The translations under genes were made by a program, and so were the position numbers. DNA of 64,000 nucleotides. Origin: Isoptericola halotolerans (lineage in GTDB: Bacteria; Actinomycetota; Actinomycetes; Actinomycetales; Cellulomonadaceae). The notes beneath the pieces were generated by a model that did not search any database, had not been told where the DNA came from, and was given only the letters and a program-made list of their open reading frames with translations. The stretch is taken from positions 1 through 64,000 of the forward strand of contig NZ_PVTX01000003.1 in NCBI RefSeq assembly GCF_003003075.1, written 5' to 3'. This document shows positions 1 to 64,000 of the stretch, piece after piece; within the stretch, counting starts at the first letter, position 1, and every line of letters begins with the position of its first letter.

Positions 1-282
1 CTCACCTGGGACCAGGGCTGCGAGATGGCCACGCACAAGCAGTTCACGATCGCCACGAACGTGCCGGTCTACTTCTGCGACCCCCACTCACCCTGGCAGC
101 GCGGGTCGAACGAGAACACCAACGGCCTGTTGCGCCAGTACTTCCCCAAGGGCATCGACCTCAAGGCCTACGGGCCCGAAGACCTTGAGCACGTCGCCCA
201 CGAGCTCAACGGCCGACCACGCAAGACGCTCGACTGGGATACCCCAGCCGAGCGTCTGCGTGATCTACTGACGGCCACATAG
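1..282 (+). CDS. IS30-family transposase, C-terminal fragment
   Basis: This is the C-terminal part of a DDE transposase; the start lies before the window. The first in-frame residues read [10 protein letters not shown], the IS30-family block, and are followed by [15 protein letters not shown], which carries the catalytic Glu, and a tail [16 protein letters not shown] typical of IS30 C-termini. The frame is open from base 1 and ends in TAG at 280-282. The next 35 bases look like the right end of the element, so the IS probably inserted in the intergenic space downstream of the nlpC/P60 gene. Whether the upstream part is intact cannot be seen here. Confidence 0.9.
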
Positions 283-289
283 ACCATCA

Positions 290-317
290 GGTGTTGCGAG
301 GACCCCTAGAAACCGCC
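290..317. repeat. Probable right terminal repeat of the IS30 element
   Basis: Eight bases after the transposase stop lies a GGTGTTGCGAGGACCCC block followed by AGAAACCGCC. Its position and its GGTGTTGCG start fit a terminal inverted repeat of an actinobacterial IS30 element. The matching left end is outside the window, so the exact boundary and any target duplication cannot be confirmed. Confidence 0.4.
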
Positions 318-353
318 ACTGCGCGACGGGGCCTCGGTCGGTACGAGGTGGCG

Positions 354-1157
354 TCAGCCCACGCGGATGAACGTGGGGTTCGACTGCCAGATGCTGCGGA
401 ACTGGATCGTCTTGCCCGGACGCGGGGCGTCGATCTGCGTGTTGCCGCCGGCGTAGATGGCGATGTGGCCCGGGGACCAGATGAGGTCGCCCGGCTGCGC
501 GGCGGACCGCGAGACGACGGTGCCCGAGTAGCGCTGGTCCGACGAGCTGCGCGGCAGCGAGACGCCGGCCTGCGCGAACACGTACTGCGTGAAGCCCGAG
601 CAGTCGAAGCCGGACGGCGAGGTCCCACCGGAGACGTACGGGACGCCCACGTAGCGGGAGGCGATCGAGATGATCGTCGAGCCGTTGGCCGAGGCCGGGG
701 CGGCCGACGTGGACGAGGACGAGGACGAGGAGGACGACGTCTCGCTGCTGGTGCTGGTGTCGACGGCGGTGCGCTCGGCCGAACGGGACGGCGCGACCTC
801 GCGGACGGGCTCCGGCTCGGGCTCGGGGGCCGCCTTGATCTCGGCCGCCTCGGCGATCTTGGCCGTGACCTTCTCGACGGTGATCTTGGCGTCGGCGTCG
901 ACGGTGACCACGGGGGCCGCCTCGAGCGCCGTGCGCGCCTGGTCGGTCAGCGCGCCGAGGTCGACGGTGCTGAGCTTGTTGGCCGCGTCGTGGTCGACCG
1001 GGGCAGCCTGGGCAGCGGTGGCGCCACCGATGGTCGACACGAGCAGACCACCAGCGGTGGCCACGACGGCGGCCCGGCGGCCGGCAGCCGCGGACGGCGC
1101 GGCCAGCATGGGACGGCGTGCGGCACGGTGCTTGGCACGCGTGGTGCGAGCAGTCAC
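354..1157 (-). CDS. Secreted NlpC/P60 (C40) peptidoglycan endopeptidase
   Basis: Predicted secreted cell-wall hydrolase that cuts stem peptides of peptidoglycan. Residues 1-51 form a long Ala-rich signal peptide ending near AQA. A Pro/Glu stretch and a poly-Ser linker (about 135-155) lead to a C-terminal NlpC/P60 domain. The triad is visible as Cys186 in FDCSGFTQYVF, His231 in PGHIAIYAG and Asp243 in IDAPRPG; RipA-type enzymes have Glu at the third place. The GTG at 1157 is preferred because AGGAGAGG lies six bases upstream; the TTG at 1163 would touch that ribosome site. A c-di-AMP riboswitch precedes it, so expression probably follows cell-wall and osmotic signalling. Length is 267 aa. Confidence 0.88.
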   Translation of the reverse strand: MTARTTRAKHRAARRPMLAAPSAAAGRRAAVVATAGGLLVSTIGGATAAQAAPVDHDAANKLSTVDLGALTDQARTALEAAPVVTVDADAKITVEKVTAKIAEAAEIKAAPEPEPEPVREVAPSRSAERTAVDTSTSSETSSSSSSSSSTSAAPASANGSTIISIASRYVGVPYVSGGTSPSGFDCSGFTQYVFAQAGVSLPRSSSDQRYSGTVVSRSAAQPGDLIWSPGHIAIYAGGNTQIDAPRPGKTIQFRSIWQSNPTFIRVG

Positions 1158-1171
1158 GTTCAACCTCTCCT

Positions 1172-1335
1172 GTCGCCTACGAGGTCAGCTGTCGGGTTCG
1201 GGTGGGAGAAATCACCCGGCCCCCCAGGACTCTCGTCCTGGGCGACTTCACCCCAAGGACACCGTGTCGGTGCCCGAAAGTGGGTCCCCCGCTCCTGCCG
1301 GCGGTCATCCGTGGAAACCGAGGCGGCGGCAGGGT
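1172..1335 (-). promoter_or_regulatory. c-di-AMP (ydaO/yuaA) riboswitch
   Basis: Read on the minus strand, the leader has the conserved ydaO blocks in order: GCGGGGGACCCA (complement of 1281-1292), GGGGTGAAG (1246-1254) and CCCGAACCCGACAGC followed by TGACCTCGTAGGCG (1174-1202). The gene's ribosome site follows within ten bases, the usual actinobacterial layout upstream of NlpC/P60 or Rpf hydrolases. In known members, c-di-AMP binding lowers expression. The 5' edge is approximate. Confidence 0.88.
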
Positions 1336-1476
1336 TAGGCGTCCGTCCCGGTACTCACCGGAGGATTCTCCCGCGAGCGTGTCCGACCGTACCCGAACCG
1401 GCGAGGGATGTCACGTTCCGATCACGGCATCGCGCGCGCCGCCCGGGAGCGCCCCGCAGAGCGCCCGCGAAGGCGC

Positions 1477-2175
1477 TCAGCGCGCCGCGACGAACAGGTG
1501 CTTGGCCAGGTCCTCGGGCAGCTCGAGCCCCTCGTCGGCACCCGACGCCTGCACGGCGTAGTAGTCGCCCAGCGACCGCGCCTCGATCCGCGCACCGGGG
1601 ACGATCCCGACCTTGGCCAGCCGGGCGAGGAACTCGTCGTCGACCTGGACGGGCTCGGCGATGCGCTGCAGCACGATCGCCACCTCCTCGGAGCCACCGC
1701 GCAGGAACGCCGGCAGGGACTGCACACCCTCGAGGAACGGCACGTCCTCGTACTGCTCGCCCAGCTCCGACAGCCCGGGGATCGGGTTGCCGTAGGGGTC
1801 GTGGTGCGGGTGGTCGAGGAGCGTGACGAGGCGCCTCTCGACGAGGTCGCTCATCACGTGCTCCCAGCGGCACGCCTCGTTGTGGACGTGCTCCCAGTCC
1901 AGCTTGATGACGTCGGTGAGCAGCCGCTCGGCCAGCCGGTGCTTGCGCATGACCCGCGTCGCCTTCGACCGGCCGTCGTCGGTGAGCTCGAGGTGACGGT
2001 CGCCCGTGACGACCACGAGCCCGTCGCGCTCCATCCGCGCGATGGTCTGCGAGACCGTCGGTCCCGAGTGCCCGAGGCGCTCCGCGATCCGCGCGCGGAG
2101 CGGCGTGATGCCCTCCTCGCCCAGCTCGTAGATCGTCTTCAGGTACATCTCGGTGGTGTCGATCAGGTCGGTCAC
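1477..2175 (-). CDS. ideR: Iron-dependent repressor, IdeR/DtxR family
   Basis: Metal-activated repressor of iron uptake and storage genes. The 232 aa protein has an N-terminal winged helix (1-70), a dimer/metal domain (71-140) and a C-terminal SH3-like domain. With the GTG at 2175 as residue 1, the metal ligands fall at the IdeR positions: Met10, His79, Glu83, His98, Cys102, Glu105 and His106. Cys102, where MntR-type proteins have Asp, favours the iron class. A GGGAG site lies just upstream of this GTG, and a TAGACT -10-like hexamer lies near 2204. The frame extends to 2256, but that stretch does not resemble the family. It diverges from serC. Confidence 0.9.
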   Translation of the reverse strand: MTDLIDTTEMYLKTIYELGEEGITPLRARIAERLGHSGPTVSQTIARMERDGLVVVTGDRHLELTDDGRSKATRVMRKHRLAERLLTDVIKLDWEHVHNEACRWEHVMSDLVERRLVTLLDHPHHDPYGNPIPGLSELGEQYEDVPFLEGVQSLPAFLRGGSEEVAIVLQRIAEPVQVDDEFLARLAKVGIVPGARIEARSLGDYYAVQASGADEGLELPEDLAKHLFVAAR

Positions 2176-2279
2176 GTCCACTCCCGTCTTGAGGCCCGGG
2201 CCTAGTCTATTCGCACACGTCACCGATCCGACCTCCGCCCCCGTGCGGCCGGACACACCACGCGATCCACGGAGCCCCC

Positions 2280-3407
2280 ATGACCCTGCAGATCCCCTCG
2301 TCGCTGCTGCCGTCGGACGGCCGGTTCGGCTCCGGCCCCTCGAAGGTCCGCACCGCGCAGGTCATGGCCCTCGGGACGGCCGGGGACCCGACCCGGCCGC
2401 TGCTGGGCACCTCGCACCGCCAGGCGGGGGTCAAGGACGTGGTCCGGCGCGTGCGCACGGGGCTCGCCGACCTCTTCGACCTCCCCGACGGTTACGAGGT
2501 GGTGCTCGGCAACGGTGGTTCGACGGCGTTCTGGGAGGTCGCGACGGCGTCCCTCGTCCGCGAGCGGGCCCAGCACGCGACGTTCGGCGAGTTCGGGGCG
2601 AAGTTCGCCGCGGCGACACGTCGTGCACCGTTCCTGGCGGACCCGGAGGTCGTCGAGGCCGCACCCGGGAGCGTCGCGTACCTGTCGCCGTCGGACGCCG
2701 TGGACGTCTATGCCACGCCGCACAACGAGACGTCCACGGGGGCGATGGCGCCGGTGCGCCGGCCTGCCGGCCGCGACCAGCTCCTCCTGACGGACGCGAC
2801 GTCGGGCGCGGGCGCCCTGCCCGTCGACGTCCGCGAGACGGACGTGTACTACTTCGGCCCGCAGAAGGTCTTCGGGGCCGACGGCGGCCTGTGGCTCGCG
2901 CTGTGCAGCCCGGCCGCGCTCGAGCGCGCCGCGGAGGTGGAGTCGTCCGGGGGCGACCGGTGGGTGCCGGAGTTCCTGTCGTTGACGACGGCGCTGGAGA
3001 ACTCGCGGCAGGACCAGACGCTGAACACCCCGGCGATCGGCACGCTGGTGATGCTCGCCGACCAGGTGGAGTGGATCCTCGGGCAGGGCGGGCTGGAGTG
3101 GTCGAGCGGGCGCTGCGCGGGGTCGGCGGCGACCCTCTACGGCTGGGCGGAGTCGCGCGAGTGGGCGACGCCGTTCGTCGCGGACCCGGCGGAACGGTCC
3201 ACCGTGGTGGGGACGATCGACCTGGACCCCGCGATCGACGCGAGCGCCGTCGTCGGCCACCTGCGGGAGAACGGGGTGCTCGACGTGTTCCCCTACCGCA
3301 AGCTCGGACGCAACCAGATCCGGGTCGGGATGTTCCCCGCGGTCGAGCCCGCGGACGTGGCCGCTCTCACGGCGTGCGTAGATTACCTGGTCAACACCCT
3401 CGACTGA
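2280..3407 (+). CDS. serC: Phosphoserine aminotransferase
   Basis: PLP enzyme that converts 3-phosphohydroxypyruvate and glutamate to phosphoserine in serine synthesis; cytosolic. The 375 aa protein opens with RFGSGPSKVR, the SerC phosphate-binding block, and has the PLP lysine at about Lys196 in YYFGPQKVFGADGG. Length and motifs match the actinobacterial type of SerC. The start ATG has GGAG nearby. It is divergently transcribed from ideR with a 104 bp gap, an arrangement I recall from related actinobacteria. No other serine genes lie in the window. Confidence 0.93.
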   Translation: MTLQIPSSLLPSDGRFGSGPSKVRTAQVMALGTAGDPTRPLLGTSHRQAGVKDVVRRVRTGLADLFDLPDGYEVVLGNGGSTAFWEVATASLVRERAQHATFGEFGAKFAAATRRAPFLADPEVVEAAPGSVAYLSPSDAVDVYATPHNETSTGAMAPVRRPAGRDQLLLTDATSGAGALPVDVRETDVYYFGPQKVFGADGGLWLALCSPAALERAAEVESSGGDRWVPEFLSLTTALENSRQDQTLNTPAIGTLVMLADQVEWILGQGGLEWSSGRCAGSAATLYGWAESREWATPFVADPAERSTVVGTIDLDPAIDASAVVGHLRENGVLDVFPYRKLGRNQIRVGMFPAVEPADVAALTACVDYLVNTLD

Positions 3408-3423
3408 CGCAGGACCGCCGATT

Positions 3424-3453
3424 TTTCACCCGCTCGCTGCTACGATTTCACCC
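3424..3453 (+). promoter_or_regulatory. Tandem TTTCACCC boxes upstream of the MHYT gene
   Basis: Two copies of TTTCACCCGCTC followed by CTGCTA lie 22 bp apart (boxes at 3424-3431 and 3446-3453), about two helical turns, 66 bp before the MHYT start. The same eight-base core occurs near other surface-polysaccharide genes in this window (42195; 53482, 53494 and 53539). They are probably activator or repressor sites; the factor is unknown. Confidence 0.45.
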
Positions 3454-3518
3454 GCTCCCTGCTAGCCTCCCCGGACAAACGTCACAAAACCGACGCCTGT
3501 CAGAGCAAAGGGGCTGCC

Positions 3519-4295
3519 ATGCCGGAGATGGACCACTTCACGTACGGGATGCTCACGCCGTTGGCGGGCTACATCGCCTCCTTCATCGGCTGCCTGACGG
3601 GGCTGTCGGCCACATCCCGGGCGCGCGCCGCCACGGGCGCCGTCGCGAAGAGCATCTGGCTCGCCATCGGGGCCGTGTCGATCGGTGGCACCGGCGTGTG
3701 GGTCATGCACTTCATCGCCATGCTCGGGTTCACCGTGGACGGCATGCCGATCAGGTACGACGTGCCGTTGACCATCGTGTCCGCCCTGCTGGCGATGCTG
3801 GTCGTGGCGGTCGGCCTGTTCGTCGTCGGGTTCCTCGGCGACCGGCTCGTCTTCCTGCTCGGCGGCGGCCTGATCGTCGGCCTCGGCGTCGCGAGCATGC
3901 ACTACATGGGCATGGCGGCGATGGTGATGAGCGGCGAGACCCACTACGACACCCTGCTGGTCGGGGTCTCGCTCGTGATCGCCGTCGTCGCCGGCACGGC
4001 TGCGCTGTGGCTGTGCGTCCACGTCAAGGGCTGGCTCCTGTCGACCGCGGCCGCGCTGGTGATGGCCGCGGCGGTGGCCGGCATGCACTACACGGGCATG
4101 GCCGCCATGCACATGACGGGCCCGATGGGCGAGGCGCCCGGGGGCACCTCGGCGATGGAGCTGCTCGGGCCGCTCATCGCGGGCGTGTTCCTCACGACGG
4201 TCGCGCTGATCTTCGTGGTCCTCATGTGGCCCACGGAGGACGAGATGCGCGAGCGCCAGGAGCTTGCCGAGCGCCTGCCGCTCCCCCAGGCCTGA
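3519..4295 (+). CDS. MHYT-domain integral membrane sensor
   Basis: Seven-helix membrane protein of the MHYT family, proposed on structural grounds to sense a diatomic gas through a copper site. The three signature motifs are present: MHFIAM (63-68), MHYMGM (127-132) and MHYTGM (189-194), each at the edge of a hydrophobic helix. At 258 aa it holds only the sensor, with no GGDEF, EAL or kinase domain attached, so any output must come from a partner. AAAGGGG lies upstream of the ATG. Two TTTCACCC boxes precede it. It is convergent with the MFS gene, with a strong hairpin between them. Confidence 0.88.
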   Translation: MPEMDHFTYGMLTPLAGYIASFIGCLTGLSATSRARAATGAVAKSIWLAIGAVSIGGTGVWVMHFIAMLGFTVDGMPIRYDVPLTIVSALLAMLVVAVGLFVVGFLGDRLVFLLGGGLIVGLGVASMHYMGMAAMVMSGETHYDTLLVGVSLVIAVVAGTAALWLCVHVKGWLLSTAAALVMAAAVAGMHYTGMAAMHMTGPMGEAPGGTSAMELLGPLIAGVFLTTVALIFVVLMWPTEDEMRERQELAERLPLPQA

Positions 4296-4335
4296 CCGGC
4301 GACCACCCGGCACCACGCCCGCCGGCACCCCGGCG

Positions 4336-4349
4336 CCCCGGCGCCGGGG
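4336..4349. terminator. Probable bidirectional terminator hairpin
   Basis: CCCCGGCGCCGGGG is a perfect palindrome between the convergent ends of the MHYT gene and the MFS gene, inside a wider GC-rich stem region. There is no T-run, as is usual for actinobacterial terminators. Confidence 0.4.
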
Positions 4350-4361
4350 GCCGACGCCGGC

Positions 4362-5657
4362 TCAGGCGGCGCGGGCGTGCTCCTGGTCCGCGGCGGGCGC
4401 ATCGAGGTACACGACCTCGAGGTGCGGTCGGCGCAGCAGCCGGTAGCGCACCCTGAGCCGCCAGTTGCGCACGGCCCACACCGTGGCGCCGAGCGCGACG
4501 ACGAGCGTGGCGATCGACCCGATGAGGATCGACCAGCGGGGCCCGAACACCTCGCCGACCCATCCGACGATCGGCGACCCGATCGGCGTCGCGCCGAGGA
4601 ACACCATCATGTAGAGCGACATGACGCGCCCGCGCATCGCCGGGTCCGTCGAGGTCTGGATGGTGGAGTTGGCCGCCGTCATCATGGTCAGCGACGCGAG
4701 CCCGACGGGGATGCAGGCCACCACGAACGACGGGAACGTCGGCATGAGGGCCATCACCGCCGTCGCGACGGCGAACGCGAACGCCGCACCGATGACGAGC
4801 CGCACGCGCGGGCGGTCGCGCCGGGCCGCGAGCAGCGCACCCGTCAGCGACCCGATCGCCAGCACGGAGCCGAGCAGCCCGAACTCACCGGCGCCGCGCT
4901 CGAACTCGACACGCGCCATCATGGCCGAGGTGAGCTGGAAGTTGAGGCCGAACGTGGACACGACGGCCATCACCACCATGATCACCACGATGTCGCTGCG
5001 CCCGCGCACGTAGCGCAGACCCTCGCGGATCTGGCCCTTGCCGCGCGGGGCGGGCTCGCGGGCCCAGGTCGCCTCCGGTCGCATGAGCGCGACGGCGGCG
5101 ATCGTGGCGGCGAAGGTGAGCCCGTTGATGACGAACACCCAGCCGGACCCGACGGCAGCGATCAGCAGCCCGGCCACGCCCGGCCCCACGAGCCGCGCCG
5201 CGTTGAAGGAGGCGGAGTTCAGCCCGACGGCGTTCGCGAGACGCTCGGGCGGCACCAGCTCGGCGACGAAGGTCTGCCGCACGGGGTTGTCGAACGCGGT
5301 GACGACGCCGAGCCCGAGCGCGAACGCGTACACCTGCCAGAGCTGGGCGTGCCCGGACAGGACGAGCACGCCGAGGCCGAGCGCGAGCACGCCCATCGCA
5401 CCCTGGGTGACCATCAGGAGCCGACGGCGGGGCAACCGGTCGGCGAGCAGGCCCGCCCACGGCCCGAGCAGCAGCATCGGCAGGAACTGCAGGGCGGTGG
5501 TGATGCCGAGCGCGACGCCGGAGTCGTCGGTGAGGTCGGTGAGGACCAACCAGTCCTGGGCGACGCGCTGCATCCAGGTGCCGACGTTGGCGACCAGGGC
5601 GGCGCCGAACCAAAGGCGGTAGTTGGGGTAGCGCAGGGAGGAGAAGGTCGCGCTCAT
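4362..5657 (-). CDS. MFS transporter (EntS/MFS_3-like exporter)
   Basis: Twelve-helix major facilitator of 431 aa, resembling the MFS_3/EntS exporter group. It starts MSATFSSLRYPNYRLWFGAAL, and GPWAGLLADRLPRRRLL is the loop 2-3 signature (GxxADRxxRR). The motif after helix 4, TAFDNPVRQTFVAELVP, is typical of this family. The start overlaps the marR stop by four bases, so the two are translationally coupled. The regulator beside it suggests drug or metabolite efflux under MarR control. The substrate cannot be read from the sequence. Confidence 0.85.
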   Translation of the reverse strand: MSATFSSLRYPNYRLWFGAALVANVGTWMQRVAQDWLVLTDLTDDSGVALGITTALQFLPMLLLGPWAGLLADRLPRRRLLMVTQGAMGVLALGLGVLVLSGHAQLWQVYAFALGLGVVTAFDNPVRQTFVAELVPPERLANAVGLNSASFNAARLVGPGVAGLLIAAVGSGWVFVINGLTFAATIAAVALMRPEATWAREPAPRGKGQIREGLRYVRGRSDIVVIMVVMAVVSTFGLNFQLTSAMMARVEFERGAGEFGLLGSVLAIGSLTGALLAARRDRPRVRLVIGAAFAFAVATAVMALMPTFPSFVVACIPVGLASLTMMTAANSTIQTSTDPAMRGRVMSLYMMVFLGATPIGSPIVGWVGEVFGPRWSILIGSIATLVVALGATVWAVRNWRLRVRYRLLRRPHLEVVYLDAPAADQEHARAA

Positions 5658-6079
5658 CCGGCCGCCACCCGCACGAGGATCTCGGTGGCGGCGGCGAGAG
5701 TGGCGCGCTCGTCGGCATCGAGCTCTTCCAGCCGGCAGGTGAGCCAGGCGTCCCGGCGACGGCGGGTCTCGGCGATCTCGTGGCGTCCGGCGTCGGTCAG
5801 GCGGACCACGACCTGGCGCTTGTCGGTGGGGTGGTCGATCTTGGCGACGAGGCCGAGCTCGGCGAGCGCCGTCACGGCCCGGGTCATGGCGGGCGGCCGG
5901 ACGCGCTCGTGCTCGGCCAGGGCGCCGGGGCTCATCTCGCCGTGCCGGTCGAGGACGGCGAGAACGCCGAACTGCCCCTCGGGCAGGTCGGCCTCCCCAC
6001 GCTGCGTGCGCAGGCGGCGGGCAGCGCGGGTGAGAGCGACGCGCAGGTCGCTGCTGAGCCGGGCGGGATCGTCGTTCAC
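5654..6079 (-). CDS. MarR-family transcriptional regulator
   Basis: Winged-helix regulator of 141 aa. LRTQRGEADLPEGQFGVLAVLDRHGEMSPG enters the helix-turn-helix, and VAKIDHPTDKRQVVVRLTDAGR is the MarR wing with the conserved DxRxxxxxLT pattern. The gene begins GTG at 6079, exactly seven bases after TAAGGT on the minus strand, so the transcript is probably leaderless. The same stretch holds a palindrome, which suggests self-repression. It heads the operon with the MFS exporter. Confidence 0.88.
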   Translation of the reverse strand: MNDDPARLSSDLRVALTRAARRLRTQRGEADLPEGQFGVLAVLDRHGEMSPGALAEHERVRPPAMTRAVTALAELGLVAKIDHPTDKRQVVVRLTDAGRHEIAETRRRRDAWLTCRLEELDADERATLAAATEILVRVAAG

Positions 6080-6084
6080 TGTTC

Positions 6085-6103
6085 TTACCTTAGGTCATTA
6101 CCT
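6085..6103 (-). promoter_or_regulatory. marR promoter and likely operator
   Basis: TAAGGT (complement of 6087-6092) is a -10 hexamer seven bases before the GTG. It lies inside the palindrome ACCTTAGGT (6087-6095), and the half-site TTACCT recurs at 6085 and 6098. A regulator bound here would cover the promoter. Confidence 0.5.
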
Positions 6104-6173
6104 GGCGACATCTTCTGTGAGATCCACCACGGCCAGAGGCCGGAAGAGGTGTCTGACCTCGGCCGGGGCCTAC

Positions 6174-6179
6174 TACTGT
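6174..6179 (+). promoter_or_regulatory. Leaderless -10 box TACTGT
   Basis: TACTGT followed by exactly seven bases and a GTG start at 6187 is the standard leaderless arrangement. No ribosome site precedes this gene. Confidence 0.5.
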
Positions 6180-6186
6180 GTGCGCC

Positions 6187-6654
6187 GTGCGCACCGAACT
6201 CACACTCGCAGACACCCTGAACACCCTCGGACTCCTCGGCGGCTCGACGCTGCCCCGCTTCGTCACCGACGTCGGCGGCCAGGGGGACGTCCTCGAAGTC
6301 GTCGCCGACGCCCGCTCCGTCAAGGGCCTTCCCGGTCCGCTCAAGCTGGCGACGAAGCTCGTCCCGGCCGTCCGCTCCAAGCTCCGCGTCGAGCAGTTCG
6401 ACGGCGGCGTCGCCGTCCTCAGCGTCGATGCGTCGGCCGGCGGGCTGCCCGCCCACAAGATGCTCGGTCTGGCGAAGAACCGGATCGAGTCCGTCCTGGA
6501 GTCCAAGGGGCTCCCGGCCGGCTCCGTGGAGATCCGTCCCGACGCCCGCATCGCGCTGGACGTCCAGCGGCTGCTGGCCGCCCGCCACCCCGGCACGGTC
6601 GTCACGGGCATGACCTTCACCGACGGCCAGGTCGCCCTCGACACGGCCGCCTGA
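6187..6654 (+). CDS. Conserved hypothetical protein, alpha/beta, 155 aa
   Basis: I do not recognise a family with a known role. The protein begins VRTELTLADTLNTLGLLGG and has three strand-like segments (GDVLEVVADA, KLRVEQFDGGVAVLSVDA, GTVVTGMTFTDGQVALD) and two basic helices (LKLATKLVPAVRSKL, LGLAKNRIESVLE). There is no signal peptide or membrane segment. The closing TGMTFTDGQVALDTAA resembles the end of small lipid- or envelope-linked actinobacterial proteins, but this is weak. The GTG at 6187 is chosen because TACTGT stands seven bases upstream; the in-frame GTG at 6178 lies in that -10 box. It is convergent with the LCP gene across a palindromic repeat. Confidence 0.7.
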   Translation: MRTELTLADTLNTLGLLGGSTLPRFVTDVGGQGDVLEVVADARSVKGLPGPLKLATKLVPAVRSKLRVEQFDGGVAVLSVDASAGGLPAHKMLGLAKNRIESVLESKGLPAGSVEIRPDARIALDVQRLLAARHPGTVVTGMTFTDGQVALDTAA

Positions 6655-6674
6655 CCCGCACCACCCCGCTCACG

Positions 6675-6748
6675 CGTTGTGGGCGCGATTTCTGGGTCCG
6701 AAACTCCGCCATAGCGGACAGAACGGACCAGAAATCGCGCCCACAACG
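6675..6748. repeat. Palindromic repeat, CGTTGTGGG family, copy 1
   Basis: A 74 bp element whose arms CGTTGTGGGCGCGATTTCTG and its complement pair perfectly over 21 bp; the centre is only partly paired. It lies between convergent genes and could act as a terminator, but the same terminal sequences recur at 12173-12246 and 49766-49840, so it is a dispersed element. Confidence 0.75.
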
Positions 6749-6773
6749 TTTCGCACGGCCGCGGCGACCGGCG

Positions 6774-7874
6774 CTACTTCACCGTCGCGGGGAGGAGCTC
6801 CAGCTCCTCGCCGTGCTTCGCCAGGAACTCCTGCGCCTCGCCCTTCGAGATCGCCTTCGTCAGCTTGCCGAAGGGCTCCTCGTCCAGCACCACGATCGAC
6901 TGCCCGTCGGCGGAGCGGCCGGTGCCCTCGTACGGCGCGGTCATGAACACCACGTCGTTCGTGGAGATCTCCCGCGCCTCGTCGAAGATCTCCCGCATCC
7001 GCGTGATCGACAGGGCGTCGTCGGTGGCGACGGAGTGGCTCACCTCGTCGAAGAACCGGGTCATCATCACCGGGTCGCGGCGGTTGTTGTTGATCTTGCC
7101 CAGGATGGCGCGCATCCAGTTCTGCTGGCGCTGCACCCGCCCGAAGTCGCCGTTGGACAGCCCGTAGCGCTGGCGGGTGTACGACAGCGCCTCCTCGCCG
7201 CTCATCATGTGCTTGCCGGCCTCGAAGAACACGTCGTCACCGTCGCCGATGTCCTCCGGCACGGTGATCTGCACGCCCTCCAGGGCGTCCGTCAGCCCGA
7301 CGAACTGCTCGAACCCGGTCACCACGAAGTGGTGGATGCGCACGTCGGTGAGCTTCTCGACCGTGTCGATCATGAGGCTCGGCCCGCCGTAGGCGTAGGC
7401 GGCGTTGATCTTGGCGTGGCCGTGCCCGGGGATCTCCACCCACGAGTCACGCGGGATCGAGACCACCACGGCGGACGACCGGTCGGCCGGCAGGTGGACG
7501 AGCATGATGGCGTCGGGCCGCTGACCGGACTCGGTCAGGCTGGCGAGGCCGTCGGCCGACCCGCGCGAGTCCGACCCGAGCACGAGGAAGTTGATGTCGG
7601 TGAGCTCGGTGCCCTCCTCCGACGGCGCCGGCTCGGGGCGGTCCGTGAGCTCGGCGAAGGGGTCGCCCAGCTTCTCGACGTTCGCGTCCAGCCGCTGCTG
7701 GAACCACCAGATCCCCCCGAAGGCCGCACCGGCCAGGACCGCCACCAGCGTCACCACGACGACGAGCGCGCGAGCGGTGTTGCTCAGGCGGCGGGTGCCG
7801 CGGGCGTGACGGCGCGGCGGGGGCTCGTCGGGCATCCCGGGCACGAGCGGGCCGGACGAAGAGGGAGGAGTCAC
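6774..7874 (-). CDS. LytR-CpsA-Psr family glycopolymer ligase
   Basis: Membrane-anchored phosphotransferase that moves undecaprenyl-linked wall polymers onto peptidoglycan. The 366 aa protein has a cytosolic basic N-terminus, one transmembrane helix at about 36-57 and an extracellular LCP domain. Visible conserved residues include the Asp/Arg in FLVLGSDSRG, Arg in SIPRDSW, the Asn in HAKINAAYAYGG and Arg residues in YTRQRYGLSNGDFGRVQRQQ. The start GTG follows TAGGAT by six bases, so the message is probably leaderless. It is divergent from the GT4/LCP operon. The many polymer genes in the window supply its likely substrate. Confidence 0.9.
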   Translation of the reverse strand: MTPPSSSGPLVPGMPDEPPPRRHARGTRRLSNTARALVVVVTLVAVLAGAAFGGIWWFQQRLDANVEKLGDPFAELTDRPEPAPSEEGTELTDINFLVLGSDSRGSADGLASLTESGQRPDAIMLVHLPADRSSAVVVSIPRDSWVEIPGHGHAKINAAYAYGGPSLMIDTVEKLTDVRIHHFVVTGFEQFVGLTDALEGVQITVPEDIGDGDDVFFEAGKHMMSGEEALSYTRQRYGLSNGDFGRVQRQQNWMRAILGKINNNRRDPVMMTRFFDEVSHSVATDDALSITRMREIFDEAREISTNDVVFMTAPYEGTGRSADGQSIVVLDEEPFGKLTKAISKGEAQEFLAKHGEELELLPATVK

Positions 7875-7880
7875 GGGGGA

Positions 7881-7886
7881 ATCCTA
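7881..7886 (-). promoter_or_regulatory. Leaderless -10 box for the LCP gene
   Basis: TAGGAT on the minus strand ends six bases before the GTG start at 7874. The 153 bp up to 8028 also serves the divergent glycosyltransferase, where TAACAT (7954-7959) is a possible plus-strand -10. Confidence 0.5.
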
Positions 7887-8027
7887 GGTGCTCGGACCTG
7901 CTGATTCTCGTTCCGATGCGAAGGAGATGTGCCGAACTGGTGCCGATTGCCCCTAACATCTATGGGAGCGCGCCCGCCGGCGGCTTGCCGGACGGCGCGC
8001 CCACGATCCACTCGGGGGGCACGGGAC

Positions 8028-9506
8028 ATGCGCACGACGTCGGCCGCGCGACGACGGTTGCTGCTGGTCACCCACCACTACTACCCCGAGCGCGGTGCCC
8101 CCCAGCGCCGGTGGGACGCCCTGACGCCCCGGCTGATCGACGCCGGCGTGGACGTCTCGGTGCTCGCCCCGCCCCCGCACTATCCGGCAGGACGGCTCTT
8201 CGAGGACCGTGCGGAGTACCAGCCCGGGCGCCTGAGCCGCGGCCGCCACGGCGAGCGGATCGTGCGGACCACGTTCCGCGAGCACTCCTCGCGGCTGCGG
8301 TCCCGGTCGCTCGACCAGGCGGTCGTGGCGTGGAGCTCGATCTGCCTGGGTCTGCGCATCTTCCGTCATCCGAGCCTGCGGCCCGACGTCGTGGTGGGCA
8401 CCGTGCCCGGCATCCCGTCCATGTTCGCCGCGTGGGTGCTGGCACGGGCGACGCGGGCCAAGTTCGTCGTCGAGATGCGCGACGCCTGGCCCGACCTCAT
8501 CGAGCCGGCCGGACTCTTCCGCGCGGGCCGGACGACGAAGGCCCGGGTCCTGGGCCTCGCCCGCACGTTCGTGCACCGCGCCGTCAGCCGGCTGCAGGCG
8601 CGCGCCGACTCGGTGGTGACCACCACGGAGACGTTCGCCGAGGTGCTCCAGGGCCGCGGCGTCGACGACGTCGCGGTGGTGCGCAACGGCACCTCCTACA
8701 CACCGGACGCGGCAGACCTGGCGTCCTCCGGCCTGGCGGTCCCCACGAGCCCCGCGGACCCGACAGGCCCCGCGCCCGACGGCGGCCCCCACCTCCTGCG
8801 GGACCGCCCGCTCCGCGTGGCGTACGCCGGGACGGTGGGCCGCGCGCAGGACCTCGGGACCGTGGTGCGGGCCGCGGCCGAGATGCGTCGCCGCGGCCGC
8901 GCGGTCGACGTGCGGATCGTGGGACCGGGCGCGGAGGTGGAGTCCCTGCAGCGGCTGGCCGCGGAACTCGGCGCACCGGTCACGTTCGGAGGACCGGTAC
9001 CTGCCGAGGAGGTCCACGCCCTGTACCGGTGGGCGGACACCGTGCTGGTGTCGCTGCGTGACTGGCAGCCGCTGGAGTGGACCGTCCCGTCCAAGCTGTA
9101 CGAGGTGATGGCCTCCGGCCGCCTCGTCACGGCCTGCGTCGCGGGCGAGGCCGCGGAGATCGTCGCCTCGACCGGCGCCGGCACGGTGGTGCTGCCGGGC
9201 GACGCCGCGATGCTCGCGGACGTCTGGAGCGGCTGGGTGCGCGACGGCGCCCTCCCCGAGGTGTCGCCCGCTGCGGCGGCGTGGGTCGCGGCGAACGCGG
9301 ACGACGACGAGCTGGGCCGGCGGTACGTCCAGCTCGTCGACCACCTGATGGAGCCCGAGCAGCACGCCGCGAGCGCCGGGCACCTGGCCGCCGCGGCGGA
9401 CGGCACGGGTTGTCCCACGTGCGAGATCAAGGCGGTGCCCGAGCCGCCCGAGCGGGCCGCGCCCTCGATCGGCGCCGTGCGCCCGTCCGGGGAGTCGGTC
9501 GCGTGA
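8028..9506 (+). CDS. GT4-family glycosyltransferase
   Basis: GT-B fold glycosyltransferase of 492 aa that probably adds a sugar to a lipid-linked wall glycan at the inner membrane face. After the start, LLLVTHHYYPERGAPQRRWDAL is the classic N-terminal acceptor-site loop of WcaI/GT4 enzymes; KFVVEMRDAWPDL follows, and KLYEVMASGRLV with VAGEAAEIV is the C-terminal nucleotide-sugar region. The ATG at 8028 is chosen over upstream starts because GGGGGGCACGGG precedes it and the earlier residues do not look like protein. The C-terminus has a short Cys-containing tail (CPTCE). Its stop overlaps the next start by four bases, opening a three-gene operon. Confidence 0.85.
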   Translation: MRTTSAARRRLLLVTHHYYPERGAPQRRWDALTPRLIDAGVDVSVLAPPPHYPAGRLFEDRAEYQPGRLSRGRHGERIVRTTFREHSSRLRSRSLDQAVVAWSSICLGLRIFRHPSLRPDVVVGTVPGIPSMFAAWVLARATRAKFVVEMRDAWPDLIEPAGLFRAGRTTKARVLGLARTFVHRAVSRLQARADSVVTTTETFAEVLQGRGVDDVAVVRNGTSYTPDAADLASSGLAVPTSPADPTGPAPDGGPHLLRDRPLRVAYAGTVGRAQDLGTVVRAAAEMRRRGRAVDVRIVGPGAEVESLQRLAAELGAPVTFGGPVPAEEVHALYRWADTVLVSLRDWQPLEWTVPSKLYEVMASGRLVTACVAGEAAEIVASTGAGTVVLPGDAAMLADVWSGWVRDGALPEVSPAAAAWVAANADDDELGRRYVQLVDHLMEPEQHAASAGHLAAAADGTGCPTCEIKAVPEPPERAAPSIGAVRPSGESVA

Positions 9507-11140
9507 CGCGGGTGTCCGAGCTCGCGCACAACGTCCGGTTCACCGCCTCCTACGTGGTCCACGCCCTGGCCACCGACCCCGCGTGGCTGGTGCTGCAGGC
9601 GTCGCGTCGGCTGCCCGCTCGGGTGAGTGCCGTCGTCGTCCCCGGGGTGGAGCGCCTGGTCGGGGACGGCACCGGCGGTGCGGCGGGGCGCCTGCGGGCG
9701 GCCTGGGCGGCCGGCGACGTGACGACGGTGCGCGATGCCGCGCCCCGGGGGCGCACGGGCCGCCGCGTGCGGGCGGCCCTGCTGGGGCAGGTCGCCACGC
9801 TGGAGCCCACGGGCACGGACCGGCCCACGAGCCCGGACCGCTCCGCGCGCCGCGCCGCGCCGAGCGCGCCCGTCGCGGTGCACCACCACCTGACCAACTC
9901 CCTGCCGCACACCCAGAGCGGGTACACGCTGCGCTCGCACGCGATCCTCACCGCGCAGCGGGCGGCGGGCCACCGCGTCACGGCGACCACCCGGGTGGGC
10001 TATCCCCTGACGATCGGCGCGCTCGGGGCGCGCCGCACCGACGTCGTCGACGGCGTGGGGTACGCGCGGCTGGTCCCCCGCTCGCTGCCGGCGGACCACG
10101 CCCGGCGGGCCGAGGACGGCACCGCGCTGCTGGCGGCCGAGCTGGAGCGGCACCGTCCCGACGTCGTGCACGCCACGACCCCGTGGACCACGGGTGCGGC
10201 CGCCCGGGCCGCCGCCGAGCGCGCCGGGCTGCCCTGGGTCTACGAGGTGCGGGGCCTGCCCGAGGAGACGTGGGCGGCCTCGCACGCCACCGCCGCGGCG
10301 CGCGAGGCCGCGACGCGCTCGGAGCGGTACGCGCTGGTGCGCGCCAAGGAGACGGAGCTCGCCCTGGCGGCCGACCACGTGGTGACGCTCAGCGCGACGA
10401 TGCGCGACGAGCTCGTCGGGCGCGGCGTGCCCGCCGGCCGCATCACCGTGGTGCCGAACGCCGTCGACTCCGCGCTGCTCGACGCCACGGCCCCGACACC
10501 CGCCGAGGCCCGCGCCGCGCTGGGCCTGCGCACGGCGCCCCAGGTGGTCGGCACCGTCAGCTCGCTGGTCGGGTACGAGGGTCTCGACACGATCCTGCGC
10601 ACGGTCGCCACCCTGCGCGACGGCGGCACGGACGTCTCGGCGCTGGTGGTCGGCGACGGCGTCGCCCGGCCCGGGCTGCTGCGGCTCGCCGCCGAGCTGG
10701 GGATCGCCGAGCACGTGCACCTGCCCGGCCGGGTCCCCCGCGACGTGGCCCGCACCTACCTCGCGGCGCTCGACGTCGTGCTGGTGCCCCGCCGCCCGGA
10801 CCGGGTCACCGGGCTGGTGACGCCCCTGAAGCCGGTCGAGGCGATGGCCACGGGCCGGCCGGTGGTGGCGAGCGACCTGCCCGCGCTGCGCGAGGTGTGC
10901 TCCCCGCTCGACGGCGGCGCCCCGGCGGCGCTGCTCGTGCCGGCGGACGACCAGGTGGCCTGGGTCGACGCCGTCGGCGGCCTGCTGGGCGACGCCGCCC
11001 GGCAGGAGGCCCTCGTCGCGGCCGGCCGGGACGTGGCGGCCGAGCGGACCTGGTCGCGGCTCGTGGCACGTTACGACGACGCCTACGCGGCGGCGACCGG
11101 CACGCCCCTGACCGACGAGAACCGGAAGGACCGACGATGA
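9503..11140 (+). CDS. GT4-family glycosyltransferase with N-terminal extension
   Basis: Second GT-B glycosyltransferase in the operon, 545 aa. About 115 residues without a clear family come first, then HHHLTNSLPHTQSGYTLRSH begins the GT4 N-domain. The donor domain includes VVPNAVDSALL, VGTVSSLVGYEGLDTIL and LKPVEAMATGRPVVASDLPALREV, with the E-x7-E-like pair that binds the nucleotide sugar. The GTG at 9503 overlaps the previous stop (GTGA), and the downstream LCP gene overlaps its stop (ATGA), so the three are translated together. The N-terminal extension may contact the membrane or a partner. Confidence 0.82.
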   Translation: MTRVSELAHNVRFTASYVVHALATDPAWLVLQASRRLPARVSAVVVPGVERLVGDGTGGAAGRLRAAWAAGDVTTVRDAAPRGRTGRRVRAALLGQVATLEPTGTDRPTSPDRSARRAAPSAPVAVHHHLTNSLPHTQSGYTLRSHAILTAQRAAGHRVTATTRVGYPLTIGALGARRTDVVDGVGYARLVPRSLPADHARRAEDGTALLAAELERHRPDVVHATTPWTTGAAARAAAERAGLPWVYEVRGLPEETWAASHATAAAREAATRSERYALVRAKETELALAADHVVTLSATMRDELVGRGVPAGRITVVPNAVDSALLDATAPTPAEARAALGLRTAPQVVGTVSSLVGYEGLDTILRTVATLRDGGTDVSALVVGDGVARPGLLRLAAELGIAEHVHLPGRVPRDVARTYLAALDVVLVPRRPDRVTGLVTPLKPVEAMATGRPVVASDLPALREVCSPLDGGAPAALLVPADDQVAWVDAVGGLLGDAARQEALVAAGRDVAAERTWSRLVARYDDAYAAATGTPLTDENRKDRR

Positions 11141-12144
11141 CCCGGACCCGACCCCGCGGGGCGCGCGTCGCTGCGCTCGTGGCCGCGGCCGCGCTGGCGC
11201 TGGGCGCCTGCTCGCCGAGCGCCGAGCCCGCTCCCGAGGCCGCGTCGACGCAGACCACGACGGAGGCGGTGGAACCGGCGGAGAAGTCGGCCGCGCCGTC
11301 CCCGTCGGCGTCGCCGGAGGTGGAGGACCCGCTCGGCGAGGGCACCCGCAACATGCTGCTCATCGGCACGGACTCGCGCGACGCCTCCTCGATGGGCGGC
11401 AACGCGGACATCATCATGCTCGCGCACGTGCCGGCGGACCGGGAGCAGCTCTACCTGGTCTCGTTCACGCGGGACATGCACGTGCCGATCCCGGGGATCG
11501 GCGAGGGGAAGATCAACTCGGCGTTCTCACGCGGGGGGACCCAGACGCTGGTCGACACGGTCTCGGAGCTGGTGGGCGGCCTCGAGATCGACTACACGAT
11601 GCAGACGAACTTCAACGGGTTCATCAACCTCACGCGGGCCCTCGAGGGGTTCGAGGTGGACAACAAGCACCACTCGACGGTGACGGTGAACTCCACCGGG
11701 CGGGTCGTGGACTTCCCCGAGGGCCGCGTCACGCTGGAGAACACCGACGGGCTCATCTACGTGCGCGAGCGCAAACGGCTGCCCCTGGGCGACCTGGACC
11801 GCACCGAGCGCCAGCGCGCCGCGGTGATCGGGATGATGGACCGCATCGCGGAGCGCAGCGACGACCCGGCGTTCGTCGCCGAGCTGATCGCCCTGCTGTT
11901 CAACAACGTCAAGGTCACCGGCGACCTGGCCGTGGAGGACTTCGTGGACCTGGCGCCGATGGCCTCCGAGCTCGAGCGGGACGACGTGGTGAGCCTCATG
12001 TCGCCGATCACCGGGTTCGGCACCGTGGGCGGGGCGTCGGTGAACCTGGTGGACGAGGCGCAGACGGCGGACCTCGGCGAGGCGCTGCGCACGGACACGA
12101 TGGACGAGTACGTCGAGGAGTACGGCACCGACTACGCGCCCTGA
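11137..12144 (+). CDS. LytR-CpsA-Psr domain lipoprotein
   Basis: LCP-domain protein of 335 aa that probably attaches glycans to the cell wall. It is unusual in having a lipoprotein signal instead of a transmembrane anchor: the lipobox LGAC ends at Cys25 and is followed by a Ser/Pro/Glu-rich linker to about residue 65. The LCP core shows MLLIGTDSRD, SFTRDMHVPIPGIGEGKINSAF and VRERKRLPLGDLDRTERQRA, keeping the Asp/Arg pattern. The ATG overlaps the stop of the preceding glycosyltransferase, so the ligase is made with the enzymes likely to build its substrate. A palindromic repeat lies 28 bp after the stop. Confidence 0.87.
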   Translation: MTRTRPRGARVAALVAAAALALGACSPSAEPAPEAASTQTTTEAVEPAEKSAAPSPSASPEVEDPLGEGTRNMLLIGTDSRDASSMGGNADIIMLAHVPADREQLYLVSFTRDMHVPIPGIGEGKINSAFSRGGTQTLVDTVSELVGGLEIDYTMQTNFNGFINLTRALEGFEVDNKHHSTVTVNSTGRVVDFPEGRVTLENTDGLIYVRERKRLPLGDLDRTERQRAAVIGMMDRIAERSDDPAFVAELIALLFNNVKVTGDLAVEDFVDLAPMASELERDDVVSLMSPITGFGTVGGASVNLVDEAQTADLGEALRTDTMDEYVEEYGTDYAP

Positions 12145-12172
12145 GCGCGCCCGCCCGTCGTCCCACACGAAG

Positions 12173-12246
12173 CGTTGTGGGTGCACGTTGGCACTCAAAA
12201 TGCCCGATATGGGCGTTTATGCCTGTGCCCTCGAGCACCCACAACG
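12173..12246. repeat. Palindromic repeat, CGTTGTGGG family, copy 2
   Basis: A 74 bp element with arms CGTTGTGGGTGC and GCACCCACAACG between the convergent LCP lipoprotein and methyltransferase genes. Same length and same nine terminal bases as copy 1, but the inner arm differs, with paired changes that keep the stem. Confidence 0.72.
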
Positions 12247-12266
12247 CCCGGGTGTGGCGGGCGGGG

Positions 12267-13031
12267 TCAGGCGGCGGGGCGGGTACCCCACGCGACGAGC
12301 GCCGGTCCGCGCTGCGGCAGCGCCCGCTGGACCACGCGGAACGGCCACGTCGCCGCCGCGGTCGCCACGCCCTGGAGCGCCGACGACGGCTGGAACAGCC
12401 GCCCGGAGCGCGCGGTGCGCTCAGCCGTCGTCGTCCGGTCGTCCAGCCGACGGCGGGCCACCTGGTTGCGTACCGCCTCGAGTGCGTAGCCGAGCGGCGC
12501 GCCGTAGAGCCGCCCACCGACGTCGGCGAGCCCGGCCCCGGCGAGCAGCGCGCGCATCTGGGCGGGCTCGTAGCGCCGGTGGTGGCCGACGGCGGCGTCC
12601 ATGGGGCCGTAGCGCGCCCGCCAGGCGGGGGTCGAGACGAGCACCAGGCCGCCCGGGCGCAGCAGCTCGACCCAGGAGGCGAGCGCGCCGGCGTCGTCCT
12701 CGAGGTGTTCGAGCACCTCGAACGCGCACACGACGTCGTACCCGCGGTCGGTGGGGCCCGGCCCGGCCGCGGAGCGGTCCAGCTCGTCGACCGATCCGTG
12801 CACGACCCGGCCTGGCAGGCCGGCGTCGGTCAGCCGTGCGGCGGCGACGTCCGCGCTGGCGCCGTCGAGCTCGACGCCGGTGTAGTCGTGCCCGGCGGCG
12901 GCGAGCCGGACGCCCACGGCGCCCTGCCCGCAGCCGACCTCGAGGACGCGGCGGGGCGCGGGCGGGAACTCACGCCGGACGACGTCCCAGCGCAGGGAGC
13001 CGAACAGGGTCAGGGGTGGGGCGGTGGTCAC
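12267..13031 (-). CDS. SAM-dependent methyltransferase
   Basis: Class I methyltransferase of 254 aa. Motif I is VLEVGCGQGAVG (about 29-40); the acidic loop is YTGVELD; YDVVCAFEVLEHLEDD is motif II/III of the UbiG/Methyltransf_11 type; LRPGGLVLVSTPAW follows. GHHRRYEP is shared with enzymes that methylate lipid-linked sugars. It is a close paralogue of the C-terminal half of the preceding gene (shared LRWDVVRR, STPAW, HRRYEP and EAVRN blocks), so the two arose by duplication. The GTG overlaps the upstream stop by four bases. The substrate is probably a surface glycan, from context only. Confidence 0.82.
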   Translation of the reverse strand: MTTAPPLTLFGSLRWDVVRREFPPAPRRVLEVGCGQGAVGVRLAAAGHDYTGVELDGASADVAAARLTDAGLPGRVVHGSVDELDRSAAGPGPTDRGYDVVCAFEVLEHLEDDAGALASWVELLRPGGLVLVSTPAWRARYGPMDAAVGHHRRYEPAQMRALLAGAGLADVGGRLYGAPLGYALEAVRNQVARRRLDDRTTTAERTARSGRLFQPSSALQGVATAAATWPFRVVQRALPQRGPALVAWGTRPAA

Positions 13032-14809
13032 GCGTCCTCCGAGTGTCCGTGGTGCGGGTGCGGGTGCCGAGCATCAAGGTTCTGCCCGTTTTGACGAGCC
13101 ATTCCGGGCTGAACCTCGACACTCGGCGCCCCGGGGGGCAGTGCCCCGGGCTGCGGCGGCCCGGGGGGCCGGCGCCCGTGGGCCACGATGCCCGTCCCGT
13201 GGCGGGGAAAGGCCCGCTGCAGCAGGCAGAACGGCCAGACCACCGCCGCGACCAGAGCACCCACGGCCCACGAGGTGGGCTGCAGGACCCGGCCGCTGCC
13301 CGCAGTCTGCCCGGCCAGGTCCACAGTGGCGCGCTCCCCCGCCCGACGGCGCGCCATCCGGTTGCGCACGGCCTCCAGCAGGTAGCCGATCGGGGCGTCG
13401 TAGAGGCGCACCTCGACATCGGTGAGCCCGGCGTCGACCAGGAGCTCGTGCAGCCGCTCCGGCTCGTAGCGGCGGTAGTGCCCGGCGAGGACGTCCCAGG
13501 GTCCGAACCGGTCCGGCCAGGCCGGCGTGGACAGCAGCAGCGTGCCGCCGGGCCGCACCCGGGCGACCCACGCGGCGAGCGCCGCGGCGTCGTCGTCGAC
13601 GTGCTCGATCACCTCGAACGCGCACACGACGTCGAACCGCTCGTCCGCGTCGAGCACGGTGGTGTCCCCGTGCAGCACGCGGGCCCGGGGGGCGGCCTCG
13701 CGCAGGCACTCGACCGCCAGGGCCCAGGTGGTCTCGTCGAGCTCGACGGCGGTGTAGTCGTGCCGCTCGGCGATGCGGGCACCGACGGCGCCCCGGCCGC
13801 AGCCGACCTCGAGCACGGTCGCCCGCCGCCGCGGCAGCGCCCGGCGCACGACGTCCCAGCGCAGCCGTCCGCGCGGGGCGAGCGGCGGGAAGGGCGCGCG
13901 CCGCACGAGGACACCGACACCGGCGAACGCGAGGTCGGCCAGGGTCACCAGGACGCGGCTGACGAGGACGACGAGGAGCAGCTCGGCGTGGGGGACGGTG
14001 CCGGCCATGACCGCGAGCAGGACGAGCTCGCGCGCGCCGGCGCCGGCGGGGACCACCACGAGCAGGAACCCGACCACCCAGGCCAGCGCGTAGCCGCCGA
14101 CGGCGAGGGCGAGAGTCCGCACGCCCGTCGCCATGCCGAGCCCGGTGGCGAGCAGCCACACCTGCACACCGGCGAGCACCCAGCCGAGCACCGCCCACGC
14201 GGCGGCGGCACCGAGGCCGGTCCACGAGAGCGGGCGGTCGAGGGGTGCCCGGCGGGCGAGCCGCAGGGCGACGCCGAGCAGCCGGTTGAGCACGGGCGGC
14301 AGCAGCAGGACGACGACGGCGGGCAGCAGCCAGAGGGTCCAGGCCCACGGCCCGAGGGCGTCGGCGGCGAGGAAGGGCAGCGCGACGACGCCGACCACCG
14401 CCCCGGAGACCACCCCGACGCCGGTCGCGACGGCGGTGGCGGTCATCGTGCGGCGGCGCGGCACCCCGTGGTCGGCACCGACCTCGGCGGCGGCGACGAT
14501 GTTCCACACCCCGCCGGGCACGTACTTGCCGAGCTGGCTGATGCCGAACACGGAGACGGCGGAGCGCGCGTCGAGCCGCGAGCCGAGGTCGGCGAGCACG
14601 GCCCGCCAGGACAGCAGCGTGGCGCCCACGAAGAGCACGGAGAGCACGAGCGCCGCGCCCAGGCGTGCCGCGGACAGCGCGCGGGCGGCGTCCACCAGGT
14701 CGGCGCGCACGGCGACCACGGCGTAGACCGCCAGGCCGAGCGCCAGCACGAGGAACCCCCACCGCACCCAGCGTGAGCGCAGCACCGCGAGCAGCCGGGC
14801 GGTGCTCAC
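13028..14809 (-). CDS. Flippase-like (UPF0104/LPG_synthase_TM) and methyltransferase fusion
   Basis: A 593 aa fusion. Residues 1-303 are a polytopic membrane domain of the UPF0104/lysylphosphatidylglycerol-synthase TM type, with the typical GISQLGKYVPGGVWNI and VPAGAGARELVLLA motifs; this fold is seen in AglD/MprF-like lipid-linked sugar proteins. Residues 315-545 are a class I methyltransferase (VLEVGCGRGAVG at 332-343, FDVVCAFEVIEHVDDD, STPAWPDRFGPWD) paralogous to the next gene. The last 35 residues are Pro/His-rich and are largely coded by a palindromic repeat (13064-13129), so this tail may be a late addition. Both ends overlap neighbours by four bases. Likely role: moving and methylating a lipid-linked glycan. 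Confidence 0.82.
   Translation of the reverse strand: MSTARLLAVLRSRWVRWGFLVLALGLAVYAVVAVRADLVDAARALSAARLGAALVLSVLFVGATLLSWRAVLADLGSRLDARSAVSVFGISQLGKYVPGGVWNIVAAAEVGADHGVPRRRTMTATAVATGVGVVSGAVVGVVALPFLAADALGPWAWTLWLLPAVVVLLLPPVLNRLLGVALRLARRAPLDRPLSWTGLGAAAAWAVLGWVLAGVQVWLLATGLGMATGVRTLALAVGGYALAWVVGFLLVVVPAGAGARELVLLAVMAGTVPHAELLLVVLVSRVLVTLADLAFAGVGVLVRRAPFPPLAPRGRLRWDVVRRALPRRRATVLEVGCGRGAVGARIAERHDYTAVELDETTWALAVECLREAAPRARVLHGDTTVLDADERFDVVCAFEVIEHVDDDAAALAAWVARVRPGGTLLLSTPAWPDRFGPWDVLAGHYRRYEPERLHELLVDAGLTDVEVRLYDAPIGYLLEAVRNRMARRRAGERATVDLAGQTAGSGRVLQPTSWAVGALVAAVVWPFCLLQRAFPRHGTGIVAHGRRPPGPPQPGALPPGAPSVEVQPGMARQNGQNLDARHPHPHHGHSEDA
13064..13129. repeat. Second palindromic repeat type, inside the 3' end of a gene
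   Basis: Left arm 13064-13087 starts GTGCCGAGCATCAAGGTTC and pairs with 13106-13129 (19 of 24 positions), leaving an 18 bp centre that includes TTTTGACGAGCCATT. It codes the C-terminal tail of the flippase-methyltransferase fusion. It is unrelated in sequence to the CGTTGTGGG family. Confidence 0.65.
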
Positions 14810-15930
14810 GGCCGCACCCCGCGGGCGGTGAGCGCCGCGTCCAGGGGGCCGACGACGGCGCCCGGCCGGACGGCGTCGCGCGCGGCGGCCGCTCGGGCCC
14901 GGGCGGCGGCGAGCCGGTCGCGGTCGGTGAGCGCCAGGAGGCGGTCGGCGAGCGCGGCCGGGTCGGCGGGCGGCACGAGCTCGAGGTGCTCACCGAGCTG
15001 CCGGCGTTGCGGTGCGGTGTCGGAGGTGACGACGACGCAGCCGGCGGCGAGTCCCTGGAAGACCTTGTTGGGCACCACGCGCAGGCCTTTGGGGGTGTCG
15101 GAGAAGATGCCGAGGCAGACGTCGTGGCCGGCCACGAGGGCGGGCAGCGCCTCGGGCTCCACCCAGTCGAGCCAGCGGACCCCCGCGACGCCGTCGAGCA
15201 CGGCGCGTGCGGCGGCGTAGTCCTGGCCGTGCCCCACCAGGGTGGCCTCGATCGGCCGGCCGGTCGCGGCGGCCCGGGGCAGGGCGTCGGCGAGCGCCTC
15301 GGCCATCACCGTGGCGCCCTGCAGCGGCGTGAAGAGGCCGTAGAACACGACGCGTAAGGGGCCCTGCCCGGCCGGGGTGCCGCCGTCGGGTACGGGGTGC
15401 GCGCGGAACCAGGCGTCCGGGGCGCCGACGGGGACGACGACGCCGCGGCTCGGGTCGGGCAGCATGGCGCGGTGCTCGTCGGTGTCGAGGACGACGACGT
15501 CGGCGCAGGCCAGCGCGAGCCGGTCCAGGCCCCGCAGCAGGGTCACGCGCAGGCCGGCGGCGCCGCGGTCCGTGGCGGTGTCGGCCGCGAAGACGAGATG
15601 GTCGAGCACCACGGTGGTGCGCGGGTGCAGCAGGCGGGCAAGGACCACGTCGAAGTGGCCGAGGTAGCCGACCAGCAGCGCGTCGGGGGCGCCGTGGGCG
15701 CGGCGGTGGGCGACGTCGTCGCGCACGAGCAGCGCCCAGCAGGCGAGCAGCCGCAGGAGCAGGAGCGGCAGGCGCCACGGCTGGCGGAGCATGCGGACCC
15801 GTTCGGCGGTGCTGAACCCCAGGGGGTGGTTGAGCTCAGCCACGGTGTGCCTGTGGGCGCGCAGCCCGGCGACGAGGATCCCGGCGCGCGGGTGGCGGGC
15901 GGCGTCGTAGGTGCCGAACGCGACGATCAC
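14806..15930 (-). CDS. GT4-like glycosyltransferase
   Basis: Glycosyltransferase of 374 aa with a GT-B fold. The N-domain starts MIVAFGTYDAARHPRAG and includes a hydrophobic stretch (LLLLRLLACWALLV) that may be membrane-associated. The donor domain has VVFYGLFTPLQGATVMAEAL, IEATLVGHGQD, VPNKVFQGLAAGCVVVTSD and LVPPADPAALAD, the usual GT4 C-terminal order. The GTG at 15930 overlaps the stop of the AlbA_2 gene, and its own stop overlaps the next start, so all four genes from 17447 down to 12267 form one coupled unit. The exact sugar is not predictable. Confidence 0.8.
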   Translation of the reverse strand: MIVAFGTYDAARHPRAGILVAGLRAHRHTVAELNHPLGFSTAERVRMLRQPWRLPLLLLRLLACWALLVRDDVAHRRAHGAPDALLVGYLGHFDVVLARLLHPRTTVVLDHLVFAADTATDRGAAGLRVTLLRGLDRLALACADVVVLDTDEHRAMLPDPSRGVVVPVGAPDAWFRAHPVPDGGTPAGQGPLRVVFYGLFTPLQGATVMAEALADALPRAAATGRPIEATLVGHGQDYAAARAVLDGVAGVRWLDWVEPEALPALVAGHDVCLGIFSDTPKGLRVVPNKVFQGLAAGCVVVTSDTAPQRRQLGEHLELVPPADPAALADRLLALTDRDRLAAARARAAAARDAVRPGAVVGPLDAALTARGVRP

Positions 15931-17447
15931 TCGCTCCGCCCCCCGTCAGACGACTGGCCGGCACGCACCCGGCGGTAGGTGATGTTCGGACTGCGAGGAC
16001 CTCCTCCCACGGCCTCGACGTCCCCCGCCTCCCGGAGTCGGCGAAGCCAGCGGGTCACGATCCCCGACGACAGCCCTGTGCGCTCCGTGATCTGGGCTCG
16101 AGACAGCTGTTCGGCACCGATGGCACGCAGGATCTCGGCACTTCTGTCGGCGCGCTGGCGCGGAGCATGTGAGGGCAGCGAGTGTCTTGCTGGTTGATCG
16201 ACGAGGCTGCCGAGCGTCACGGTGAAGGTGGAGATCCGGTCGATCAGCTCCGGAGGGCGCATCCCGGCGTTCCGCAGGGCGGTGCGCATGTCACGGATGC
16301 CGGACCCTCGGTTCTCGCACACCGTGCCGAGGCCAGGCATCTCCACGTCTTCGAGGATCTTCATCAGTCGCGCGTTCCGTGCTGAGGACACGAGATCGTC
16401 CCCGCCAAGACGGTCGAGCCGGACCGGGCCGAACAGACCACCGGGATTTCTGACGACGATCCGGTCGGGGTACATCTCGACCTGCACCTGGGTCCCCCGG
16501 CTGGCGGGTGAGAGGTCACGGTGGGCAAGCGCGTTCGTGATCGCCTCGCGAAGCGCGATCTCCGGGTACTCCCACACATCGGTCCGGCCGGCCCCGGTGA
16601 CGACTGCCCGCCGCGCCATGTTGGAACGGATCGCCGCCAGAGCGTCGCGCACCATCAGCGGGACAGGCCCTTCGACATGGGCGTTGTCCAGGAACCGGAT
16701 GCCGTCGGCACCCGGGCCGTCCACCGAGGGGTACCGGACGAACGTGAGGGAGAGCTGGGGGAAGTGCTGCTGCGGGTAGGTCCCCAGCGCGAGCAGTCCA
16801 GCGAGCGTGGGACGGAGCCCGGTCTCCGTCGGGCCGACCACACCCGTTCGTCGCAGGACGGTCTCGTCGCTCGTGTCACCGAAGATGCGCGGTCGGTCCC
16901 GGCGGATCCTTGCGACGTACGCCCCGACGAGCTCGGGATCCAGGTCGTCGAGATCGGCCGACACGACCGGCTGCTCATCGTCGACCGGTTGGCCGCGCGC
17001 GGCCAGCATCAGCTGGACCTCGTAGCTCGTCAGGTGCTGATCACCGTCGCTCACCCGGACGAAGCTCCCTCGATTCATCCCCGCGCCCTTGTAGTACGAC
17101 GGGCGCTGTGCGGCGTCCAGCTCCGGGATCTCGGCGACGACGAGCTGCTGGCCCTCGAACGTGTGGGTCGCGACGAGGGGGCGGACCGGGGGTTCCATCT
17201 CCTGCGCACACAGCGAGGCGAGATCGGCGCGGATCTTTGCTGGTTCGTCGACCCCGGTCGCCTCGAAACCGCCCTTCTCGTCCAGGCCCAGGACGAGCAC
17301 CCCACCGTGGGCGTTCTGGAAGGCCGACACCGTCTCCCGAACGCTCTTCGGCAGTGCGGTGCGCGCAGCCTTCGCCTCGACGTCGGCGGTGTCGTCACCG
17401 ACGGCGCGAAGTCGCGCGACGATGCCCTCGAGCTCATCGCCGGTCAC
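15927..17447 (-). CDS. AlbA_2-domain ATP-binding transcriptional regulator (Schlafen-like)
   Basis: A 506 aa putative regulator. Residues 10-150 match the AlbA_2 (PF04326) domain: VEAKAARTALPKSVRETVSAFQNAHGGVLVLGLDE and MNRGSFVRVSDGDQHLTSYE. The central part (about 265-400) fits the linked HATPase_c_4 domain, with EIALREAITNALAHRDLS and GLGTVCENRGSGIRDM. A C-terminal winged helix (about 445-490) reads SRAQITERTGLSSGIVTRWLRRLREAG. The start is a GTG with a weak ribosome site; upstream the frame stays open through an Asp/Val-rich stretch with no better start. It is coupled by a four-base overlap to a glycosyltransferase, which is odd for this family. Confidence 0.83.
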   Translation of the reverse strand: MTGDELEGIVARLRAVGDDTADVEAKAARTALPKSVRETVSAFQNAHGGVLVLGLDEKGGFEATGVDEPAKIRADLASLCAQEMEPPVRPLVATHTFEGQQLVVAEIPELDAAQRPSYYKGAGMNRGSFVRVSDGDQHLTSYEVQLMLAARGQPVDDEQPVVSADLDDLDPELVGAYVARIRRDRPRIFGDTSDETVLRRTGVVGPTETGLRPTLAGLLALGTYPQQHFPQLSLTFVRYPSVDGPGADGIRFLDNAHVEGPVPLMVRDALAAIRSNMARRAVVTGAGRTDVWEYPEIALREAITNALAHRDLSPASRGTQVQVEMYPDRIVVRNPGGLFGPVRLDRLGGDDLVSSARNARLMKILEDVEMPGLGTVCENRGSGIRDMRTALRNAGMRPPELIDRISTFTVTLGSLVDQPARHSLPSHAPRQRADRSAEILRAIGAEQLSRAQITERTGLSSGIVTRWLRRLREAGDVEAVGGGPRSPNITYRRVRAGQSSDGGRSE

Positions 17448-17462
17448 GACACCGACCTGACC

Positions 17463-17522
17463 CGCATCATCGTCAACATCGTCATCAACATCTTCATTAG
17501 CATAGTCGTTAACTTCGTCGTT
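17463..17522. repeat. Low-complexity GAT/GTT/GAC codon run
   Basis: On the minus strand this reads as degenerate repeats of GATGTTGAC-like units just before the AlbA_2 start, AT-richer than its surroundings. It would code Asp/Val if translated, but no ATG, GTG or TTG precedes it in frame. Its role is unclear. Confidence 0.45.
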
Positions 17523-17545
17523 GTGGCGCCAACGATGATGCTGTC

Positions 17546-18502
17546 TCAGCGGCCGTCATCGCCCCGCCCGTACTGCAACGTCTTGAGCCGCTCGAGCGAG
17601 TCCTCGAGCAGCGTGCGGTTGGTGCGCAGCAGGTCGGCGAGGACCAGCAGGGCCAGGCAGAGCAGCGTGCCGACGAGCATCGCGCCGGCGAACACCAGCG
17701 ACTGCACGTGCCCCTCGCCCTCACCCTGGGCGAAGAACACGAGGAACCGCACGGCGGGGATCGCGGACGCCAGGAAGAACAGCCCCGCGAGGGTAAGGAA
17801 CACCAGGTGCGGGCGGAACATGATCCAGCTGCGCACGATGGCGCGCGCCGAGCGCCCCATGTGCTGCCAGATGTTGCGGAACAGCCGCGACTCGCGCGTC
17901 TTGGGGTTGGTGGTCACCGGCACGGAGACGATGCGCAGGCCCTTGTTGCCCGCCTGGATGATGGTCTCCATCGTGTAGCTGAACTGGGTGACCACGTTGA
18001 GCCGCAGCAGCGCGTGGCGCGAGTAGGCGCGGAACCCGCTCGCGGCGTCGGGCAGCCGGGCTCTGGCGGCGGCGCTGACCACGCGGCTGCCGACGCGCTG
18101 CATGCGCTTCTTGAACGGGGAGAAGTGCTCGATGGTGGCGGTCTGGCGGTCCCCGACCACCACGTCGGCGTCACCGGTGACGATCGGCGCGACGAGGTCG
18201 GCGATGCGCTCGGACGGGTACTGGTTGTCGCCGTCGGTGTTGACCACCACGTCGGCGCCGTGGGCGAGCGCGTGGTCGACGCCGTCCCGGAACGAGCGCG
18301 CCAGCCCCATGGTGCGGTTGTGGCGGATCACGTGCTCGACGCCGAGGTTCCGGGCGACCTCCGCGGTGCCGTCCGTGGAGCCGTCGTCGATCACCAGGAC
18401 CTCGACCTGGTCGAACCCGGGCACCTCGCGCGGGATGGTGGCCAGCACGAGCGGCAGGGTCGTGGCCTCGTCGAGGCACGGGATCTGGACGACGAGCTTC
18501 AT
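17546..18502 (-). CDS. GT2 glycosyltransferase, dolichol-phosphate-mannose-synthase type, membrane-bound
   Basis: Family 2 glycosyltransferase of 318 aa, probably making a polyprenyl-phosphate sugar. The GT-A domain (1-215) shows VVQIPCLDEATTLPLVL, VLVIDDGSTDGTAEVA, VVNTDGDNQYPSERI (metal-binding acidic motif) and DAASGFRAYSRHALLRLN. Two hydrophobic helices (about 228-252 and 265-290) follow, then a coiled C-terminus. The start ATG has GAAGGG ten bases upstream. It lies 98 bp before the AlbA_2 gene in the same direction. A polyprenyl-phosphate sugar would feed the GT-C-like DUF2142 protein or the flippase fusion nearby; that link is an inference. Confidence 0.86.
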   Translation of the reverse strand: MKLVVQIPCLDEATTLPLVLATIPREVPGFDQVEVLVIDDGSTDGTAEVARNLGVEHVIRHNRTMGLARSFRDGVDHALAHGADVVVNTDGDNQYPSERIADLVAPIVTGDADVVVGDRQTATIEHFSPFKKRMQRVGSRVVSAAARARLPDAASGFRAYSRHALLRLNVVTQFSYTMETIIQAGNKGLRIVSVPVTTNPKTRESRLFRNIWQHMGRSARAIVRSWIMFRPHLVFLTLAGLFFLASAIPAVRFLVFFAQGEGEGHVQSLVFAGAMLVGTLLCLALLVLADLLRTNRTLLEDSLERLKTLQYGRGDDGR

Positions 18503-18568
18503 CGAGGCCCTTCGGTGGGAACGACGGCGGCGCTGGCGGTCGGCGCGGAGGCGCTGACCTGCGCGAGT

Positions 18569-19375
18569 CTAGCCACGGGAGGCCGCACCGGGCGGGACCC
18601 AGCCGGGCCTGTTCTGCGACGCCGTCGACCCCTGGCTACCCGTCACACGTTCCCGCGCCAGTTGGAACGCGCGGCGCACCCGCTCGACGCCGTCGTCGGC
18701 GCCGGGAACGGACGCCACGATGTCGGGCCGGCCGCGGAGCGCACCTAGCGCATGCCCCAGGTAGTCAAGGTCGCGCTTCGTCGCGTTCCGCACCCCGTCC
18801 GCGGCGCGAGCGATGACAGCAAGAGTCGCGAAGTCGATCAGGTGGCGGTCCCGGCCCACGTCCAGTGCCACGGTGCTGGCCGCCGCCTTGGCGACCAGGG
18901 CGCCGAGCATGCTCGGCCGGTTGACGACCCCCTGGTGGTCGCCCGCACGCATCTCGACGGCCTCGCTGCGGTCGAGCGCCTGTTGGGCGGCCGGGGTCTC
19001 GAGCGTCGTCGCGTTGGTGATCCCGGTGCGGCTCGCAGCGCGGGCGCCGACATGCCGCGGGATCATCACGTCGATGGTCGCATCACCCGCCTTCCACCGG
19101 TGCTGGTGCCCTTGCGGCGAGGTGCCGGTGGGCCGGAAGCCCCGCTGGTACAGCTGTGCGGTGAAGTCGCGCAGGACCTGGCCGTTGGCGCGGACGTCCA
19201 GCACGGCGTCCAGGTCGTCGGTCGCTCGCGTCGGGAAAGCCCCTCGTTCGGCACAGTGCAGCAGCACCATCTGACCGCCGACGATCGTCCAGTCGTCCGG
19301 CATGGCCATCTGGAGGTCGAAGAGCAGTCCCCATGCGCGTTCGAGCTCAGCGCTGGACCGGGGCAGCACGATCAC
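18569..19375 (-). CDS. AbiEii-like nucleotidyltransferase (putative toxin)
   Basis: A 268 aa protein with a minimal nucleotidyltransferase signature: WTIVGGQMVLLHCAERG (Gly33-Gly34) followed by TRATDDLDAVLDV (Asp53, Asp54, Asp56), the GG-x-DxD pattern of AbiEii/MenA toxins. A later strand TIDVMIPRHVG could carry the third acidic residue. The rest is helical with DVGRDRHLIDFATLAVIARA. It overlaps the upstream HTH gene by 29 bp, as toxin and antitoxin genes often do. AbiEii proteins modify tRNA and stop growth during phage infection; the assignment here rests on motif and gene order, not on close similarity I can measure. Confidence 0.6.
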   Translation of the reverse strand: MIVLPRSSAELERAWGLLFDLQMAMPDDWTIVGGQMVLLHCAERGAFPTRATDDLDAVLDVRANGQVLRDFTAQLYQRGFRPTGTSPQGHQHRWKAGDATIDVMIPRHVGARAASRTGITNATTLETPAAQQALDRSEAVEMRAGDHQGVVNRPSMLGALVAKAAASTVALDVGRDRHLIDFATLAVIARAADGVRNATKRDLDYLGHALGALRGRPDIVASVPGADDGVERVRRAFQLARERVTGSQGSTASQNRPGWVPPGAASRG

Positions 19376-20021
19376 GGGAGAGCACCTCCTCCATGAGCTG
19401 TTGCGCCACGGCGTACTCCCGACCTGGACCGTGCTCGACGAGGTCGGCGACGGTGGCGAGCAACGGCAGGGGCGGTTCAGGCATCAGCGGGGCCTCGTGA
19501 AGGACGACGTTGCCCGGTCGCGAGCCTGCCTCGACGAGCTCGTGATCGGCCATCACCTCGTCGAGCTCGTCAGCGTGCACATATCCCTCGAAGAAGCCCG
19601 GTGCCGAGATCTTGGCGCGCGGATCGCTGACCCCTGACGGCACGAGACGGCGGTCGTCGAGCGGCAGCTGCACGGCGGTGCGCAGCTCGAGACGTTCAGC
19701 TCGCCGGGAGAGCCATGACGCGGCGAGCCGCGCGGACTCCGGGTCGTCAGCCAGGCGCGAGAGCTGCTTGCGCAGGCGGTGACGGTCATGAGCGTCGAGC
19801 CATCCGGGCGAGCGGCCCGCCGAGAGCTCGAGCAGCCCCCAGGCGGTCCGTCGAGCCATGGGGCGAGTCACCGGCGGGACCCGACGTACCGAACGAGGCT
19901 CCACGAGCCACTGGTTGCCGACCTTCCGCGCCGAGATCGCTCCCGACGCGGCCAGCTGGCGCACCCGCACGGGACTGACACCCATGAGGTCCGCGGCCTG
20001 CGCCACGCTGATCTCCGACAT
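19347..20021 (-). CDS. Excisionase-type HTH protein, putative AbiEi-like antitoxin
   Basis: A 224 aa protein. Residues 3-45 are a MerR/excisionase-like helix-turn-helix: ISVAQAADLMGVSPVRVRQLAASGAISARKVG. The rest is an alpha/beta domain ending VADLVEHGPGREYAVAQQLMEEVL, with no known family that I can name. The position immediately upstream of, and overlapping, a nucleotidyltransferase gene points to an antitoxin that also represses its own promoter. An imperfect inverted repeat at 20037-20060 is a likely operator. It differs from classical AbiEi, whose winged helix is followed by a distinct C-terminal domain, so this may be a variant family. Confidence 0.55.
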   Translation of the reverse strand: MSEISVAQAADLMGVSPVRVRQLAASGAISARKVGNQWLVEPRSVRRVPPVTRPMARRTAWGLLELSAGRSPGWLDAHDRHRLRKQLSRLADDPESARLAASWLSRRAERLELRTAVQLPLDDRRLVPSGVSDPRAKISAPGFFEGYVHADELDEVMADHELVEAGSRPGNVVLHEAPLMPEPPLPLLATVADLVEHGPGREYAVAQQLMEEVLSRDRAAPVQR

Positions 20022-20036
20022 GACACAAGCCTATCG

Positions 20037-20060
20037 CCATCGAAAGACTAGTTTCCATAG
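20037..20060. promoter_or_regulatory. Candidate operator of the AbiE-like pair
   Basis: CCATCGAAA-GACTAG-TTTCCATAG is an inverted repeat (seven of nine positions) 16 bp upstream of the HTH gene's ATG and overlapping its likely promoter region. Confidence 0.35.
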
Positions 20061-20095
20061 TTGAGCAAGAGAAGCCCAGCCGACGTCGCGGAAAG

Positions 20096-21724
20096 TCAGG
20101 CATCAGGCCGTGATGCGTGAGGTTTCACGACGTCGCCCCGACCCGCGCCCGCCGCAGCCGGCCACCGCGCCGCGGCCACCACCGCGCTCACCATCCCGAC
20201 ACCCGCGACGACCAGCACGAGCGCGATCACCGGCCCGGTCAGCGGGCTCCACGCCGCCCAGCGCTCCCACGCGGCACCCACCGGCTCCCCCGGCCCGCGG
20301 TACATGGCCACGAACGCCCACACCAGGCCCGAGACCGCCGCCAGCACGGCCAGCACGGTGACGACCGGAACGGCCACGGCCACCGCCCGCTCCCGACGGC
20401 GGCACACCTGCCACACGGCCACGGCCAGCAGCGCCGCGAGCGCCGTCAGCCCGCCGAACACGTACCGGCCCTGCAGGGCGACGAGCACTCCCGTCTCCGA
20501 CCAGCTCCGGACCGCGTTGACGATCACCGCGCCGGCCAGCCCGACGGGCAGCAGCGCGATCACCAGCGAGCCGCGGCGCGCCCCGGGCACGACGACGGCG
20601 ATCAGCGTGGCGCCGATCAGCAGCGCCGAGCCGGCCGCCACCAGGTCACCGGGCAGCCGCACCTCCAGCCAGGACAGGTTGCCGAAGAACGCCTGGGCGG
20701 TGCGGCCGACCGCGTCGGAGAGCACGTCCTCGCGGGGCACCGGCGTCATCCCCGAGTAGTCGCGCGGCAGCCCGACCGGCTGCACGGCCCCGTAGACGAT
20801 CCAGTTGCGCGCCCACCACCAGCCGCCGACGACGAAGGCGAGCGCCAGGGCGGCGAGCCCGCGCACGCTCCGGGCCGCCGTCGTCGGCCCCGCTCGTGGG
20901 CTGCGCGGGCCGGGGGCGAGCAGGTAGGCGAGCGCCACCGTGGGGATGGCGAACGCGAGCATCACCTTGGTGAGCAGGCCGATGCCCAGGGCGAGGCCGA
21001 TGGCCGCGGCGACGCGCCAGCGCAGGTCCCCGGTGACCACGCGGGCGGCGAGGTAGGTGACCACGGCGCCGGTGAGCACCACGAGGGCGTCGTTGTTCGC
21101 CGAGCCGAGGATGTGCCCCACCTGCGGGATCAGCATCGGGAACGGCGCGGCGACCAGGCCCGCCGCGCGGGAGCCGGTGAGACGGCGCGCGGTGGCGGCG
21201 GCGAGCGGGACGGTGGCGGCGAACAGGGCGACGTCGAGCAGCCGCAGGGTCAGCAGCGCCACGTCCCAGCGGGCGTCGGCCGTGCCGGTGGCGTGCAGCA
21301 CCGCCGCGCCCAGGGCGTAGTAGGCGGGCGGGTGCTGCGTCATCTGGTCCACGGTGGCGCTGGTGCCCGGGGCGGGCAGGGCGTTGTCCGTGCTGATGCG
21401 CACGCGCTCGTCCGCGGGCACGGGTGTGAGCTCGACGAACTGCGTCGCGTGCTCCCGGTACCGCCAGCGGCCGGGCAGGTCTGCGGGGTAGGCGGCCTCG
21501 GCGACGGCCTGGTCCGTGACGGGCGCGAAGTGCGCTGCCCCCGGCTCGGGCCAGCCGCCGCCGTAGGCGATCCGGACCACGCTGTTGAGGTGGTTCTGCT
21601 CGTCCGGCGAGCGGAACCCGGGGGTCAGCACGGCCCAGGCCACGGCCCACAGGGCCACGGCGATCGTCAGGACGGCGAGGGTGCGGCGGTAGGCACGCTC
21701 GCACGGCGGCGTGTCACGCGTCAC
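20096..21724 (-). CDS. DUF2142 family membrane protein (putative GT-C-like)
   Basis: Polytopic membrane protein of 542 aa of the DUF2142 family, which resembles GT-C glycosyltransferases. After the first helix comes RSPDEQNHLNSVVRIAYGG, the PDExxH motif typical of the first outer loop. QHPPAYYALGAAVLH and NNDALVVLTGAVVTYLAARVV follow, then about ten hydrophobic helices. The GTG at 21724 is used because residues upstream look non-coding and run into the divergent PRC-barrel gene; CACACT six bases before it may be a leaderless -10. It probably adds sugar residues to wall glycans from a polyprenyl donor outside the membrane. Confidence 0.8.
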   Translation of the reverse strand: MTRDTPPCERAYRRTLAVLTIAVALWAVAWAVLTPGFRSPDEQNHLNSVVRIAYGGGWPEPGAAHFAPVTDQAVAEAAYPADLPGRWRYREHATQFVELTPVPADERVRISTDNALPAPGTSATVDQMTQHPPAYYALGAAVLHATGTADARWDVALLTLRLLDVALFAATVPLAAATARRLTGSRAAGLVAAPFPMLIPQVGHILGSANNDALVVLTGAVVTYLAARVVTGDLRWRVAAAIGLALGIGLLTKVMLAFAIPTVALAYLLAPGPRSPRAGPTTAARSVRGLAALALAFVVGGWWWARNWIVYGAVQPVGLPRDYSGMTPVPREDVLSDAVGRTAQAFFGNLSWLEVRLPGDLVAAGSALLIGATLIAVVVPGARRGSLVIALLPVGLAGAVIVNAVRSWSETGVLVALQGRYVFGGLTALAALLAVAVWQVCRRRERAVAVAVPVVTVLAVLAAVSGLVWAFVAMYRGPGEPVGAAWERWAAWSPLTGPVIALVLVVAGVGMVSAVVAAARWPAAAGAGRGDVVKPHASRPDA

Positions 21725-21838
21725 AGGGACAGTGTGCCAGTGACGGGCGTGCGCAGCCGCCAGGGCCCCCGGATGCGACGAGACGGCCTCCGGGCCACGG
21801 TCGGAAGAACAGCAGCACCACGAGGGAGGAGAGCTCAG

Positions 21839-22207
21839 ATGACGGACTTCGCGGGACCTGAGGGACCGATCCGGCACGTGACGGAGGGCATGCGCGTCGT
21901 GGACGTCGAGGGCGAGACGGTCGGCAAGGTCGAGGCCGTGCGCATGGGCGACGCCGGCGCCACCACCTCGAGCGGCCAGGGCATGGACTCCGGCGCAGAC
22001 GACCCGCTGTCCCTGCTGGCTGACGCCTTCGGCGCGGGCACCCAGCTCGACGAGCACACACAGGAGCGCCTGCTGCGGATCGGGTTCCTCCGCGTCGACG
22101 CCAAGGGCGTGTTCACCGGCGACCGGTACGTCGAGGCCGACCAGATCGCCGACGTCGTCGACGACGAGGTCCGCCTGTCCGTGCCGAAGGACCGGCTGGC
22201 GGGCTGA
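21839..22207 (+). CDS. PRC-barrel domain protein
   Basis: Small cytosolic protein of 122 aa. GPIRHVTEGMRVVDVEGETVGKVEAVRMG is a PRC-barrel strand pair, and RLLRIGFLRVDAKGVFTGDRYVEADQIADVVDDEVRLSV is the second half. Between them lies a Ser/Gly/Asp-rich loop and a short helix. PRC-barrel proteins of this kind are stress-linked in some actinobacteria, but no function is established. The ATG at 21839 has an excellent GGGAGGAG site. It is divergent from the DUF2142 gene. Confidence 0.75.
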   Translation: MTDFAGPEGPIRHVTEGMRVVDVEGETVGKVEAVRMGDAGATTSSGQGMDSGADDPLSLLADAFGAGTQLDEHTQERLLRIGFLRVDAKGVFTGDRYVEADQIADVVDDEVRLSVPKDRLAG

Positions 22208-22213
22208 GTCTCG

Positions 22214-22843
22214 TCATCGCCGCACCGCGGTGCGGGCAGCCGCTCGGGCGGCGGCGATCGTCGCGGCTCGCGGCGGGTGCGCTGCCGCCGCCGCGGCGTC
22301 GGCGAGGAGTTGGCGCTGCACGGGCGAGGGGCCCGGCGTGCGCCGCGGGGGCGGCGCCGTCTTCCTCCGCCAGGAGGGGAAGGGCCGCCGTCCTGTCAGG
22401 TTGGGAGCGCCGCCCGGCCGGGATGCCCGACGGCGGGTGCGAGCGTCCTTGGCGCGTCGCGCGGCAGGCAGCAGGGCCACCAACGCGCGCTTGGTGACCG
22501 CGAGGAGCGACGCGACCCCGCGCAGCCCCTGCCGTGCACCGCGGCGGACCATCACGACGAGGCCGGCGTCCTGCAGCCACGTGCGTGCCCGGATGATGGT
22601 GCGGACGGACAGCCCGGCCCGCTCGGCCGCTTGGGCGTCGGTGACCTCGGCGATGCCGGAGCGGGCGTCGGCGATCCGGGCGAGCGCCAGGAGGTAGGAG
22701 CGCACGCTCTGCGGGGCGTCGCGCAGGTCGCCCCAGCCCGCGGCGGCGAGGGCGTCGATGAGGCGCCACAGGGGCGCACGGGAGTTGAGTCGCACCGGCG
22801 GCGGGGGTGCCGGGGGCGCGCTGATATCGTCGGCGCTAGCCAT
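22214..22843 (-). CDS. HTH protein resembling plasmid/phage replication helpers
   Basis: I do not recognise a named family. The 209 aa protein has a helical part (RLIDALAAAGWGDLRDAPQSVRSYLLALARIADARSG) followed by a clear helix-turn-helix, TDAQAAERAGLSVRTIIRARTWLQDAGLVVMVRRGARQG. The C-terminal half is Arg/Ala/Pro-rich and disordered. Similar HTH blocks occur in replication or accessory proteins of actinobacterial mobile elements, which would fit the DUF3800 gene next to it, but this is recall, not proof. GTGGAG precedes the ATG. Confidence 0.55.
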   Translation of the reverse strand: MASADDISAPPAPPPPVRLNSRAPLWRLIDALAAAGWGDLRDAPQSVRSYLLALARIADARSGIAEVTDAQAAERAGLSVRTIIRARTWLQDAGLVVMVRRGARQGLRGVASLLAVTKRALVALLPAARRAKDARTRRRASRPGGAPNLTGRRPFPSWRRKTAPPPRRTPGPSPVQRQLLADAAAAAAHPPRAATIAAARAAARTAVRR

Positions 22844-22949
22844 CTGGAGAGCTCCACTCTCTCTAGGTGGTCAGGCCTCGTCTGGTGTTGGTAGCACCTG
22901 GCGGGGCCGTTTTCGGTTGTGGTGGCCGTCACCGTAGCGCACGGCTGCT

Positions 22950-23645
22950 TTGGCGTGGCAAGTCGACGAGTCGTACGTCAAGGACGCGTTCTTCTGTTTG
23001 GGCGCGCTGCTCGTCGACACTGACGCCGCTTGCTCCATCGAGAAGGGCCTGGACGAGCTGGTCACGACGTACGCGTCGCAGTCCGGCCTCTCGAGCGAAG
23101 CAGAACTTCACGGGTACGAGCTCTTCCATGGGAAGGGCGACTGGGCAAAGCTCGCGATGCGGCAACAGATCAACGTGTACGACCGCGCGCTCCGGATCAT
23201 CGGCGGATCAGGAGCCAAGATCCTGTTCCGAGGCATGGACGTCAAGGCTCAGATCGCACGCTACGTAGATCCGTTCCCGCCCCACGACATCACTCTCGGG
23301 CACCTGCTGGAGAGCATCAACGAAGCCTGCCGGGCGGACAACGAGTACGCGGTCGTGGTCGCCGACGAGGTCCACGCTCAGGACCGTCATCGGACGAATT
23401 TCCGGGACTACCGGCGAACAGGAACACCCGGATATCAGAGCAGCACTCTGCCGAATGTGATCGACACGATCCACTTCGGCCCTTCCGCCCACAGTCGCCT
23501 GCTCCAGGCGATCGATCTAGCAACCTTCGTCTACCGGCGCCGCTGCACTGTCCGGGAGACGAACCCGAAGGCCCGTTTCGCGTTGGACCGAATGTGGGGG
23601 CACATCGAAGCCGCAGTCCGGGTTCAGTGGGTCTGGCGGCCGTAG
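22950..23645 (+). CDS. DUF3800 domain protein
   Basis: A 231 aa protein of the DUF3800 family, which has an RNase H-like fold and is common in mobile and defence islands. The early acidic motif is AWQVDESYVKDAFFCLGALLVD, then a central Asp/Glu in YAVVVADEVHAQD and the late LLQAIDLATFVYRR motif, giving the expected acidic triad. The start is uncertain: TTG at 22950 is the only start after the in-frame stop at 22935, and it lies at the usual distance from the DES motif. A strong hairpin follows the stop. Activity is not established for this family. Confidence 0.7.
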   Translation: MAWQVDESYVKDAFFCLGALLVDTDAACSIEKGLDELVTTYASQSGLSSEAELHGYELFHGKGDWAKLAMRQQINVYDRALRIIGGSGAKILFRGMDVKAQIARYVDPFPPHDITLGHLLESINEACRADNEYAVVVADEVHAQDRHRTNFRDYRRTGTPGYQSSTLPNVIDTIHFGPSAHSRLLQAIDLATFVYRRRCTVRETNPKARFALDRMWGHIEAAVRVQWVWRP

Positions 23646-23658
23646 CCAGAAGCACGAA

Positions 23659-23679
23659 GACCCCGCACGTGGCGGGGTC
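23659..23679 (+). terminator. Intrinsic-type hairpin after the DUF3800 gene
   Basis: GACCCCGC-ACGTG-GCGGGGTC forms an eight-base-pair GC stem 13 bp after the stop. From 23680 to 23842 I see no gene; the stretch holds the rmlA promoter region and a GGCGAT-G-ATCGCC palindrome at 23793-23805. Confidence 0.55.
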
Positions 23680-23842
23680 TAAGGCGGTGCGGGAGGCCTT
23701 TCGGCGTCCTGCGTCATTCAGGTTACACCGACGGGCCCACCGCTACTACCCCAGCGACACCGACACTCGGATCACGTTGCACCCCGTTGCCCGGCGATGA
23801 TCGCCGAGCTGGTCGGCGACGAGACGTGACATCATCCCGTCT

Positions 23843-24706
23843 ATGCGCGGCATCATCCTGGCCGGCGGTTCCGGCACACGGTTGCACCCGATCACGCTCG
23901 GTGTGAGCAAGCAGCTCGTGCCGGTCTTCGACAAGCCGATGATCTACTACCCGCTGTCGACGCTGATGCTGGCGGGCCTGCGCGACATCCTGGTAATCAC
24001 CACGCCGCACGACGCGGAGCAGTTCCGGCGCCTGCTCGGTGACGGCTCCCAGTTCGGCATCTCGATCGAGTACGCGGTCCAGGTCGAGCCGAACGGGCTG
24101 GCGCAGGCGTTCGTGCTGGGCGAGGAATTCATCGGGGACGACTCGGCCGCGCTCGTGCTGGGCGACAACATCTTCTACGGCCAGGGCCTGGGTGACCAGC
24201 TCCAACGCTTCTCGGACGTGGACGGCGGTTCGATCTTCGCCTACCGGGTGGCGGAGCCCTCGGCGTACGGCGTGGTCGAGTTCGACGACGCCGGGCACGC
24301 CATCTCGCTCGAGGAGAAGCCTCTCGTGCCGAAGTCCAACTACGCGGTGCCCGGCCTCTACTTCTACGACAACGACGTCGTCGAGATCGCCAAGAACATC
24401 CGGCCCTCGGCCCGCGGCGAGTACGAGATCACCGACGTCAACCGTGCCTACCTGGCCGAGGGCAAGCTGCACGTCGAGGTGCTGCCCCGCGGGACGGCGT
24501 GGCTGGACACCGGCACGTTCGACTCGCTCCTCGAGGCGGGTGACTTCGTGCGGACCATCGAGCAGCGGCAGGGCCTGAAGATCGGCTCGCCGGAGGAGGT
24601 CGCCTGGCGGCGGGGCTTCCTGTCCGACGACGACCTCCGCGTGCGCGCCGAGAAGCTCGTGAAGTCCGGCTACGGCAGCTACCTGCTCGGCCTGCTCGAC
24701 GACTGA
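23843..24706 (+). CDS. rmlA: Glucose-1-phosphate thymidylyltransferase
   Basis: First enzyme of dTDP-L-rhamnose synthesis; it joins dTTP and glucose-1-phosphate. The 287 aa protein starts [20 protein letters not shown], with the GGSGTRL loop that binds dTTP, and keeps [18 protein letters not shown] (catalytic Lys) and [44 protein letters not shown] is the standard RmlA C-terminus. CATCAT stands seven bases before the ATG, close to the leaderless pattern. Its stop is one base from the rmlD stop on the other strand. Confidence 0.95.
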
Positions 24707-24707
24707 C

Positions 24708-25571
24708 CTACGCGAGCACCTCGGACGCCGCAACGCCCCACCGCTCGGCCCAGTCCCCGATCGGCTCCACGCCGGCCGCACGCAGGGCGTCGTGCCCCAG
24801 CACCGAGTAGGCAGGCCGCGGAGCGGGGCGCGGGAACGCGTCGCTCGTCGTCGGCTCGACCGGCGTCGACAGTCCCGCCGAGGCGACGACCCGCTGCGCG
24901 AACTCGTACCAGGACGTCTGGCCGGTCGAGGTCCCGTGATAGATCCCGGCCGGCGCCCCGGCGGCCACGAGCCGGACGACGAGCTCGGCGAGGTCGCGCG
25001 TCCACGTGGGTTGGCCCACCTGGTCGTCGACGACGGCGAGCTGGTCGCGCTCGGCCGCGAGCCGGGCCATGGTCTTCGGGAAGCAGCCACCGTGCGCCCC
25101 GTAGAGCCACGCCGTCCGGACGATCAGGTGGTCGGCCGCCTCGGCACGTGCTGCCCACTCCCCTGCCGCCTTGGTGCGTCCGTAGGCGGACCGCGGGGCG
25201 ACGGGCGACTTCTCGGCGTACGGCTCGGTGGCGCCGCCGTCGAAGACGTAGTCCGTGGAGACATGCACCAGCCTTGCTCCCGCCAGGCGCGCCGCCCGCG
25301 CGACGTGGGCCGCTCCCGTCGCATTGACGGCGAACGCTTCTGCCTCGCAGGTCTCGGCGCCGTCCACGTCGGTCCAGGCGGCAGCGTTGACGACGACGTC
25401 GGCATCGGCCAGCGCTCGACGCGCGGCCTCGGGGTCCGTCACGTCGAGATCGGCGTGCCGCAGACCGACCACGTCGACGCTGGCCCTCTCGAGCACGGCG
25501 ATCAGATCGCGGCCCAGCATCCCGCCGGCGCCGACGACCATCCAGCGCTGCGACTGCGAGACGGAAGGCAC
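24708..25571 (-). CDS. rmlD: dTDP-4-dehydrorhamnose reductase
   Basis: Last step of dTDP-rhamnose synthesis: NAD(P)H-dependent reduction of dTDP-6-deoxy-lyxo-4-hexulose. The 287 aa protein has MVVGAGGMLGRDL as the Rossmann loop, HADLDVTD, NAAAWTDVDGAE, the catalytic ST and YxxxK in VHVSTDYVFDGG and SAYGRTKAAGE, and YHGTSTGQTSWYEFA near the end. I place the start at GTG 25571, seven bases after TAGGAT, which gives a leaderless message; an ATG at 25580 and a GTG at 25592 are alternatives. It is divergent from rmlC and convergent with rmlA. Confidence 0.92.
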   Translation of the reverse strand: MPSVSQSQRWMVVGAGGMLGRDLIAVLERASVDVVGLRHADLDVTDPEAARRALADADVVVNAAAWTDVDGAETCEAEAFAVNATGAAHVARAARLAGARLVHVSTDYVFDGGATEPYAEKSPVAPRSAYGRTKAAGEWAARAEAADHLIVRTAWLYGAHGGCFPKTMARLAAERDQLAVVDDQVGQPTWTRDLAELVVRLVAAGAPAGIYHGTSTGQTSWYEFAQRVVASAGLSTPVEPTTSDAFPRPAPRPAYSVLGHDALRAAGVEPIGDWAERWGVAASEVLA

Positions 25572-25578
25572 GCGTAGC

Positions 25579-25584
25579 ATCCTA
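25579..25584 (-). promoter_or_regulatory. Leaderless -10 box for rmlD
   Basis: TAGGAT on the minus strand, seven bases before GTG 25571. The short rmlD-rmlC gap leaves little room for separate control. Confidence 0.45.
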
Positions 25585-25619
25585 GGGGCCACGGAGTATC
25601 GACGCCGGGAGGTCTACCA

Positions 25620-26237
25620 GTGCAGTTGCGAGAGCTCGCCGTCCCTGGCGCGCTGGAGATCACGCCGCAGCAGTTCGGCGACCCGCGTGGGGTGTTCCTC
25701 GAGTGGTTCAAGGCGGGACCGTTCGCCGAGGCCGTCGGCCACCCGCTCGACCTGCAGCAGGCCAACTGCTCCGTCTCGGCCGCCGGGGTGCTCCGCGGAA
25801 TCCACTTCGCCGACGTCCCGCCAGGACAGGCCAAGTACGTCACGTGCGCCAAGGGTGCGGTGCTGGACGTCGTGGTCGACGTCCGCGTGGGCTCTCCCAC
25901 CTTCGGCCGTTGGGACTCGGTGCTGCTCGACGACACCGACCGGCGGGCGATCTATCTCCCCGAGGGCCTCGGGCATGCGTTCATGGCTCTGGAGGACGAC
26001 TCGACGGTGCTGTACCTGTGCTCGTCGGGCTACGCGCCCGAGCGGGAGCACGGCATCCACCCGCTGGACGCGACCGTGGGCATCGAGTGGCCGACGACGG
26101 CGCGTGACGGGTCAGCGCTGACGCCGCAGCTCTCGGACAAGGACACCGCGGCGCCGAGCCTGGACGAGGCCGAACAGCAGGGCCTGCTGCCGTCGTTCGA
26201 CGCGGTGAACGACTACCTGGCGACCCTGCGGGCCTGA
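25620..26237 (+). CDS. rmlC: dTDP-4-dehydrorhamnose 3,5-epimerase
   Basis: Cupin-fold epimerase of the rhamnose pathway, 205 aa. FGDPRGVFLEWFK, the catalytic His in GVLRGIHFADVPPGQAKYVTC, VVDVRVGSPTFGRW and LPEGLGHAFMAL are the RmlC blocks; the Tyr of LCSSGYAPEREHGI follows. The GTG start has GGGAGG seven bases upstream. Its end is four bases from the convergent rmlB end. Actinobacteria often fuse or pair RmlC with RmlD; here they are separate and divergent. Confidence 0.93.
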   Translation: MQLRELAVPGALEITPQQFGDPRGVFLEWFKAGPFAEAVGHPLDLQQANCSVSAAGVLRGIHFADVPPGQAKYVTCAKGAVLDVVVDVRVGSPTFGRWDSVLLDDTDRRAIYLPEGLGHAFMALEDDSTVLYLCSSGYAPEREHGIHPLDATVGIEWPTTARDGSALTPQLSDKDTAAPSLDEAEQQGLLPSFDAVNDYLATLRA

Positions 26238-26241
26238 GATC

Positions 26242-27273
<1,032 letters not shown>

Positions 27274-27355
27274 CTACCGACCCGGATGCGGGCCCGGGAG
27301 CCGCTTCCTTGCCCGATATGCGACACGAAGCGGACCGAAAGCATGCCGAGGCATC

Positions 27356-27361
27356 TAAGAT
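27356..27361 (+). promoter_or_regulatory. Leaderless -10 box for the wzm-type operon
   Basis: TAAGAT followed by seven bases and ATG at 27369. It supports this ATG over the in-frame starts further upstream. Confidence 0.55.
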
Positions 27362-27368
27362 GCTCGCG

Positions 27369-28310
27369 ATGAGCAACCCGGTTCCCGCGCAACATCCGAC
27401 GTCGAGCGCGACGTCGGCCGACGTGGCGGACCTGTACACCGAGATCTTCCGCCAGCAGGCGACCTCGCTCGAGGTGGTGTCCACGGGGCGCCTCAAGCAG
27501 GTCGGTGCGCGGCCACCGATCCGACAGTACATCGGCCAGTTGTGGAGCCGGCGGCACTTCCTCTGGGCCGAGGCCCGCGCCAAGGTCACCAGCGGCACGC
27601 GCGAGACGGTGCTGGGCCAGGCGTGGATGATCATCAACCCGATCCTCAACGGGTTGGCGTACTACCTGATCTTCGGGCTGATCCTGGACACGAGCCGTGG
27701 TATCGACAACTTTCTCGGATACCTGGTGATCGGCGTCTTTCTCTTCCAGTTCACCACGCAGTGCGTGACGGGCGGCGCGAAGTCGATCCAGAGCGGACGC
27801 AACCTGATCCGCGCTTTCACTTTCCCCCGCGCGTCCCTGCCCATCTCCGTCGTGCTGCGAGGCTTGCTCAATCTGGCACCCACGATCGCAGCGATGCTGC
27901 TCCTGATCGTGCTCCTGCCCGAGGACGAGACGTGGACCACTGCCGCGCTGCTGTTCCCGCTGGTGCTCGCCCTCCAGACCTTGCTCGCCACGGGAATCAC
28001 GCTGTTCTTTGCGCGGCTCACCACCGTGCTCCCCGACCTCTCGCAGCTCATCAGCGTGGGGATGCGTCTCTGGCTGTACGCCTCGGCGGTCTTCTTCTCG
28101 ATCGACCGCTTCGAGCAGTACCCGTGGATCACCGGTCTCATGGAGGCCAACCCGATGTACATGGTGCTGGACGCCGCACGCGACTGCCTGCTGTACGCCA
28201 CCGTTCCCGACGTGGCGACCTGGGTCGGGCTGGCGTCGTGGTCCGTCGGTGCTCTGGTGGTCGGGTTCCTCTTCTTCTGGCAGGGGGAGGAGTCCTATGG
28301 CCGAGCTTGA
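27369..28310 (+). CDS. ABC-2 polysaccharide export permease (Wzm/TagG type)
   Basis: Membrane subunit of an ABC exporter that carries lipid-linked polysaccharide or teichoic acid across the membrane; 313 aa. The N-terminal segment is cytosolic and has RQYIGQLWSRRHFLWAEARAKVTSGTRETVLGQAWMIINPILN, the amphipathic gate region of this family. Six hydrophobic helices follow, starting GLAYYLIFGLILD. The ATG at 27369 has TAAGAT seven bases upstream. It overlaps the ATPase gene by 14 bases, so the two subunits are coupled. Confidence 0.9.
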   Translation: MSNPVPAQHPTSSATSADVADLYTEIFRQQATSLEVVSTGRLKQVGARPPIRQYIGQLWSRRHFLWAEARAKVTSGTRETVLGQAWMIINPILNGLAYYLIFGLILDTSRGIDNFLGYLVIGVFLFQFTTQCVTGGAKSIQSGRNLIRAFTFPRASLPISVVLRGLLNLAPTIAAMLLLIVLLPEDETWTTAALLFPLVLALQTLLATGITLFFARLTTVLPDLSQLISVGMRLWLYASAVFFSIDRFEQYPWITGLMEANPMYMVLDAARDCLLYATVPDVATWVGLASWSVGALVVGFLFFWQGEESYGRA

Positions 28311-29244
28311 TCAGGTCGACCCGTTCGCGCACGCGACCGTCGCGGTCCAGGACGTCCATGTGCGGTATCGGGTGCCCTCGACCGACGCCGCCGAACGCCG
28401 GCGACACACCAACCCGATCTCGCGCGCTGCACGCGCCGTGCTGGGAAACGATCCGAAGGTCCTCGTCCGGGCGCTGTCCGGCATCTCCTTCGTCGCCCGC
28501 TCCGGGGAGCAGATCGGCCTGGTAGGGCAGAACGGCTCCGGCAAGAGCACCCTGCTGCGCATCATCGCGGGACTCGAGAACCCCGCGAAGGGCAAGGTGC
28601 TCGCGGAGAGTACGCCCGTCCTCATCGGGGTCAACGCCGCACTCGTGCCCGACCTGTCGGGCGAGGAGAACATCCGACTGGGCTGCCTCGCCATGGGTCT
28701 GTCGCCTGAACAGGCGGAGGCCGCGATACCCGAGGTCAAGGAGCTGGCGGGGCTCGGCAAGTCCATCTTCCTCCCGATGAAGACCTACTCGTCCGGCATG
28801 GGAGCGCGGCTACGCTTCGCGATCGCTACCGCCGCCAACCCCCACATCCTGCTGATCGACGAGGCCCTCGCGACCGGCGACGCCGCGTTCAGGGAGCGCA
28901 GCGAAGCCCGCATGCAGGGACTCCGAGACGGTGCCGGCACCGTCTTCCTCGTGAGCCATGCGGCTCAGACCATCGAAGAGACCTGCACACGGGCCATCTG
29001 GTTGAACCACGGCCGCCTCGTCCTCGACGGCCCTGCGGAGGACGTCGCCCTGCGCTACCGCAAGTGGGCGTGGGCCGTGGCCAAGGACAAGCCGGACGAG
29101 GCCCGAACCATCATCGAGCGCGCCTTCGCCGAGCGCGAGCAGACCTACGTGCACGTCGAGGAGCCCAAGGCGCCCCGGCAGTACAACGCCCGGCACGTGC
29201 GACCGCAGAGTGCCGCCAGGCGCCAGGACAAAGGAAAGAGCTAA
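28297..29244 (+). CDS. ABC polysaccharide export ATPase (Wzt/TagH type)
   Basis: ATP-binding subunit of the exporter, 315 aa. Walker A GQNGSGKST (77-85), signature YSSGMGARLRF, Walker B ILLIDEALATGD and the switch His in FLVSHAA are all present. The long N-terminal lead-in (about 60 residues before the core) and GVNAALVPDLSGEENI are typical of Wzt/TagH. The C-terminus after about 255 is short, charged and Gln/Arg-rich, so it lacks the carbohydrate-binding domain of Wzt from O9a and is closer to TagH without its repeats. GGGGGAGGAG precedes the ATG. Confidence 0.92.
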   Translation: MAELDQVDPFAHATVAVQDVHVRYRVPSTDAAERRRHTNPISRAARAVLGNDPKVLVRALSGISFVARSGEQIGLVGQNGSGKSTLLRIIAGLENPAKGKVLAESTPVLIGVNAALVPDLSGEENIRLGCLAMGLSPEQAEAAIPEVKELAGLGKSIFLPMKTYSSGMGARLRFAIATAANPHILLIDEALATGDAAFRERSEARMQGLRDGAGTVFLVSHAAQTIEETCTRAIWLNHGRLVLDGPAEDVALRYRKWAWAVAKDKPDEARTIIERAFAEREQTYVHVEEPKAPRQYNARHVRPQSAARRQDKGKS

Positions 29245-29248
29245 GACA

Positions 29249-30415
29249 GTGGAGTCGACGCGCCCGCGCATCATGACCGTCTACGGCACACGGCCCGAGG
29301 CGATCAAGGTAGCGCCCGTCATCAAGGCCCTGGAGGAGAGCGACTCACTTGACTCGGTCACCGTCGTGACCGGACAGCACCGCGAGATGCTCGACCAGGT
29401 GAACGAGCTGTTCGGCATCGAACCGGACCACGACCTCGACATCTTCCAGCACGGAGCGTCCCTCTCGACGATCGTCGCGCGCGTTCTTGAGCGTCTTGAC
29501 CCGGTGCTGGAGAGCGAGAAGCCCGCTGCTGTGGTGGTCCAGGGCGACACCTCGACGTCCACGGCAGCTGCCCTCGCTGCCTTCCACCGCGGGATCCCGG
29601 TGGTGCACGTCGAGGCCGGCCTCCGCTCCGGCAACATCAACTCGCCCTTCCCGGAGGAGGCCAACCGCAAGATCACCTCGCAGATCGCGGCTCTCCACCT
29701 CGCGCCGACATCCACCAGCAAGGAGAACCTGGTGCGTGAGGGCGTCGCCGCGGACGACATCGTGGTGACCGGCAACACCGTCATCGACGCACTGCTGATG
29801 ACCGTCGAGAAGAAGGCACCGTTCACCGACACGAACCTGGAAGACCTGGCCGACTCCGGCTGCAGGATCCTCCTCGTTACCACCCACCGCCGTGAGAACT
29901 GGGGCGGTGCGATGGAAGGTGTCGGGCGTGCGCTCGCCCGCCTGGCTCGGACGTTCCCGGATGTCGAGATCGTCCTGCCGGCCCATCGCAACCCGGTGGT
30001 CCGGCGGGCGGTCTTGCCTCACCTGGACGGCCTGTCCAACGTCACCGTGACGGAACCCCTCGCCTACGGTGAGTTCACGCGCATGCTCTCTCTCGCCACC
30101 GTGGTCCTCACCGACTCCGGCGGTGTGCAGGAAGAGGCGCCCAGCCTCGGCAAACCGGTGCTCGTTATGCGCGAGAACACGGAGCGACCGGAAGCCGTCG
30201 ATGCGGGCACCGTCAAGCTCATCGGCACCGACGAGGAGCGCATCGTCGACGAGGTGACCACCTTGCTCTCGGACGCCGCCGCCTACGAGGCAATGGCGCA
30301 GGCCGTCAACCCTTACGGCGACGGCCGGAGCGCCGCGCGCTCAGAAACGTCGATCGGCCACCTGCTGGGGTCCGGCGAGCGCGCAGAAGACTGGGAAATG
30401 GAGTTCGCCCGATGA
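29249..30415 (+). CDS. wecB: UDP-N-acetylglucosamine 2-epimerase (non-hydrolysing), copy 1
   Basis: Interconverts UDP-GlcNAc and UDP-ManNAc; cytosolic. The 388 aa protein begins with IMTVYGTRPEAIKVAPVIKAL and has VTGQHREMLDQV, VVVQGDTSTSTAAALAAF, VEAGLRSGNINSPFPEEANRKI, TTHRRENWG and LTDSGGVQEEAPSLGKPVLVMRENTERPEAV, a full set for WecB/MnaA. It lies four bases after the ABC ATPase and overlaps the next gene by four. Product UDP-ManNAc could feed the WecC-type dehydrogenase at 38937 or a ManNAc linkage unit. A second, diverged copy lies at 34279. Confidence 0.93.
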   Translation: MESTRPRIMTVYGTRPEAIKVAPVIKALEESDSLDSVTVVTGQHREMLDQVNELFGIEPDHDLDIFQHGASLSTIVARVLERLDPVLESEKPAAVVVQGDTSTSTAAALAAFHRGIPVVHVEAGLRSGNINSPFPEEANRKITSQIAALHLAPTSTSKENLVREGVAADDIVVTGNTVIDALLMTVEKKAPFTDTNLEDLADSGCRILLVTTHRRENWGGAMEGVGRALARLARTFPDVEIVLPAHRNPVVRRAVLPHLDGLSNVTVTEPLAYGEFTRMLSLATVVLTDSGGVQEEAPSLGKPVLVMRENTERPEAVDAGTVKLIGTDEERIVDEVTTLLSDAAAYEAMAQAVNPYGDGRSAARSETSIGHLLGSGERAEDWEMEFAR

Positions 30416-32049
30416 GCAAGCACCGCGTCTTCATCTACGGTTCGTGCGTTTCGCGTGACACCTTCGAGCACTTCGATCCTGAGCAGTTTGAACTGGTCCA
30501 GTATGTGGCTCGGCAGTCAGCCCTCAGTGCCTATACCCGGCCAGTCACGATGATCCAGCCACCGACGCTGGATTCACCTTTCAAACAACGCATGGTTTCC
30601 GGCGACTACGCCTCCAATCTGCAGTCACTGATTCCCGAGGCGGCTGCACAGACAGACCTAGTGCTGGTTGACCTGACCGACGAACGGCTTGGGGCCTATG
30701 TGCTGCCAGACGGATCCGTAGTGACACGTTCAACGGAGCTTATCGAGTCCGGGGCAGAGGCACGCCTGCCTGCGGGGACCCAGCATCTCCCATTCGGGAG
30801 CGATCAACACTTTCAGTACTGGTCCCAGGGCATGGATACGGTCGGGGAGCTTTTCCGGCAACACATGCCTCGCGCCGCAGTTGTCCTGCTCGACGTGCCC
30901 TGGGCAGAGTTCAGCGAAGGCGGCCATCCAACCCCAAGCAGTTTTGGAGTTTCGGCAAGCACCGCCAATCCGATCTTAAGAGCCTACATCCAGGCGGCCT
31001 CTCAGGCGCTTGGCGCGGAGGTCATCTCCCTATCTCAGGACGACGTCCTCTCGAATCCTACCCACCCGTGGGGCGACGCCCCATTCCACTACACCGAAGA
31101 CGTCTATATGCGAATCGTCTGGGCGATCGCGGGCGCCGAAGGGCGGAGAATCTGGGAACAGTCCGATACCACTAGTGCAGGAGGCGAGGCCTCCTCTGCA
31201 GAACTCATGACAGGTGTCGCCAAGCCGCAGAATTCGGCCAACGCAGCGCCATCCGATCATGGCATGCCGAACCTTGTGATTGCCGGTACGCAGCAGGCTG
31301 GCGCCGAATGGATCGCCCGGCAACTAGACACCCATCCCGACTTCTTTGTCGCCAAAGGCAAGGGCAAGTCCTACTTCAACAAGCCCAACCGCCTCAAGAG
31401 CGAAAAGGAGGAGGCAGCATACCGGGGCTCATTTCAGGCCGGACAGCAGGCGGCATGGCGCGTCGACTGCACATCGGACTATTTTTGGCATTCAGAAGGA
31501 AGCCCGTTCGGACCCAAAAAACCCAATACGCCACAGAATATCAACCGGCAATGCCCGCCGGACACGAGAGTTCTCCTCGTTCTCAGAGAACCAGTGGCGC
31601 GCGCAATAGCGGCGTACTGGCACTATTTCTCGGTAGGAAAGTTGGACCCAAATAGGGGGATACTTCGCGCCTCGCCGAACTTCGGCCTTGTCGATCTCGG
31701 CTTCTACCGGCGCCACTTCGAACATTGGGCTTCGATACTGGGCGAGGATCGAATCGACGTGATCCTGTACGACGATCTTGCTAACGGGCCGCAATCGTGC
31801 ATTTCGAGCATTCTGAACAGGCTTGGGGCCTCGCCACATGGGCAGCCCGACTCCGGTTCCGAATCCGCTCCACTCATACCGCAAAAGCCCTGGCTCGAGG
31901 CATTCAAGGAGCGTTCGCCCATTAGCCCTCAAGAAATCATCGCCCTCCACGAACTATATCGTCGCGATGTGGAGTTTGTTCAGAGGCTCATGGGTCGCGA
32001 TCTGCCCGAATGGTCTGATCTCGATTCACTGATACGCGAAGCTCAATAG
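30412..32049 (+). CDS. DUF6270 domain fused to a sulfotransferase-like domain
   Basis: A 545 aa two-domain protein. The N-terminal part (1-245) starts HRVFIYGSCVSRDTFEHF, the GSCxSRD motif of DUF6270, an SGNH-like family of glycan clusters. The C-terminal part (about 285-545) resembles sulfotransferases: NLVIAGTQQAGAEWIARQLDTHPDFF aligns with the 5'-PSB loop and RVLLVLREPVARAIAAYWHY with the 3'-PB motif. The usual Lys and Thr of the KxGT loop are replaced (QQAGAE), so catalysis by the standard route is doubtful. It overlaps wecB by four bases and is AT-richer than the genes before it. Likely role: modifying an exported glycan. Confidence 0.7.
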   Translation: MSKHRVFIYGSCVSRDTFEHFDPEQFELVQYVARQSALSAYTRPVTMIQPPTLDSPFKQRMVSGDYASNLQSLIPEAAAQTDLVLVDLTDERLGAYVLPDGSVVTRSTELIESGAEARLPAGTQHLPFGSDQHFQYWSQGMDTVGELFRQHMPRAAVVLLDVPWAEFSEGGHPTPSSFGVSASTANPILRAYIQAASQALGAEVISLSQDDVLSNPTHPWGDAPFHYTEDVYMRIVWAIAGAEGRRIWEQSDTTSAGGEASSAELMTGVAKPQNSANAAPSDHGMPNLVIAGTQQAGAEWIARQLDTHPDFFVAKGKGKSYFNKPNRLKSEKEEAAYRGSFQAGQQAAWRVDCTSDYFWHSEGSPFGPKKPNTPQNINRQCPPDTRVLLVLREPVARAIAAYWHYFSVGKLDPNRGILRASPNFGLVDLGFYRRHFEHWASILGEDRIDVILYDDLANGPQSCISSILNRLGASPHGQPDSGSESAPLIPQKPWLEAFKERSPISPQEIIALHELYRRDVEFVQRLMGRDLPEWSDLDSLIREAQ

Positions 32050-32555
32050 TCCATGGCATACTCGAGCCGAGTAGCGTGCTTCACGGCGCGGTCAATACCG
32101 CAGGTCAACGCCCGAGTGCCAACCGACAAGTAGACGACTGAGAGCGGGTCGTGCTCGCCACCGAAGAGCACGTCAAAGGCCACGGGATCCGGAAGATTTA
32201 CCAGCGTATGACGCACGCCTGCGTAATCCCGGCACACACACCAGGGCCGCACGCTGACAGCCGCAGCCATCGACTCCCTCACCCGTGTCGTCCCTATAGC
32301 CCTCGGCGAGCTCCCCAACCTCGGCCACATCGTGAGAGCCTCGCTGCTGTCGCGCTGGCCTACTTCGATCTCCCGGCACAGGCAACGTGCGATCAATCAG
32401 CGGTTCGAACGCCTGCGCGGCTCGACCCCTCGGCTCACCACGTAGTGACCCCACATGGCGCCCGTTCATTATTGCTCGACTGGTCATTCGACAGGGTGTG
32501 GGATCGACTGAAGGAAAGTCTCCGGTGCACCTCGCGAAAGAGCGCGGCGACACGA
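32050..32555. other. Gap without a convincing gene; possible decayed coding sequence
   Basis: About 500 bases lie between convergent genes. The best frame is minus-strand 32043-32396 (TTG start directly after a stop, no ribosome site), whose last half, VNLPDPVAFDVLFGGEHDPLS and onward, looks protein-like, while its first half does not. Another minus frame (32173-32583) overlaps it. This could be the remnant of a glycan gene broken by frameshift. I see no RNA gene or clear terminator. Confidence 0.3.
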
Positions 32556-33296
32556 CTAGCTGATACCAAGCTTGTGCGCCCACTCCTCCACATACGCGTC
32601 TGCCGTGACCGAGAAAAAGTGCTGCATGACGCGCGACTCTGCCATCTCTCGAAGATCACGTCCTGACCATGGGACTGTACGCGCGAACTCGTCGTATACA
32701 CTCCGAAGTTCACCACCGTCTTGAGTAGCCGTGGACATCTGACCAACCTCGACCCGAGAACCGAGAAAGGACGTCAGTGCATTGCTCTTGCTGGCGTTGT
32801 CAAGATCGGACCGGAGTACGATCAACTCGGAGCGGCCGTGAGTGAACGTCGCCGATCCATCGAACTCCCCTTGGAAAACGTCGATGCCGAACTGGCTACC
32901 AATCTCATGATCGAACCAAGACAGAGGCGCGCGGAAATCCACGTTACGCCATATTCGCGACGTGAGAGAACTGTCACGACACAGTGCCCGCAACTCATCC
33001 GGGCCGTCCCCCAGGCGCCTCAAACGGGCGAAACCGACCGAGAGATTTCGGGCCACCACATCACGTACCAAGCTGATGATCTTCACCGGCCTATCCGGCT
33101 CGGCCTCGAGAATTTCTCGCACCATCAATCCGTCCTGGACATGTCGCGCTGACTGACCGTCCGGCCGGCGCAACGCATTCAACGAGTCGCGCGCGATGTG
33201 GTGAATATGGAATGCCTTGGCATCCGATAACTCGGCCAATGCCCGGTGAGTCGCAGACGAACCAACCCTACCCATAGTCAGTACCAGCACAATCAT
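32556..33296 (-). CDS. Putative capsular polysaccharide synthesis protein (NKWYS family, sulfotransferase-like)
   Basis: A 246 aa protein similar to the putative capsular polysaccharide synthesis family (PF10364). The start VLTMGRVGSSATHRAL resembles a P-loop-like PAPS site; FHIHHIARDSL, PVKIISLVRDVVARNLSVGF (3'-phosphate motif), WFDHEIGSQFGIDVFQGEFD and LIVLRSDLDN follow in the family's order, ending ESRVMQHFFS. It probably transfers a group, perhaps sulfate, to a surface glycan. It is the last gene of a long minus-strand operon and has moderate GC like its neighbours. Confidence 0.65.
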   Translation of the reverse strand: MIVLVLTMGRVGSSATHRALAELSDAKAFHIHHIARDSLNALRRPDGQSARHVQDGLMVREILEAEPDRPVKIISLVRDVVARNLSVGFARLRRLGDGPDELRALCRDSSLTSRIWRNVDFRAPLSWFDHEIGSQFGIDVFQGEFDGSATFTHGRSELIVLRSDLDNASKSNALTSFLGSRVEVGQMSTATQDGGELRSVYDEFARTVPWSGRDLREMAESRVMQHFFSVTADAYVEEWAHKLGIS

Positions 33297-33365
33297 GCAA
33301 GTACTCTACCTACTCAACGTCAGAATGTGAAGAGTCGGTACGGTCCTGCCTTGGATCCTCGAACG

Positions 33366-34244
33366 CTACGGGATGGGGCTGTCCGCCCTATACCAGTCGA
33401 CGGCTTGCGAGAACAGGCTCCGAAACTCTCTGGGCGCGGGCGCAGCGTGGCCGTCTCTCTCCGAATCGTATAGATGGAACCTGATCTGCCCGTCTGCCGA
33501 TGTGCCGTCCGCGCCGATGACGGACATCGCTCGCTTGAACGGAAGATAGTGGTTCCGAATATGGAAGGCGTCCGAAATATTCTGTGAGTAGAAGACCTTG
33601 GGCCGCGAGTTCGCGTCACGGTAAGCGTGAACCATATCGGTGCGCGCAGGATCGGCCTCGAAAGCATTCTCAGCGTTCCCGCCGTGTGCAATGCGGACGT
33701 AGTTTTCGACCGCGCGAGGGTGATACGCAGAGACGTCAATTTGCGGATTGAAGCAGAACACTCTCGCATCTTTGAAATGTAGAGCAGTCCTCAGCGCTGC
33801 GAAACCGCCTCCCGAGCCGCCAACAAAAATCAGCGACTTCGCGCCACTCACCTCAAGAGCTCTCTGAACAACGCTAACCATCGAGTGAATCGGATCCCAA
33901 CCGGATGCCCCCAGATACCATCCGAGCCGGAGCTCAGGGCTCAGTGCCAAAGTGGGATCAGCAAACGAGACGAAGGAGTCGCCGGTACCCGTCGACGAGC
34001 CGATTCGATCAAAACGGGGATATGTGTCGGTCGGCCGCACGGCTCCATGCAGGTTGACACGGAGTACATCTGATTCTCGGAGGTCGGCGAAGTAGAACAA
34101 ATCTATGTCATCGCGAATCGACGAACTGCTGACGAACCTACCCGGTGCCGCGTCGTCTCGAGCCCAGTGCGGCCTTTGCTCAGCCTCGTATCGACCTAGA
34201 TCAGGTACTACCCGAGGCATCGATGCTGTAGTCAAGCGAATCAT
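33366..34244 (-). CDS. Alpha/beta-hydrolase-like protein
   Basis: A 292 aa cytosolic protein. SLIFVGGSGGGFAALRTALHF is a nucleophile elbow (GGSGGG), FCFNPQIDVSAYHP follows, and DGHAAPAPREF carries the expected late His, so it is probably an esterase, acetylhydrolase or transferase acting on a glycan. I cannot name a specific family. AAGGAG touches the ATG at 34244, so translation may instead begin at TTG 34235, nine bases from that site; the difference is three residues. It follows the second wecB by 34 bp. Confidence 0.6.
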   Translation of the reverse strand: MIRLTTASMPRVVPDLGRYEAEQRPHWARDDAAPGRFVSSSSIRDDIDLFYFADLRESDVLRVNLHGAVRPTDTYPRFDRIGSSTGTGDSFVSFADPTLALSPELRLGWYLGASGWDPIHSMVSVVQRALEVSGAKSLIFVGGSGGGFAALRTALHFKDARVFCFNPQIDVSAYHPRAVENYVRIAHGGNAENAFEADPARTDMVHAYRDANSRPKVFYSQNISDAFHIRNHYLPFKRAMSVIGADGTSADGQIRFHLYDSERDGHAAPAPREFRSLFSQAVDWYRADSPIP

Positions 34245-34278
34245 CTCCTTTGAAACCTTGATATAGACGACGCAGGAA

Positions 34279-35358
34279 TCACAGCAGTTGATGCAACTTG
34301 ACAGCAATTCGAGACCCCGCATTGCCATCCCACAGAGGCGGAACGGATCTTGGCTGAGGTACCGCTGCGAGCACCTCACCAACCGCCCGTCCGAGAGATT
34401 CTCGAGATACAAGTCGGTTTGTTCCGTGAGAAATTGTCACGGGGCGCTCTGTGTTCTCTCTGAGTGTGAGACAAGGGATGCCGAAGATCGTCGTCTCCTC
34501 CTGTACGCCGCCAGAATCGGTAATCGTTACGTTAGAACCGCGCACGAGGCTCATGAAGTCGACATAGCCTAGCGGATCAACCACGCGCACGTTAGCGTGA
34601 TCATCTAGGCCGGCGCCTAGCAATCTGGCACGACCCCTCGGATGCAGAGGTAGGACGATCTCAATCACATCAGCGACCGAGTGTAGCGCGCCGACGATAT
34701 TCCTGGCATCATCACTGGAATCGACGTTTGAGGGACGATGCAGCGTGGCAACCGCATATGGTTCTTCTAGGCCGAACTTCCGTTTGATCGCCGATACGTC
34801 GAAACGGTCGTGATTTCGGAGCAGCGTGTCAATCATGGGGTTGCCAACAAAGTGGATGCCCGCCTCGAGCACACCTTCGTTCAACAGATGCTCGACGGCA
34901 TCCTGGCTCGTAGCGAAATGTTGGTCGCAGATCTGGTCCGTGACGATACGGTTGATCTCTTCAGGCATGCGCCGATCGAAACTGCGCAGACCAGCCTCAA
35001 CGTGCGCTACAGGTATCCCCATACGTGCACCCACCAGGGCGGATGCGACGGTCGAATTGACATCGCCGTAAACAACGATCCACTTTGGCTGCAGTTCAGT
35101 GAGCAAGTATTCAAGTTCGGTCATTGCTCGGGCAATTTGCTGAATCCCGCTTCCGCCACCCGCGCCCAGATTGATGTCTGGCTCAGGGAGTTCCAACTCG
35201 CGGAAGAATACACCTGACATCTGCTCGTCGAAGTGCTGGCCCGTATGAACCAACTTTTGACTCACGTCAAGATTGGCCAGCGCACGATGAACTGGTGCGA
35301 GCTTCGGAAAGTTTGGGCGTGCACCCGCTACGTGGACCAGGTCGGTGCGCTCTGTCAT
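34279..35358 (-). CDS. wecB: UDP-N-acetylglucosamine 2-epimerase (non-hydrolysing), copy 2
   Basis: Second WecB-type epimerase, 359 aa, quite different from the copy at 29249. VHVAGARPNFPKLAPVHRAL, VHTGQHFDEQMSG, VVYGDVNSTVASALVGA, VEAGLRSFDRRMPEEINRIVTD, ATLHRPSNVDS and ITDSGGVQEETTIFGIPCLTLRENTERPVT are the family blocks. The RPNFPK and GDVNST forms are typical of epimerases in variable O-antigen and capsule clusters. GGAGAG precedes the ATG. With WecC in the same operon it would give UDP-ManNAcA; alternatively it acts on a modified UDP-sugar. Confidence 0.9.
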   Translation of the reverse strand: MTERTDLVHVAGARPNFPKLAPVHRALANLDVSQKLVHTGQHFDEQMSGVFFRELELPEPDINLGAGGGSGIQQIARAMTELEYLLTELQPKWIVVYGDVNSTVASALVGARMGIPVAHVEAGLRSFDRRMPEEINRIVTDQICDQHFATSQDAVEHLLNEGVLEAGIHFVGNPMIDTLLRNHDRFDVSAIKRKFGLEEPYAVATLHRPSNVDSSDDARNIVGALHSVADVIEIVLPLHPRGRARLLGAGLDDHANVRVVDPLGYVDFMSLVRGSNVTITDSGGVQEETTIFGIPCLTLRENTERPVTISHGTNRLVSRESLGRAVGEVLAAVPQPRSVPPLWDGNAGSRIAVKLHQLL

Positions 35359-35369
35359 TTAAATCTCTC

Positions 35370-36410
35370 CTAAGCGGGGTAATGATAGCGGCGCACACCT
35401 ATCTCCATGCACTGAGTGGCGAACGTACCAGCGATACGAACCACGTCCTCCCAGCTGACCTCGTACCAACGGTCGGCAGCAGACGCAAGATGTCTCTCGT
35501 ACACGGGACGCATAAGCGCAGTGCTTTTCCCCACAGCCACGACGAAGTCAAAGGATCTGGCGAATTGTGTGACCGAGTCTGACTCGTCATGCACAAAGAG
35601 TATTCGAGTGACGCCGTGCGGCACGGTCGACGCTGCTACGCGGGAAGCGAGCACCTGGGATTCCCATCCGCCCCAGAGTTTCCTCAACTCTAGGACATTC
35701 CATCGCGCCCGACGCGCGAGCCCAGTCAGTACCGCGGGGACATCGAAGTCAGCTTCGAGCAAGAAGACAGCAGACACCTCACCCAATCGATCGGTCGCCA
35801 CAACGCTGTGTTCAGACGTGCTCGTCCTGACGTAAGACTCGCCAAGTCCATCGCCGTGCGCCGCCCAAGCACGCCAGGAAGGCCACACCGCACCGTCCGG
35901 ATCGCTAGTCGAGTCCGCGCTCGTCCTCGGGACATTCGAAGCGGCTAGTCCGTGCCGGACGAGATCTGGGACCAGCGATCCCTGCTCATCACGTAGCAGC
36001 AGACCAGCGGCGCCATAACGCTCAAGCACCCACGCTAAAGACTCTAGTACGTAGTCTTCCCAATCGACCTTACCCTCAAGGATCCAGTTCGCCTCCGAGA
36101 CTACACTTTCGACCGGGAACCCGTAAGGCCGGACAGCTTTGTAGATGTCCGAGTCTGTGAATAGAAGCACGCGAAACTTGTCGAGCATGGATTGAGCCCG
36201 GTATAGCTCGCGCAGCGATTCGACAACCTCCGAGCTCTTCAGGTCGAAGAACGGGACCACGTAGATTGGTAGTTCGGCAACCGACGGATCATGTGCTGCG
36301 TCAATCTGAATACGCGTACTGCGCATGACGTCATATCGCTGGCGATTCTTCTGAATCAGATTAGCAACAGGTTGAAAGTCATGGTACAAGGGTTGCTTCG
36401 CTTTGCTCAT
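35370..36410 (-). CDS. Hypothetical glycan-cluster protein, 346 aa
   Basis: I do not recognise this protein. It starts MSKAKQPLYHDFQPVANLIQ and has two similar-sized alpha/beta halves: YVVPFFDLKSSEVVESLRELYRAQ with VLLFTDSDIYKAVRPYGFPVESV, and VFLLEADFDVPAVLTGLARRARWNVLEL with ILFVHDESDSVTQFARSFDFVVAVGKST. There is no signal peptide or membrane helix. The pattern of short strands and Asp-rich turns is reminiscent of GT-B or Rossmann folds, but no motif supports a catalytic claim. It overlaps the preceding gene by four bases and is followed by wecB after 11 bp, so it is translated with the glycan enzymes. Confidence 0.6.
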   Translation of the reverse strand: MSKAKQPLYHDFQPVANLIQKNRQRYDVMRSTRIQIDAAHDPSVAELPIYVVPFFDLKSSEVVESLRELYRAQSMLDKFRVLLFTDSDIYKAVRPYGFPVESVVSEANWILEGKVDWEDYVLESLAWVLERYGAAGLLLRDEQGSLVPDLVRHGLAASNVPRTSADSTSDPDGAVWPSWRAWAAHGDGLGESYVRTSTSEHSVVATDRLGEVSAVFLLEADFDVPAVLTGLARRARWNVLELRKLWGGWESQVLASRVAASTVPHGVTRILFVHDESDSVTQFARSFDFVVAVGKSTALMRPVYERHLASAADRWYEVSWEDVVRIAGTFATQCMEIGVRRYHYPA

Positions 36411-38422
36411 CGATATCGCCTCAACAGCTCGACTATTGCGTCCGCCGCGGTATGGGATCCATTGCGGACGACGATGTCATCCGCGCGCTCACTCATTGAG
36501 CTTCGTACATGACTGCTTGACATCGCAAGTACACTCTCTCTGATCGCCAATTCGGTGGGATCTTGAAGCGTAATTCCAAGGCCACTCTCACCTGCAAATT
36601 CACCGCGCGCAGCTTGGTCATCGGTGATTGTATGTTGGTTTGGAACCCAGATCGTCGGCAAGCCAGCAGTTATCCACTCATGGAAAGAATTGTAACCAGT
36701 GGCGGAGACGGCAAAATCGAAGGCGTTCGCGTACCTCGCCAGAGGAAAGACCGATACAGAGAATCCAGTATCTCTACCCTGTTTCTCCGAAATTGGAGCG
36801 CTAGTGGTGACCGCTTTCCATTCGGGGCCAAGGGCTTCGATTTCACTCACAAAGGTGCGCTGCACATCGGCGATATCGTTGATGTTTCCTGCGCCGAGCG
36901 TCACAAGAGCTAGTCGACCGTGGGCGGGCAGCTCTAGTTCCGCGCGCGCCTCATCGCGGCCAAGAATTTCATTCTTGGATATAACGGTGATCGGCGCCAC
37001 CTTTACGGCACCATCGACCTTGGTCGTTGCGCCGCGGTCCTTCTCCGCCGCATAGTCTCCGGGCTCGATGACCAAGTCAAACGGATGCGCTTTTTCAAGT
37101 TGCTCCGGAGTGATGTGTGGCTTCCACATGCCGCGGCGTACCCATACTGAGCGGACCCCGGCACGTCGTATGGCGCGGACCAGTCCTCCATATGGCCACA
37201 CTCCATCGAACACGACAACTTCTGGTTGGTGGGTCTCGATTGCGCGGCTTATCCGCTCGTCGCAATAGTCGTTCCACTCACCCGGGGGGTTCCGCAGTGC
37301 ACTGCGGAACGGAACATACTCGTAGCTAAACCCGAACTGGCTGACCACAGGGACGCCCTGCGACAGAGACACGAATACTGGTTCGGCACGATCGGCGATT
37401 GCACGTGCGATCCCCAGCTCGCGAGTCAAATGGCCCATGCCCGCGCCGTTACTGGTCATGAACATCACCACGGGCCGTCGTGCTAATTCGTCTCGGCTTA
37501 CGTCGGCCCCGTCCGCCGATGTCGCCGGCTTCGCGCTCACACCGAGGCGTCGCGCCAACGCAGTTCGGTAGAATGAATCGCGGAGGGTCGCGACCTCTTT
37601 CGACTTCTCGAACGCTCCGTCCGGCTTGCCGTAATCCTGCAGTACCTTCGCGAGGTTGCCGTCGTCGAAAGTCAGACCGTCCCAATGGATCCTGTCTGCG
37701 GCACTCGAAGGTAGGACGACATCCGTGCCATTCTGCAACGCCCCAAGGATCACCGTCTCCCAATCCGGCTGAGTGGTGATGTCCGGGGATGCGACCCAAA
37801 GACGGACACTACTTTCTTGTCTGGCTGCAGATGCGCTCGCCAAGTCTTCAAGTTCACTGCGAAACCCGAGCACAGTCATGCCGAGCCAATCGACGGCGGA
37901 ATCGTGGGGAGGAACCTGTCTTATTGAGTAGTCGAGCCAGTTGTAATCAAATACACGCCCTTCAAGGGTTGTCAAAGATTCTACTTCGCTACGGATCGTA
38001 GTGTCGATTGGGTGCCAGATCGGCGCGACTCCTGTCGCGCGCTGAAGAAGTTGATCAACATCTTCGGCCCGATATGGCGATACAGGATTGTCCTGGCTTT
38101 GATTTGCGACAACGTGGACGCGGTGGGCGTTGATCAGGCTCTGCATCCTGATCGTCTCAGGAATGAGCCCCGGTTGCCGCAATACGAGCGATTGGGTCGT
38201 GGCCGGTTCGTCAGGCGCAAGGACGTGGATTCGGTGGCTCGTGACCACGTCTAAAATTTTCTCGTTCCAAGGAGTAGACCGACGAAATCGACTGGTCCTC
38301 ATGGGATAGATCGCTACTTGCATCCCTGCTCTAGCAGCCTGGTCGATTTCCTCTGCCAATCTCCTACCGGCACCGCCGGCGAAACGCATCTCGCCAGCGA
38401 AAACAATATCAAAAGACTTCAA
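36407..38422 (-). CDS. Large two-part glycosyltransferase, MurG/UDPGT-like C-terminal domain
   Basis: A 671 aa protein. The C-terminal half (about 315-671) is a GT-B/GT28-like enzyme: VVMFMTSNGAGMGHLTRELGIARAIADRAEPVFVSL resembles the MurG GxGGH acceptor loop, LVTLGAGNINDI the middle strand, and FDFAVSATGYNSFHEWITAGLPTIWVPN the donor site. The N-terminal half (1-310) begins FDIVFAGEMRFAGGAGRRLAEEIDQAARAG, like the N-domain of a second GT-B enzyme, and may be a degenerate or separate transferase. Both ends overlap neighbours by four bases. Low GC and an unusual size point to recent acquisition. Confidence 0.75.
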   Translation of the reverse strand: MKSFDIVFAGEMRFAGGAGRRLAEEIDQAARAGMQVAIYPMRTSRFRRSTPWNEKILDVVTSHRIHVLAPDEPATTQSLVLRQPGLIPETIRMQSLINAHRVHVVANQSQDNPVSPYRAEDVDQLLQRATGVAPIWHPIDTTIRSEVESLTTLEGRVFDYNWLDYSIRQVPPHDSAVDWLGMTVLGFRSELEDLASASAARQESSVRLWVASPDITTQPDWETVILGALQNGTDVVLPSSAADRIHWDGLTFDDGNLAKVLQDYGKPDGAFEKSKEVATLRDSFYRTALARRLGVSAKPATSADGADVSRDELARRPVVMFMTSNGAGMGHLTRELGIARAIADRAEPVFVSLSQGVPVVSQFGFSYEYVPFRSALRNPPGEWNDYCDERISRAIETHQPEVVVFDGVWPYGGLVRAIRRAGVRSVWVRRGMWKPHITPEQLEKAHPFDLVIEPGDYAAEKDRGATTKVDGAVKVAPITVISKNEILGRDEARAELELPAHGRLALVTLGAGNINDIADVQRTFVSEIEALGPEWKAVTTSAPISEKQGRDTGFSVSVFPLARYANAFDFAVSATGYNSFHEWITAGLPTIWVPNQHTITDDQAARGEFAGESGLGITLQDPTELAIRESVLAMSSSHVRSSMSERADDIVVRNGSHTAADAIVELLRRYR

Positions 38423-38940
38423 CCTGCTCGCCCTCCAGGACCTTCGGCCACGTTTGTTCCGTGCGAGCTCAGTAGTTTACTTCTAATCGCATCGCGCGTG
38501 GAAGCTGCGCGCTCGGATTCTTCATCAACCCAGAGCGCAACTCGTTCGATCGTCGCGGCAGATTCGCCAGCGTTCTTGTCGAGCTCCTTGAGCCTGCTGA
38601 CGACCTGTTCGTAGTCTGCAAGTTCCTGCGCATGGGCAGAATGCAACTGCCTGAGGAGAGACACGTCTGCTCTCCTGGCTGCTTCGGCTGCTTCTTTTGC
38701 AAGGTCGCGCATACGGCGGTCTCGTCTAGCGAACGACCGTGCGTCTCGATCGCTCATGACCAACTGGAAACTACTTGTTGCGACGACCAGACCGATGAGG
38801 AGCCCTTCCACCTCGACACGGGACCCATTCGTCACAAGGATGGCAGCTAGAACGATCAGAGCGATAGCGGCCATGAAGGTTCGGATTCCGACAAAGGGTC
38901 GGACTCTCGACGCCAGGATTTCTGTCCTCAAATGGTTCAC
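38419..38940 (-). CDS. Small membrane protein with cytosolic coiled coil
   Basis: A 173 aa protein with two hydrophobic helices, FMAAIALIVLAAILVTNG and VEGLLIGLVVATSSFQLVM, followed by a charged coiled coil (about 65-140: ARRDRRMRDLAKEAAEAARRA and onward) and a short tail. No enzyme motif is visible. Similar small coiled-coil membrane proteins sit in actinobacterial polymer clusters and may scaffold the synthesis complex. The GTG overlaps the wecC stop by four bases, and its own stop overlaps the glycosyltransferase start. Confidence 0.65.
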   Translation of the reverse strand: MNHLRTEILASRVRPFVGIRTFMAAIALIVLAAILVTNGSRVEVEGLLIGLVVATSSFQLVMSDRDARSFARRDRRMRDLAKEAAEAARRADVSLLRQLHSAHAQELADYEQVVSRLKELDKNAGESAATIERVALWVDEESERAASTRDAIRSKLLSSHGTNVAEGPGGRAG

Positions 38941-40187
38941 TTGCAGATTCCCCGAGTGTCGATGATTATTCCGCGGGTCGATACCTGGCCGTTCGCCACT
39001 CGCTCCTTGAACTCCGTGTGGTCGACGAGCACCACGGTCACATCGGCGACCTCAGATGCGTGGGCGAGCGGGGCCAGCCGGACGTTGCGCCGGTTCGCGA
39101 GCTCTGCAGGCAACGCGTCGATGTGCGGCTCGACGACTACCACCGCCGCGTTCGGCAGCCGGTCCGCCAGGTCGGCGACGATCTTGCGGGCGGGCGACTC
39201 GCGAAGGTCGTCAATGTCGGCCTTGAACGCCAGACCGAGCGCCGCGATCGTCGGCGATTCGATGCCCGCAGCAGCCTTCTCGACCTGCTCGATGACCCAC
39301 TGCGGCTTGCTGTCGTTCACCTCACGCGCAGTCCGGATGAGCTTCGCCTGCTCCGGGTCCGCGTCCACGATGAACCAGGGGTCGACGGCGATGCAGTGCC
39401 CACCGACGCCAGGTCCGGGCTGGAGGATGTTGACCCGAGGGTGGTGGTTCGCGAGCCGGATCAGTTCCCACACGTCGATGCCGAGCTTGTCCGCGATGAG
39501 CGAGAGTTCGTTGGCGAACGCGATGTTGACGTCTCGGAACGAGTTCTCGACGAGCTTCGCCATCTCGGCAGTCACATCATCGGTCAGCAGGATCTCGCCC
39601 TGGCAGAAGATGGCGTAGAGGTCCTTGGCCATCTGAGCGGCCTCAGCCGTGAGACCCCCGACGATCCGGTCGTTCGTGACGAGCTCGATCATGACCCGAC
39701 CGGGCAGCACGCGCTCAGGGCAGTGCGCCACGTGAATCTGAGCCGTGCCGGGCGCACCGTCCAGGCTCAGATCGGGCCGCGCGGCGATAACCCACTCGGC
39801 CATCTTGCGGGTGGCGCCGGGAGGGGAGGTGGACTCGAGGATGAGCAGCTCGCCGCCGCTCAGCTGGGGGGCGACGGCTGCCACGGCCGCCTTGATGTAG
39901 GAGAGATCGGGCTCGTAGCCGTCCTGGAATGGTGTCGGCACGGCGATGATGAACGCGTCCGCCGGCTCCGGTGTGTTGGTCGCCCGCAGCGTGCCGTGCT
40001 GCACCGCCCCGCCGACGTAGGTGGCGAGGTCCGGCTCCACGAACGGCACGTCGCCGCGGTTGATCGCCTCGATCGTGCGCTCGTTGATATCGACACCCAC
40101 CACCTTGACGTCCTTCGACGCCAAGATGGCGGCGGTCGGCAGGCCGATGTAGCCCAGGCCGACCACACCGACGGTGTTGATCTCCAT
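38937..40187 (-). CDS. wecC: UDP-N-acetyl-D-mannosamine dehydrogenase
   Basis: NAD-dependent two-step oxidation of UDP-ManNAc to UDP-ManNAcA; 416 aa. VGVVGLGYIGLPTAAILA is the Rossmann loop, AVPTPF and ESTSPPGATRKM follow, AEMAKLVENSFRDVNIAFANEL holds the catalytic Lys211/Asn215, and GPGVGGHCIAVDPWF the nucleophile Cys265. The product usually enters teichuronic acid-like or enterobacterial-common-antigen-like polymers. The frame extends upstream to 40430, but ATG 40187 begins exactly at the conserved N-terminus. It lies 13 bp after the large glycosyltransferase gene in the same operon. Confidence 0.92.
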   Translation of the reverse strand: MEINTVGVVGLGYIGLPTAAILASKDVKVVGVDINERTIEAINRGDVPFVEPDLATYVGGAVQHGTLRATNTPEPADAFIIAVPTPFQDGYEPDLSYIKAAVAAVAPQLSGGELLILESTSPPGATRKMAEWVIAARPDLSLDGAPGTAQIHVAHCPERVLPGRVMIELVTNDRIVGGLTAEAAQMAKDLYAIFCQGEILLTDDVTAEMAKLVENSFRDVNIAFANELSLIADKLGIDVWELIRLANHHPRVNILQPGPGVGGHCIAVDPWFIVDADPEQAKLIRTAREVNDSKPQWVIEQVEKAAAGIESPTIAALGLAFKADIDDLRESPARKIVADLADRLPNAAVVVVEPHIDALPAELANRRNVRLAPLAHASEVADVTVVLVDHTEFKERVANGQVSTRGIIIDTRGICK

Positions 40188-40200
40188 CAGAAAACCCCGC

Positions 40201-42090
40201 TCAGATGAGGACGTGCCGCTCGGCATGTCCATAGAAGGTGACCTCACCGCTCGCCAGCAGCTCGGCATCGGATACCGTCCAGGTATGCCGGCCGGAGCCA
40301 GCACGCATCTGGACGAAGTTGAAGCGGTCGGCGGAGTAGATCCGCACTCCCGACTCCCCTGCCCCCTGCAGGAACCCGGTGTCTTCGCCCGTCCTCGTCT
40401 CGGCGAACCGCACCGCAGCCGCGACATCACGCCGCGCCACGATGGTCGGGCCCATGACGAAGTCGGTCAACCGATGCTCACGCTCCGAGAACCGGAGCAG
40501 CGTCGCGTCGTGCGCCTCGAGGTACATGTAGTGGGCCTGCTTGCCCACCACCTCGGCGCCCGAGTAATCCATGGCATAGAGCTGGTCGCTCAGGTACTGC
40601 GGCCCATACACGTCGTCGTCGTCCATCTTGGCGACCACGTCACCGTCTGCGGCGTCGACCAGGCGGTTCAGGCAAGCGCCCAGCGGCACCTCGGCATCGG
40701 CATGCAGGAGGACCAGATCCTCGACGCCGGCCTTCTTGGCCTGCAGCCGCAGCTCCGCCTCGCTCGGCAGCTCGAAGCCGTGGGCGAGCAGCGCGAGCTG
40801 CACATCCACTCCGGTCTGAGAGCCGACGGACGCCAGCACGTGGTCGAGCTGGTGCGGGCGGTTCGTCGAGACGAGCGCGGTCACGCGCGGTCGCGGCACC
40901 ACCGAGGACTGTGCCAGGCCGACGTCGTGCAGCATGCGCTGCGCGCGTGTGCCGTAGGTGTGCTCACGCCAGATGCGGCGCTGGCCCAGGTGGACCGCGC
41001 GGTCGCGCAGCTCGCGGGAGCGGACCAGGGCGCGGGCGGTGCTCGCAGACTCGTCACGGGTGCTGACGGCGAACACCTCGTCGCCGGGGAAGAACTCGGC
41101 GGTAGCGGCACTCGGAGTGGTCACCACCGGGGTGCCGCAGGCGGTGATCTCGAAGATCCGCCGGGCGCACATGCTCGGGGAGTCCACCACCGAGTTCACG
41201 TTGAGGAACACCTTGTAGTCGCGGTAGGCGGCGAGCATCTGCTCGTACGGGAGCGATCCCACCACCCGGGACGCGAACGGCTGGGGGAACTCGTACTGGT
41301 CACCCTTGCCCTGGAACCGGGAGTAGATCTCCAGCCCGTGCTCCATACGCCCCGAGACGTCGAGAGCGCCGCCGAGCAGCAGCTCCATCTGCTCGCGACG
41401 TTCCGGGTACTTGTGGGCGAACCACGTGCCCGCGAAAGCGATGTCGCGTTCCGGGCCGGCACCGTGGGTGCGCATCGGGTTGTGGATCGCGGGCTGCGCA
41501 CCGAAGGCCAGCACGTCCACGCGATCGTGGCCCAGCACCTCGCGGTAGGCCTCGATCCGGTTGACGTCCGTGGTGTACACCCGGTCGAAGAGCGACGCCG
41601 TCTCGAGAAAGTCTTCGAAGTGGGCCGGGTCCTCCTTGTTCCAGAAGACCGTGGGGATCCCTCGCTCGCGGCACGCGGCGAGCATCTCCACCACGGCCGG
41701 GCGTGGCGCTGTCGGCCCCGTGAGGTGGTACTGCCACGCCCCGCCGTTGCCGTTCCAGGCGGACTCGACGAACACGAGGTCTAGTCCGTCGAGCTGCTCC
41801 GACCAGGAAGTCGGCTTGAGGAGCACCTGCTCCCACTCGTAGCCGAACGCCAGGCGGGAGAAGTCGTCGAGGATCACGCCGACCCGCAGCGACCGCGCGG
41901 GGTCGCGCCGGGGAGCCGCCCACGGCTCGTAGATCAGACCGTCCCGGGTGGTCCGAGCGCCGGCCGCGGACTGGACGCCCATCATGCGTCGCCGGCGGAT
42001 GAACTGACGGACCTGGGCAGGTCCCCCGTGGCGGAGGTGCCAGAACGCTGCACGTGCGGTGTGCAGACGTCGGCGAACTGCCACGCGCAT
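40201..42090 (-). CDS. Bifunctional-looking glycosyltransferase (CgeB-like + GT2)
   Basis: A 629 aa protein with two transferase-like domains. Residues about 65-390 resemble CgeB/Glyco_trans_1_2 proteins: LRVGVILDDFSRLAFGYEWE, TVFWNKEDPAHFEDFL, IAFAGTWFAHKYPERREQM and MCARRIFEITACGTPVVTTPS. Residues about 410-600 form a GT-A domain with RPHQLDHVLASVGSQTGVD and the metal-binding VVAKMDDDDVYGPQYL. The ATG at 42090 has GGGGAG six bases upstream. This gene heads the long minus-strand operon ending at 32556. Similar fusions occur in teichoic acid-like clusters of actinobacteria. Confidence 0.85.
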   Translation of the reverse strand: MRVAVRRRLHTARAAFWHLRHGGPAQVRQFIRRRRMMGVQSAAGARTTRDGLIYEPWAAPRRDPARSLRVGVILDDFSRLAFGYEWEQVLLKPTSWSEQLDGLDLVFVESAWNGNGGAWQYHLTGPTAPRPAVVEMLAACRERGIPTVFWNKEDPAHFEDFLETASLFDRVYTTDVNRIEAYREVLGHDRVDVLAFGAQPAIHNPMRTHGAGPERDIAFAGTWFAHKYPERREQMELLLGGALDVSGRMEHGLEIYSRFQGKGDQYEFPQPFASRVVGSLPYEQMLAAYRDYKVFLNVNSVVDSPSMCARRIFEITACGTPVVTTPSAATAEFFPGDEVFAVSTRDESASTARALVRSRELRDRAVHLGQRRIWREHTYGTRAQRMLHDVGLAQSSVVPRPRVTALVSTNRPHQLDHVLASVGSQTGVDVQLALLAHGFELPSEAELRLQAKKAGVEDLVLLHADAEVPLGACLNRLVDAADGDVVAKMDDDDVYGPQYLSDQLYAMDYSGAEVVGKQAHYMYLEAHDATLLRFSEREHRLTDFVMGPTIVARRDVAAAVRFAETRTGEDTGFLQGAGESGVRIYSADRFNFVQMRAGSGRHTWTVSDAELLASGEVTFYGHAERHVLI

Positions 42091-42194
42091 AGATCTCCCC
42101 ATAGTCCTGCTGATCGTTGGCCCGGGAAATCGTAACGGCAACGCCCGGAGAAATGAACCGTCTTGGCCACAACTTGGCAACGATCCGGTGCGTA

Positions 42195-42202
42195 TTTCAC
42201 CC
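42195..42202 (+). promoter_or_regulatory. TTTCACCC box
   Basis: Single copy, with TTTCACCCGC matching the copies at 3424 and 3446, about 105 bp upstream of the large glycosyltransferase gene that heads the wecC operon (box orientation opposite to that gene). Confidence 0.3.
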
Positions 42203-42208
42203 GCAAAC

Positions 42209-42238
42209 GGGGCGTACCTCGCAGTCTCGGCACGCCCC
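42209..42238 (-). terminator. Probable terminator of the NCS2 permease gene
   Basis: GGGGCGT-16 bases-ACGCCCC forms a seven-base-pair GC stem ten bases after the permease stop on the minus strand. Confidence 0.4.
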
Positions 42239-42247
42239 GCCCACGGT

Positions 42248-43705
42248 TCAGCCGCCGATCAACGACTCCAGCGGCTCCAGCAGGAAGTAGACGACGAACA
42301 TCGCCGCGGCCACCCACATGAGCCAGTGGATCTGGCGGATCTTGCCCAGCGCGAGCTTGATGACGACGAACGCGATGAAGCCCGCGCCGATGCCGTCCGC
42401 GATCGAGTAGGTGAACGGCATGACCACGATCGTGAGGAACGCCGGGATGGCGATCTCGACGTTCTTCCAGGAGATCGAGGCCACCTGCATCATCATCAGG
42501 TAGCCCACGAACACGAGTGCCGGGGCCGCCGCCTCGTACGGCACGAGGCCCACGAGCGGGGACAGGAACGTCGCGGCGAGGAACGCCAGACCCGTCACCA
42601 CGGAGGCCAGGCCGGTGCGGGCGCCGTCGCCCACGCCCGACGTCGACTCGACGTAGGCCGTGTTGGAGGACACCGAGCCCACGCCACCGGCGACGGCGGC
42701 CAGGGAGTCGACCACCAGGATCGCGCGGGTCTTGGGCGGGTTGCCCTTGGCGTCGAGCAGGCCCGCCTCCGAACCGACCGCAACCATCGTCCCCATCGTG
42801 TCGAAGAAGTCGGCGATGAGCAGCGAGAACACCAGCAGGATCACGGTGACGAAGGCGATCGACTCGAACGAGCCGAGCAGGGAGAACTGCCCGAGGAGGC
42901 CGAAGTCGGGGACCGTCGCCACGCCGTCGTAGGTGGGGGCGTTGAGGTTGAAGCCGTTCGGGTTGGAGCCGTCAGGCTGCTTGGCCCCGATGTTCAGCGT
43001 GTTCTCGAGGATGACGGCGAGCACCGTCGCCGTGGCGATGGCGATGAACATCGCACCGCGCACCTTGCGGACGAACAGGATGATGACCAGCAGGAGCCCG
43101 ACGACGAAGACGAGGATCGGCCAGGTGCCGAGGTAGCCCAGTGCGAGCGGCGTGCCCTCGCCCGGCACCACGAAGCCCGCGTTGACGAACCCGATCAGCG
43201 CGATGAACAGGCCGATGCCCACGCTGATCGCCGTCTTGAGCTCGAGCGGCACCGCGTTGAACACCGCCTCGCGGAACCCGGTGAGCACCAGGACCAGGAT
43301 GATCACGCCCTCGATGACCACCAGGCCCATCGCGTCGGCCCACGTGACGTCCGGCAGGCTCGCGATCGAGTAGGCCACCACGGCGTTCAGGCCGAGACCC
43401 GCCGCCAGGGCGAGGGGGAAGTTGGCGAACACACCCATCGCGATCGTCACCACACCGGCGACCAGCGCCGTCGCCGCCGCGACCATCCCCAGGTTCGGCG
43501 CGTCTCCCCCGCCGAGGAACGCTCCCGTGCCGTCCGGGACGGTGCCGATGATCAGCGGGTTCAGCACGATGATGTAGCTCATCGCGAAGAACGTCACGAG
43601 GCCGCCCCGGACCTCCCTGCCGACGGTCGAGCCACGCTCGGTGATCTTGAAGAACCGGTCGATCGCGCTGGACCCCTGGACGGGCGCGCTGGTCTGGTTG
43701 GCCAT
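42248..43705 (-). CDS. NCS2-family guanine/hypoxanthine permease (AzgA type)
   Basis: Purine proton symporter of about 485 aa with 13-14 hydrophobic segments. The N-terminus FFKITERGSTVGREVRGGLVTFFAMSYIIVLNP is the AzgA/PbuG signature; AGLGLNAVVAYSIA, FSLLIADFFDTMGTMVAVG and SSNTAYVESTSGVGDGARTGLASVV hold the substrate-site residues. I use ATG 43705; GTG 43711 two codons upstream is possible. It sits between glycan genes without a functional tie and probably belongs to the conserved chromosomal background. Confidence 0.92.
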   Translation of the reverse strand: MANQTSAPVQGSSAIDRFFKITERGSTVGREVRGGLVTFFAMSYIIVLNPLIIGTVPDGTGAFLGGGDAPNLGMVAAATALVAGVVTIAMGVFANFPLALAAGLGLNAVVAYSIASLPDVTWADAMGLVVIEGVIILVLVLTGFREAVFNAVPLELKTAISVGIGLFIALIGFVNAGFVVPGEGTPLALGYLGTWPILVFVVGLLLVIILFVRKVRGAMFIAIATATVLAVILENTLNIGAKQPDGSNPNGFNLNAPTYDGVATVPDFGLLGQFSLLGSFESIAFVTVILLVFSLLIADFFDTMGTMVAVGSEAGLLDAKGNPPKTRAILVVDSLAAVAGGVGSVSSNTAYVESTSGVGDGARTGLASVVTGLAFLAATFLSPLVGLVPYEAAAPALVFVGYLMMMQVASISWKNVEIAIPAFLTIVVMPFTYSIADGIGAGFIAFVVIKLALGKIRQIHWLMWVAAAMFVVYFLLEPLESLIGG

Positions 43706-43727
43706 GGGCACCTATGTTGCCAGAGTT

Positions 43728-43756
43728 GTGAAGGTTCTCAGGAGAGGATCCTTCAC
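43728..43756. promoter_or_regulatory. Inverted repeat between divergent genes
   Basis: GTGAAGG-15 bases-CCTTCAC in the 79 bp gap between the permease and the methyltransferase-like gene. It could be an operator or a leader hairpin; no partner is evident. Confidence 0.25.
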
Positions 43757-43790
43757 GCTTTGTGTAGGTTCGTCCAGACAAGGAGGTCCG

Positions 43791-44576
43791 ATGACTGACC
43801 AGAACGAGACCGACGCCTCACCGACACCGCTGGATGACGTGCCGTGGGCTGACGTCGCCGCGCTACGTGCCGAGGTCGCCGAGCTGACGGCAGTCGTGGG
43901 CGATGTGAGTAAGCGAGTTCGCCAGATGCAGCGCGTGCTCACCATCGTGAACCGGCAGACGCGGGAGATGCCCGCCGATTTCCAAGCCATCCAAGAATTT
44001 CTCGCCCGCTTTCCACCGCGTGCGGCCTTGCCTGCGGTCGGCGGCTGGGCGATGGAACCGAGTGCACTGCTGTGGATGGTCGAGCACATTGCGCGGCAGC
44101 GCACCGGACTGGTGGTGGAGTGCGGATCTGGCACCTCCACCGTGTGGCTCGCCCGTGCGTTGCAGGAGACAGGTGGTCGCCTCGTCACCTTCGAGCACTC
44201 GGAGGAGTTCCTCGCAGTCACCCAGGCGCAGCTCGAGGCCCACGCCGTGGCAGACGTGGTCGACCTCCGACATGCACCGCTGGTCCCAACACAGACGGAG
44301 CGCGGCGAGTTCTCCTGGTACGACGTCGACACCGCTGGCCTCGATGAGATCGGCCTGCTGCTGGTCGACGGACCGCCCGGAAACACTGGTCCTCTCGCCC
44401 GCTATCCCGCTGTCCCAACGTTTGCCGGACACCTGGCGGAAGGCGCCGTCGTCGTCGTCGACGACACGTCGCGGCGCGACGAGCGCGACATGGTCGACCA
44501 CTGGTTGTCCGAGCAGCCCCGGCTCCGGCGAGACCGGCAGCTAGGGCTCAACACGGAGGTCCTCCGCGTCGAGTGA
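43791..44576 (+). CDS. SAM-methyltransferase-fold protein with coiled-coil N-terminus
   Basis: A 261 aa protein. Residues 20-70 form a likely coiled coil (ADVAALRAEVAELTAVVGDVSKRVRQMQRVL). The rest is a Rossmann-type methyltransferase: GLVVECGSGTSTVWLARALQ is motif I, LVTFEHSEEFLAVTQAQL carries the acidic residue, and IGLLLVDGPPGNTGPLARYPAVP and GAVVVVDDTSRRDERDM complete the fold, as in glycan-cluster methyltransferases of the Methyltransf_24 type. AGGAGG lies four bases before the ATG. Context suggests action on a surface glycan or sugar nucleotide. Confidence 0.7.
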   Translation: MTDQNETDASPTPLDDVPWADVAALRAEVAELTAVVGDVSKRVRQMQRVLTIVNRQTREMPADFQAIQEFLARFPPRAALPAVGGWAMEPSALLWMVEHIARQRTGLVVECGSGTSTVWLARALQETGGRLVTFEHSEEFLAVTQAQLEAHAVADVVDLRHAPLVPTQTERGEFSWYDVDTAGLDEIGLLLVDGPPGNTGPLARYPAVPTFAGHLAEGAVVVVDDTSRRDERDMVDHWLSEQPRLRRDRQLGLNTEVLRVE

Positions 44577-44582
44577 ACAGGC

Positions 44583-44975
44583 TCAGGCCTTCGAGGCCAG
44601 GCCAGCCTTGATCTGTGTGGTCGAGATCTCCGGCGTCCGCTCGAGGTACACGACCTCGCAGTGCTCCTTGAGCTCGTCGAACTTCCCGGTCCAGTCGTCA
44701 CCGATGACGAACGTGTCCACGTGGTACAGCTTGATGTCCTCGGACTTCTGCTCCCACGTGTTCTCGGGGATCACCAGGTCCACGTGCCGGATCGCCTCGA
44801 GCATGCGGCGGCGCTCCTCGAACGAGAAGTAGGACTTCTTGCCCTTGCCCTCGTTGAACTCGTCGGTGGACAGCGCGACGATCAGGTAGTCACCCAGAGC
44901 GCGTGCACGGCGGAGCAGCTCGATGTGCCCGTAGTGCAGCAGGTCGTAGGTGCCGTAGGTGATGACTCGCTTCAT
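44583..44975 (-). CDS. tagD: Glycerol-3-phosphate cytidylyltransferase
   Basis: Makes CDP-glycerol from CTP and glycerol-3-phosphate, the precursor of glycerol teichoic acids; 130 aa, the normal length. TYGTYDLLHYGHIELLRRA has the HxGH motif (His14, His17), and YLERTPEISTTQIK is the RTxGISTT-type CTP motif. GAGGGACGAGG precedes the ATG. It is convergent with the methyltransferase-like gene (six-base gap). No TagB/TagF-type glycerophosphotransferase is recognisable in the window, so the CDP-glycerol user must be elsewhere or one of the unassigned transferases. Confidence 0.93.
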   Translation of the reverse strand: MKRVITYGTYDLLHYGHIELLRRARALGDYLIVALSTDEFNEGKGKKSYFSFEERRRMLEAIRHVDLVIPENTWEQKSEDIKLYHVDTFVIGDDWTGKFDELKEHCEVVYLERTPEISTTQIKAGLASKA

Positions 44976-45069
44976 GCCTCGTCCCTCGTCGTAACCGTCG
45001 CGCAGCGCCGCGTTAGCCAGTCGTTCATACTACGCCGCGGGCCGCCAGGCCCGGGGCACCCCGCCGACG

Positions 45070-45075
45070 TACGAT
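45070..45075 (+). promoter_or_regulatory. Leaderless -10 box for the DUF2530 gene
   Basis: TACGAT, six bases, then GTG 45082; no ribosome site precedes the gene. Confidence 0.45.
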
Positions 45076-45081
45076 CGACCC

Positions 45082-45333
45082 GTGCCCACCGTGATGTCCC
45101 TGCTGCTCCACCCGGAGCGCCGACGCCCCACGCCGCCGCCGGAGCGCGTCGACCTGCGGCGCGTCATCCTGCTGGGGATCATCGTCTGGTCGGTCGCGCT
45201 CGTCGTCCTGAGCATCCTCGCCCTGGCCGGCCAGCCGACGGGTGGTGCCGTGGCGGTCTGCCTCGCCGGCATCGCCCTCGGCGGTATCGGGCTGCTGTGG
45301 GCACGCCGGCACCGCGACGACCCCACGAACTAG
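45082..45333 (+). CDS. DUF2530 small membrane protein
   Basis: An 83 aa protein with two membrane helices, VILLGIIVWSVALVVLSILAL and AVCLAGIALGGIGLLWA, a basic N-terminus and a charged C-terminal tail RRHRDDPTN. Size and layout fit DUF2530, a small actinobacterial family often found near purine permease or MarR genes; function unknown. The start GTG is six bases after TACGAT, so the transcript is probably leaderless. Its stop overlaps the convergent FDOR gene by four bases. Confidence 0.7.
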   Translation: MPTVMSLLLHPERRRPTPPPERVDLRRVILLGIIVWSVALVVLSILALAGQPTGGAVAVCLAGIALGGIGLLWARRHRDDPTN

Positions 45334-45785
45334 CTCGAGGCCTGGCCCAGCAAGCTGATGCGCATCAGCCGGCTCTGCGCCCAGTCCTCGAGTCGGGTGG
45401 GCCGGATGGTGCCGGGGTCGTGGAGCTGGTTGAGGTCCGCGACGATCTCCGCCAGCACGGACTGACGTTCAGCCGGGTCGGTGACCGGCGTGGCCCGCGC
45501 GGGCAGATCTGCACGGAGCCCGTGCTTGAGGTGGAAGGTGAAGCGCGGGTCGGCGAGCAGGTTCGCGTGCCAGTCGGTCGCAGCCCCGCCGGCGCCGCTG
45601 CACAGGTAGGTGGCGCCCGCGGCTCGGTAGAAGAAGATCTCGATCCGGCGCGCTCGGCCGGTCCGGCGTCCCCGCGTCGTGATGTCGATGACCCGTTCAC
45701 TGGTGCCCGCGGCGGGCGTGATCTCGATGGCCCGTCGGATGTGGTCGGGCAGGTGGGACAAGGACGTCGAGCCTGGAGTACTCAT
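45330..45785 (-). CDS. Deazaflavin (F420)-dependent nitroreductase-family protein
   Basis: A 151 aa split-barrel flavin/deazaflavin oxidoreductase of the DDN-like family. VIDITTRGRRTGRARRIEIFFYRAAGATYLCSGAGG is the family's phosphate/F420-binding region, and TDWHANLLADPRFTFHLK the following helix-strand. Its start overlaps the SDR stop by four bases, so both are expressed together under the divergent TetR regulator. The substrate is unknown; F420 use is inferred from the family and from the LLM oxidoreductase at 62123. Confidence 0.82.
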   Translation of the reverse strand: MSTPGSTSLSHLPDHIRRAIEITPAAGTSERVIDITTRGRRTGRARRIEIFFYRAAGATYLCSGAGGAATDWHANLLADPRFTFHLKHGLRADLPARATPVTDPAERQSVLAEIVADLNQLHDPGTIRPTRLEDWAQSRLMRISLLGQASS

Positions 45786-46561
45786 GCGGCCTCTTCCTGG
45801 AGGGCGGGGCCGAGCAGAAGCCCGCCGTCGACGACGTACTCCGAGCCCGTGACGAACGACGCGTCCGATGACGTGAGGAACAGGAGGAGCCGGGTGACGT
45901 CGGCCGGCTCCCCGAGCCGGGGGATCGCGAACGGCTCGGGTGAGTAGAAGTCGGCGATCGCTGCGGTGGCGCCGGCTGCTGGTTCACGGATGAACGGGGT
46001 CGCGATCACGCCGGGGTGGATGCTGTTCACACGGATGTTGTCGCGGCCGAGCTCGAGTGCCGCCGTCCGCGTGAGCCCTCGCACCGCCCACTTGCTGGCG
46101 ACGTAGGGGGCGTAGTGGGCCGTGCCGCCCAGGGCCATGGTCGAGGCGATGTTGACGATGGCTCCACCTGCCGCGCGGCGCAGAGCGGGAGCGGCGGCCT
46201 TGATCCCGAGGAAGGTCCCGCTGACGTTGACGTCGAGGATGCGCGCCCACGTCGCTTGGTCCGTGTGCTCGATCAGTGCCGGTGGGTTCTGGACGCCGGC
46301 ATTGTTCACGAGCACGTTCAGGGCGCCGAAGGCGCTCTCGGCATCCTCCACGGCTGCAGACCACGAGCTTTCGTCCCTGACGTCGAGGCGGGTGAAGCGC
46401 GCGCGGGTTCCGAGCTCGTCGGCGAGAGCGGCGCCACGTTCGGCGTCGATGCCTCCGATCACCACGTTCGCCCCCTCCGCGTGGAAGGCGCGGACATGGC
46501 TCGATCCCTGACCGCCGGCCCCGCCGGTCACGAGCACGGTCTGCTTGTCGAAGCGGCCCAT
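45782..46561 (-). CDS. Short-chain dehydrogenase/reductase
   Basis: NAD(P)-dependent SDR of 259 aa. TVLVTGGAGGQGSSHVRAF is the cofactor loop, NVLVNNAGVQNP the NNAG motif, and IVNIASTMALGGTAHYAPYVASKWAVRG holds Ser-Tyr-Lys. The ATG at 46561 has GGGAGGA upstream and fits the family start; 13 codons further up are open but not SDR-like. TetR-SDR-FDOR sets like this usually handle a small ketone, sterol or aromatic compound. Confidence 0.88.
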   Translation of the reverse strand: MGRFDKQTVLVTGGAGGQGSSHVRAFHAEGANVVIGGIDAERGAALADELGTRARFTRLDVRDESSWSAAVEDAESAFGALNVLVNNAGVQNPPALIEHTDQATWARILDVNVSGTFLGIKAAAPALRRAAGGAIVNIASTMALGGTAHYAPYVASKWAVRGLTRTAALELGRDNIRVNSIHPGVIATPFIREPAAGATAAIADFYSPEPFAIPRLGEPADVTRLLLFLTSSDASFVTGSEYVVDGGLLLGPALQEEAA

Positions 46562-46666
46562 CAGACGTTCCTCCCTCGGTGGGCGACCGACCGGGTTCAC
46601 AGGGTCGGCCGCGGCCGGTGGTGAGCCGACCGACTCACCACCATCGCGACACTAGATCCAAGCTGG

Positions 46667-46696
46667 AGGTGAGTCAAGCCACTCACCTCATAGGCT
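46667..46696 (+). promoter_or_regulatory. TetR operator and leaderless promoter
   Basis: AGGTGAGT-CAAGCC-ACTCACCT (46667-46688) is a perfect 8 bp inverted repeat placed where the -35 should be; TAGGCT (46691-46696) is six bases before the tetR ATG. A further half-site GACTCACC lies at 46632-46639 towards the SDR gene, so one regulator could control both directions. Confidence 0.65.
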
Positions 46697-46702
46697 GCGA
46701 CC

Positions 46703-47323
46703 ATGAGCAGCGTTCTGTCGGAGTACCACCAGCGCGTCGCCCAGGAGAAGCGCGCACTGATCGTGCGGGCCGCGACCGACCTCTTCCTCGAGCTGGGCTA
46801 CGACCGGACGTCGCTGGCGCGGATCGCGGAGCGATCAGGCGTCTCCCGGGCCACCTTGTTCAAGCAGTTCCGGACCAAGGCCGCGCTGTTCGACGCCATC
46901 GTCACCGAGTCCTGGTCGACCGCGACCGAGGAGGCGCCCCCGCCGGCGGGCGACGTCGTCGACGGCCTCACCACCATCGGTCGCCGGTACGCCGCGCTGC
47001 TGAGCCGCCCGCAGATGACCGACCTCTTCCGGATCGTCATCGCCGAGCTGCCGCGCTTCCCCGAGCTCGCCCAGGCGCAGTTCTCGCAGGGCAAGATGCC
47101 CTACTTCGAGTCCGTACGGAGCTACCTGCTGGCAGAGCACGAGGCCGGAACGGTGCAGGTCCATGACGCCGATCTGGCCGCCACCCAGTTCCTGGGCATG
47201 ATCTCCAACTACGTCTTCTGGCCGGCACTCCTGGTGCCAGGCTGGGAGGTGAGCGCCGAACGCGTCGCCGAGGTGGTCGACGAGGCCGTCCGCACCACCG
47301 CCGCGCGCTACGCCGCGAGGTGA
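46703..47323 (+). CDS. TetR-family regulator
   Basis: A 206 aa repressor. The N-terminal HTH reads LIVRAATDLFLELGYDRTSLARIAERSGVSRATLFKQFRTKAALFDAI, the full TetR_N pattern; the C-terminal ligand domain resembles the TetR_C_7/AefR-like group. ATG 46703 is leaderless with TAGGCT six bases upstream. It diverges from the SDR-FDOR operon with a clear shared operator, so it probably represses both itself and that operon until a ligand is bound. Confidence 0.9.
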   Translation: MSSVLSEYHQRVAQEKRALIVRAATDLFLELGYDRTSLARIAERSGVSRATLFKQFRTKAALFDAIVTESWSTATEEAPPPAGDVVDGLTTIGRRYAALLSRPQMTDLFRIVIAELPRFPELAQAQFSQGKMPYFESVRSYLLAEHEAGTVQVHDADLAATQFLGMISNYVFWPALLVPGWEVSAERVAEVVDEAVRTTAARYAAR

Positions 47324-47338
47324 CCACGGCGCCGAAGA

Positions 47339-47350
47339 GGGTGGCCACCC
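47339..47350. terminator. Perfect GGGTGGCCACCC palindrome after tetR
   Basis: This palindrome, followed by TTTG, lies 15 bp after the tetR stop in the 131 bp convergent gap. A loopless palindrome makes a poor hairpin, so it could instead be a protein site. I see no gene in the gap. Confidence 0.25.
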
Positions 47351-47454
47351 TTTGCCTGCGCGACGTTTCGTAGAATGCGCCGTTTCCCGCCATGGGAAGC
47401 AGTTCGATGCAGGAAACACCTGCAGTCCACGAGGCGGTTGGTCGGGGCGCGGGG

Positions 47455-50400
47455 CTACCCCCAGGCGGTCGTCACCCAGAGCGCCACCGCGCGCTCCGGG
47501 TCCGCGAGCACCGCACCCAGCAGCACCGTGCGGTCCGGGCGTCCCAGCACGTCCGCGATGCCCGCGGCGAGCCCCGCCGCCGACGTCGCGTGCACCCGCC
47601 CGGTCGCGTCGACCCACCACGGCACGGGCCGCCCGGCCACGGAGAGCCGCTCGTGCTCGAACCAGGACGTCGGCATGCGGTGGTCCAGGACGGCCAGACG
47701 CGGGTCCAGCTCCCGCTCGGTGCCGGGCATGTCCGGGGCGGGCAGCCCGTCCTCCCCCGCCAGCGGCAGGTCGAGCAGGTCGGCCAGCGCCTCGGCGTCG
47801 GCGGCCGGCGCGGGCAGGACCGCCCCGAGCGCGGCCCAGCGCGCGGTCCCGGCCACCTCGACGTCGTCGGCCCGCTGCACGACGACGTCGCTCCCATCGA
47901 GCGCGGGCAGCCGGTCGGGCAACGGGTCCAGCGCGGACGACCGGTCGGACGGGTCGAGCCGCGCCGAGAGCCGCGCCAGGCCCCGCCACACCACGAGGGC
48001 GTCGCGCAGCGGCAGGCTCGCACCGACGGCGGGCAGCCGGTCGAGCGCGGCGGGCCAGTCGGCGGCGTCGAGGTCCGTCAGCGCCTCCACGCCGCCGAGC
48101 GCACGCCGGGTCGCGACGTCGAGCCCGGCCAGGTCGCGAGGCGCCGGCGGCAGGAGGGGGACGCCGTCGTGCAGCGCGAAGGGCGCCCCGAAGCGTTCCC
48201 GCAGCCACCACGCGGTGTACGACGGCGCGGAGGCGCGGCCGGTGCGCACCGGTGCCAGCAGGGCGTGGCGGGCGTCCGGGTCGGAGGAGAGCCGGGACAG
48301 GACGCTCGGCCAGGCCTCGTCACCGACGGCGTCGAGGTCGGCGACGGCCACGAGGTCACCCACGGCGACGCCGGCACCGCACCGGCCGGCCAGCATCCGC
48401 AGGTAGTCCGACCAGCCGGCGAGCCAGCCGGAGGGGTCGTCGGGGTCCTGGTCGGCGTCGCTCCCGGCGTCCGGGCCCTCGAGCCCCGAGCCGTCGGAGC
48501 CGTCGGCCTCCGGGGTGACGACGTCCCGCACCGTGTAGACGGCGGGCTCCGTCCGCGCGCCGGCCGCGGCGAGCACCGGGGCGCTGTACCGGGCCACGAA
48601 CTCGGGCGCGATGGGCGCCAGGCCCGTGAACAGCTCGGCCGCCCACGTGCCCGGCAGCACGGTCTCGCGCAGCGACACCGTCTCGCCGTCGACGGTCGGC
48701 ACGGGCAGCTCGCCGGTCCAGAACGGCACGTCGGTGCCGCCGGCCAGCCGCACGAGCGCGAGCGCGTGGCTCACCAGCTCCAACGCACCGTCGTCGGTGC
48801 CGCCCTCGAGCACGGCCTCGGCCGCGGCCAGGGAGACGTCCCGCACCTCCGGGTCGTGGAGCAACCGGCGGGGGTCGGTCGCCACGGCGCCGGCCCGCAG
48901 CAGCAGCGGGTGCGCGGCGTCCGGGTGCACCACGCGCAGACCGAGGGCCCGCGCCGTCGCCGCGAGGGAGGCCTCGTCGCCGTCGTCCGCGGACTCGGGC
49001 AGGACGACGGCGCCCCGGACGCCGGCGACACGGCCGTCGGCGAGCGGGATGCGCGTCCCGGCGAGGGCCTCGAGCACCCCCGGCTCCGCGGCGTGCGGCT
49101 CGAGCGCGGTGAGCAGGGCGTGCCACCGGGCGGGCGACAGACCGGCGGGCAGGTCGTCGACGAGGTCGGCGAGCGAGGCGACCGTGGCACCCAGCGACCG
49201 CACCACCGCCTGGTGCCCCGTGGGCACCGCGACGATGCCCGGCAGCACGGGGGCCAGGGCCGCGACGAGCTCGGGGTCCTCACCGGGCGCGCCGGTGATC
49301 ACCAGGGCGTCGACCGGCGCGACGCCGCCGTCCAGGAGGGGCGTGGTGCGCAGCGCGTCGACCGCCGCCGAGCGGATCGCCGCGTCGAGCTCGGACGCCG
49401 GCAGCCCCGTCGGCACGAGGCCGAGCACGCCGGCCGCGCCGTCCGTCCCGGGAGCGCCGGCCGGATCGCCGGCGAGGTCGCCCAGCAGGGCCGCGTACTC
49501 CCGGCCGGCCGCCGCGGCGAGCCGTTCCGTCGCCGCGCAGGGCAGCACGTGGCGCCGCCCGGCATCCACGGGGAACGTGGCCAGCAGCACCGCCGGGAGG
49601 TCCAGACCGACGTCCGTGGGGGTGGGTGCGTGCAGCACGCGACGCCGCGGCGCGTCCGGTGTGCCGCCGTCGGGCAGGAGCGCCCAGGTGAGCGACCAGT
49701 CGAGGCGCCGGTGCTCGCGCGGCAGGTCGGCGACCTCGGCCTCCTCGAACCGCCCCGTCGCCGTCCGTTGTGGGCGCGAACTCTGGCCCGAAATGCGCCG
49801 TGTGTCCTGATCTGCGTCAACAGAATTCGCGCCCACAACGCTCACGGTGACGGCGTCGAAGGCGGGGAACGCGAGGAGCAGGACGTCATCGACGTCGGCG
49901 AGCTGGGCGCGCACCGACGCCACCGCCGCGTCGTCGCGCAGCGCCACCTCGACCACCGTGTCGTGCTCGGCGTCGGCGGGCAGCGCGGGCGCCTCCACCG
50001 GCAGGCGCAGCACCGGCAGGTCGTGCCCCCGGTCCGCGAAGTCCGCCGCGAGCCGCTCCGCACCCGGGCGATCCTCCGCGGTCAGCTTCGCGAGGACCTC
50101 GGACGTCGCCGCCGCCGAGAAGCGCACCCCGCCCGAGCGCGAGCGCACCGTGACGTCGTCCGACACCGAGCGCACCGCGGCGAACCCCACACCGAAGCGG
50201 CCCACCAGGCCTGCGCCGGACTTCGCCGAGGCGCGCAGCGAGGCGAGCGACGCCACGCCGTCGGCATCCAGGGCAGCACCGGTGTTGGCCACCACGAGGC
50301 GGCGCTCGGCGAGGTCGAGGCGGACGAGGGCGTGGCCCCGCGCACCAGCACGAGCCGCGGCGTCGGCCGCGTTCTGCAGCAGCTCGACGACGACACGATC

Positions 50401-50526
50401 GCGGTAGTGGCCGCGGGCGTGGTCCTCCTCCGAGTTCGCGTCCTCACGGAAGCGGGTGGCGGACCCGAGCCACGCCTCCGCGACCGCGTGCCGCAGCGCG
50501 GCGGTCCCGAAGACGTCTTCCGTCAC
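47455..50526 (-). CDS. Large Hsp90-type (GHKL) ATPase domain protein, sacsin-like
   Basis: A 1023 aa protein with an N-terminal GHKL ATPase: HYRDRVVVELLQNAADAAA (N box), VVANTGAALDADGVASLA and GAGLVGRFGVGFAAVRSVSDDVTV (G boxes). The remainder is long, Asp/Ala-rich and without named domains. This layout matches actinobacterial sacsin N-terminal ATPase-like proteins; the role is unknown, possibly chaperone-like. The GTG at 50526 overlaps the DUF3027 stop by four bases. A 75 bp palindromic repeat (49766-49840) lies inside it and adds exactly 25 codons in frame at about residues 229-253. Confidence 0.8.
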   Translation of the reverse strand: MTEDVFGTAALRHAVAEAWLGSATRFREDANSEEDHARGHYRDRVVVELLQNAADAAARAGARGHALVRLDLAERRLVVANTGAALDADGVASLASLRASAKSGAGLVGRFGVGFAAVRSVSDDVTVRSRSGGVRFSAAATSEVLAKLTAEDRPGAERLAADFADRGHDLPVLRLPVEAPALPADAEHDTVVEVALRDDAAVASVRAQLADVDDVLLLAFPAFDAVTVSVVGANSVDADQDTRRISGQSSRPQRTATGRFEEAEVADLPREHRRLDWSLTWALLPDGGTPDAPRRRVLHAPTPTDVGLDLPAVLLATFPVDAGRRHVLPCAATERLAAAAGREYAALLGDLAGDPAGAPGTDGAAGVLGLVPTGLPASELDAAIRSAAVDALRTTPLLDGGVAPVDALVITGAPGEDPELVAALAPVLPGIVAVPTGHQAVVRSLGATVASLADLVDDLPAGLSPARWHALLTALEPHAAEPGVLEALAGTRIPLADGRVAGVRGAVVLPESADDGDEASLAATARALGLRVVHPDAAHPLLLRAGAVATDPRRLLHDPEVRDVSLAAAEAVLEGGTDDGALELVSHALALVRLAGGTDVPFWTGELPVPTVDGETVSLRETVLPGTWAAELFTGLAPIAPEFVARYSAPVLAAAGARTEPAVYTVRDVVTPEADGSDGSGLEGPDAGSDADQDPDDPSGWLAGWSDYLRMLAGRCGAGVAVGDLVAVADLDAVGDEAWPSVLSRLSSDPDARHALLAPVRTGRASAPSYTAWWLRERFGAPFALHDGVPLLPPAPRDLAGLDVATRRALGGVEALTDLDAADWPAALDRLPAVGASLPLRDALVVWRGLARLSARLDPSDRSSALDPLPDRLPALDGSDVVVQRADDVEVAGTARWAALGAVLPAPAADAEALADLLDLPLAGEDGLPAPDMPGTERELDPRLAVLDHRMPTSWFEHERLSVAGRPVPWWVDATGRVHATSAAGLAAGIADVLGRPDRTVLLGAVLADPERAVALWVTTAWG
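49766..49840. repeat. Palindromic repeat, CGTTGTGGG family, copy 3, in frame inside a gene
   Basis: Arms CGTTGTGGGCGCGAA and TTCGCGCCCACAACG pair perfectly over 15 bp, with weaker pairing further in. At 75 bp the element is a multiple of three and has no stop in the frame used, so the host protein reads through it. Confidence 0.75.
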
Positions 50527-51389
50527 GCGATCCCGGTACCTTCCGTCACGTCCTGCGCCCCCTGGTCCGACGACGGCTCGCCCGGCGCGGACGCGGCGCC
50601 CGGAACCTCGACCCGCTCGATCGACGACTCGTCGATCAACGGCGCCGGTGCCGGCCAGTCGCTGCCGCGGCGGCTCACGTCCGTCTCCGAGTGCGCACCG
50701 CAGCCGTGGTCCAGCGAGACCACCTTGCCGTCGTCCGGCGACCACTCGTTGGCGCACACCCCGAACAGCTGGCCCAGAGCACCCTGCAACGGCACGAGGA
50801 ACCCGCAGGAGGTGCACTCCTTCGCCGACGCGACCGCACCCGGCGCCGTCGGGCCGCGCGAGCCGCGGTACCAGCGCTCCGCCGCCTCGTCCCGGCCCTG
50901 CGGGGAGAGCACCCGCTGGCGAGCCAGGGCGAGCTCGTCGATCGCGACCTCGTCGAGCTCCTCGTCCCCCGTCGGCGTCCAGCCCGGCTCCAGGCGGGGG
51001 TCGTCCGCACGGAAGGGGAGGGTGTCCCCCGGCCGCACGTCCCCCGGCCGCAGCCGCTCCGACCACGGCACCCACTCCGGGGCGAGGATCGCCTCGTCAC
51101 CCGGCAGCAGCTCCACCTCGCACACCGTGGCGACGCGGCCGCGCGGCACGCGGGCCAGCGTCACCGTCCAGTGCCAGCCGCGGTAGCCCTTCATGCCCGC
51201 CGCGAAGCGGTGCGACATGAGCCGCTCGCCCTCGGCAGACGTGCCGAGGTGCTCACCGACGTCGTCCGGTGAGGAGGCGACGTCCAGCGCCGCGGCGCGC
51301 GCCAGCTCGACGGCGCCCAGCAGGACGGCGTCGTTCTTGGCCCGCGAGCTCACGCGGCGAGCCCGCACGGGCGCGTCGGCGGTTGCCAT
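50523..51389 (-). CDS. DUF3027 family protein
   Basis: A 288 aa actinobacterial protein of unknown function (DUF3027). Conserved parts are RGWHWTVTLARVPRGRVATVCEVELLPGD, LAPEWVPWSERLRPGDVRPGDTLPF and a putative metal site CTSCGF plus GVCANEWSPDDGKVVSLDHGCGAHSE (Cys/His). The last 40 residues are acidic and disordered. ATG 51389 is used, since the 14 codons before it do not look conserved and GAGAGCGAG lies upstream. It usually stands next to the cold-shock gene, as here, and is coupled to the ATPase gene. Confidence 0.82.
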   Translation of the reverse strand: MATADAPVRARRVSSRAKNDAVLLGAVELARAAALDVASSPDDVGEHLGTSAEGERLMSHRFAAGMKGYRGWHWTVTLARVPRGRVATVCEVELLPGDEAILAPEWVPWSERLRPGDVRPGDTLPFRADDPRLEPGWTPTGDEELDEVAIDELALARQRVLSPQGRDEAAERWYRGSRGPTAPGAVASAKECTSCGFLVPLQGALGQLFGVCANEWSPDDGKVVSLDHGCGAHSETDVSRRGSDWPAPAPLIDESSIERVEVPGAASAPGEPSSDQGAQDVTEGTGIA

Positions 51390-51402
51390 GATCGTCTCGC
51401 TC

Positions 51403-51786
51403 TCAGGAATCGAGGTTGTCGGCGACGGCACGGAGCATCGTGGCGACCCGCTTGCCGGCCTCGCCCTCCGGGTACTTGCCGCGCTTGAGCTGGTCGCCCG
51501 TGCGGTCGAGCACCCGGATGAGGTCCTCCACGATGCCCGCCAGCTCCGACGGCGGCCGACGCTTGGCCTTGACCACCGACGGCTGCGGGTCCAGCAGCGT
51601 CACGGACAGGGCGGAGGGGCCACGTCGCCCGTCCGCCACGCCGAAGTCCACCCGCGTGCCGGGCTTGGGGCTCTGCGCGTCGTCGGGCAGCGCGGAGGCG
51701 TGCAGGAACACCTCACCGCCGTCGTCGTTGGCGATGAAGCCGAATCCACGCTCTGCGTCGTACCACTTGACCTTGCCGGTAGGCAC
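51403..51786 (-). CDS. Cold-shock domain protein with C-terminal extension
   Basis: A 127 aa nucleic-acid binding protein. Residues 1-65 are a cold-shock domain with GKVKWYDAERGFGFIANDDGGEVFLHASAL (RNP1 and RNP2). Residues 70-127 are a helical extension, SELAGIVEDLIRVLDRTGDQLKRGKYPEGE, seen in the longer actinobacterial CspA-type proteins. GTG 51786 gives the usual start VPTGKVKW and has AGAGG upstream; a GTG ten codons earlier is possible. It is 13 bp before the DUF3027 gene in the same direction. Confidence 0.88.
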   Translation of the reverse strand: MPTGKVKWYDAERGFGFIANDDGGEVFLHASALPDDAQSPKPGTRVDFGVADGRRGPSALSVTLLDPQPSVVKAKRRPPSELAGIVEDLIRVLDRTGDQLKRGKYPEGEAGKRVATMLRAVADNLDS

Positions 51787-51899
51787 CTGGACCTCTTCGT
51801 GCTCGTCGTTCTTCACAGCTGCCCGGCCAGACGGCCGAAGCAGTGTCCCAGAGTACCGGGAACTTGAGCGACGGTCCGTCGCAGGACCTCTCGAGATCG

Positions 51900-53402
51900 T
51901 CAGTAGGCGCCCTTGGCACCCAGCACGACCTTGGCCGTCCGGGCCAGGATCAGCAGGTCGCCGAACGGGGTCCAGTTCTCCGCGTAGTACACGTCCAGGC
52001 GCACGGTCTCCTCCCACGGGAGGTCGGAGCGCCCACCCACCTGCCACAGGCCGGTGATGCCGGGCTTGACCAGCAGCCGACGGCGCATGCGCGCCTCGTA
52101 GCGCGAGACCTCCTGCGGCAGCGGCGGGCGCGGCCCCACGAGCGACATCTGGCCGACCAGCACGTTGAAGAGCTGCGGCAGCTCGTCCAGGGAGTAGCGG
52201 CGCAGCATGCGCCCGGCGGGGGTGATGCGCGGGTCGTCCTTGCGCTTGAAGAGCACGCCCGCCCCGTCGTGATCCGACGCCAGGACCTCGTCCTCACGGT
52301 CCGCGCCGACGCGCATGGTGCGGAACTTCAGCATCCGGAACGTCTGGCCGCCGCGGCCCACGCGGTCCTGGCTGTAGAAGACCGGCCCGCGGCTGGTCGT
52401 CGCCACGGCCACGGCGACGGCCACCAGCACGGGCAGGACGAGCAGCGTGATGAGGGCCGCCCCGATCCAGTCCATGATCGTCTTGGCCACGTACTTGGGG
52501 CCCTGGAACCGCGGGGCGTCCACGTGCAGCAGGGAGACGGACTGCTCGGGGGTCACGGTGATCCGCGGGCCGGCGACGTCGGCCAGCTCCGCCATGAGCA
52601 TGAGGTCCACACCCACCGGTTCGAGCTCCCAGCCCAGGCGACGCACCGCCTCGGCGGTCATCCGGTCCGAGCCGGCCACGGCCACGCAGTCCGCGCCCAC
52701 CTGCGCCGCGATCGTCGCCGACCCGTCGAGGTCGGCCAGCACCGGCACCCCGAGCACCTCCTCGCCCGGTCGCGCCTCGCTGGGCGGGGTGCACACCCCG
52801 ACCACCCGGTACCCCGACGGGCGCTCGTTCAGCTCACGGATGAGTCGCTCGGTCTGGTCGCGCAGACCGACGGCGAGGACCGACGTCGTCGACTCCCCCC
52901 GGGCGCGACGGCGGCGCAGCCAGCCACGCCACTGCCAGCGGCCCAGCAGCAGGAAGACCAGACCCAGCGGGAAGGCGACGAGCAGGTAGGTGCGCAGCCC
53001 CGGCCACGACAGGAGGAACCCGCCGAGCGCCAGGACGGCGAAGAAGCGGAGCGTGGCGTTGAAGATCCGCTCGAACTCCTGCGGGCCCGACGCGAAGAGC
53101 CGCACGTCGTACCCGCGGCTCAGCGCGATCGACACCGGCCACACCGCGGTGACGACCACGATGAAGACGAGCTGGTCGCCCCGGAACCCCTGCGCCGGCG
53201 GCCAGGCGCCGTCGAGGTTGTTGGCCAGGACCGCGAGGAACGTCGCCAGCGCCACCAGCACGGCGTCGGTCAGCATCAGCCGACGCCGGTACGCCGACTG
53301 CCAGCTCCCGGCGCGGAACGCCGCCCGCACCTCCCGGAGCCGTGCAGCACGCACACCGGCGAGCGCTCTGCGCGTTCGCTGCTGGACGTCGGTGATGGAC
53401 AC
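51900..53402 (-). CDS. Polyprenyl glycosylphosphotransferase (exopolysaccharide priming enzyme)
   Basis: Starts a glycan by moving a sugar-1-phosphate to undecaprenyl phosphate; 500 aa. Four N-terminal helices and a CoA-binding-like Rossmann part (SVLAVGLRDQTERLIRELNERP) precede the Bac_transf catalytic domain (about 310-500): SQDRVGRGGQTFRMLKFRTM, LRRYSLDELPQLFNVLVGQMSLVGPRP and KPGITGLWQVGGRSDLPW. It resembles WbaP/WcaJ-type enzymes. GAGGAG lies nine bases before the GTG. Three TTTCACCC boxes lie within 150 bp upstream, linking it to the MHYT gene and perhaps the wecC operon. It probably primes one of the window's polymers. Confidence 0.93.
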   Translation of the reverse strand: MSITDVQQRTRRALAGVRAARLREVRAAFRAGSWQSAYRRRLMLTDAVLVALATFLAVLANNLDGAWPPAQGFRGDQLVFIVVVTAVWPVSIALSRGYDVRLFASGPQEFERIFNATLRFFAVLALGGFLLSWPGLRTYLLVAFPLGLVFLLLGRWQWRGWLRRRRARGESTTSVLAVGLRDQTERLIRELNERPSGYRVVGVCTPPSEARPGEEVLGVPVLADLDGSATIAAQVGADCVAVAGSDRMTAEAVRRLGWELEPVGVDLMLMAELADVAGPRITVTPEQSVSLLHVDAPRFQGPKYVAKTIMDWIGAALITLLVLPVLVAVAVAVATTSRGPVFYSQDRVGRGGQTFRMLKFRTMRVGADREDEVLASDHDGAGVLFKRKDDPRITPAGRMLRRYSLDELPQLFNVLVGQMSLVGPRPPLPQEVSRYEARMRRRLLVKPGITGLWQVGGRSDLPWEETVRLDVYYAENWTPFGDLLILARTAKVVLGAKGAY

Positions 53403-53481
53403 GGTGGTTGCTCCTCGAGATGACTTGTTCTGTCATGACTCTAGGAGTGCGGAATCCCGTTGTGGTGCCTTTTCGGGGGCC

Positions 53482-53552
53482 TTTCACCCCGTGTTTCACC
53501 CCCTGCCGAGGGGCAGCGTTTTCCCCGGTCAAGCGCAATTTCACCCGGGTGA
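53482..53552. promoter_or_regulatory. TTTCACCC box cluster upstream of the priming transferase
   Basis: Boxes at 53482-53489, 53494-53501 and 53539-53546; the last is part of TCACCCGGGTGA, a perfect 12 bp palindrome (53541-53552), which shows the site can be an inverted dimer. The cluster fills the 159 bp gap between the divergent ends of the transferase start and the tetR stop. Confidence 0.5.
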
Positions 53553-53561
53553 TGACGGCGG

Positions 53562-54299
53562 CTACAGGCCGATGCCGAGGTCCGCGGCCAGCCGCAGGGC
53601 GACGACGTCGAACCACGCCTCCGGATCGCTCACCGTGTTGGCCAGGTGACCGAACATCTCGAACGAGACGGTGCCCAGCACGGTGGTCCAGGCCATGAGG
53701 GTGCGCACCACCAGCTCGGGCGGCGCGTCCTCGATCAGGCCGCGCGCGGCCACGAAGTCGCGAGCGCCCGCCACGAGCTCGGTGAGGTCGCCCTGCGCCG
53801 TCGGGCTCAGCGGGGGGACGGCGCCGTCGTCGTGCGCGTCGGCCACCACGGCGACCAGGACCAGGACGAGGCGGGTCGCCGGGTCGATCGTGTCCGGCGG
53901 GGCGGCGTACCCAGGCACGGGGGTGCCGTAGAGCAGCCGGAACTCGCCGGGGTGCGTCACGGACCACGTGCGCACGGCGCGGCACGCGGCCAGCCAGCGC
54001 GAGGTGACGTCGGCGCGGTCGGCGACGGCCGCCTCGGCGTCCTCGACGGCGGCGCCGAGCTCGTCGTAGCACTCGACGATGAGCGCGGTGAGCAGAGCGT
54101 CGCGGTTCTCGACGTAGCGGTAGACGGCCGAGGACACCATGCCGACGTCCCGGGCGACGGCGCGCAGCGAGAGGGCCGCCGGGCCGTCCTCCGCGAGACG
54201 GGCACGGGCGGCCGCGAGGATCTCGTGGGTGATGGCCTCGCGGGCGAGCGCTCGGGCCGTGCGCGGCGTGCTGGCGGGTGGGCTGGTCACGTCTCGCAT
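53562..54299 (-). CDS. TetR-family regulator
   Basis: A 245 aa repressor. The HTH reads EILAAARARLAEDGPAALSLRAVARDVGMVSSAVYRYVENRDALLTALI; the C-terminal domain (WLAACRAVRTWSVTHPGEFRLLYGTPVPGY) is the TetR_C_13/WHG-like type. The ATG at 54299 is the best start; GTG 54290 is an alternative with a better-spaced GCGAGG. It is divergent from the epimerase gene, with paired GAGCAnTGnTC sites between them, so it probably represses that gene. Confidence 0.88.
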   Translation of the reverse strand: MRDVTSPPASTPRTARALAREAITHEILAAARARLAEDGPAALSLRAVARDVGMVSSAVYRYVENRDALLTALIVECYDELGAAVEDAEAAVADRADVTSRWLAACRAVRTWSVTHPGEFRLLYGTPVPGYAAPPDTIDPATRLVLVLVAVVADAHDDGAVPPLSPTAQGDLTELVAGARDFVAARGLIEDAPPELVVRTLMAWTTVLGTVSFEMFGHLANTVSDPEAWFDVVALRLAADLGIGL

Positions 54300-54327
54300 C
54301 CTCGCACGGATCGCCGCTCTCTTCCGT

Positions 54328-54386
54328 GAGCAGTGCTCTTGCTTTGCGCTCGAGCGCAGCGCATACTCGAAATGAGAGCACTGTTC
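54328..54386. promoter_or_regulatory. Paired pseudo-palindromic operators
   Basis: GAGCAGTGCTC (54328-54338) and GAGCACTGTTC (54376-54386) are related pseudo-palindromes 48 bp apart in the divergent gap, flanking a CGCTCGAGCG palindrome. They are probably sites for the adjacent TetR protein. Confidence 0.5.
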
Positions 54387-54405
54387 ACTACAAGGAGCAC
54401 TGATC

Positions 54406-55323
54406 ATGGATCGTCATCTCGTCGTCGGCGCCGGCCCCGTGGGCCGGCAGGTCGCCGCCCTGCTCGCCGCCCGTGGCTCGCACGTCACGGTCGCGACCCG
54501 CTCGGGGCGCAGCACCGGGATCGACGGCGTGGAGCACCTCACGCTCGACGCCGCCGACCCCGACGCCCTCGCCCGCGCGGCCGAGCACGCCGCCGTCCTC
54601 TACAACTGCGCCAACCCCACCGACTACACGCAGTGGGACGCCGTGTGGCCGCCGCTGGCCGCGTCGCTCCTGGCGGCCGCCGAGCGCACCGGTGCCGTCT
54701 ACGCCATCACCGGCAACCTGTACCCGTACGGCCCCGTCGACGGCCCCCTGACCGAGGACCTCCCCGACGCCGCGACCGACCACAAGGGCCGGCTGCGCGC
54801 CCGGATGTGGGCCGAGGCCCGCGCCGCCCACGAGGCCGGCCGGCTCCGCGCCGTCGAGGTGCGCGGCTCCGACTACATGGGCCCCGGCGTCGGGCAGAAC
54901 GGCCACATCTCCCGCGTGGTCCCGGCTGCCCTGCGCGGCCGGCGGGCCCACATGATGGGCCGCACCGACCTGCCGCACACCTTTACCGACGTCCGCGACG
55001 TCGCCCGCACCCTGGTCGCCGCCGCCGAGGACCCCGAGGCCCACGGCCGCACCTGGCACGTACCCAGCAACCCGCCCGTCACCCAGCGGCAGGCGCTGAC
55101 CGACGTCCTCGCCACCGTCGGACGGCCCCCGGTGCCCGTCTCCTCGTTGCGCGGCCCCGCGTGGGCCGCCGCCGCGGCCGTCTCGCCGATGCTGCGCGAG
55201 CTGCGCCAGCTCAGCTACCAGTGGGAGGCGCCCTACGTGCTGGACTCCCGGGCGGCGCAGGAACGGTTCGGGATCGCCCCGACACCGTGGGAGGAGGTCT
55301 GCCGCGGGACCGCGGAGGTCTGA
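54406..55323 (+). CDS. NAD-dependent epimerase/dehydratase family protein
   Basis: Extended SDR-like protein of 305 aa. HLVVGAGPVGRQVAALLAARGSHVTVATRSG is the cofactor loop; VLYNCANPTDYTQWD, GAVYAITGNLYPYGPVDGPLTEDLPD and VEVRGSDYMGPG follow. The classical YxxxK is not plain, so it may be an atypical NmrA-like sensor or reductase. AAGGAG precedes the ATG by eight bases. It diverges from a TetR gene with shared operators, so it responds to that regulator's ligand. Confidence 0.78.
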   Translation: MDRHLVVGAGPVGRQVAALLAARGSHVTVATRSGRSTGIDGVEHLTLDAADPDALARAAEHAAVLYNCANPTDYTQWDAVWPPLAASLLAAAERTGAVYAITGNLYPYGPVDGPLTEDLPDAATDHKGRLRARMWAEARAAHEAGRLRAVEVRGSDYMGPGVGQNGHISRVVPAALRGRRAHMMGRTDLPHTFTDVRDVARTLVAAAEDPEAHGRTWHVPSNPPVTQRQALTDVLATVGRPPVPVSSLRGPAWAAAAAVSPMLRELRQLSYQWEAPYVLDSRAAQERFGIAPTPWEEVCRGTAEV

Positions 55324-55371
55324 CCCGCTCGCTCGGCCCGTTCCGGTCGCGGCGCGCCCAGGGACCCGGCG

Positions 55372-55377
55372 TAGCAT
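55372..55377 (+). promoter_or_regulatory. Leaderless -10 box for the helicase-associated gene
   Basis: TAGCAT, seven bases, then ATG 55385. Confidence 0.5.
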
Positions 55378-55384
55378 CGTGCAG

Positions 55385-57706
55385 ATGGCCGGCAGCTTCA
55401 CCGAATGGGTGCGCAACCGCTCGGACGACGAGCTGCTCGAGCTGCTCGCCGCCCGGCCAGACCTCGGCACCCCCGCCCCTTCCACCCTCCGCTCGCTCGC
55501 CGCCCGCGCCGCGAGCCGGACCAGCCTCGACCGCGCCCTGAGCCACCTCGACGCGGGCACGCTGCAGGTCCTCGAGTCGCTGCTCGCGCTGTCCGACGAC
55601 GGCACCCCGGCCCGGCCCGAGCAGGTCGCGGCCGCGATCGGCGCGCCCGAGGCGGGCGCCGCCGTCGGGCACGTGCTGGACGATGCCCGCAGGGCCGCGC
55701 TGGTGTGGGACGACGCGGACGGGGTGCGCCCCACGCCCGGCCTGGAGGACGTGCTCGGCCCGTACCCGGCGGGCCTCGGGCCCGTGCGCGAGGGCGAGCC
55801 GCCCGCACCGGCAGAGCTCCCGCCCGGCGCGCAGCCCATCCTGGACGCGCTGGCGTGGGGCCCGCCCGTGGGCGTCGTGCCGGCACCCGGCACCGGACCA
55901 CGTCGCGCCGTCGACGCCCTGGTCGAGGCCGGGCTGCTGATCCGCTCCGACGCCCGGCACGTGCTGCTCCCGCGCGACGTCGGTCTCTCCCTGCGCGCGG
56001 GACGCACCCACCGCACGCCCGACCTGGACCCGCCCCGCCCCGAGGGCCGCACCGTGCCGACCGCGGGCGCCGACGCCGAGGCCGCGACCGCCGCGCTGGA
56101 GATCGTGCGCCAGGTGGCCCGGCTCATCACCTCCTGGGACGACGCCCCGCCGTCGGTGCTGCGCGCCGGCGGCCTCGGCGTGCGCGACGTCCGCCGCACC
56201 GCCCTGCTGCTCGACACCGACGAGCCCACGGCGGCGTTCGTCGTGGAGCTCGCCGCGAGCGCCGGGCTCGTCGCCGACGACGGCGAGGCGCCGGCGTCGT
56301 ACGTGCCGACCGTCCGCGCCGACACGTGGGAGCAGGCCGACGACGCCGACCGGTGGGCGGAGCTCGTGGCGGCCTGGACGGCGTCGCGTCGCACCCCGTG
56401 GCAGGTGGGCTCGCGCGACGAGAAGGGGACGCTGCGCGCGCCGCTGTCCCCCGACCTGCACCGGCCGTGGGTGGTCAGGCTGCGCGCGGCGGTGCTCGAC
56501 GTGCTGGCGGCCCAGCCGGGCACGGCGCTCGGGCCGGACGAGGTGATGACGGTCCTGCGGTGGCGCTCCCCGCGGGCCGTGCCGTCGGAGGCGGCGCTGG
56601 TCGGGCTGCTGCGCGAGGCGGCCCTGCTCGGGGTGACCGGTGCGGGCGCGCTGTCCTCCCCGGGGCACCTGGTCGCCGCGGGCGACGGTACCCGGGCGAC
56701 GATCGCGGCCGCGCTGCGGCAGGTGCTCCCCGCCGAGGTGGACGAGGTGCTCCTGCAGGGCGACCTCACCGGCATCGTGCCCGGCCGTCCCTCCCCGGGG
56801 CTGTCGCGCCTGCTGGACCAGTCGGCCGACATCGAGTCGCGCGGCGCCGCCACCACCGTCCGCTTCTCCACCGGCTCGGTCACGCGCGCCCTCGACCACG
56901 GCCGCACCGGCGAGGAGCTGCTCGCCGAGCTCGCCGGCCGCTCCCCCGTGCCCGTCCCCCAGCCCCTGGAGTACCTGGTCAAGGACACCGCCCGCCGGCA
57001 CGAGGCGGTACGGGTCGGGTCGGCCACGTCCTACGTGCGCGCCGCCGACCCGACGGCCCTCGCCGGGCTGGCCGAGGACCCGCGGCTCGCCGGACTCGGC
57101 CTGCTGCCGCTCGCACCGACCGTGCTGGCCTCCTCCGTCCCCGCGGCCGAGCTGCACGACACCCTGCGCCGGCACGGCCTCCTCTCGGGTCTGGAGGGCC
57201 CCGACGGTCGGCCGCTCGGCCACGTCCGTCGCACCGTGCGGCTCGACCGCGCCGCCTGGTCGCGCCGACCCGCCACACCCGTCCGCGACACCTCCGCGGA
57301 CGCCCGCGCCGCCGTCGTCGCCCGCCTGCGCCGGGCCACGCCCGGCAGCGACGGGCCGGGCACGGGCACCGGCGCACCCCTCGGGGCCGCAGAGCCGAGC
57401 ACCGTGCCCGACGGCGGCACCCCGGACCGGGCGAGCGCTGCGGACCGCGACGGGCCGCCCCTGGCGGGTACCGTCGTCGGGCCCGGCACCAGCGAGCCGG
57501 GCGACGCCCTGGCGCTGCTGCACGACGCGCTGCGCGACGGACGCACCGTCCTGGTCGAGATGGTGGGCGGCTCCGGCACCCTCGTGCGGCGGGAGCTCAA
57601 GCCGATGCGGCTCGAGGGCGGGCGCCTGCGCGCGCTGGACCCGGTCCGCGAGGCCGAGCTCACCGTCGCCGTCCACCGTATCGCCTCCGTGGAGCCGCTC
57701 GACTGA
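55385..57706 (+). CDS. Helicase-associated (Helicase_C_3) domain protein, XPB partner
   Basis: A 773 aa protein found beside XPB in actinobacteria. It starts MAGSFTEWVRNRSDDELLELLAARPDLGTPAPSTLRSLAARAASR, a conserved N-terminus; winged-helix repeats follow (LDRALSHLDAGTLQVLESLLAL), and LLQGDLTGIVPGRPSPGLSRLLDQSADIESRGAATTVRFSTGSVTRALDHG is the Helicase_C_3 domain. The end (DALRDGRTVLVEMVGGSGTLVRRELKPMRLEGGRL) is a WYL-like barrel. ATG 55385 follows TAGCAT by seven bases (leaderless). It probably loads or controls the XPB helicase made from the next gene. Confidence 0.85.
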   Translation: MAGSFTEWVRNRSDDELLELLAARPDLGTPAPSTLRSLAARAASRTSLDRALSHLDAGTLQVLESLLALSDDGTPARPEQVAAAIGAPEAGAAVGHVLDDARRAALVWDDADGVRPTPGLEDVLGPYPAGLGPVREGEPPAPAELPPGAQPILDALAWGPPVGVVPAPGTGPRRAVDALVEAGLLIRSDARHVLLPRDVGLSLRAGRTHRTPDLDPPRPEGRTVPTAGADAEAATAALEIVRQVARLITSWDDAPPSVLRAGGLGVRDVRRTALLLDTDEPTAAFVVELAASAGLVADDGEAPASYVPTVRADTWEQADDADRWAELVAAWTASRRTPWQVGSRDEKGTLRAPLSPDLHRPWVVRLRAAVLDVLAAQPGTALGPDEVMTVLRWRSPRAVPSEAALVGLLREAALLGVTGAGALSSPGHLVAAGDGTRATIAAALRQVLPAEVDEVLLQGDLTGIVPGRPSPGLSRLLDQSADIESRGAATTVRFSTGSVTRALDHGRTGEELLAELAGRSPVPVPQPLEYLVKDTARRHEAVRVGSATSYVRAADPTALAGLAEDPRLAGLGLLPLAPTVLASSVPAAELHDTLRRHGLLSGLEGPDGRPLGHVRRTVRLDRAAWSRRPATPVRDTSADARAAVVARLRRATPGSDGPGTGTGAPLGAAEPSTVPDGGTPDRASAADRDGPPLAGTVVGPGTSEPGDALALLHDALRDGRTVLVEMVGGSGTLVRRELKPMRLEGGRLRALDPVREAELTVAVHRIASVEPLD

Positions 57707-57781
57707 CGCGGCGGCCGCCCGCGGAACAGGCGCGGACCCCGCGGCGTTGCCACCCTGGACACTCTTACCGGAAGGACCCGC

Positions 57782-59461
57782 ATGCCCGACGGCCCCCTCA
57801 TCGTCCAGAGCGACAAGTCGATCCTGCTGGAGGTCGACCACCCGCAGTCCGGCGACGCACGCCGCGCCATCGCGCCGTTCGCGGAGCTGGAGCGCGCCCC
57901 GGAGCACGTGCACACCTACCGGCTGACCAACCTCGGACTGTGGAACGCGCGCGCCGCCGGCCACGACGCCGAGCAGGTCGTCGACACCCTCATGGCGTAC
58001 TCGCGCTACCCCGTGCCCCACGCGCTGCTGGTGGACGTCGCCGAGACGATGGGCCGCTACGGGCGCCTCACCCTGGCCTCCCACCCCGTGCACGGGCTCG
58101 TGCTGGAGTCCACCGACGCCGCCGTGCTCGCCGAGGTGCTCAAGTCCAAGCGCAGCGCCGGGCTCGTGGGCGAACGCATCGACGACACCACCGTGGCGGT
58201 GCACCCCTCCCAGCGCGGCAACCTCAAGCAGGCGCTGGTCAAGCTCGGCTGGCCGGCCGAGGACCTCGCCGGGTACGTCGACGGCGAGAAGCACGCCATC
58301 ACGCTGTCCCCCACGACCAAGCCCGTCTACCCGGGCGAGGACGCCGCCGCGTGGGAGCCGCGGCCGTACCAGGCGCAGGCCGTCGACGGGTTCTGGCACG
58401 GCGGCTCCGGCGTCGTGGTGCTGCCGTGCGGCGCCGGCAAGACCATCGTCGGCGCGGGCGCCATGGCGAAGTCCGGGACCACCACCCTGATCCTGGTGAC
58501 CAACACCGTCAGCGCGCGGCAGTGGCGCGACGAGCTGATCCGCCGTACCTCGCTCACCGAGGACGAGATCGGCGAGTACTCGGGCTCCCGCAAGGAGATC
58601 CGCCCCGTCACCATCGCGACCTACCAGGTGCTCACCACCAAGCGGAAGGGCGTGTACACCCACCTCGAGCTGCTCGACGCCCGCGACTGGGGGCTCGTCG
58701 TGTACGACGAGGTGCACCTGCTGCCCGCACCGATCTTCCGCATGACGGCGGAGCTGCAGGCCCGCCGCCGGCTGGGCCTCACCGCCACGCTCGTGCGCGA
58801 GGACGGCCGCGAGGACGAGGTGTTCTCCCTCATCGGGCCCAAGCGGTACGACGCCCCGTGGAAGGACATCGAGGCGCAGGGCTACATCGCGCCGGCCGAC
58901 TGCGTCGAGGTCCGCCTGACCCTGCCCCAGCACGAGCGGATGGTCTACGCGACCGCCGAGCCGGAGGACAAGTACCGGCTCGCGGCATGCGCCCCGGGCA
59001 AGAACCGCGTGGTCGAGCAGCTCGTCGCGCAGCACCCGGACGACCAGGTGCTCGTCATCGGGCAGTACATCGACCAGCTCGAGGAGCTCGCTGCGCACCT
59101 CGACGCACCCCTCATCACCGGTGCGACGACGGTCCGCGAGCGCCAGAAGCTGTTCGGCGCGTTCCGGTCGGGCGAGATCTCCCGGCTGGTGGTCTCCAAG
59201 GTCGCCAACTTCTCCATCGACCTGCCCGAGGCGTCCGTGGCGATCCAGGTCTCGGGGTCGTTCGGGTCCCGTCAGGAGGAGGCGCAGCGGCTCGGACGGG
59301 TGATGCGGCCGAAGCAGGACGGCCGCACGGCACACTTCTACGCCGTCGTCGCCCGCGACACCGTGGACCAGGACTTCGCGGCGCACCGCCAGCGGTTCCT
59401 GGCGGAGCAGGGGTACGCCTACCGCATCGTCGACGCCGAGGACCTGGACGTCGTGCAGTAG
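57782..59461 (+). CDS. xpb: DNA repair helicase XPB (ERCC3-type)
   Basis: Superfamily 2 3'-to-5' DNA helicase/translocase of 559 aa. An N-terminal helicase-associated region (1-180) precedes RecA-like domains with YQAQAVDGFW (Q motif), VVLPCGAGKTIVG (Walker A, Lys220), YDEVHLLPAPIFR (Asp309, Glu310, Val311, His312), LTATLVREDGREDE and QEEAQRLGRVMRPK (motif VI). The RED triplet typical of XPB occurs in VREDGRED. GGAAGGA lies upstream of the ATG. The last 26 bases belong to a 64 bp direct repeat. Confidence 0.95.
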   Translation: MPDGPLIVQSDKSILLEVDHPQSGDARRAIAPFAELERAPEHVHTYRLTNLGLWNARAAGHDAEQVVDTLMAYSRYPVPHALLVDVAETMGRYGRLTLASHPVHGLVLESTDAAVLAEVLKSKRSAGLVGERIDDTTVAVHPSQRGNLKQALVKLGWPAEDLAGYVDGEKHAITLSPTTKPVYPGEDAAAWEPRPYQAQAVDGFWHGGSGVVVLPCGAGKTIVGAGAMAKSGTTTLILVTNTVSARQWRDELIRRTSLTEDEIGEYSGSRKEIRPVTIATYQVLTTKRKGVYTHLELLDARDWGLVVYDEVHLLPAPIFRMTAELQARRRLGLTATLVREDGREDEVFSLIGPKRYDAPWKDIEAQGYIAPADCVEVRLTLPQHERMVYATAEPEDKYRLAACAPGKNRVVEQLVAQHPDDQVLVIGQYIDQLEELAAHLDAPLITGATTVRERQKLFGAFRSGEISRLVVSKVANFSIDLPEASVAIQVSGSFGSRQEEAQRLGRVMRPKQDGRTAHFYAVVARDTVDQDFAAHRQRFLAEQGYAYRIVDAEDLDVVQ

Positions 59462-59591
59462 AGGGTGGGGGCCGAGGCACGAGGCACCCGCCCGGCACGG
59501 AACGACGGCCAGGCCCGACCATCGGACCCGAGGACCTGGACGTCGTGCAGTAGAGGGTGGGGGCCGAGGCACGAGGCACCCGCCCGGCACG
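59436..59591. repeat. 64 bp exact direct repeat spanning the xpb stop codon
   Basis: 59436-59499 and 59528-59591 are identical over 64 bases, separated by 28 bases. The first copy holds the last eight codons and stop of xpb (EDLDVVQ, stop) plus downstream sequence; the second repeats both, without the rest of the gene. It looks like a recent tandem duplication. Confidence 0.9.
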
Positions 59592-59623
59592 TGCGGCAGC
59601 GGGTGAAGACCATCGCCCCTCGC

Positions 59624-59653
59624 GCCACGCTCCGTGCGGGCGCGTAGCGTGGC
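59624..59653 (+). terminator. Candidate terminator downstream of xpb
   Basis: GCCACGCT-14 bases-AGCGTGGC can form an eight-base-pair stem about 160 bp after the xpb stop. There is no T-run. Apart from the repeat and this stem I see nothing in 59462-59716. Confidence 0.35.
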
Positions 59654-59716
59654 ACGTGCGTCGTCGCGCCGGTGGCGCGCGGTGCGTCCAGGGTTGCCGC
59701 TGCACGGAGGCCGTCG

Positions 59717-59812
59717 ATGTCGATCCAGGAGCAGCGCCCCGCTGAGGGCAGCGGTCACGTCGAGGTCGGCGCCGTCGTGCTGCGCCCCGCGACGTCGGGC
59801 GGCGGATCATGA
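59717..59812 (+). CDS. 31-codon small ORF coupled to the DUF4239 gene
   Basis: A short reading frame that begins MSIQEQRP and ends ATSGGGS. GGAGG (59706-59710) stands six bases before its ATG, the best ribosome site in this stretch, and its TGA overlaps the DUF4239 ATG (ATGA), whose own ribosome site is poor. This suggests a translated leader that couples or regulates entry into the membrane gene, or a small partner protein. No Cys, His or codon bias suggests attenuation. Confidence 0.5.
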   Translation: MSIQEQRPAEGSGHVEVGAVVLRPATSGGGS

Positions 59813-60615
59813 CGGTCTGGTCGACGGCGGCGATCCTGCTTGCGACGGCGGCCGTCGCGTTCGGGCTGTGCCTCCTGACCCGGCGCCTGGTGCGTGGGGT
59901 CGCGTTCGACACCGGCCCGTGGACCGCGACGCTCTCGTACGTGGCGACGGCCTACGGCATCGTCCTCGGTTTCTCGATCGTCTTCCTCTTCGGTGAGTTC
60001 TCCGCCGCACGCAACGCGATCGGGGACGAGGCGACGTCCATCGGGACCGCCTTCGACGAGGCGCAGCTGTTCCCGGACAGCCAGGCCGCCATCCAGCACT
60101 CCTTGATCTGCTACGCGCGGGCCGTCCCCGAGTACGACTGGCCCGCGCTGCAGGACGGCGGGTCGTCGCCCGTGGTGGACGCCGCCTACAGCGACCTGTT
60201 CGTGACGCTGGGCGAGTCGACCGAACCCACCGGCGGGACGTTCCAGCCGGCGACAGCGACGAACCTCCTGGCCCAGCTCGGCAACATCTCCACGGCCCGC
60301 GAGACCCGTCTCGTCGCGGCCGAGATCCAGACGCCTCCGTTGCTGTGGGTGCTGCTCATCTTCGGCGGAGCGCTCATCCTCGTGCTGCTGTTCATCGTGA
60401 CCCTCCCGGCGCGCTCGGTCCCACAGGCTGTCCTGGTCGCGGTGTCGGCGGTGTTCACGCTGGTGATGCTGCTGATCGTCATCGCGCTGAGCACGCCGTT
60501 CAGCCCCGGAGCGGGACGGCTGTCCCCCACCTTGATCGAGCAGACGACGGACTCCATGGAAGCCACGGCCCCCGACCTGGCGGCACTGCCCTGCGGTACC
60601 GAGACCGACAGCTGA
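59809..60615 (+). CDS. DUF4239 (bestrophin-like) membrane protein
   Basis: A 268 aa membrane protein. Two N-terminal helices (AAILLATAAVAFGLCLL; SYVATAYGIVLGFSIVFLFGEFSAARNAIGDEATSIGTAFDEA) contain the conserved block of DUF4239, and two C-terminal helices (LLWVLLIFGGALILVLLFIV; VLVAVSAVFTLVMLLIVIAL) follow a soluble region of about 90 residues. This is the bestrophin-like family; an ion-channel role is suspected but not shown. It is translated through the small ORF before it and lies 19 bp before gadB, so the three may share a transcript linked to acid or osmotic stress. Confidence 0.8.
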   Translation: MTVWSTAAILLATAAVAFGLCLLTRRLVRGVAFDTGPWTATLSYVATAYGIVLGFSIVFLFGEFSAARNAIGDEATSIGTAFDEAQLFPDSQAAIQHSLICYARAVPEYDWPALQDGGSSPVVDAAYSDLFVTLGESTEPTGGTFQPATATNLLAQLGNISTARETRLVAAEIQTPPLLWVLLIFGGALILVLLFIVTLPARSVPQAVLVAVSAVFTLVMLLIVIALSTPFSPGAGRLSPTLIEQTTDSMEATAPDLAALPCGTETDS

Positions 60616-60634
60616 CCGAACCAAGGAGACTCCG

Positions 60635-62047
60635 ATGAGCGACGACCCCCACGGCCCGATCCACGGCACGGCTGCGTTCCGCGAGCATCTCGACCCGTTC
60701 GAGTTCCCGGCGTCGGGGATGGCGGCGGGGACGGCCTACGAGCTGCTGCACACCGGCCTGATGCTCGACGGCCGCGAGACGCTGAACCTGGCCTCGTTCG
60801 TGACGACGTGGATGGAACCCGAGGCGGAGCGCCTCATCCTGGGCTCCCTGCGCAAGAACCACATCGACCACGAGGAGTACCCGGCGTCGTCGCTGATGGA
60901 GGAGGCCTGCGTGCACATGCTCGGCGACCTGTTCAACGCGCCGGACCCGGCCGAGGTCGTGGGCGTCGGCACCATCGGCTCCTCCGAGGCGATCATGCTG
61001 GGGCTGCTGGCGCACAAGCGCAGCTGGCGCGACCGTCGTCGTGCCGAGGGTCTGCCGACGGACCGGCCGAACGTGGTCTACGGGGCCGAGACCCACGTGG
61101 TGTGGGACAAGTTCGCCAACTACTTCGACGTCGAGATGCGCAAGATCCCGATGAAGCCGGACCGGTACGTCATCAGCGCCGACGAGGTGGCCGAGCAGGT
61201 CGACGAGAACACGATCGCCGTCGGGGTCGTCCTCGGCACCACCCACATCGGCGAGTCGGACCCGATCGAGGAGATCAACGACCGGCTGGTGCAGATCAAG
61301 GAGCAGCAGGGGTGGGACGTCCCGATCCACGTCGACGGCGCCAGCGGCGCGTTCGTCGCGCCGTTCGCTGAGCCCGACCTGAAGTTCGACTTCCGGCTCG
61401 AGCAGGTGGCGTCGATCAACGCCTCGGGGCACAAGTACGGACTGGTCTACCCGGGCGTGGGCTGGCTGGTGTTCCGCGACCGGACCAAGCTTCCCCAGGA
61501 CCTCGTGTTCAGCGTGAACTACCTCGGCGGCGCGCAGCCCACGTTCACGTTCAACTTCTCGCGAGGATCGGCGATGATCCAGGCGCAGCTGTACAACTTC
61601 CTGCGGCTCGGGCGCTCCGGGTACCAGGAGATCGTGGCGACGATGCTCGCCAACGCACGGCACCTCAACGACGAGCTGGCCGCGGGGCCCTGGTTCGAGA
61701 TCCTCAACCCGGGGCTGAGCGAGCCGGTGGTGACGTTCCGGCTCCGGGACGACCCCGGGTTCGACGTCTACCACCTGTCCGCGCGGCTGCGGGAGCACGG
61801 GTGGATCGTCCCGGCGTACAGCCTCCCGCCCGACGCCGAGGACGTGCACCTGCTGCGCATCGTGGTGCGGATCGACCTGAGCCGGCAGATGGTCGACATG
61901 CTGCTGCGCGACCTGGAGGACGCCTGCACCCACCTGGCGCAGGAGAAGCCCGGGGCACGCAAGCGACCGGCGCCCGACGTGTGGACGGCGCCCGCCCTCA
62001 TGGCGGCGCACCAGAAGGAGCGCACCGGGCAGCGGCGCCGGTCCTGA
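60635..62047 (+). CDS. gadB: Glutamate decarboxylase
   Basis: PLP enzyme that turns glutamate into GABA and uses up a proton, an acid-stress system; 470 aa. LNLASFVTTWMEPEAERLI, VGTIGSSEAIMLGLLAHKR, DGASGAFVAPF and the PLP lysine Lys267 in INASGHKYGLVYPGVGW are diagnostic. The C-terminus QKERTGQRRRS resembles the regulated tail of bacterial GadB. AAGGAG lies six bases before the ATG. No GABA antiporter is next to it; a DUF4239 protein is upstream. Confidence 0.94.
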   Translation: MSDDPHGPIHGTAAFREHLDPFEFPASGMAAGTAYELLHTGLMLDGRETLNLASFVTTWMEPEAERLILGSLRKNHIDHEEYPASSLMEEACVHMLGDLFNAPDPAEVVGVGTIGSSEAIMLGLLAHKRSWRDRRRAEGLPTDRPNVVYGAETHVVWDKFANYFDVEMRKIPMKPDRYVISADEVAEQVDENTIAVGVVLGTTHIGESDPIEEINDRLVQIKEQQGWDVPIHVDGASGAFVAPFAEPDLKFDFRLEQVASINASGHKYGLVYPGVGWLVFRDRTKLPQDLVFSVNYLGGAQPTFTFNFSRGSAMIQAQLYNFLRLGRSGYQEIVATMLANARHLNDELAAGPWFEILNPGLSEPVVTFRLRDDPGFDVYHLSARLREHGWIVPAYSLPPDAEDVHLLRIVVRIDLSRQMVDMLLRDLEDACTHLAQEKPGARKRPAPDVWTAPALMAAHQKERTGQRRRS

Positions 62048-62122
62048 CGTCCACGGGGTCGTGCGGCACCACCGCGAGGGGCCCCGCGTGCGGGCACCGC
62101 ACATCCGCCGCACGGTGGTCGG

Positions 62123-63118
62123 GTGACCAGATTCGGATACACCCTGATGACCGAGCAGTCCGGTCCGCGGAGCCTCGTCGACTACGCGGTCCGGGCTGAG
62201 GACGCCGGCTTCGAGTTCGAGGTGATGAGCGACCACTACTTCCCCTGGCTCGACACCCAGGGCCACTCCCCGTACGCGTGGAGCGTGCTGGGGGCCGTCT
62301 CCCAGGCGACGCAGCGGGTCGGGCTCATGTCGTACGTGACATGCCCGACGCTGCGCTACCACCCCGCCGTCGTCGCCCAGAAGGCCGCCACCGTGGGTCT
62401 GCTGTCCGAGGGACGCTTCACGCTGGGCCTCGGCGCGGGCGAGAACCTCAACGAGCACGTCGTGGGCGCCGGCTGGCCGGCCGTCGACGAACGCCACGAG
62501 ATGCTCTCCGAGGCGGTCCAGATCATCGCGGCGCTGTTCGAGGGCAACCTGCTCAGCTTCCGCGGCGACCACTTCCAGGTGGACTCGGCGCGGCTGTGGG
62601 ACCTGCCGGACGACCCCGTGGAGATCGGTGTCGCCGTCTCCGGCGAGCAGTCGGTGGGGACCTTCGCCACTCTCGCGGACCACCTGATCTCGACCGAGCC
62701 GAAGCAGGGCCTGCTGCACCAGTGGGACTCCGCGCGCGCGGACGCGGACCTGCCGGCCTCGCGGAAGGTCGCGCAGATGCCGATCTCCTGGGACCCGGAC
62801 CCCGATGCGGCCGTGCAGCGGGCCCACGAGCAGTTCCGCTGGTTCGGCCTGGGCTGGCCCGTGAACGCCAACCTGCCCACCACGGAGGCGTTCGACCACG
62901 CCAGCGCGTTCGTGCGGCCGGAGGACGTCGCGGAGTCGATCCCCTGCGGGCCGGACCTCGACGCGATCGTCGAGGCGGCGTCGGCCTTCTGGGAGGCCGG
63001 GTACACCGACCTGGCGCTGCACCAGATCGGCGATGCCAAGCAGGAGGAGTTCCTCGGCACGGCCGCCGGGCCGCTGCTCGAGAAGCTCCGTGCGGCCGCG
63101 CCCGAGGCCACGGACTGA
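62123..63118 (+). CDS. LLM-class F420-dependent oxidoreductase
   Basis: A 331 aa luciferase-like monooxygenase fold protein close to F420-dependent glucose-6-phosphate dehydrogenase-type enzymes. RFGYTLMTEQ, GFEFEVMSDHYFPWLDTQGHSPYAWSVLGAVSQATQRV, LRYHPAVVAQKAATVGLLSEGRFTLGLGAGENLNEHV and HFQVDSARLWDLPDDPVEIGVAVSG are the TIGR03557-type blocks. The GTG start has GGTGGTCGG just upstream. A reduced-F420 supplier or user is implied, in line with the DDN-like protein at 45330. It is convergent with hxlR across a strong hairpin. Confidence 0.9.
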   Translation: MTRFGYTLMTEQSGPRSLVDYAVRAEDAGFEFEVMSDHYFPWLDTQGHSPYAWSVLGAVSQATQRVGLMSYVTCPTLRYHPAVVAQKAATVGLLSEGRFTLGLGAGENLNEHVVGAGWPAVDERHEMLSEAVQIIAALFEGNLLSFRGDHFQVDSARLWDLPDDPVEIGVAVSGEQSVGTFATLADHLISTEPKQGLLHQWDSARADADLPASRKVAQMPISWDPDPDAAVQRAHEQFRWFGLGWPVNANLPTTEAFDHASAFVRPEDVAESIPCGPDLDAIVEAASAFWEAGYTDLALHQIGDAKQEEFLGTAAGPLLEKLRAAAPEATD

Positions 63119-63124
63119 CCGACC

Positions 63125-63158
63125 GCGTCAGGGCGGAGCGACCGCTCCGCCCTGACGC
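63125..63158. terminator. Strong bidirectional terminator-like hairpin
   Basis: A perfect 16 bp stem (arm GCGTCAGGGCGGAGCG) with a two-base centre. It covers the hxlR stop and last codons and starts seven bases after the F420 oxidoreductase stop. It is probably a shared terminator. Confidence 0.6.
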
Positions 63159-63475
63159 ACCGAGTTGATCTCGACCATCCGTTCCTCGCCCCAGTCCCCG
63201 AGCGGGCGCAGCGCCCGGTCCAGCGCGACGCCGTCGTCCGTGAGGCTGTAGACGACCTTGGGCGGCACCTGATCGTGCACCTCGCGGCGTACCACGCCGT
63301 CACGCTCCAGCTCACGGAGCTGCTGGACCAAGACCTTCTCGGAGACCCCGGTCAGCTCGCGACGCAGCTCACCGGTACGCCGCGGCCGCACCGACAGCGC
63401 CCACAGGATCAACGGCTTCCACTTGCCGCCGACGACGGCGACCGCCGCGTCGAGCCCGCACAGGAACTCTGCCAT
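63128..63475 (-). CDS. HxlR-family regulator
   Basis: A 115 aa winged-helix regulator. FLCGLDAAVAVVGGKWKPLILWAL carries the conserved Cys6 used for redox or electrophile sensing and the GKWK motif; RRTGELRRELTGVSEKVLVQQLRELERDGVV is the HTH and YSLTDDGVALDRALRPLGDW the wing and dimer helix. GGAAG lies upstream of the ATG. It diverges from a dehydrogenase gene, and a large palindrome between them is the probable operator; such pairs usually respond to quinones or aldehydes. Confidence 0.9.
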   Translation of the reverse strand: MAEFLCGLDAAVAVVGGKWKPLILWALSVRPRRTGELRRELTGVSEKVLVQQLRELERDGVVRREVHDQVPPKVVYSLTDDGVALDRALRPLGDWGEERMVEINSVRQGGAVAPP

Positions 63476-63514
63476 GCCGCTTCCTCTCGCCGGTGGACAC
63501 GCACCTCGAGGTGG

Positions 63515-63536
63515 GTACGTACTTCAAAGTAGGTAC
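63515..63536. promoter_or_regulatory. HxlR operator
   Basis: GTACGTACTT-CA-AAGTAGGTAC is an inverted repeat with one mismatch in ten, in the TACTT/AAGTA style known for HxlR proteins, between the divergent genes. Confidence 0.65.
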
Positions 63537-63571
63537 TTCACCCCTGGGGCGGTTGCGCTCAGACTCACTGT

Positions 63572-64000
63572 ATGACCACCGAGCGGGCAACACCCGCGAG
63601 CACCACCGCCGTCGTCGGCCTCGGCCCCATGGGGAGCGCGCTCGCGCGAGCCCTGCTGGCCGCCGGGCCGCCGCCCGTCGTCTGGAACCGGACGCGCTCG
63701 CGGGCGACGGACCTCGCCGCCGAGGGCGCCGTGTCCGCCTCCGACCTGTCTGACGCCGTGGCCTCGGCCGACCTGGTGATCAGCTGCCTGCGCGACCACG
63801 CGACGACGCGCTCCGTCCTGGCCACGGTGCCGCACGAGACGCTGCGCGGACGGACCGTCGTGATCCTCGCCTCGGCGACACCCGACGAGGCGCGCGCCAC
63901 GCACGCCTGGGCGGTCGCCCGCGGCCTGACGGTGCTGGTCGGATCGATCATGGTGCCCGTCCCGCTGGTCGGCACGCCCGAGGCCCAGATCCTCTACGCG
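63572..64000 (+). CDS. NAD(P)-binding beta-hydroxyacid dehydrogenase/imine-reductase-like protein, N-terminal part
   Basis: The frame runs off the window end; 143 residues are visible. TAVVGLGPMGSALARALLAAG is the Rossmann loop (GLGPMG) and VVWNRTRSRATDLAAEGAV the NADP-type second strand with Asn-Arg-Thr. ADLVISCLRDH and VILASATPDEARATHAWAVARGLTVLVGSIMV are as in 6-phosphogluconate dehydrogenase-like imine reductases; the usual DxxxxG substrate motif reads SIMVPVP here. No ribosome site is clear before ATG 63572. It is divergent from hxlR and probably its target. Confidence 0.85.
   Translation, partial: MTTERATPASTTAVVGLGPMGSALARALLAAGPPPVVWNRTRSRATDLAAEGAVSASDLSDAVASADLVISCLRDHATTRSVLATVPHETLRGRTVVILASATPDEARATHAWAVARGLTVLVGSIMVPVPLVGTPEAQILYA

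What the first reader, a model, noticed from the sequence alone, without database searches (positions are those of the whole stretch)
49766..49840. A palindromic repeat domesticated in frame inside an ATPase gene
Three elements of 74, 74 and 75 bp share CGTTGTGGG ends and long complementary arms (6675-6748, 12173-12246, 49766-49840). Two lie between convergent genes; the third lies in the GHKL ATPase gene, is exactly 25 codons long and adds no stop. Inner arm bases differ between copies, but the changes are paired, so the stem, not the sequence, is kept. This looks like a REP/MITE-like family that can enter coding sequence.
Basis: seen in the sequence. Interest (0 to 1): 0.72.

Follow-up and report, generated by a model that had tools for sequence, protein, structure and literature searches.

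The report
REPIN-like palindromes entering Isoptericola genes
A small hairpin-forming DNA repeat, scattered at the ends of genes in a genus of actinobacteria, has also settled in frame inside several genes, and at some sites shared between species its arms resemble the other copies of their own genome rather than the copy at the same site elsewhere.

Summary
The three palindromes are real and belong to a dispersed family: 43 copies in the window's genome, matches in 14 of 18 genomes of the genus. Most placed copies lie just after stop codons, chiefly between convergent genes. In-frame copies occur in the window's GHKL ATPase and in five other genes (sensor kinase, MenE-like ligase, MoeA, urea-amidolyase-like, NnrE-like), in MoeA and the urea-amidolyase-like gene at one codon phase in five species each. 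There are three tiers: family-wide ends (GYTGTGRG), arms typical of a genome, cores that mostly differ from copy to copy. That is the published REPIN architecture, but no Y1/RAYT gene was found in 29 genomes and target duplications show no excess. Where genomes have different arm types, a shared site can follow its own genome (MoeA: 0.57 between G058 and G137, 0.96 and 0.93 within each); over all same-length shared sites the effect is small (within 0.90, orthologous 0.86, background 0.84). I read this as an old REPIN-like population read by an unidentified factor and tolerated in genes as loop insertions. "Domesticated" is not supported.

The parts
6675..6748 (.). Palindromic element copy 1 (74 bp, arms CGTTGTGGGCGCGATTTCTGG), between convergent genes
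   Evidence: the orthologous gap in G042 and G058 holds a hairpin of the family with other arms, in G084 one with only one end intact
12173..12246 (.). Palindromic element copy 2 (74 bp, outer arms CGTTGTGGGTGC), between convergent genes
   Evidence: alignable copy at the same site in G094; a different hairpin repeat (GAGATACCG type) in that gap in G042 and G058
49766..49840 (.). Palindromic element copy 3 (75 bp), in frame inside the GHKL ATPase gene, from the last base of codon 229 to the second base of codon 254
   Evidence: same gene offset in G094 and G021, degenerate in G042
47455..50526 (-). Host gene of copy 3: 1023-residue protein with an N-terminal GHKL (HATPase_c-like) match below the Pfam cut-off
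6178..6654 (+). Gene ending 20 bp before copy 1
   Evidence: no Pfam match
6774..7844 (-). Convergent gene after copy 1, LytR_cpsA_psr family
11179..12144 (+). Gene ending 28 bp before copy 2, LytR_cpsA_psr family
12267..13031 (-). Convergent gene after copy 2, methyltransferase

Best explanation
The three palindromes belong to an old REPIN-like population of non-autonomous hairpin elements. Each is a pair of inverted arms (about 22 bp each) around a core that mostly differs from copy to copy. Shown: a dispersed family in two length classes, enriched at gene 3' ends, present in reading frames in all three codon phases, sitting at the same sites in several species, with arms alike within most genomes and different between some. 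Inferred: a trans-acting factor of the host (not a Y1/RAYT enzyme as far as searched) recognises the arms, once to move the element, and arms stay close to the type of their genome while cores drift. Coding copies survive because they entered variable loops and left the frame open. Between convergent genes the hairpins may also act as two-way terminators, as a by-product or a second reason for retention.
For: Copy number with zero control; 14 of 18 genus genomes. 73 of 108 intergenic copies in convergent gaps against 40 of 189 adjacent gene pairs in general, p about 5e-25; median 21 nt from the stop codons of convergent neighbours. In-frame copies in six genes; one codon phase in 5 of 5 hairpin-bearing MoeA and 5 of 5 urea-amidolyase-like orthologues (my reading). 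Arms at a shared site can follow the genome: MoeA G058 against G137 0.57 (background between these genomes 0.52), within G058 0.96 and within G137 0.93; copy at window 6675 against G042 0.72 (background 0.72), within G000 0.89. Covariation in 30 copies of G058: 94% of cells paired, 92 double changes against a mean of 34 in shuffles, 0 of 500 shuffles reach it. Inside the ATPase the core diverges more than the rest of the gene (p 2e-5, 0.008, 0.03 for three species pairs); in the sensor kinase 32 of 32 outer arm bases are unchanged against 312 of 374 outside (p 0.004). REPINs as published in PMC3116915: two conserved ends, a spacer kept in length and pairing, compensatory changes common (passages).
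Against: No mobility gene was found: Y1_Tnp absent from 18 genus and 11 family genomes; no transposase among the 25 commonest of 118 Pfam families in 89 neighbour proteins. Site memory is not gone: over 22 same-length orthologous pairs the median arm identity is 0.86, against 0.84 for other copies of the same two genomes and 0.90 within a genome; within exceeds orthologous in 12 of 22 only, and orthologous exceeds background in 15 of 22. My first comparison (0.91 within, 0.67 orthologous, 0.61 background; closest arms in the own genome in 18 of 25) mixed length classes in the orthologous pairs and so overstated the effect. G072 arms are hardly alike within the genome (0.55-0.59). Movement is not seen directly; the best case is one site filled in G000 and empty in four species (copy 3), without clean ends. 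Arm conservation inside the ATPase is weak (p 0.07-0.19 for all sites). In the 74-75 bp class symmetric pairing of cores is no better than between copies.
Confidence: 0.5

Rival explanations
1. They are two-way intrinsic-type terminators or 3'-end RNA processing hairpins, kept by selection at gene ends; similar arms reflect one favoured hairpin per lineage, and coding copies are accidents.
For: Position right after stop codons and preference for convergent gaps; strong stems with compensatory changes.
Against: A terminator needs a stem, not arms about 0.9 identical at dozens of sites; coding copies keep good arms although termination there would be harmful; lengths fall in two classes, 62-65 and 74-75 bp, plus one of 76, which termination does not require.
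Confidence: 0.25
2. Independent insertions: lineages were invaded by their own subfamilies, which prefer the same sites, so many shared sites are not inherited.
For: Different length classes at one site (MoeA: 75 bp in G021, 64 bp in G058; ATPase: 75 bp in G000 and 64 bp in G137, in another codon phase); orthologous arms hardly above background; two pairs of G058 copies share 16 of 18 core bases, so some recent copying is possible.
Against: One codon phase in 5 of 5 MoeA and 5 of 5 urea-amidolyase-like orthologues, and decayed copies at the same sites in G132, G103 and G042; most cores within a genome are unrelated.
Confidence: 0.25
3. Classical MITE mobilised by a DDE transposase.
For: Terminal inverted repeats, small size, intergenic spread.
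Against: Direct repeats at the ends are no more common than with shuffled flanks in 118 copies; no longer element with the same arms seen in G000 and G058, though the G058 list was cut; cores mostly unrelated.
Confidence: 0.05
4. DNA uptake signal of the Neisseria kind (recalled), present as inverted pairs.
For: Lineage-specific dialects and gene-end position (recalled for uptake sequences; for this family).
Against: The motif is not scattered singly: 6 of 6 window occurrences are element ends; in the listed arm matches of two genomes nearly all come in pairs 39-51 bp apart.
Confidence: 0.02

Closest known systems
REPINs (REP doublets forming hairpins), PMC3116915 (passages read)
   Same: Two conserved inverted ends, spacer kept in length and pairing rather than sequence, compensatory changes, many extragenic copies.
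   Different: No RAYT/Y1 transposase found here; ends read GYTGTGRG and the GAG lineages do not hold a GT[AG]G foot; copies inside genes.
GTAG/CGTC REP families with intragenic copies, PMC3733652 (abstract and one section read, passages searched)
   Same: Copies within 20 bp of both 3' ends in convergent gaps; copies inside ORFs; different REPs at about the same site of recB in two Xanthomonas species, a precedent for shared sites with species-specific repeats; CGTC REPs also lack a dedicated transposase.
   Different: Those are 20-40 bp units with an unpaired tag; the word actinobacteria does not occur in that text; here the unit is 62-76 bp and paired to its ends.
Rickettsia palindromic elements, as described in the review PMC10969869 (passages read)
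   Same: Palindromes inserted in frame in unrelated metabolic genes.
   Different: Described as about 150 bp with a conserved peptide; here shorter, all three codon phases used, no common peptide, most placed copies intergenic.
MITEs
   Same: Small, terminal inverted repeats, non-autonomous.
   Different: No excess of target duplications, no parent transposon seen, cores mostly not shared.

Membership tests
REP/REPIN | Inverted pair of conserved ends with a variable but pairing spacer | tested here: met
   for the 64-bp class; in the 74-75 bp class the core pairs no better than chance by an ungapped measure
REP/REPIN | Mostly extragenic, next to gene 3' ends | tested here: met
   108 of 118 placed copies intergenic
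REP/REPIN | RAYT / Y1 transposase gene in the genome | tested here: not met
   PF01797: 0 of 18 (E <= 0.001) and 0 of 11 (E <= 0.1); control genomes gave hits
REP/REPIN | GT[AG]G or CGTC foot | tested here: inconclusive
   GGG lineages contain GTGG, GAG lineages contain GTGA
REP/REPIN | Each end is itself a small hairpin | tested here: inconclusive
   ten typed arm types fold differently, -1.9 to -9.9 kcal/mol
MITE | Terminal inverted repeats | tested here: met
MITE | Target site duplication | tested here: not met
   118 copies, four boundary offsets: counts within the range of shuffled flanks
MITE | Parent transposon with the same ends | tested here: inconclusive
   not seen in G000 and G058 (list cut; two unpaired arm matches not followed)
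Rickettsia palindromic element | In-frame palindromes in unrelated genes | tested here: met
Rickettsia palindromic element | Conserved encoded peptide | tested here: not met
   three codon phases, different peptides
DNA uptake sequence | Many single copies of the motif | tested here: not met
Intrinsic terminator | Hairpin right after stop codons | tested here: met
Intrinsic terminator | T-run after the hairpin | not tested
   no count was made
Intrinsic terminator | Measured termination | not testable with these tools
   needs RNA data
Integron attC site | RYYYAAC/GTTRRRY boxes (recalled) and an integron integrase | not tested
   the ends do not fit the recalled boxes by eye; no search for an integron integrase was made

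The most novel reading that the evidence does not exclude
Concerted evolution of short palindrome arms at fixed chromosomal sites, reading frames included: an unknown, non-HUH machinery keeps the roughly 22-bp arms of dozens of scattered elements near a genome-specific type while leaving each copy's core alone, so that host protein sequence changes to follow the arm dialect. The two length classes, 62-65 and 74-75 bp, whose means differ by about 10.5 bp (worked out from the counts), would fit a factor that binds both arms on one face of the DNA helix.
Probability: 0.2. Interest if true: 0.78.

Novelty: new variant of a known kind. Interest (0 to 1): 0.52.

Why it matters
REPINs are tied in the papers seen here to a Y1 transposase. 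This is a REPIN-like population in actinobacteria with no such enzyme detected, with copies at the same sites in many species and some locked in reading frames, so single elements can be followed through time. That makes it directly testable whether arms are homogenised, selected or reinserted, and it adds six genes whose proteins carry repeat-derived stretches.

Tried and rejected
Considered and rejected or left: Y1/RAYT mobilisation (none found); MITE with target duplication (no excess); a longer element with the same ends (listed arm matches come nearly all in close pairs; most of the rest belong to known elements whose other arm has more mismatches; G058 position 3034170 and G000 C3 position 144503 were not followed, and the G058 list was cut); uptake signal; known RNA family (one c-di-AMP riboswitch elsewhere in the window, nothing at the elements); a mobility gene among neighbours (89 of 208 listed neighbour genes scanned, no transposase in the 25 families shown of 118); phage carriage (one contig, a 78-bp match with like ends and a poorly paired core). 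Of 44 loci from the scan of 84,980 species genomes, seven lie outside the family; six of these were folded: L064 (Methylobacter) is a clean 64-bp hairpin, L087 (Streptomyces) a fair one, four are weaker and may be chance; L063 was not recovered by my regular expression. Papers: searches gave no description of this family; subscription journals are mostly not held, so absence from print is not shown. The structure model of the ATPase N-terminus (375 residues, 12 sequences, mean pLDDT 67) puts the element on a strand end, a loop and a short strand at middling confidence; it decides nothing. Rows dropped: the G141 urea-amidolyase-like copy and the degenerate or odd-ended copies of G149 and G042 (ATPase), G149 and G103 (urea-amidolyase-like) and G132 (MoeA) were left out; the pool held 158 copies of 13 genomes, 38 of them from G058, and for G141 8 of 21 matches. 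One search placed 23 of the 43 own-genome copies, 38 in G058, 25 in G042, 15 in G094, 10 in G137 and 7 in G021. One of the 15 matches of G132 is a poly-G artefact.

Full report
Observation. The window holds exactly three matches to CGTTGTGGG-N40-70-CCCACAACG, at 6675-6748, 12173-12246 and 49766-49840; none appear in 100 dinucleotide-preserving shuffles. All six occurrences of CGTTGTGGG in the window are ends of these elements, so the unit is the pair, not the motif. That gene encodes 1023 residues with an N-terminal GHKL match below the Pfam cut-off. The element begins on the third base of codon 229 and ends on the second base of codon 254, without a stop.

A family. In the genus, 14 of 18 genomes have matches to the CG-ended form, from 3 to 37 each (one of the 15 in G132 is a poly-G artefact). 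In the family 20 of 200 genomes match the narrow pattern, and in the order 11 of 396 match the wider one, seven of them Isoptericola; of the other four single matches only G406 looks like a full hairpin (by eye).

Place. Of 118 placed copies in six genomes, 73 lie in convergent gaps, 31 between co-directional genes, 4 in divergent gaps and 10 inside genes. Convergent pairs make up 40 of 189 adjacent gene pairs in 222 kb from four of these genomes (p about 5e-25). The median distance to the stop codons of convergent neighbours is 21 nt; co-directional copies lie mostly within 38 nt of the upstream gene's end. This is the placement published for REPs (PMC3733652, section read).

In genes. The ATPase copy is at the same gene offset in G094 and G021 and degenerate in G042; G141, G156, G137 and G149 have copies in the same loop, the last three of the 64-bp class and in another codon phase; nine of 17 orthologues read have none. 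G137 and G156 carry a second in-frame copy near residues 72-75 of the same protein. Further in-frame copies: a HisKA_3/HATPase sensor kinase (G000, G094; 2 of 5 best matches read, the other three only 53-58% identical), a MenE-like AMP-binding enzyme (G000; 1 of 12), a urea-amidolyase-like CT_C_D/CT_A_B protein (5 of 15, a decayed copy in G103), MoeA (5 of 16, one of the 16 doubtful; a decayed copy in G132) and an NnrE-like protein in G058. All three codon phases occur between genes, but within MoeA and within the urea-amidolyase-like protein the phase is the same in the five hairpin-bearing species, which favours one old insertion each. G021 has a short piece like an element end at the MenE site, and G000 one at the MoeA site (my reading). 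Loops with an element are longer than loops without by 13-16 residues in the kinase, 14-20 in the urea-amidolyase-like protein, 5-23 in MoeA and 0-20 in MenE (lengths), and by -2 to 8 in the window's ATPase; these are variable loops, and the insertions are not clean additions of 21 or 25 residues.

Three tiers. The ends are shared over the family (GYTGTGRG). The next 12-15 bp are typical of a genome: GCGCGATTTCTGG and TGCACGACACGCCG in G000, CATGAAATCTGCAG in G058, GCGGACTTTTGGCCC in G137, GCGCGATTTCGGGGAC in G145. Close species share types (G000, G094 and G021; G137 and G156). Cores are on average a little more alike within a genome than shuffled ones, and most are unrelated, but two pairs in G058 share 16 of 18 bases. 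In the 64-bp class cores pair with themselves more than with other copies' cores (G058 0.69 against 0.39; the other three genomes 0.48-0.67 against 0.38-0.41); in the 74-75 bp class they do not (0.27-0.36 against 0.33-0.41), although a one-base bulge would hide pairing from this ungapped measure. For 30 copies of G058 the full stem has 94% of cells paired, 14 pairs with double changes and a covariation score of 0.262 against 0.099 in shuffles, 0 of 500 reaching it. These are copies in one genome; the shuffle control does not model their relatedness.

Do arms follow the genome or the site? A first comparison gave 0.91 within genomes (1251 pairs, 703 of them from G058), 0.67 for orthologous sites (39 pairs) and 0.61 between genomes (5350 pairs), with the closest arms in the own genome in 18 of 25 cases. 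Of the seven others two are ties, one had no same-length copy to compare, and four are among the close species G000, G094 and G021. That comparison is unfair, because 17 of the 39 orthologous pairs join different length classes. With the same length class on both sides, 22 orthologous pairs have median 0.86, other copies of the same two genomes 0.84, and copies within a genome 0.90; within exceeds orthologous in 12 of 22 and orthologous exceeds background in 15 of 22. So orthologous arms are scarcely closer than any two copies of those genomes, and there is some site memory. The clear cases are sites shared by genomes with different dialects: MoeA in G058 and G137 (orthologous 0.57, background 0.52, within 0.96 and 0.93), MoeA in G058 and G156 (0.61, 0.50, 0.96 and 0.83), window copy 1 in G000 and G042 (0.72, 0.72, 0.89 and 0.78); the urea-amidolyase-like site of G072 is unclear because G072 copies are not alike among themselves (0.55). 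The first site holds a hairpin in six species, with one arm type in G000, G094 and G021 and other types in G058, G084 and G042.

Inside genes. Between the three close species, ATPase arms (16 outer bases a side) are 94-97% identical against 86-91% for the rest of the gene, not significant for all sites (p 0.07-0.19) and p 0.03 for third positions in one of three pairs; the core is 67-74% identical, below the rest (p 2e-5, 0.008, 0.03). In the sensor kinase 32 of 32 arm bases are identical against 312 of 374 outside (p 0.004; third positions alone p 0.07).

Mechanism. A REPIN-like unit explains conserved inverted ends, a core free in sequence, gene-end placement and compensatory changes; this is how REPINs are described in PMC3116915 (passages). 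The known engine is missing: no PF01797 hit in 18 genus genomes or in 11 further family genomes with elements, while control genomes give hits. Target duplications are not in excess, no longer element with the same arms was seen in two genomes, and no transposase is among the commonest families of the 89 neighbour proteins scanned. So the factor that reads the arms is inferred, not seen. Movement is supported by one site, filled in G000 and empty in four other species, without clean ends (copy 3), and by the entry into several reading frames. Whether similar arms arise from repair between copies, from selection by a factor, or from replacement at favoured sites cannot be decided with one genome per species.

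Known or new. In-frame palindromes are known in Rickettsia and in several REP-rich bacteria, and different REPs at about the same site of recB in two Xanthomonas species are reported (PMC3733652, section read; PMC10969869, passages). In the searches made I found no description of this family or of REPIN-like elements without a Y1 transposase in actinobacteria; most subscription papers are not held. I class it as a new variant of a known kind.

Noticed in passing
L141 (G042) and L122 (G058), at the site orthologous to window 12173: A different hairpin repeat with GAGATACCG / CGGTATCTC arms lies in the same convergent gap, so more than one palindrome family uses such gaps.
   Followed up: no
L267 (G141 MenE-like gene): A palindrome with unrelated arms (GAGTTGTCAGGC...GCCTGACAACTC) sits in frame at the site where G000 carries its element.
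   Followed up: no
74-75 bp copies listed: In a number of copies one side reads CTGGGC and the other CTGGCC, an extra base on one arm that would give the long class a polarity; seen by eye, not counted.
   Followed up: no
L064 (Methylobacter sp.), 3411-3474: A clean 64-bp hairpin with the same CGTTGTGGG ends in another phylum; homology or coincidence not decided.
   Followed up: partly
G058 chromosome: Sixty positions taken are unevenly spread over eight equal bins (4, 11, 10, 3, 5, 7, 17, 3; p 0.002).
   Followed up: partly
window 1160-1313, minus strand: c-di-AMP riboswitch (RF00379, 64.3 bits).
   Followed up: no
window 29249-38940: Two UDP-GlcNAc 2-epimerase genes, an NKWYS capsular polysaccharide gene and a DUF6270/sulfotransferase-like gene; my gene finder called no gene between 30.4 and 38.9 kb although long ORFs lie there, so codon usage is atypical, perhaps an acquired surface-polysaccharide island; no PADLOC hit in seven proteins.
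   Followed up: partly
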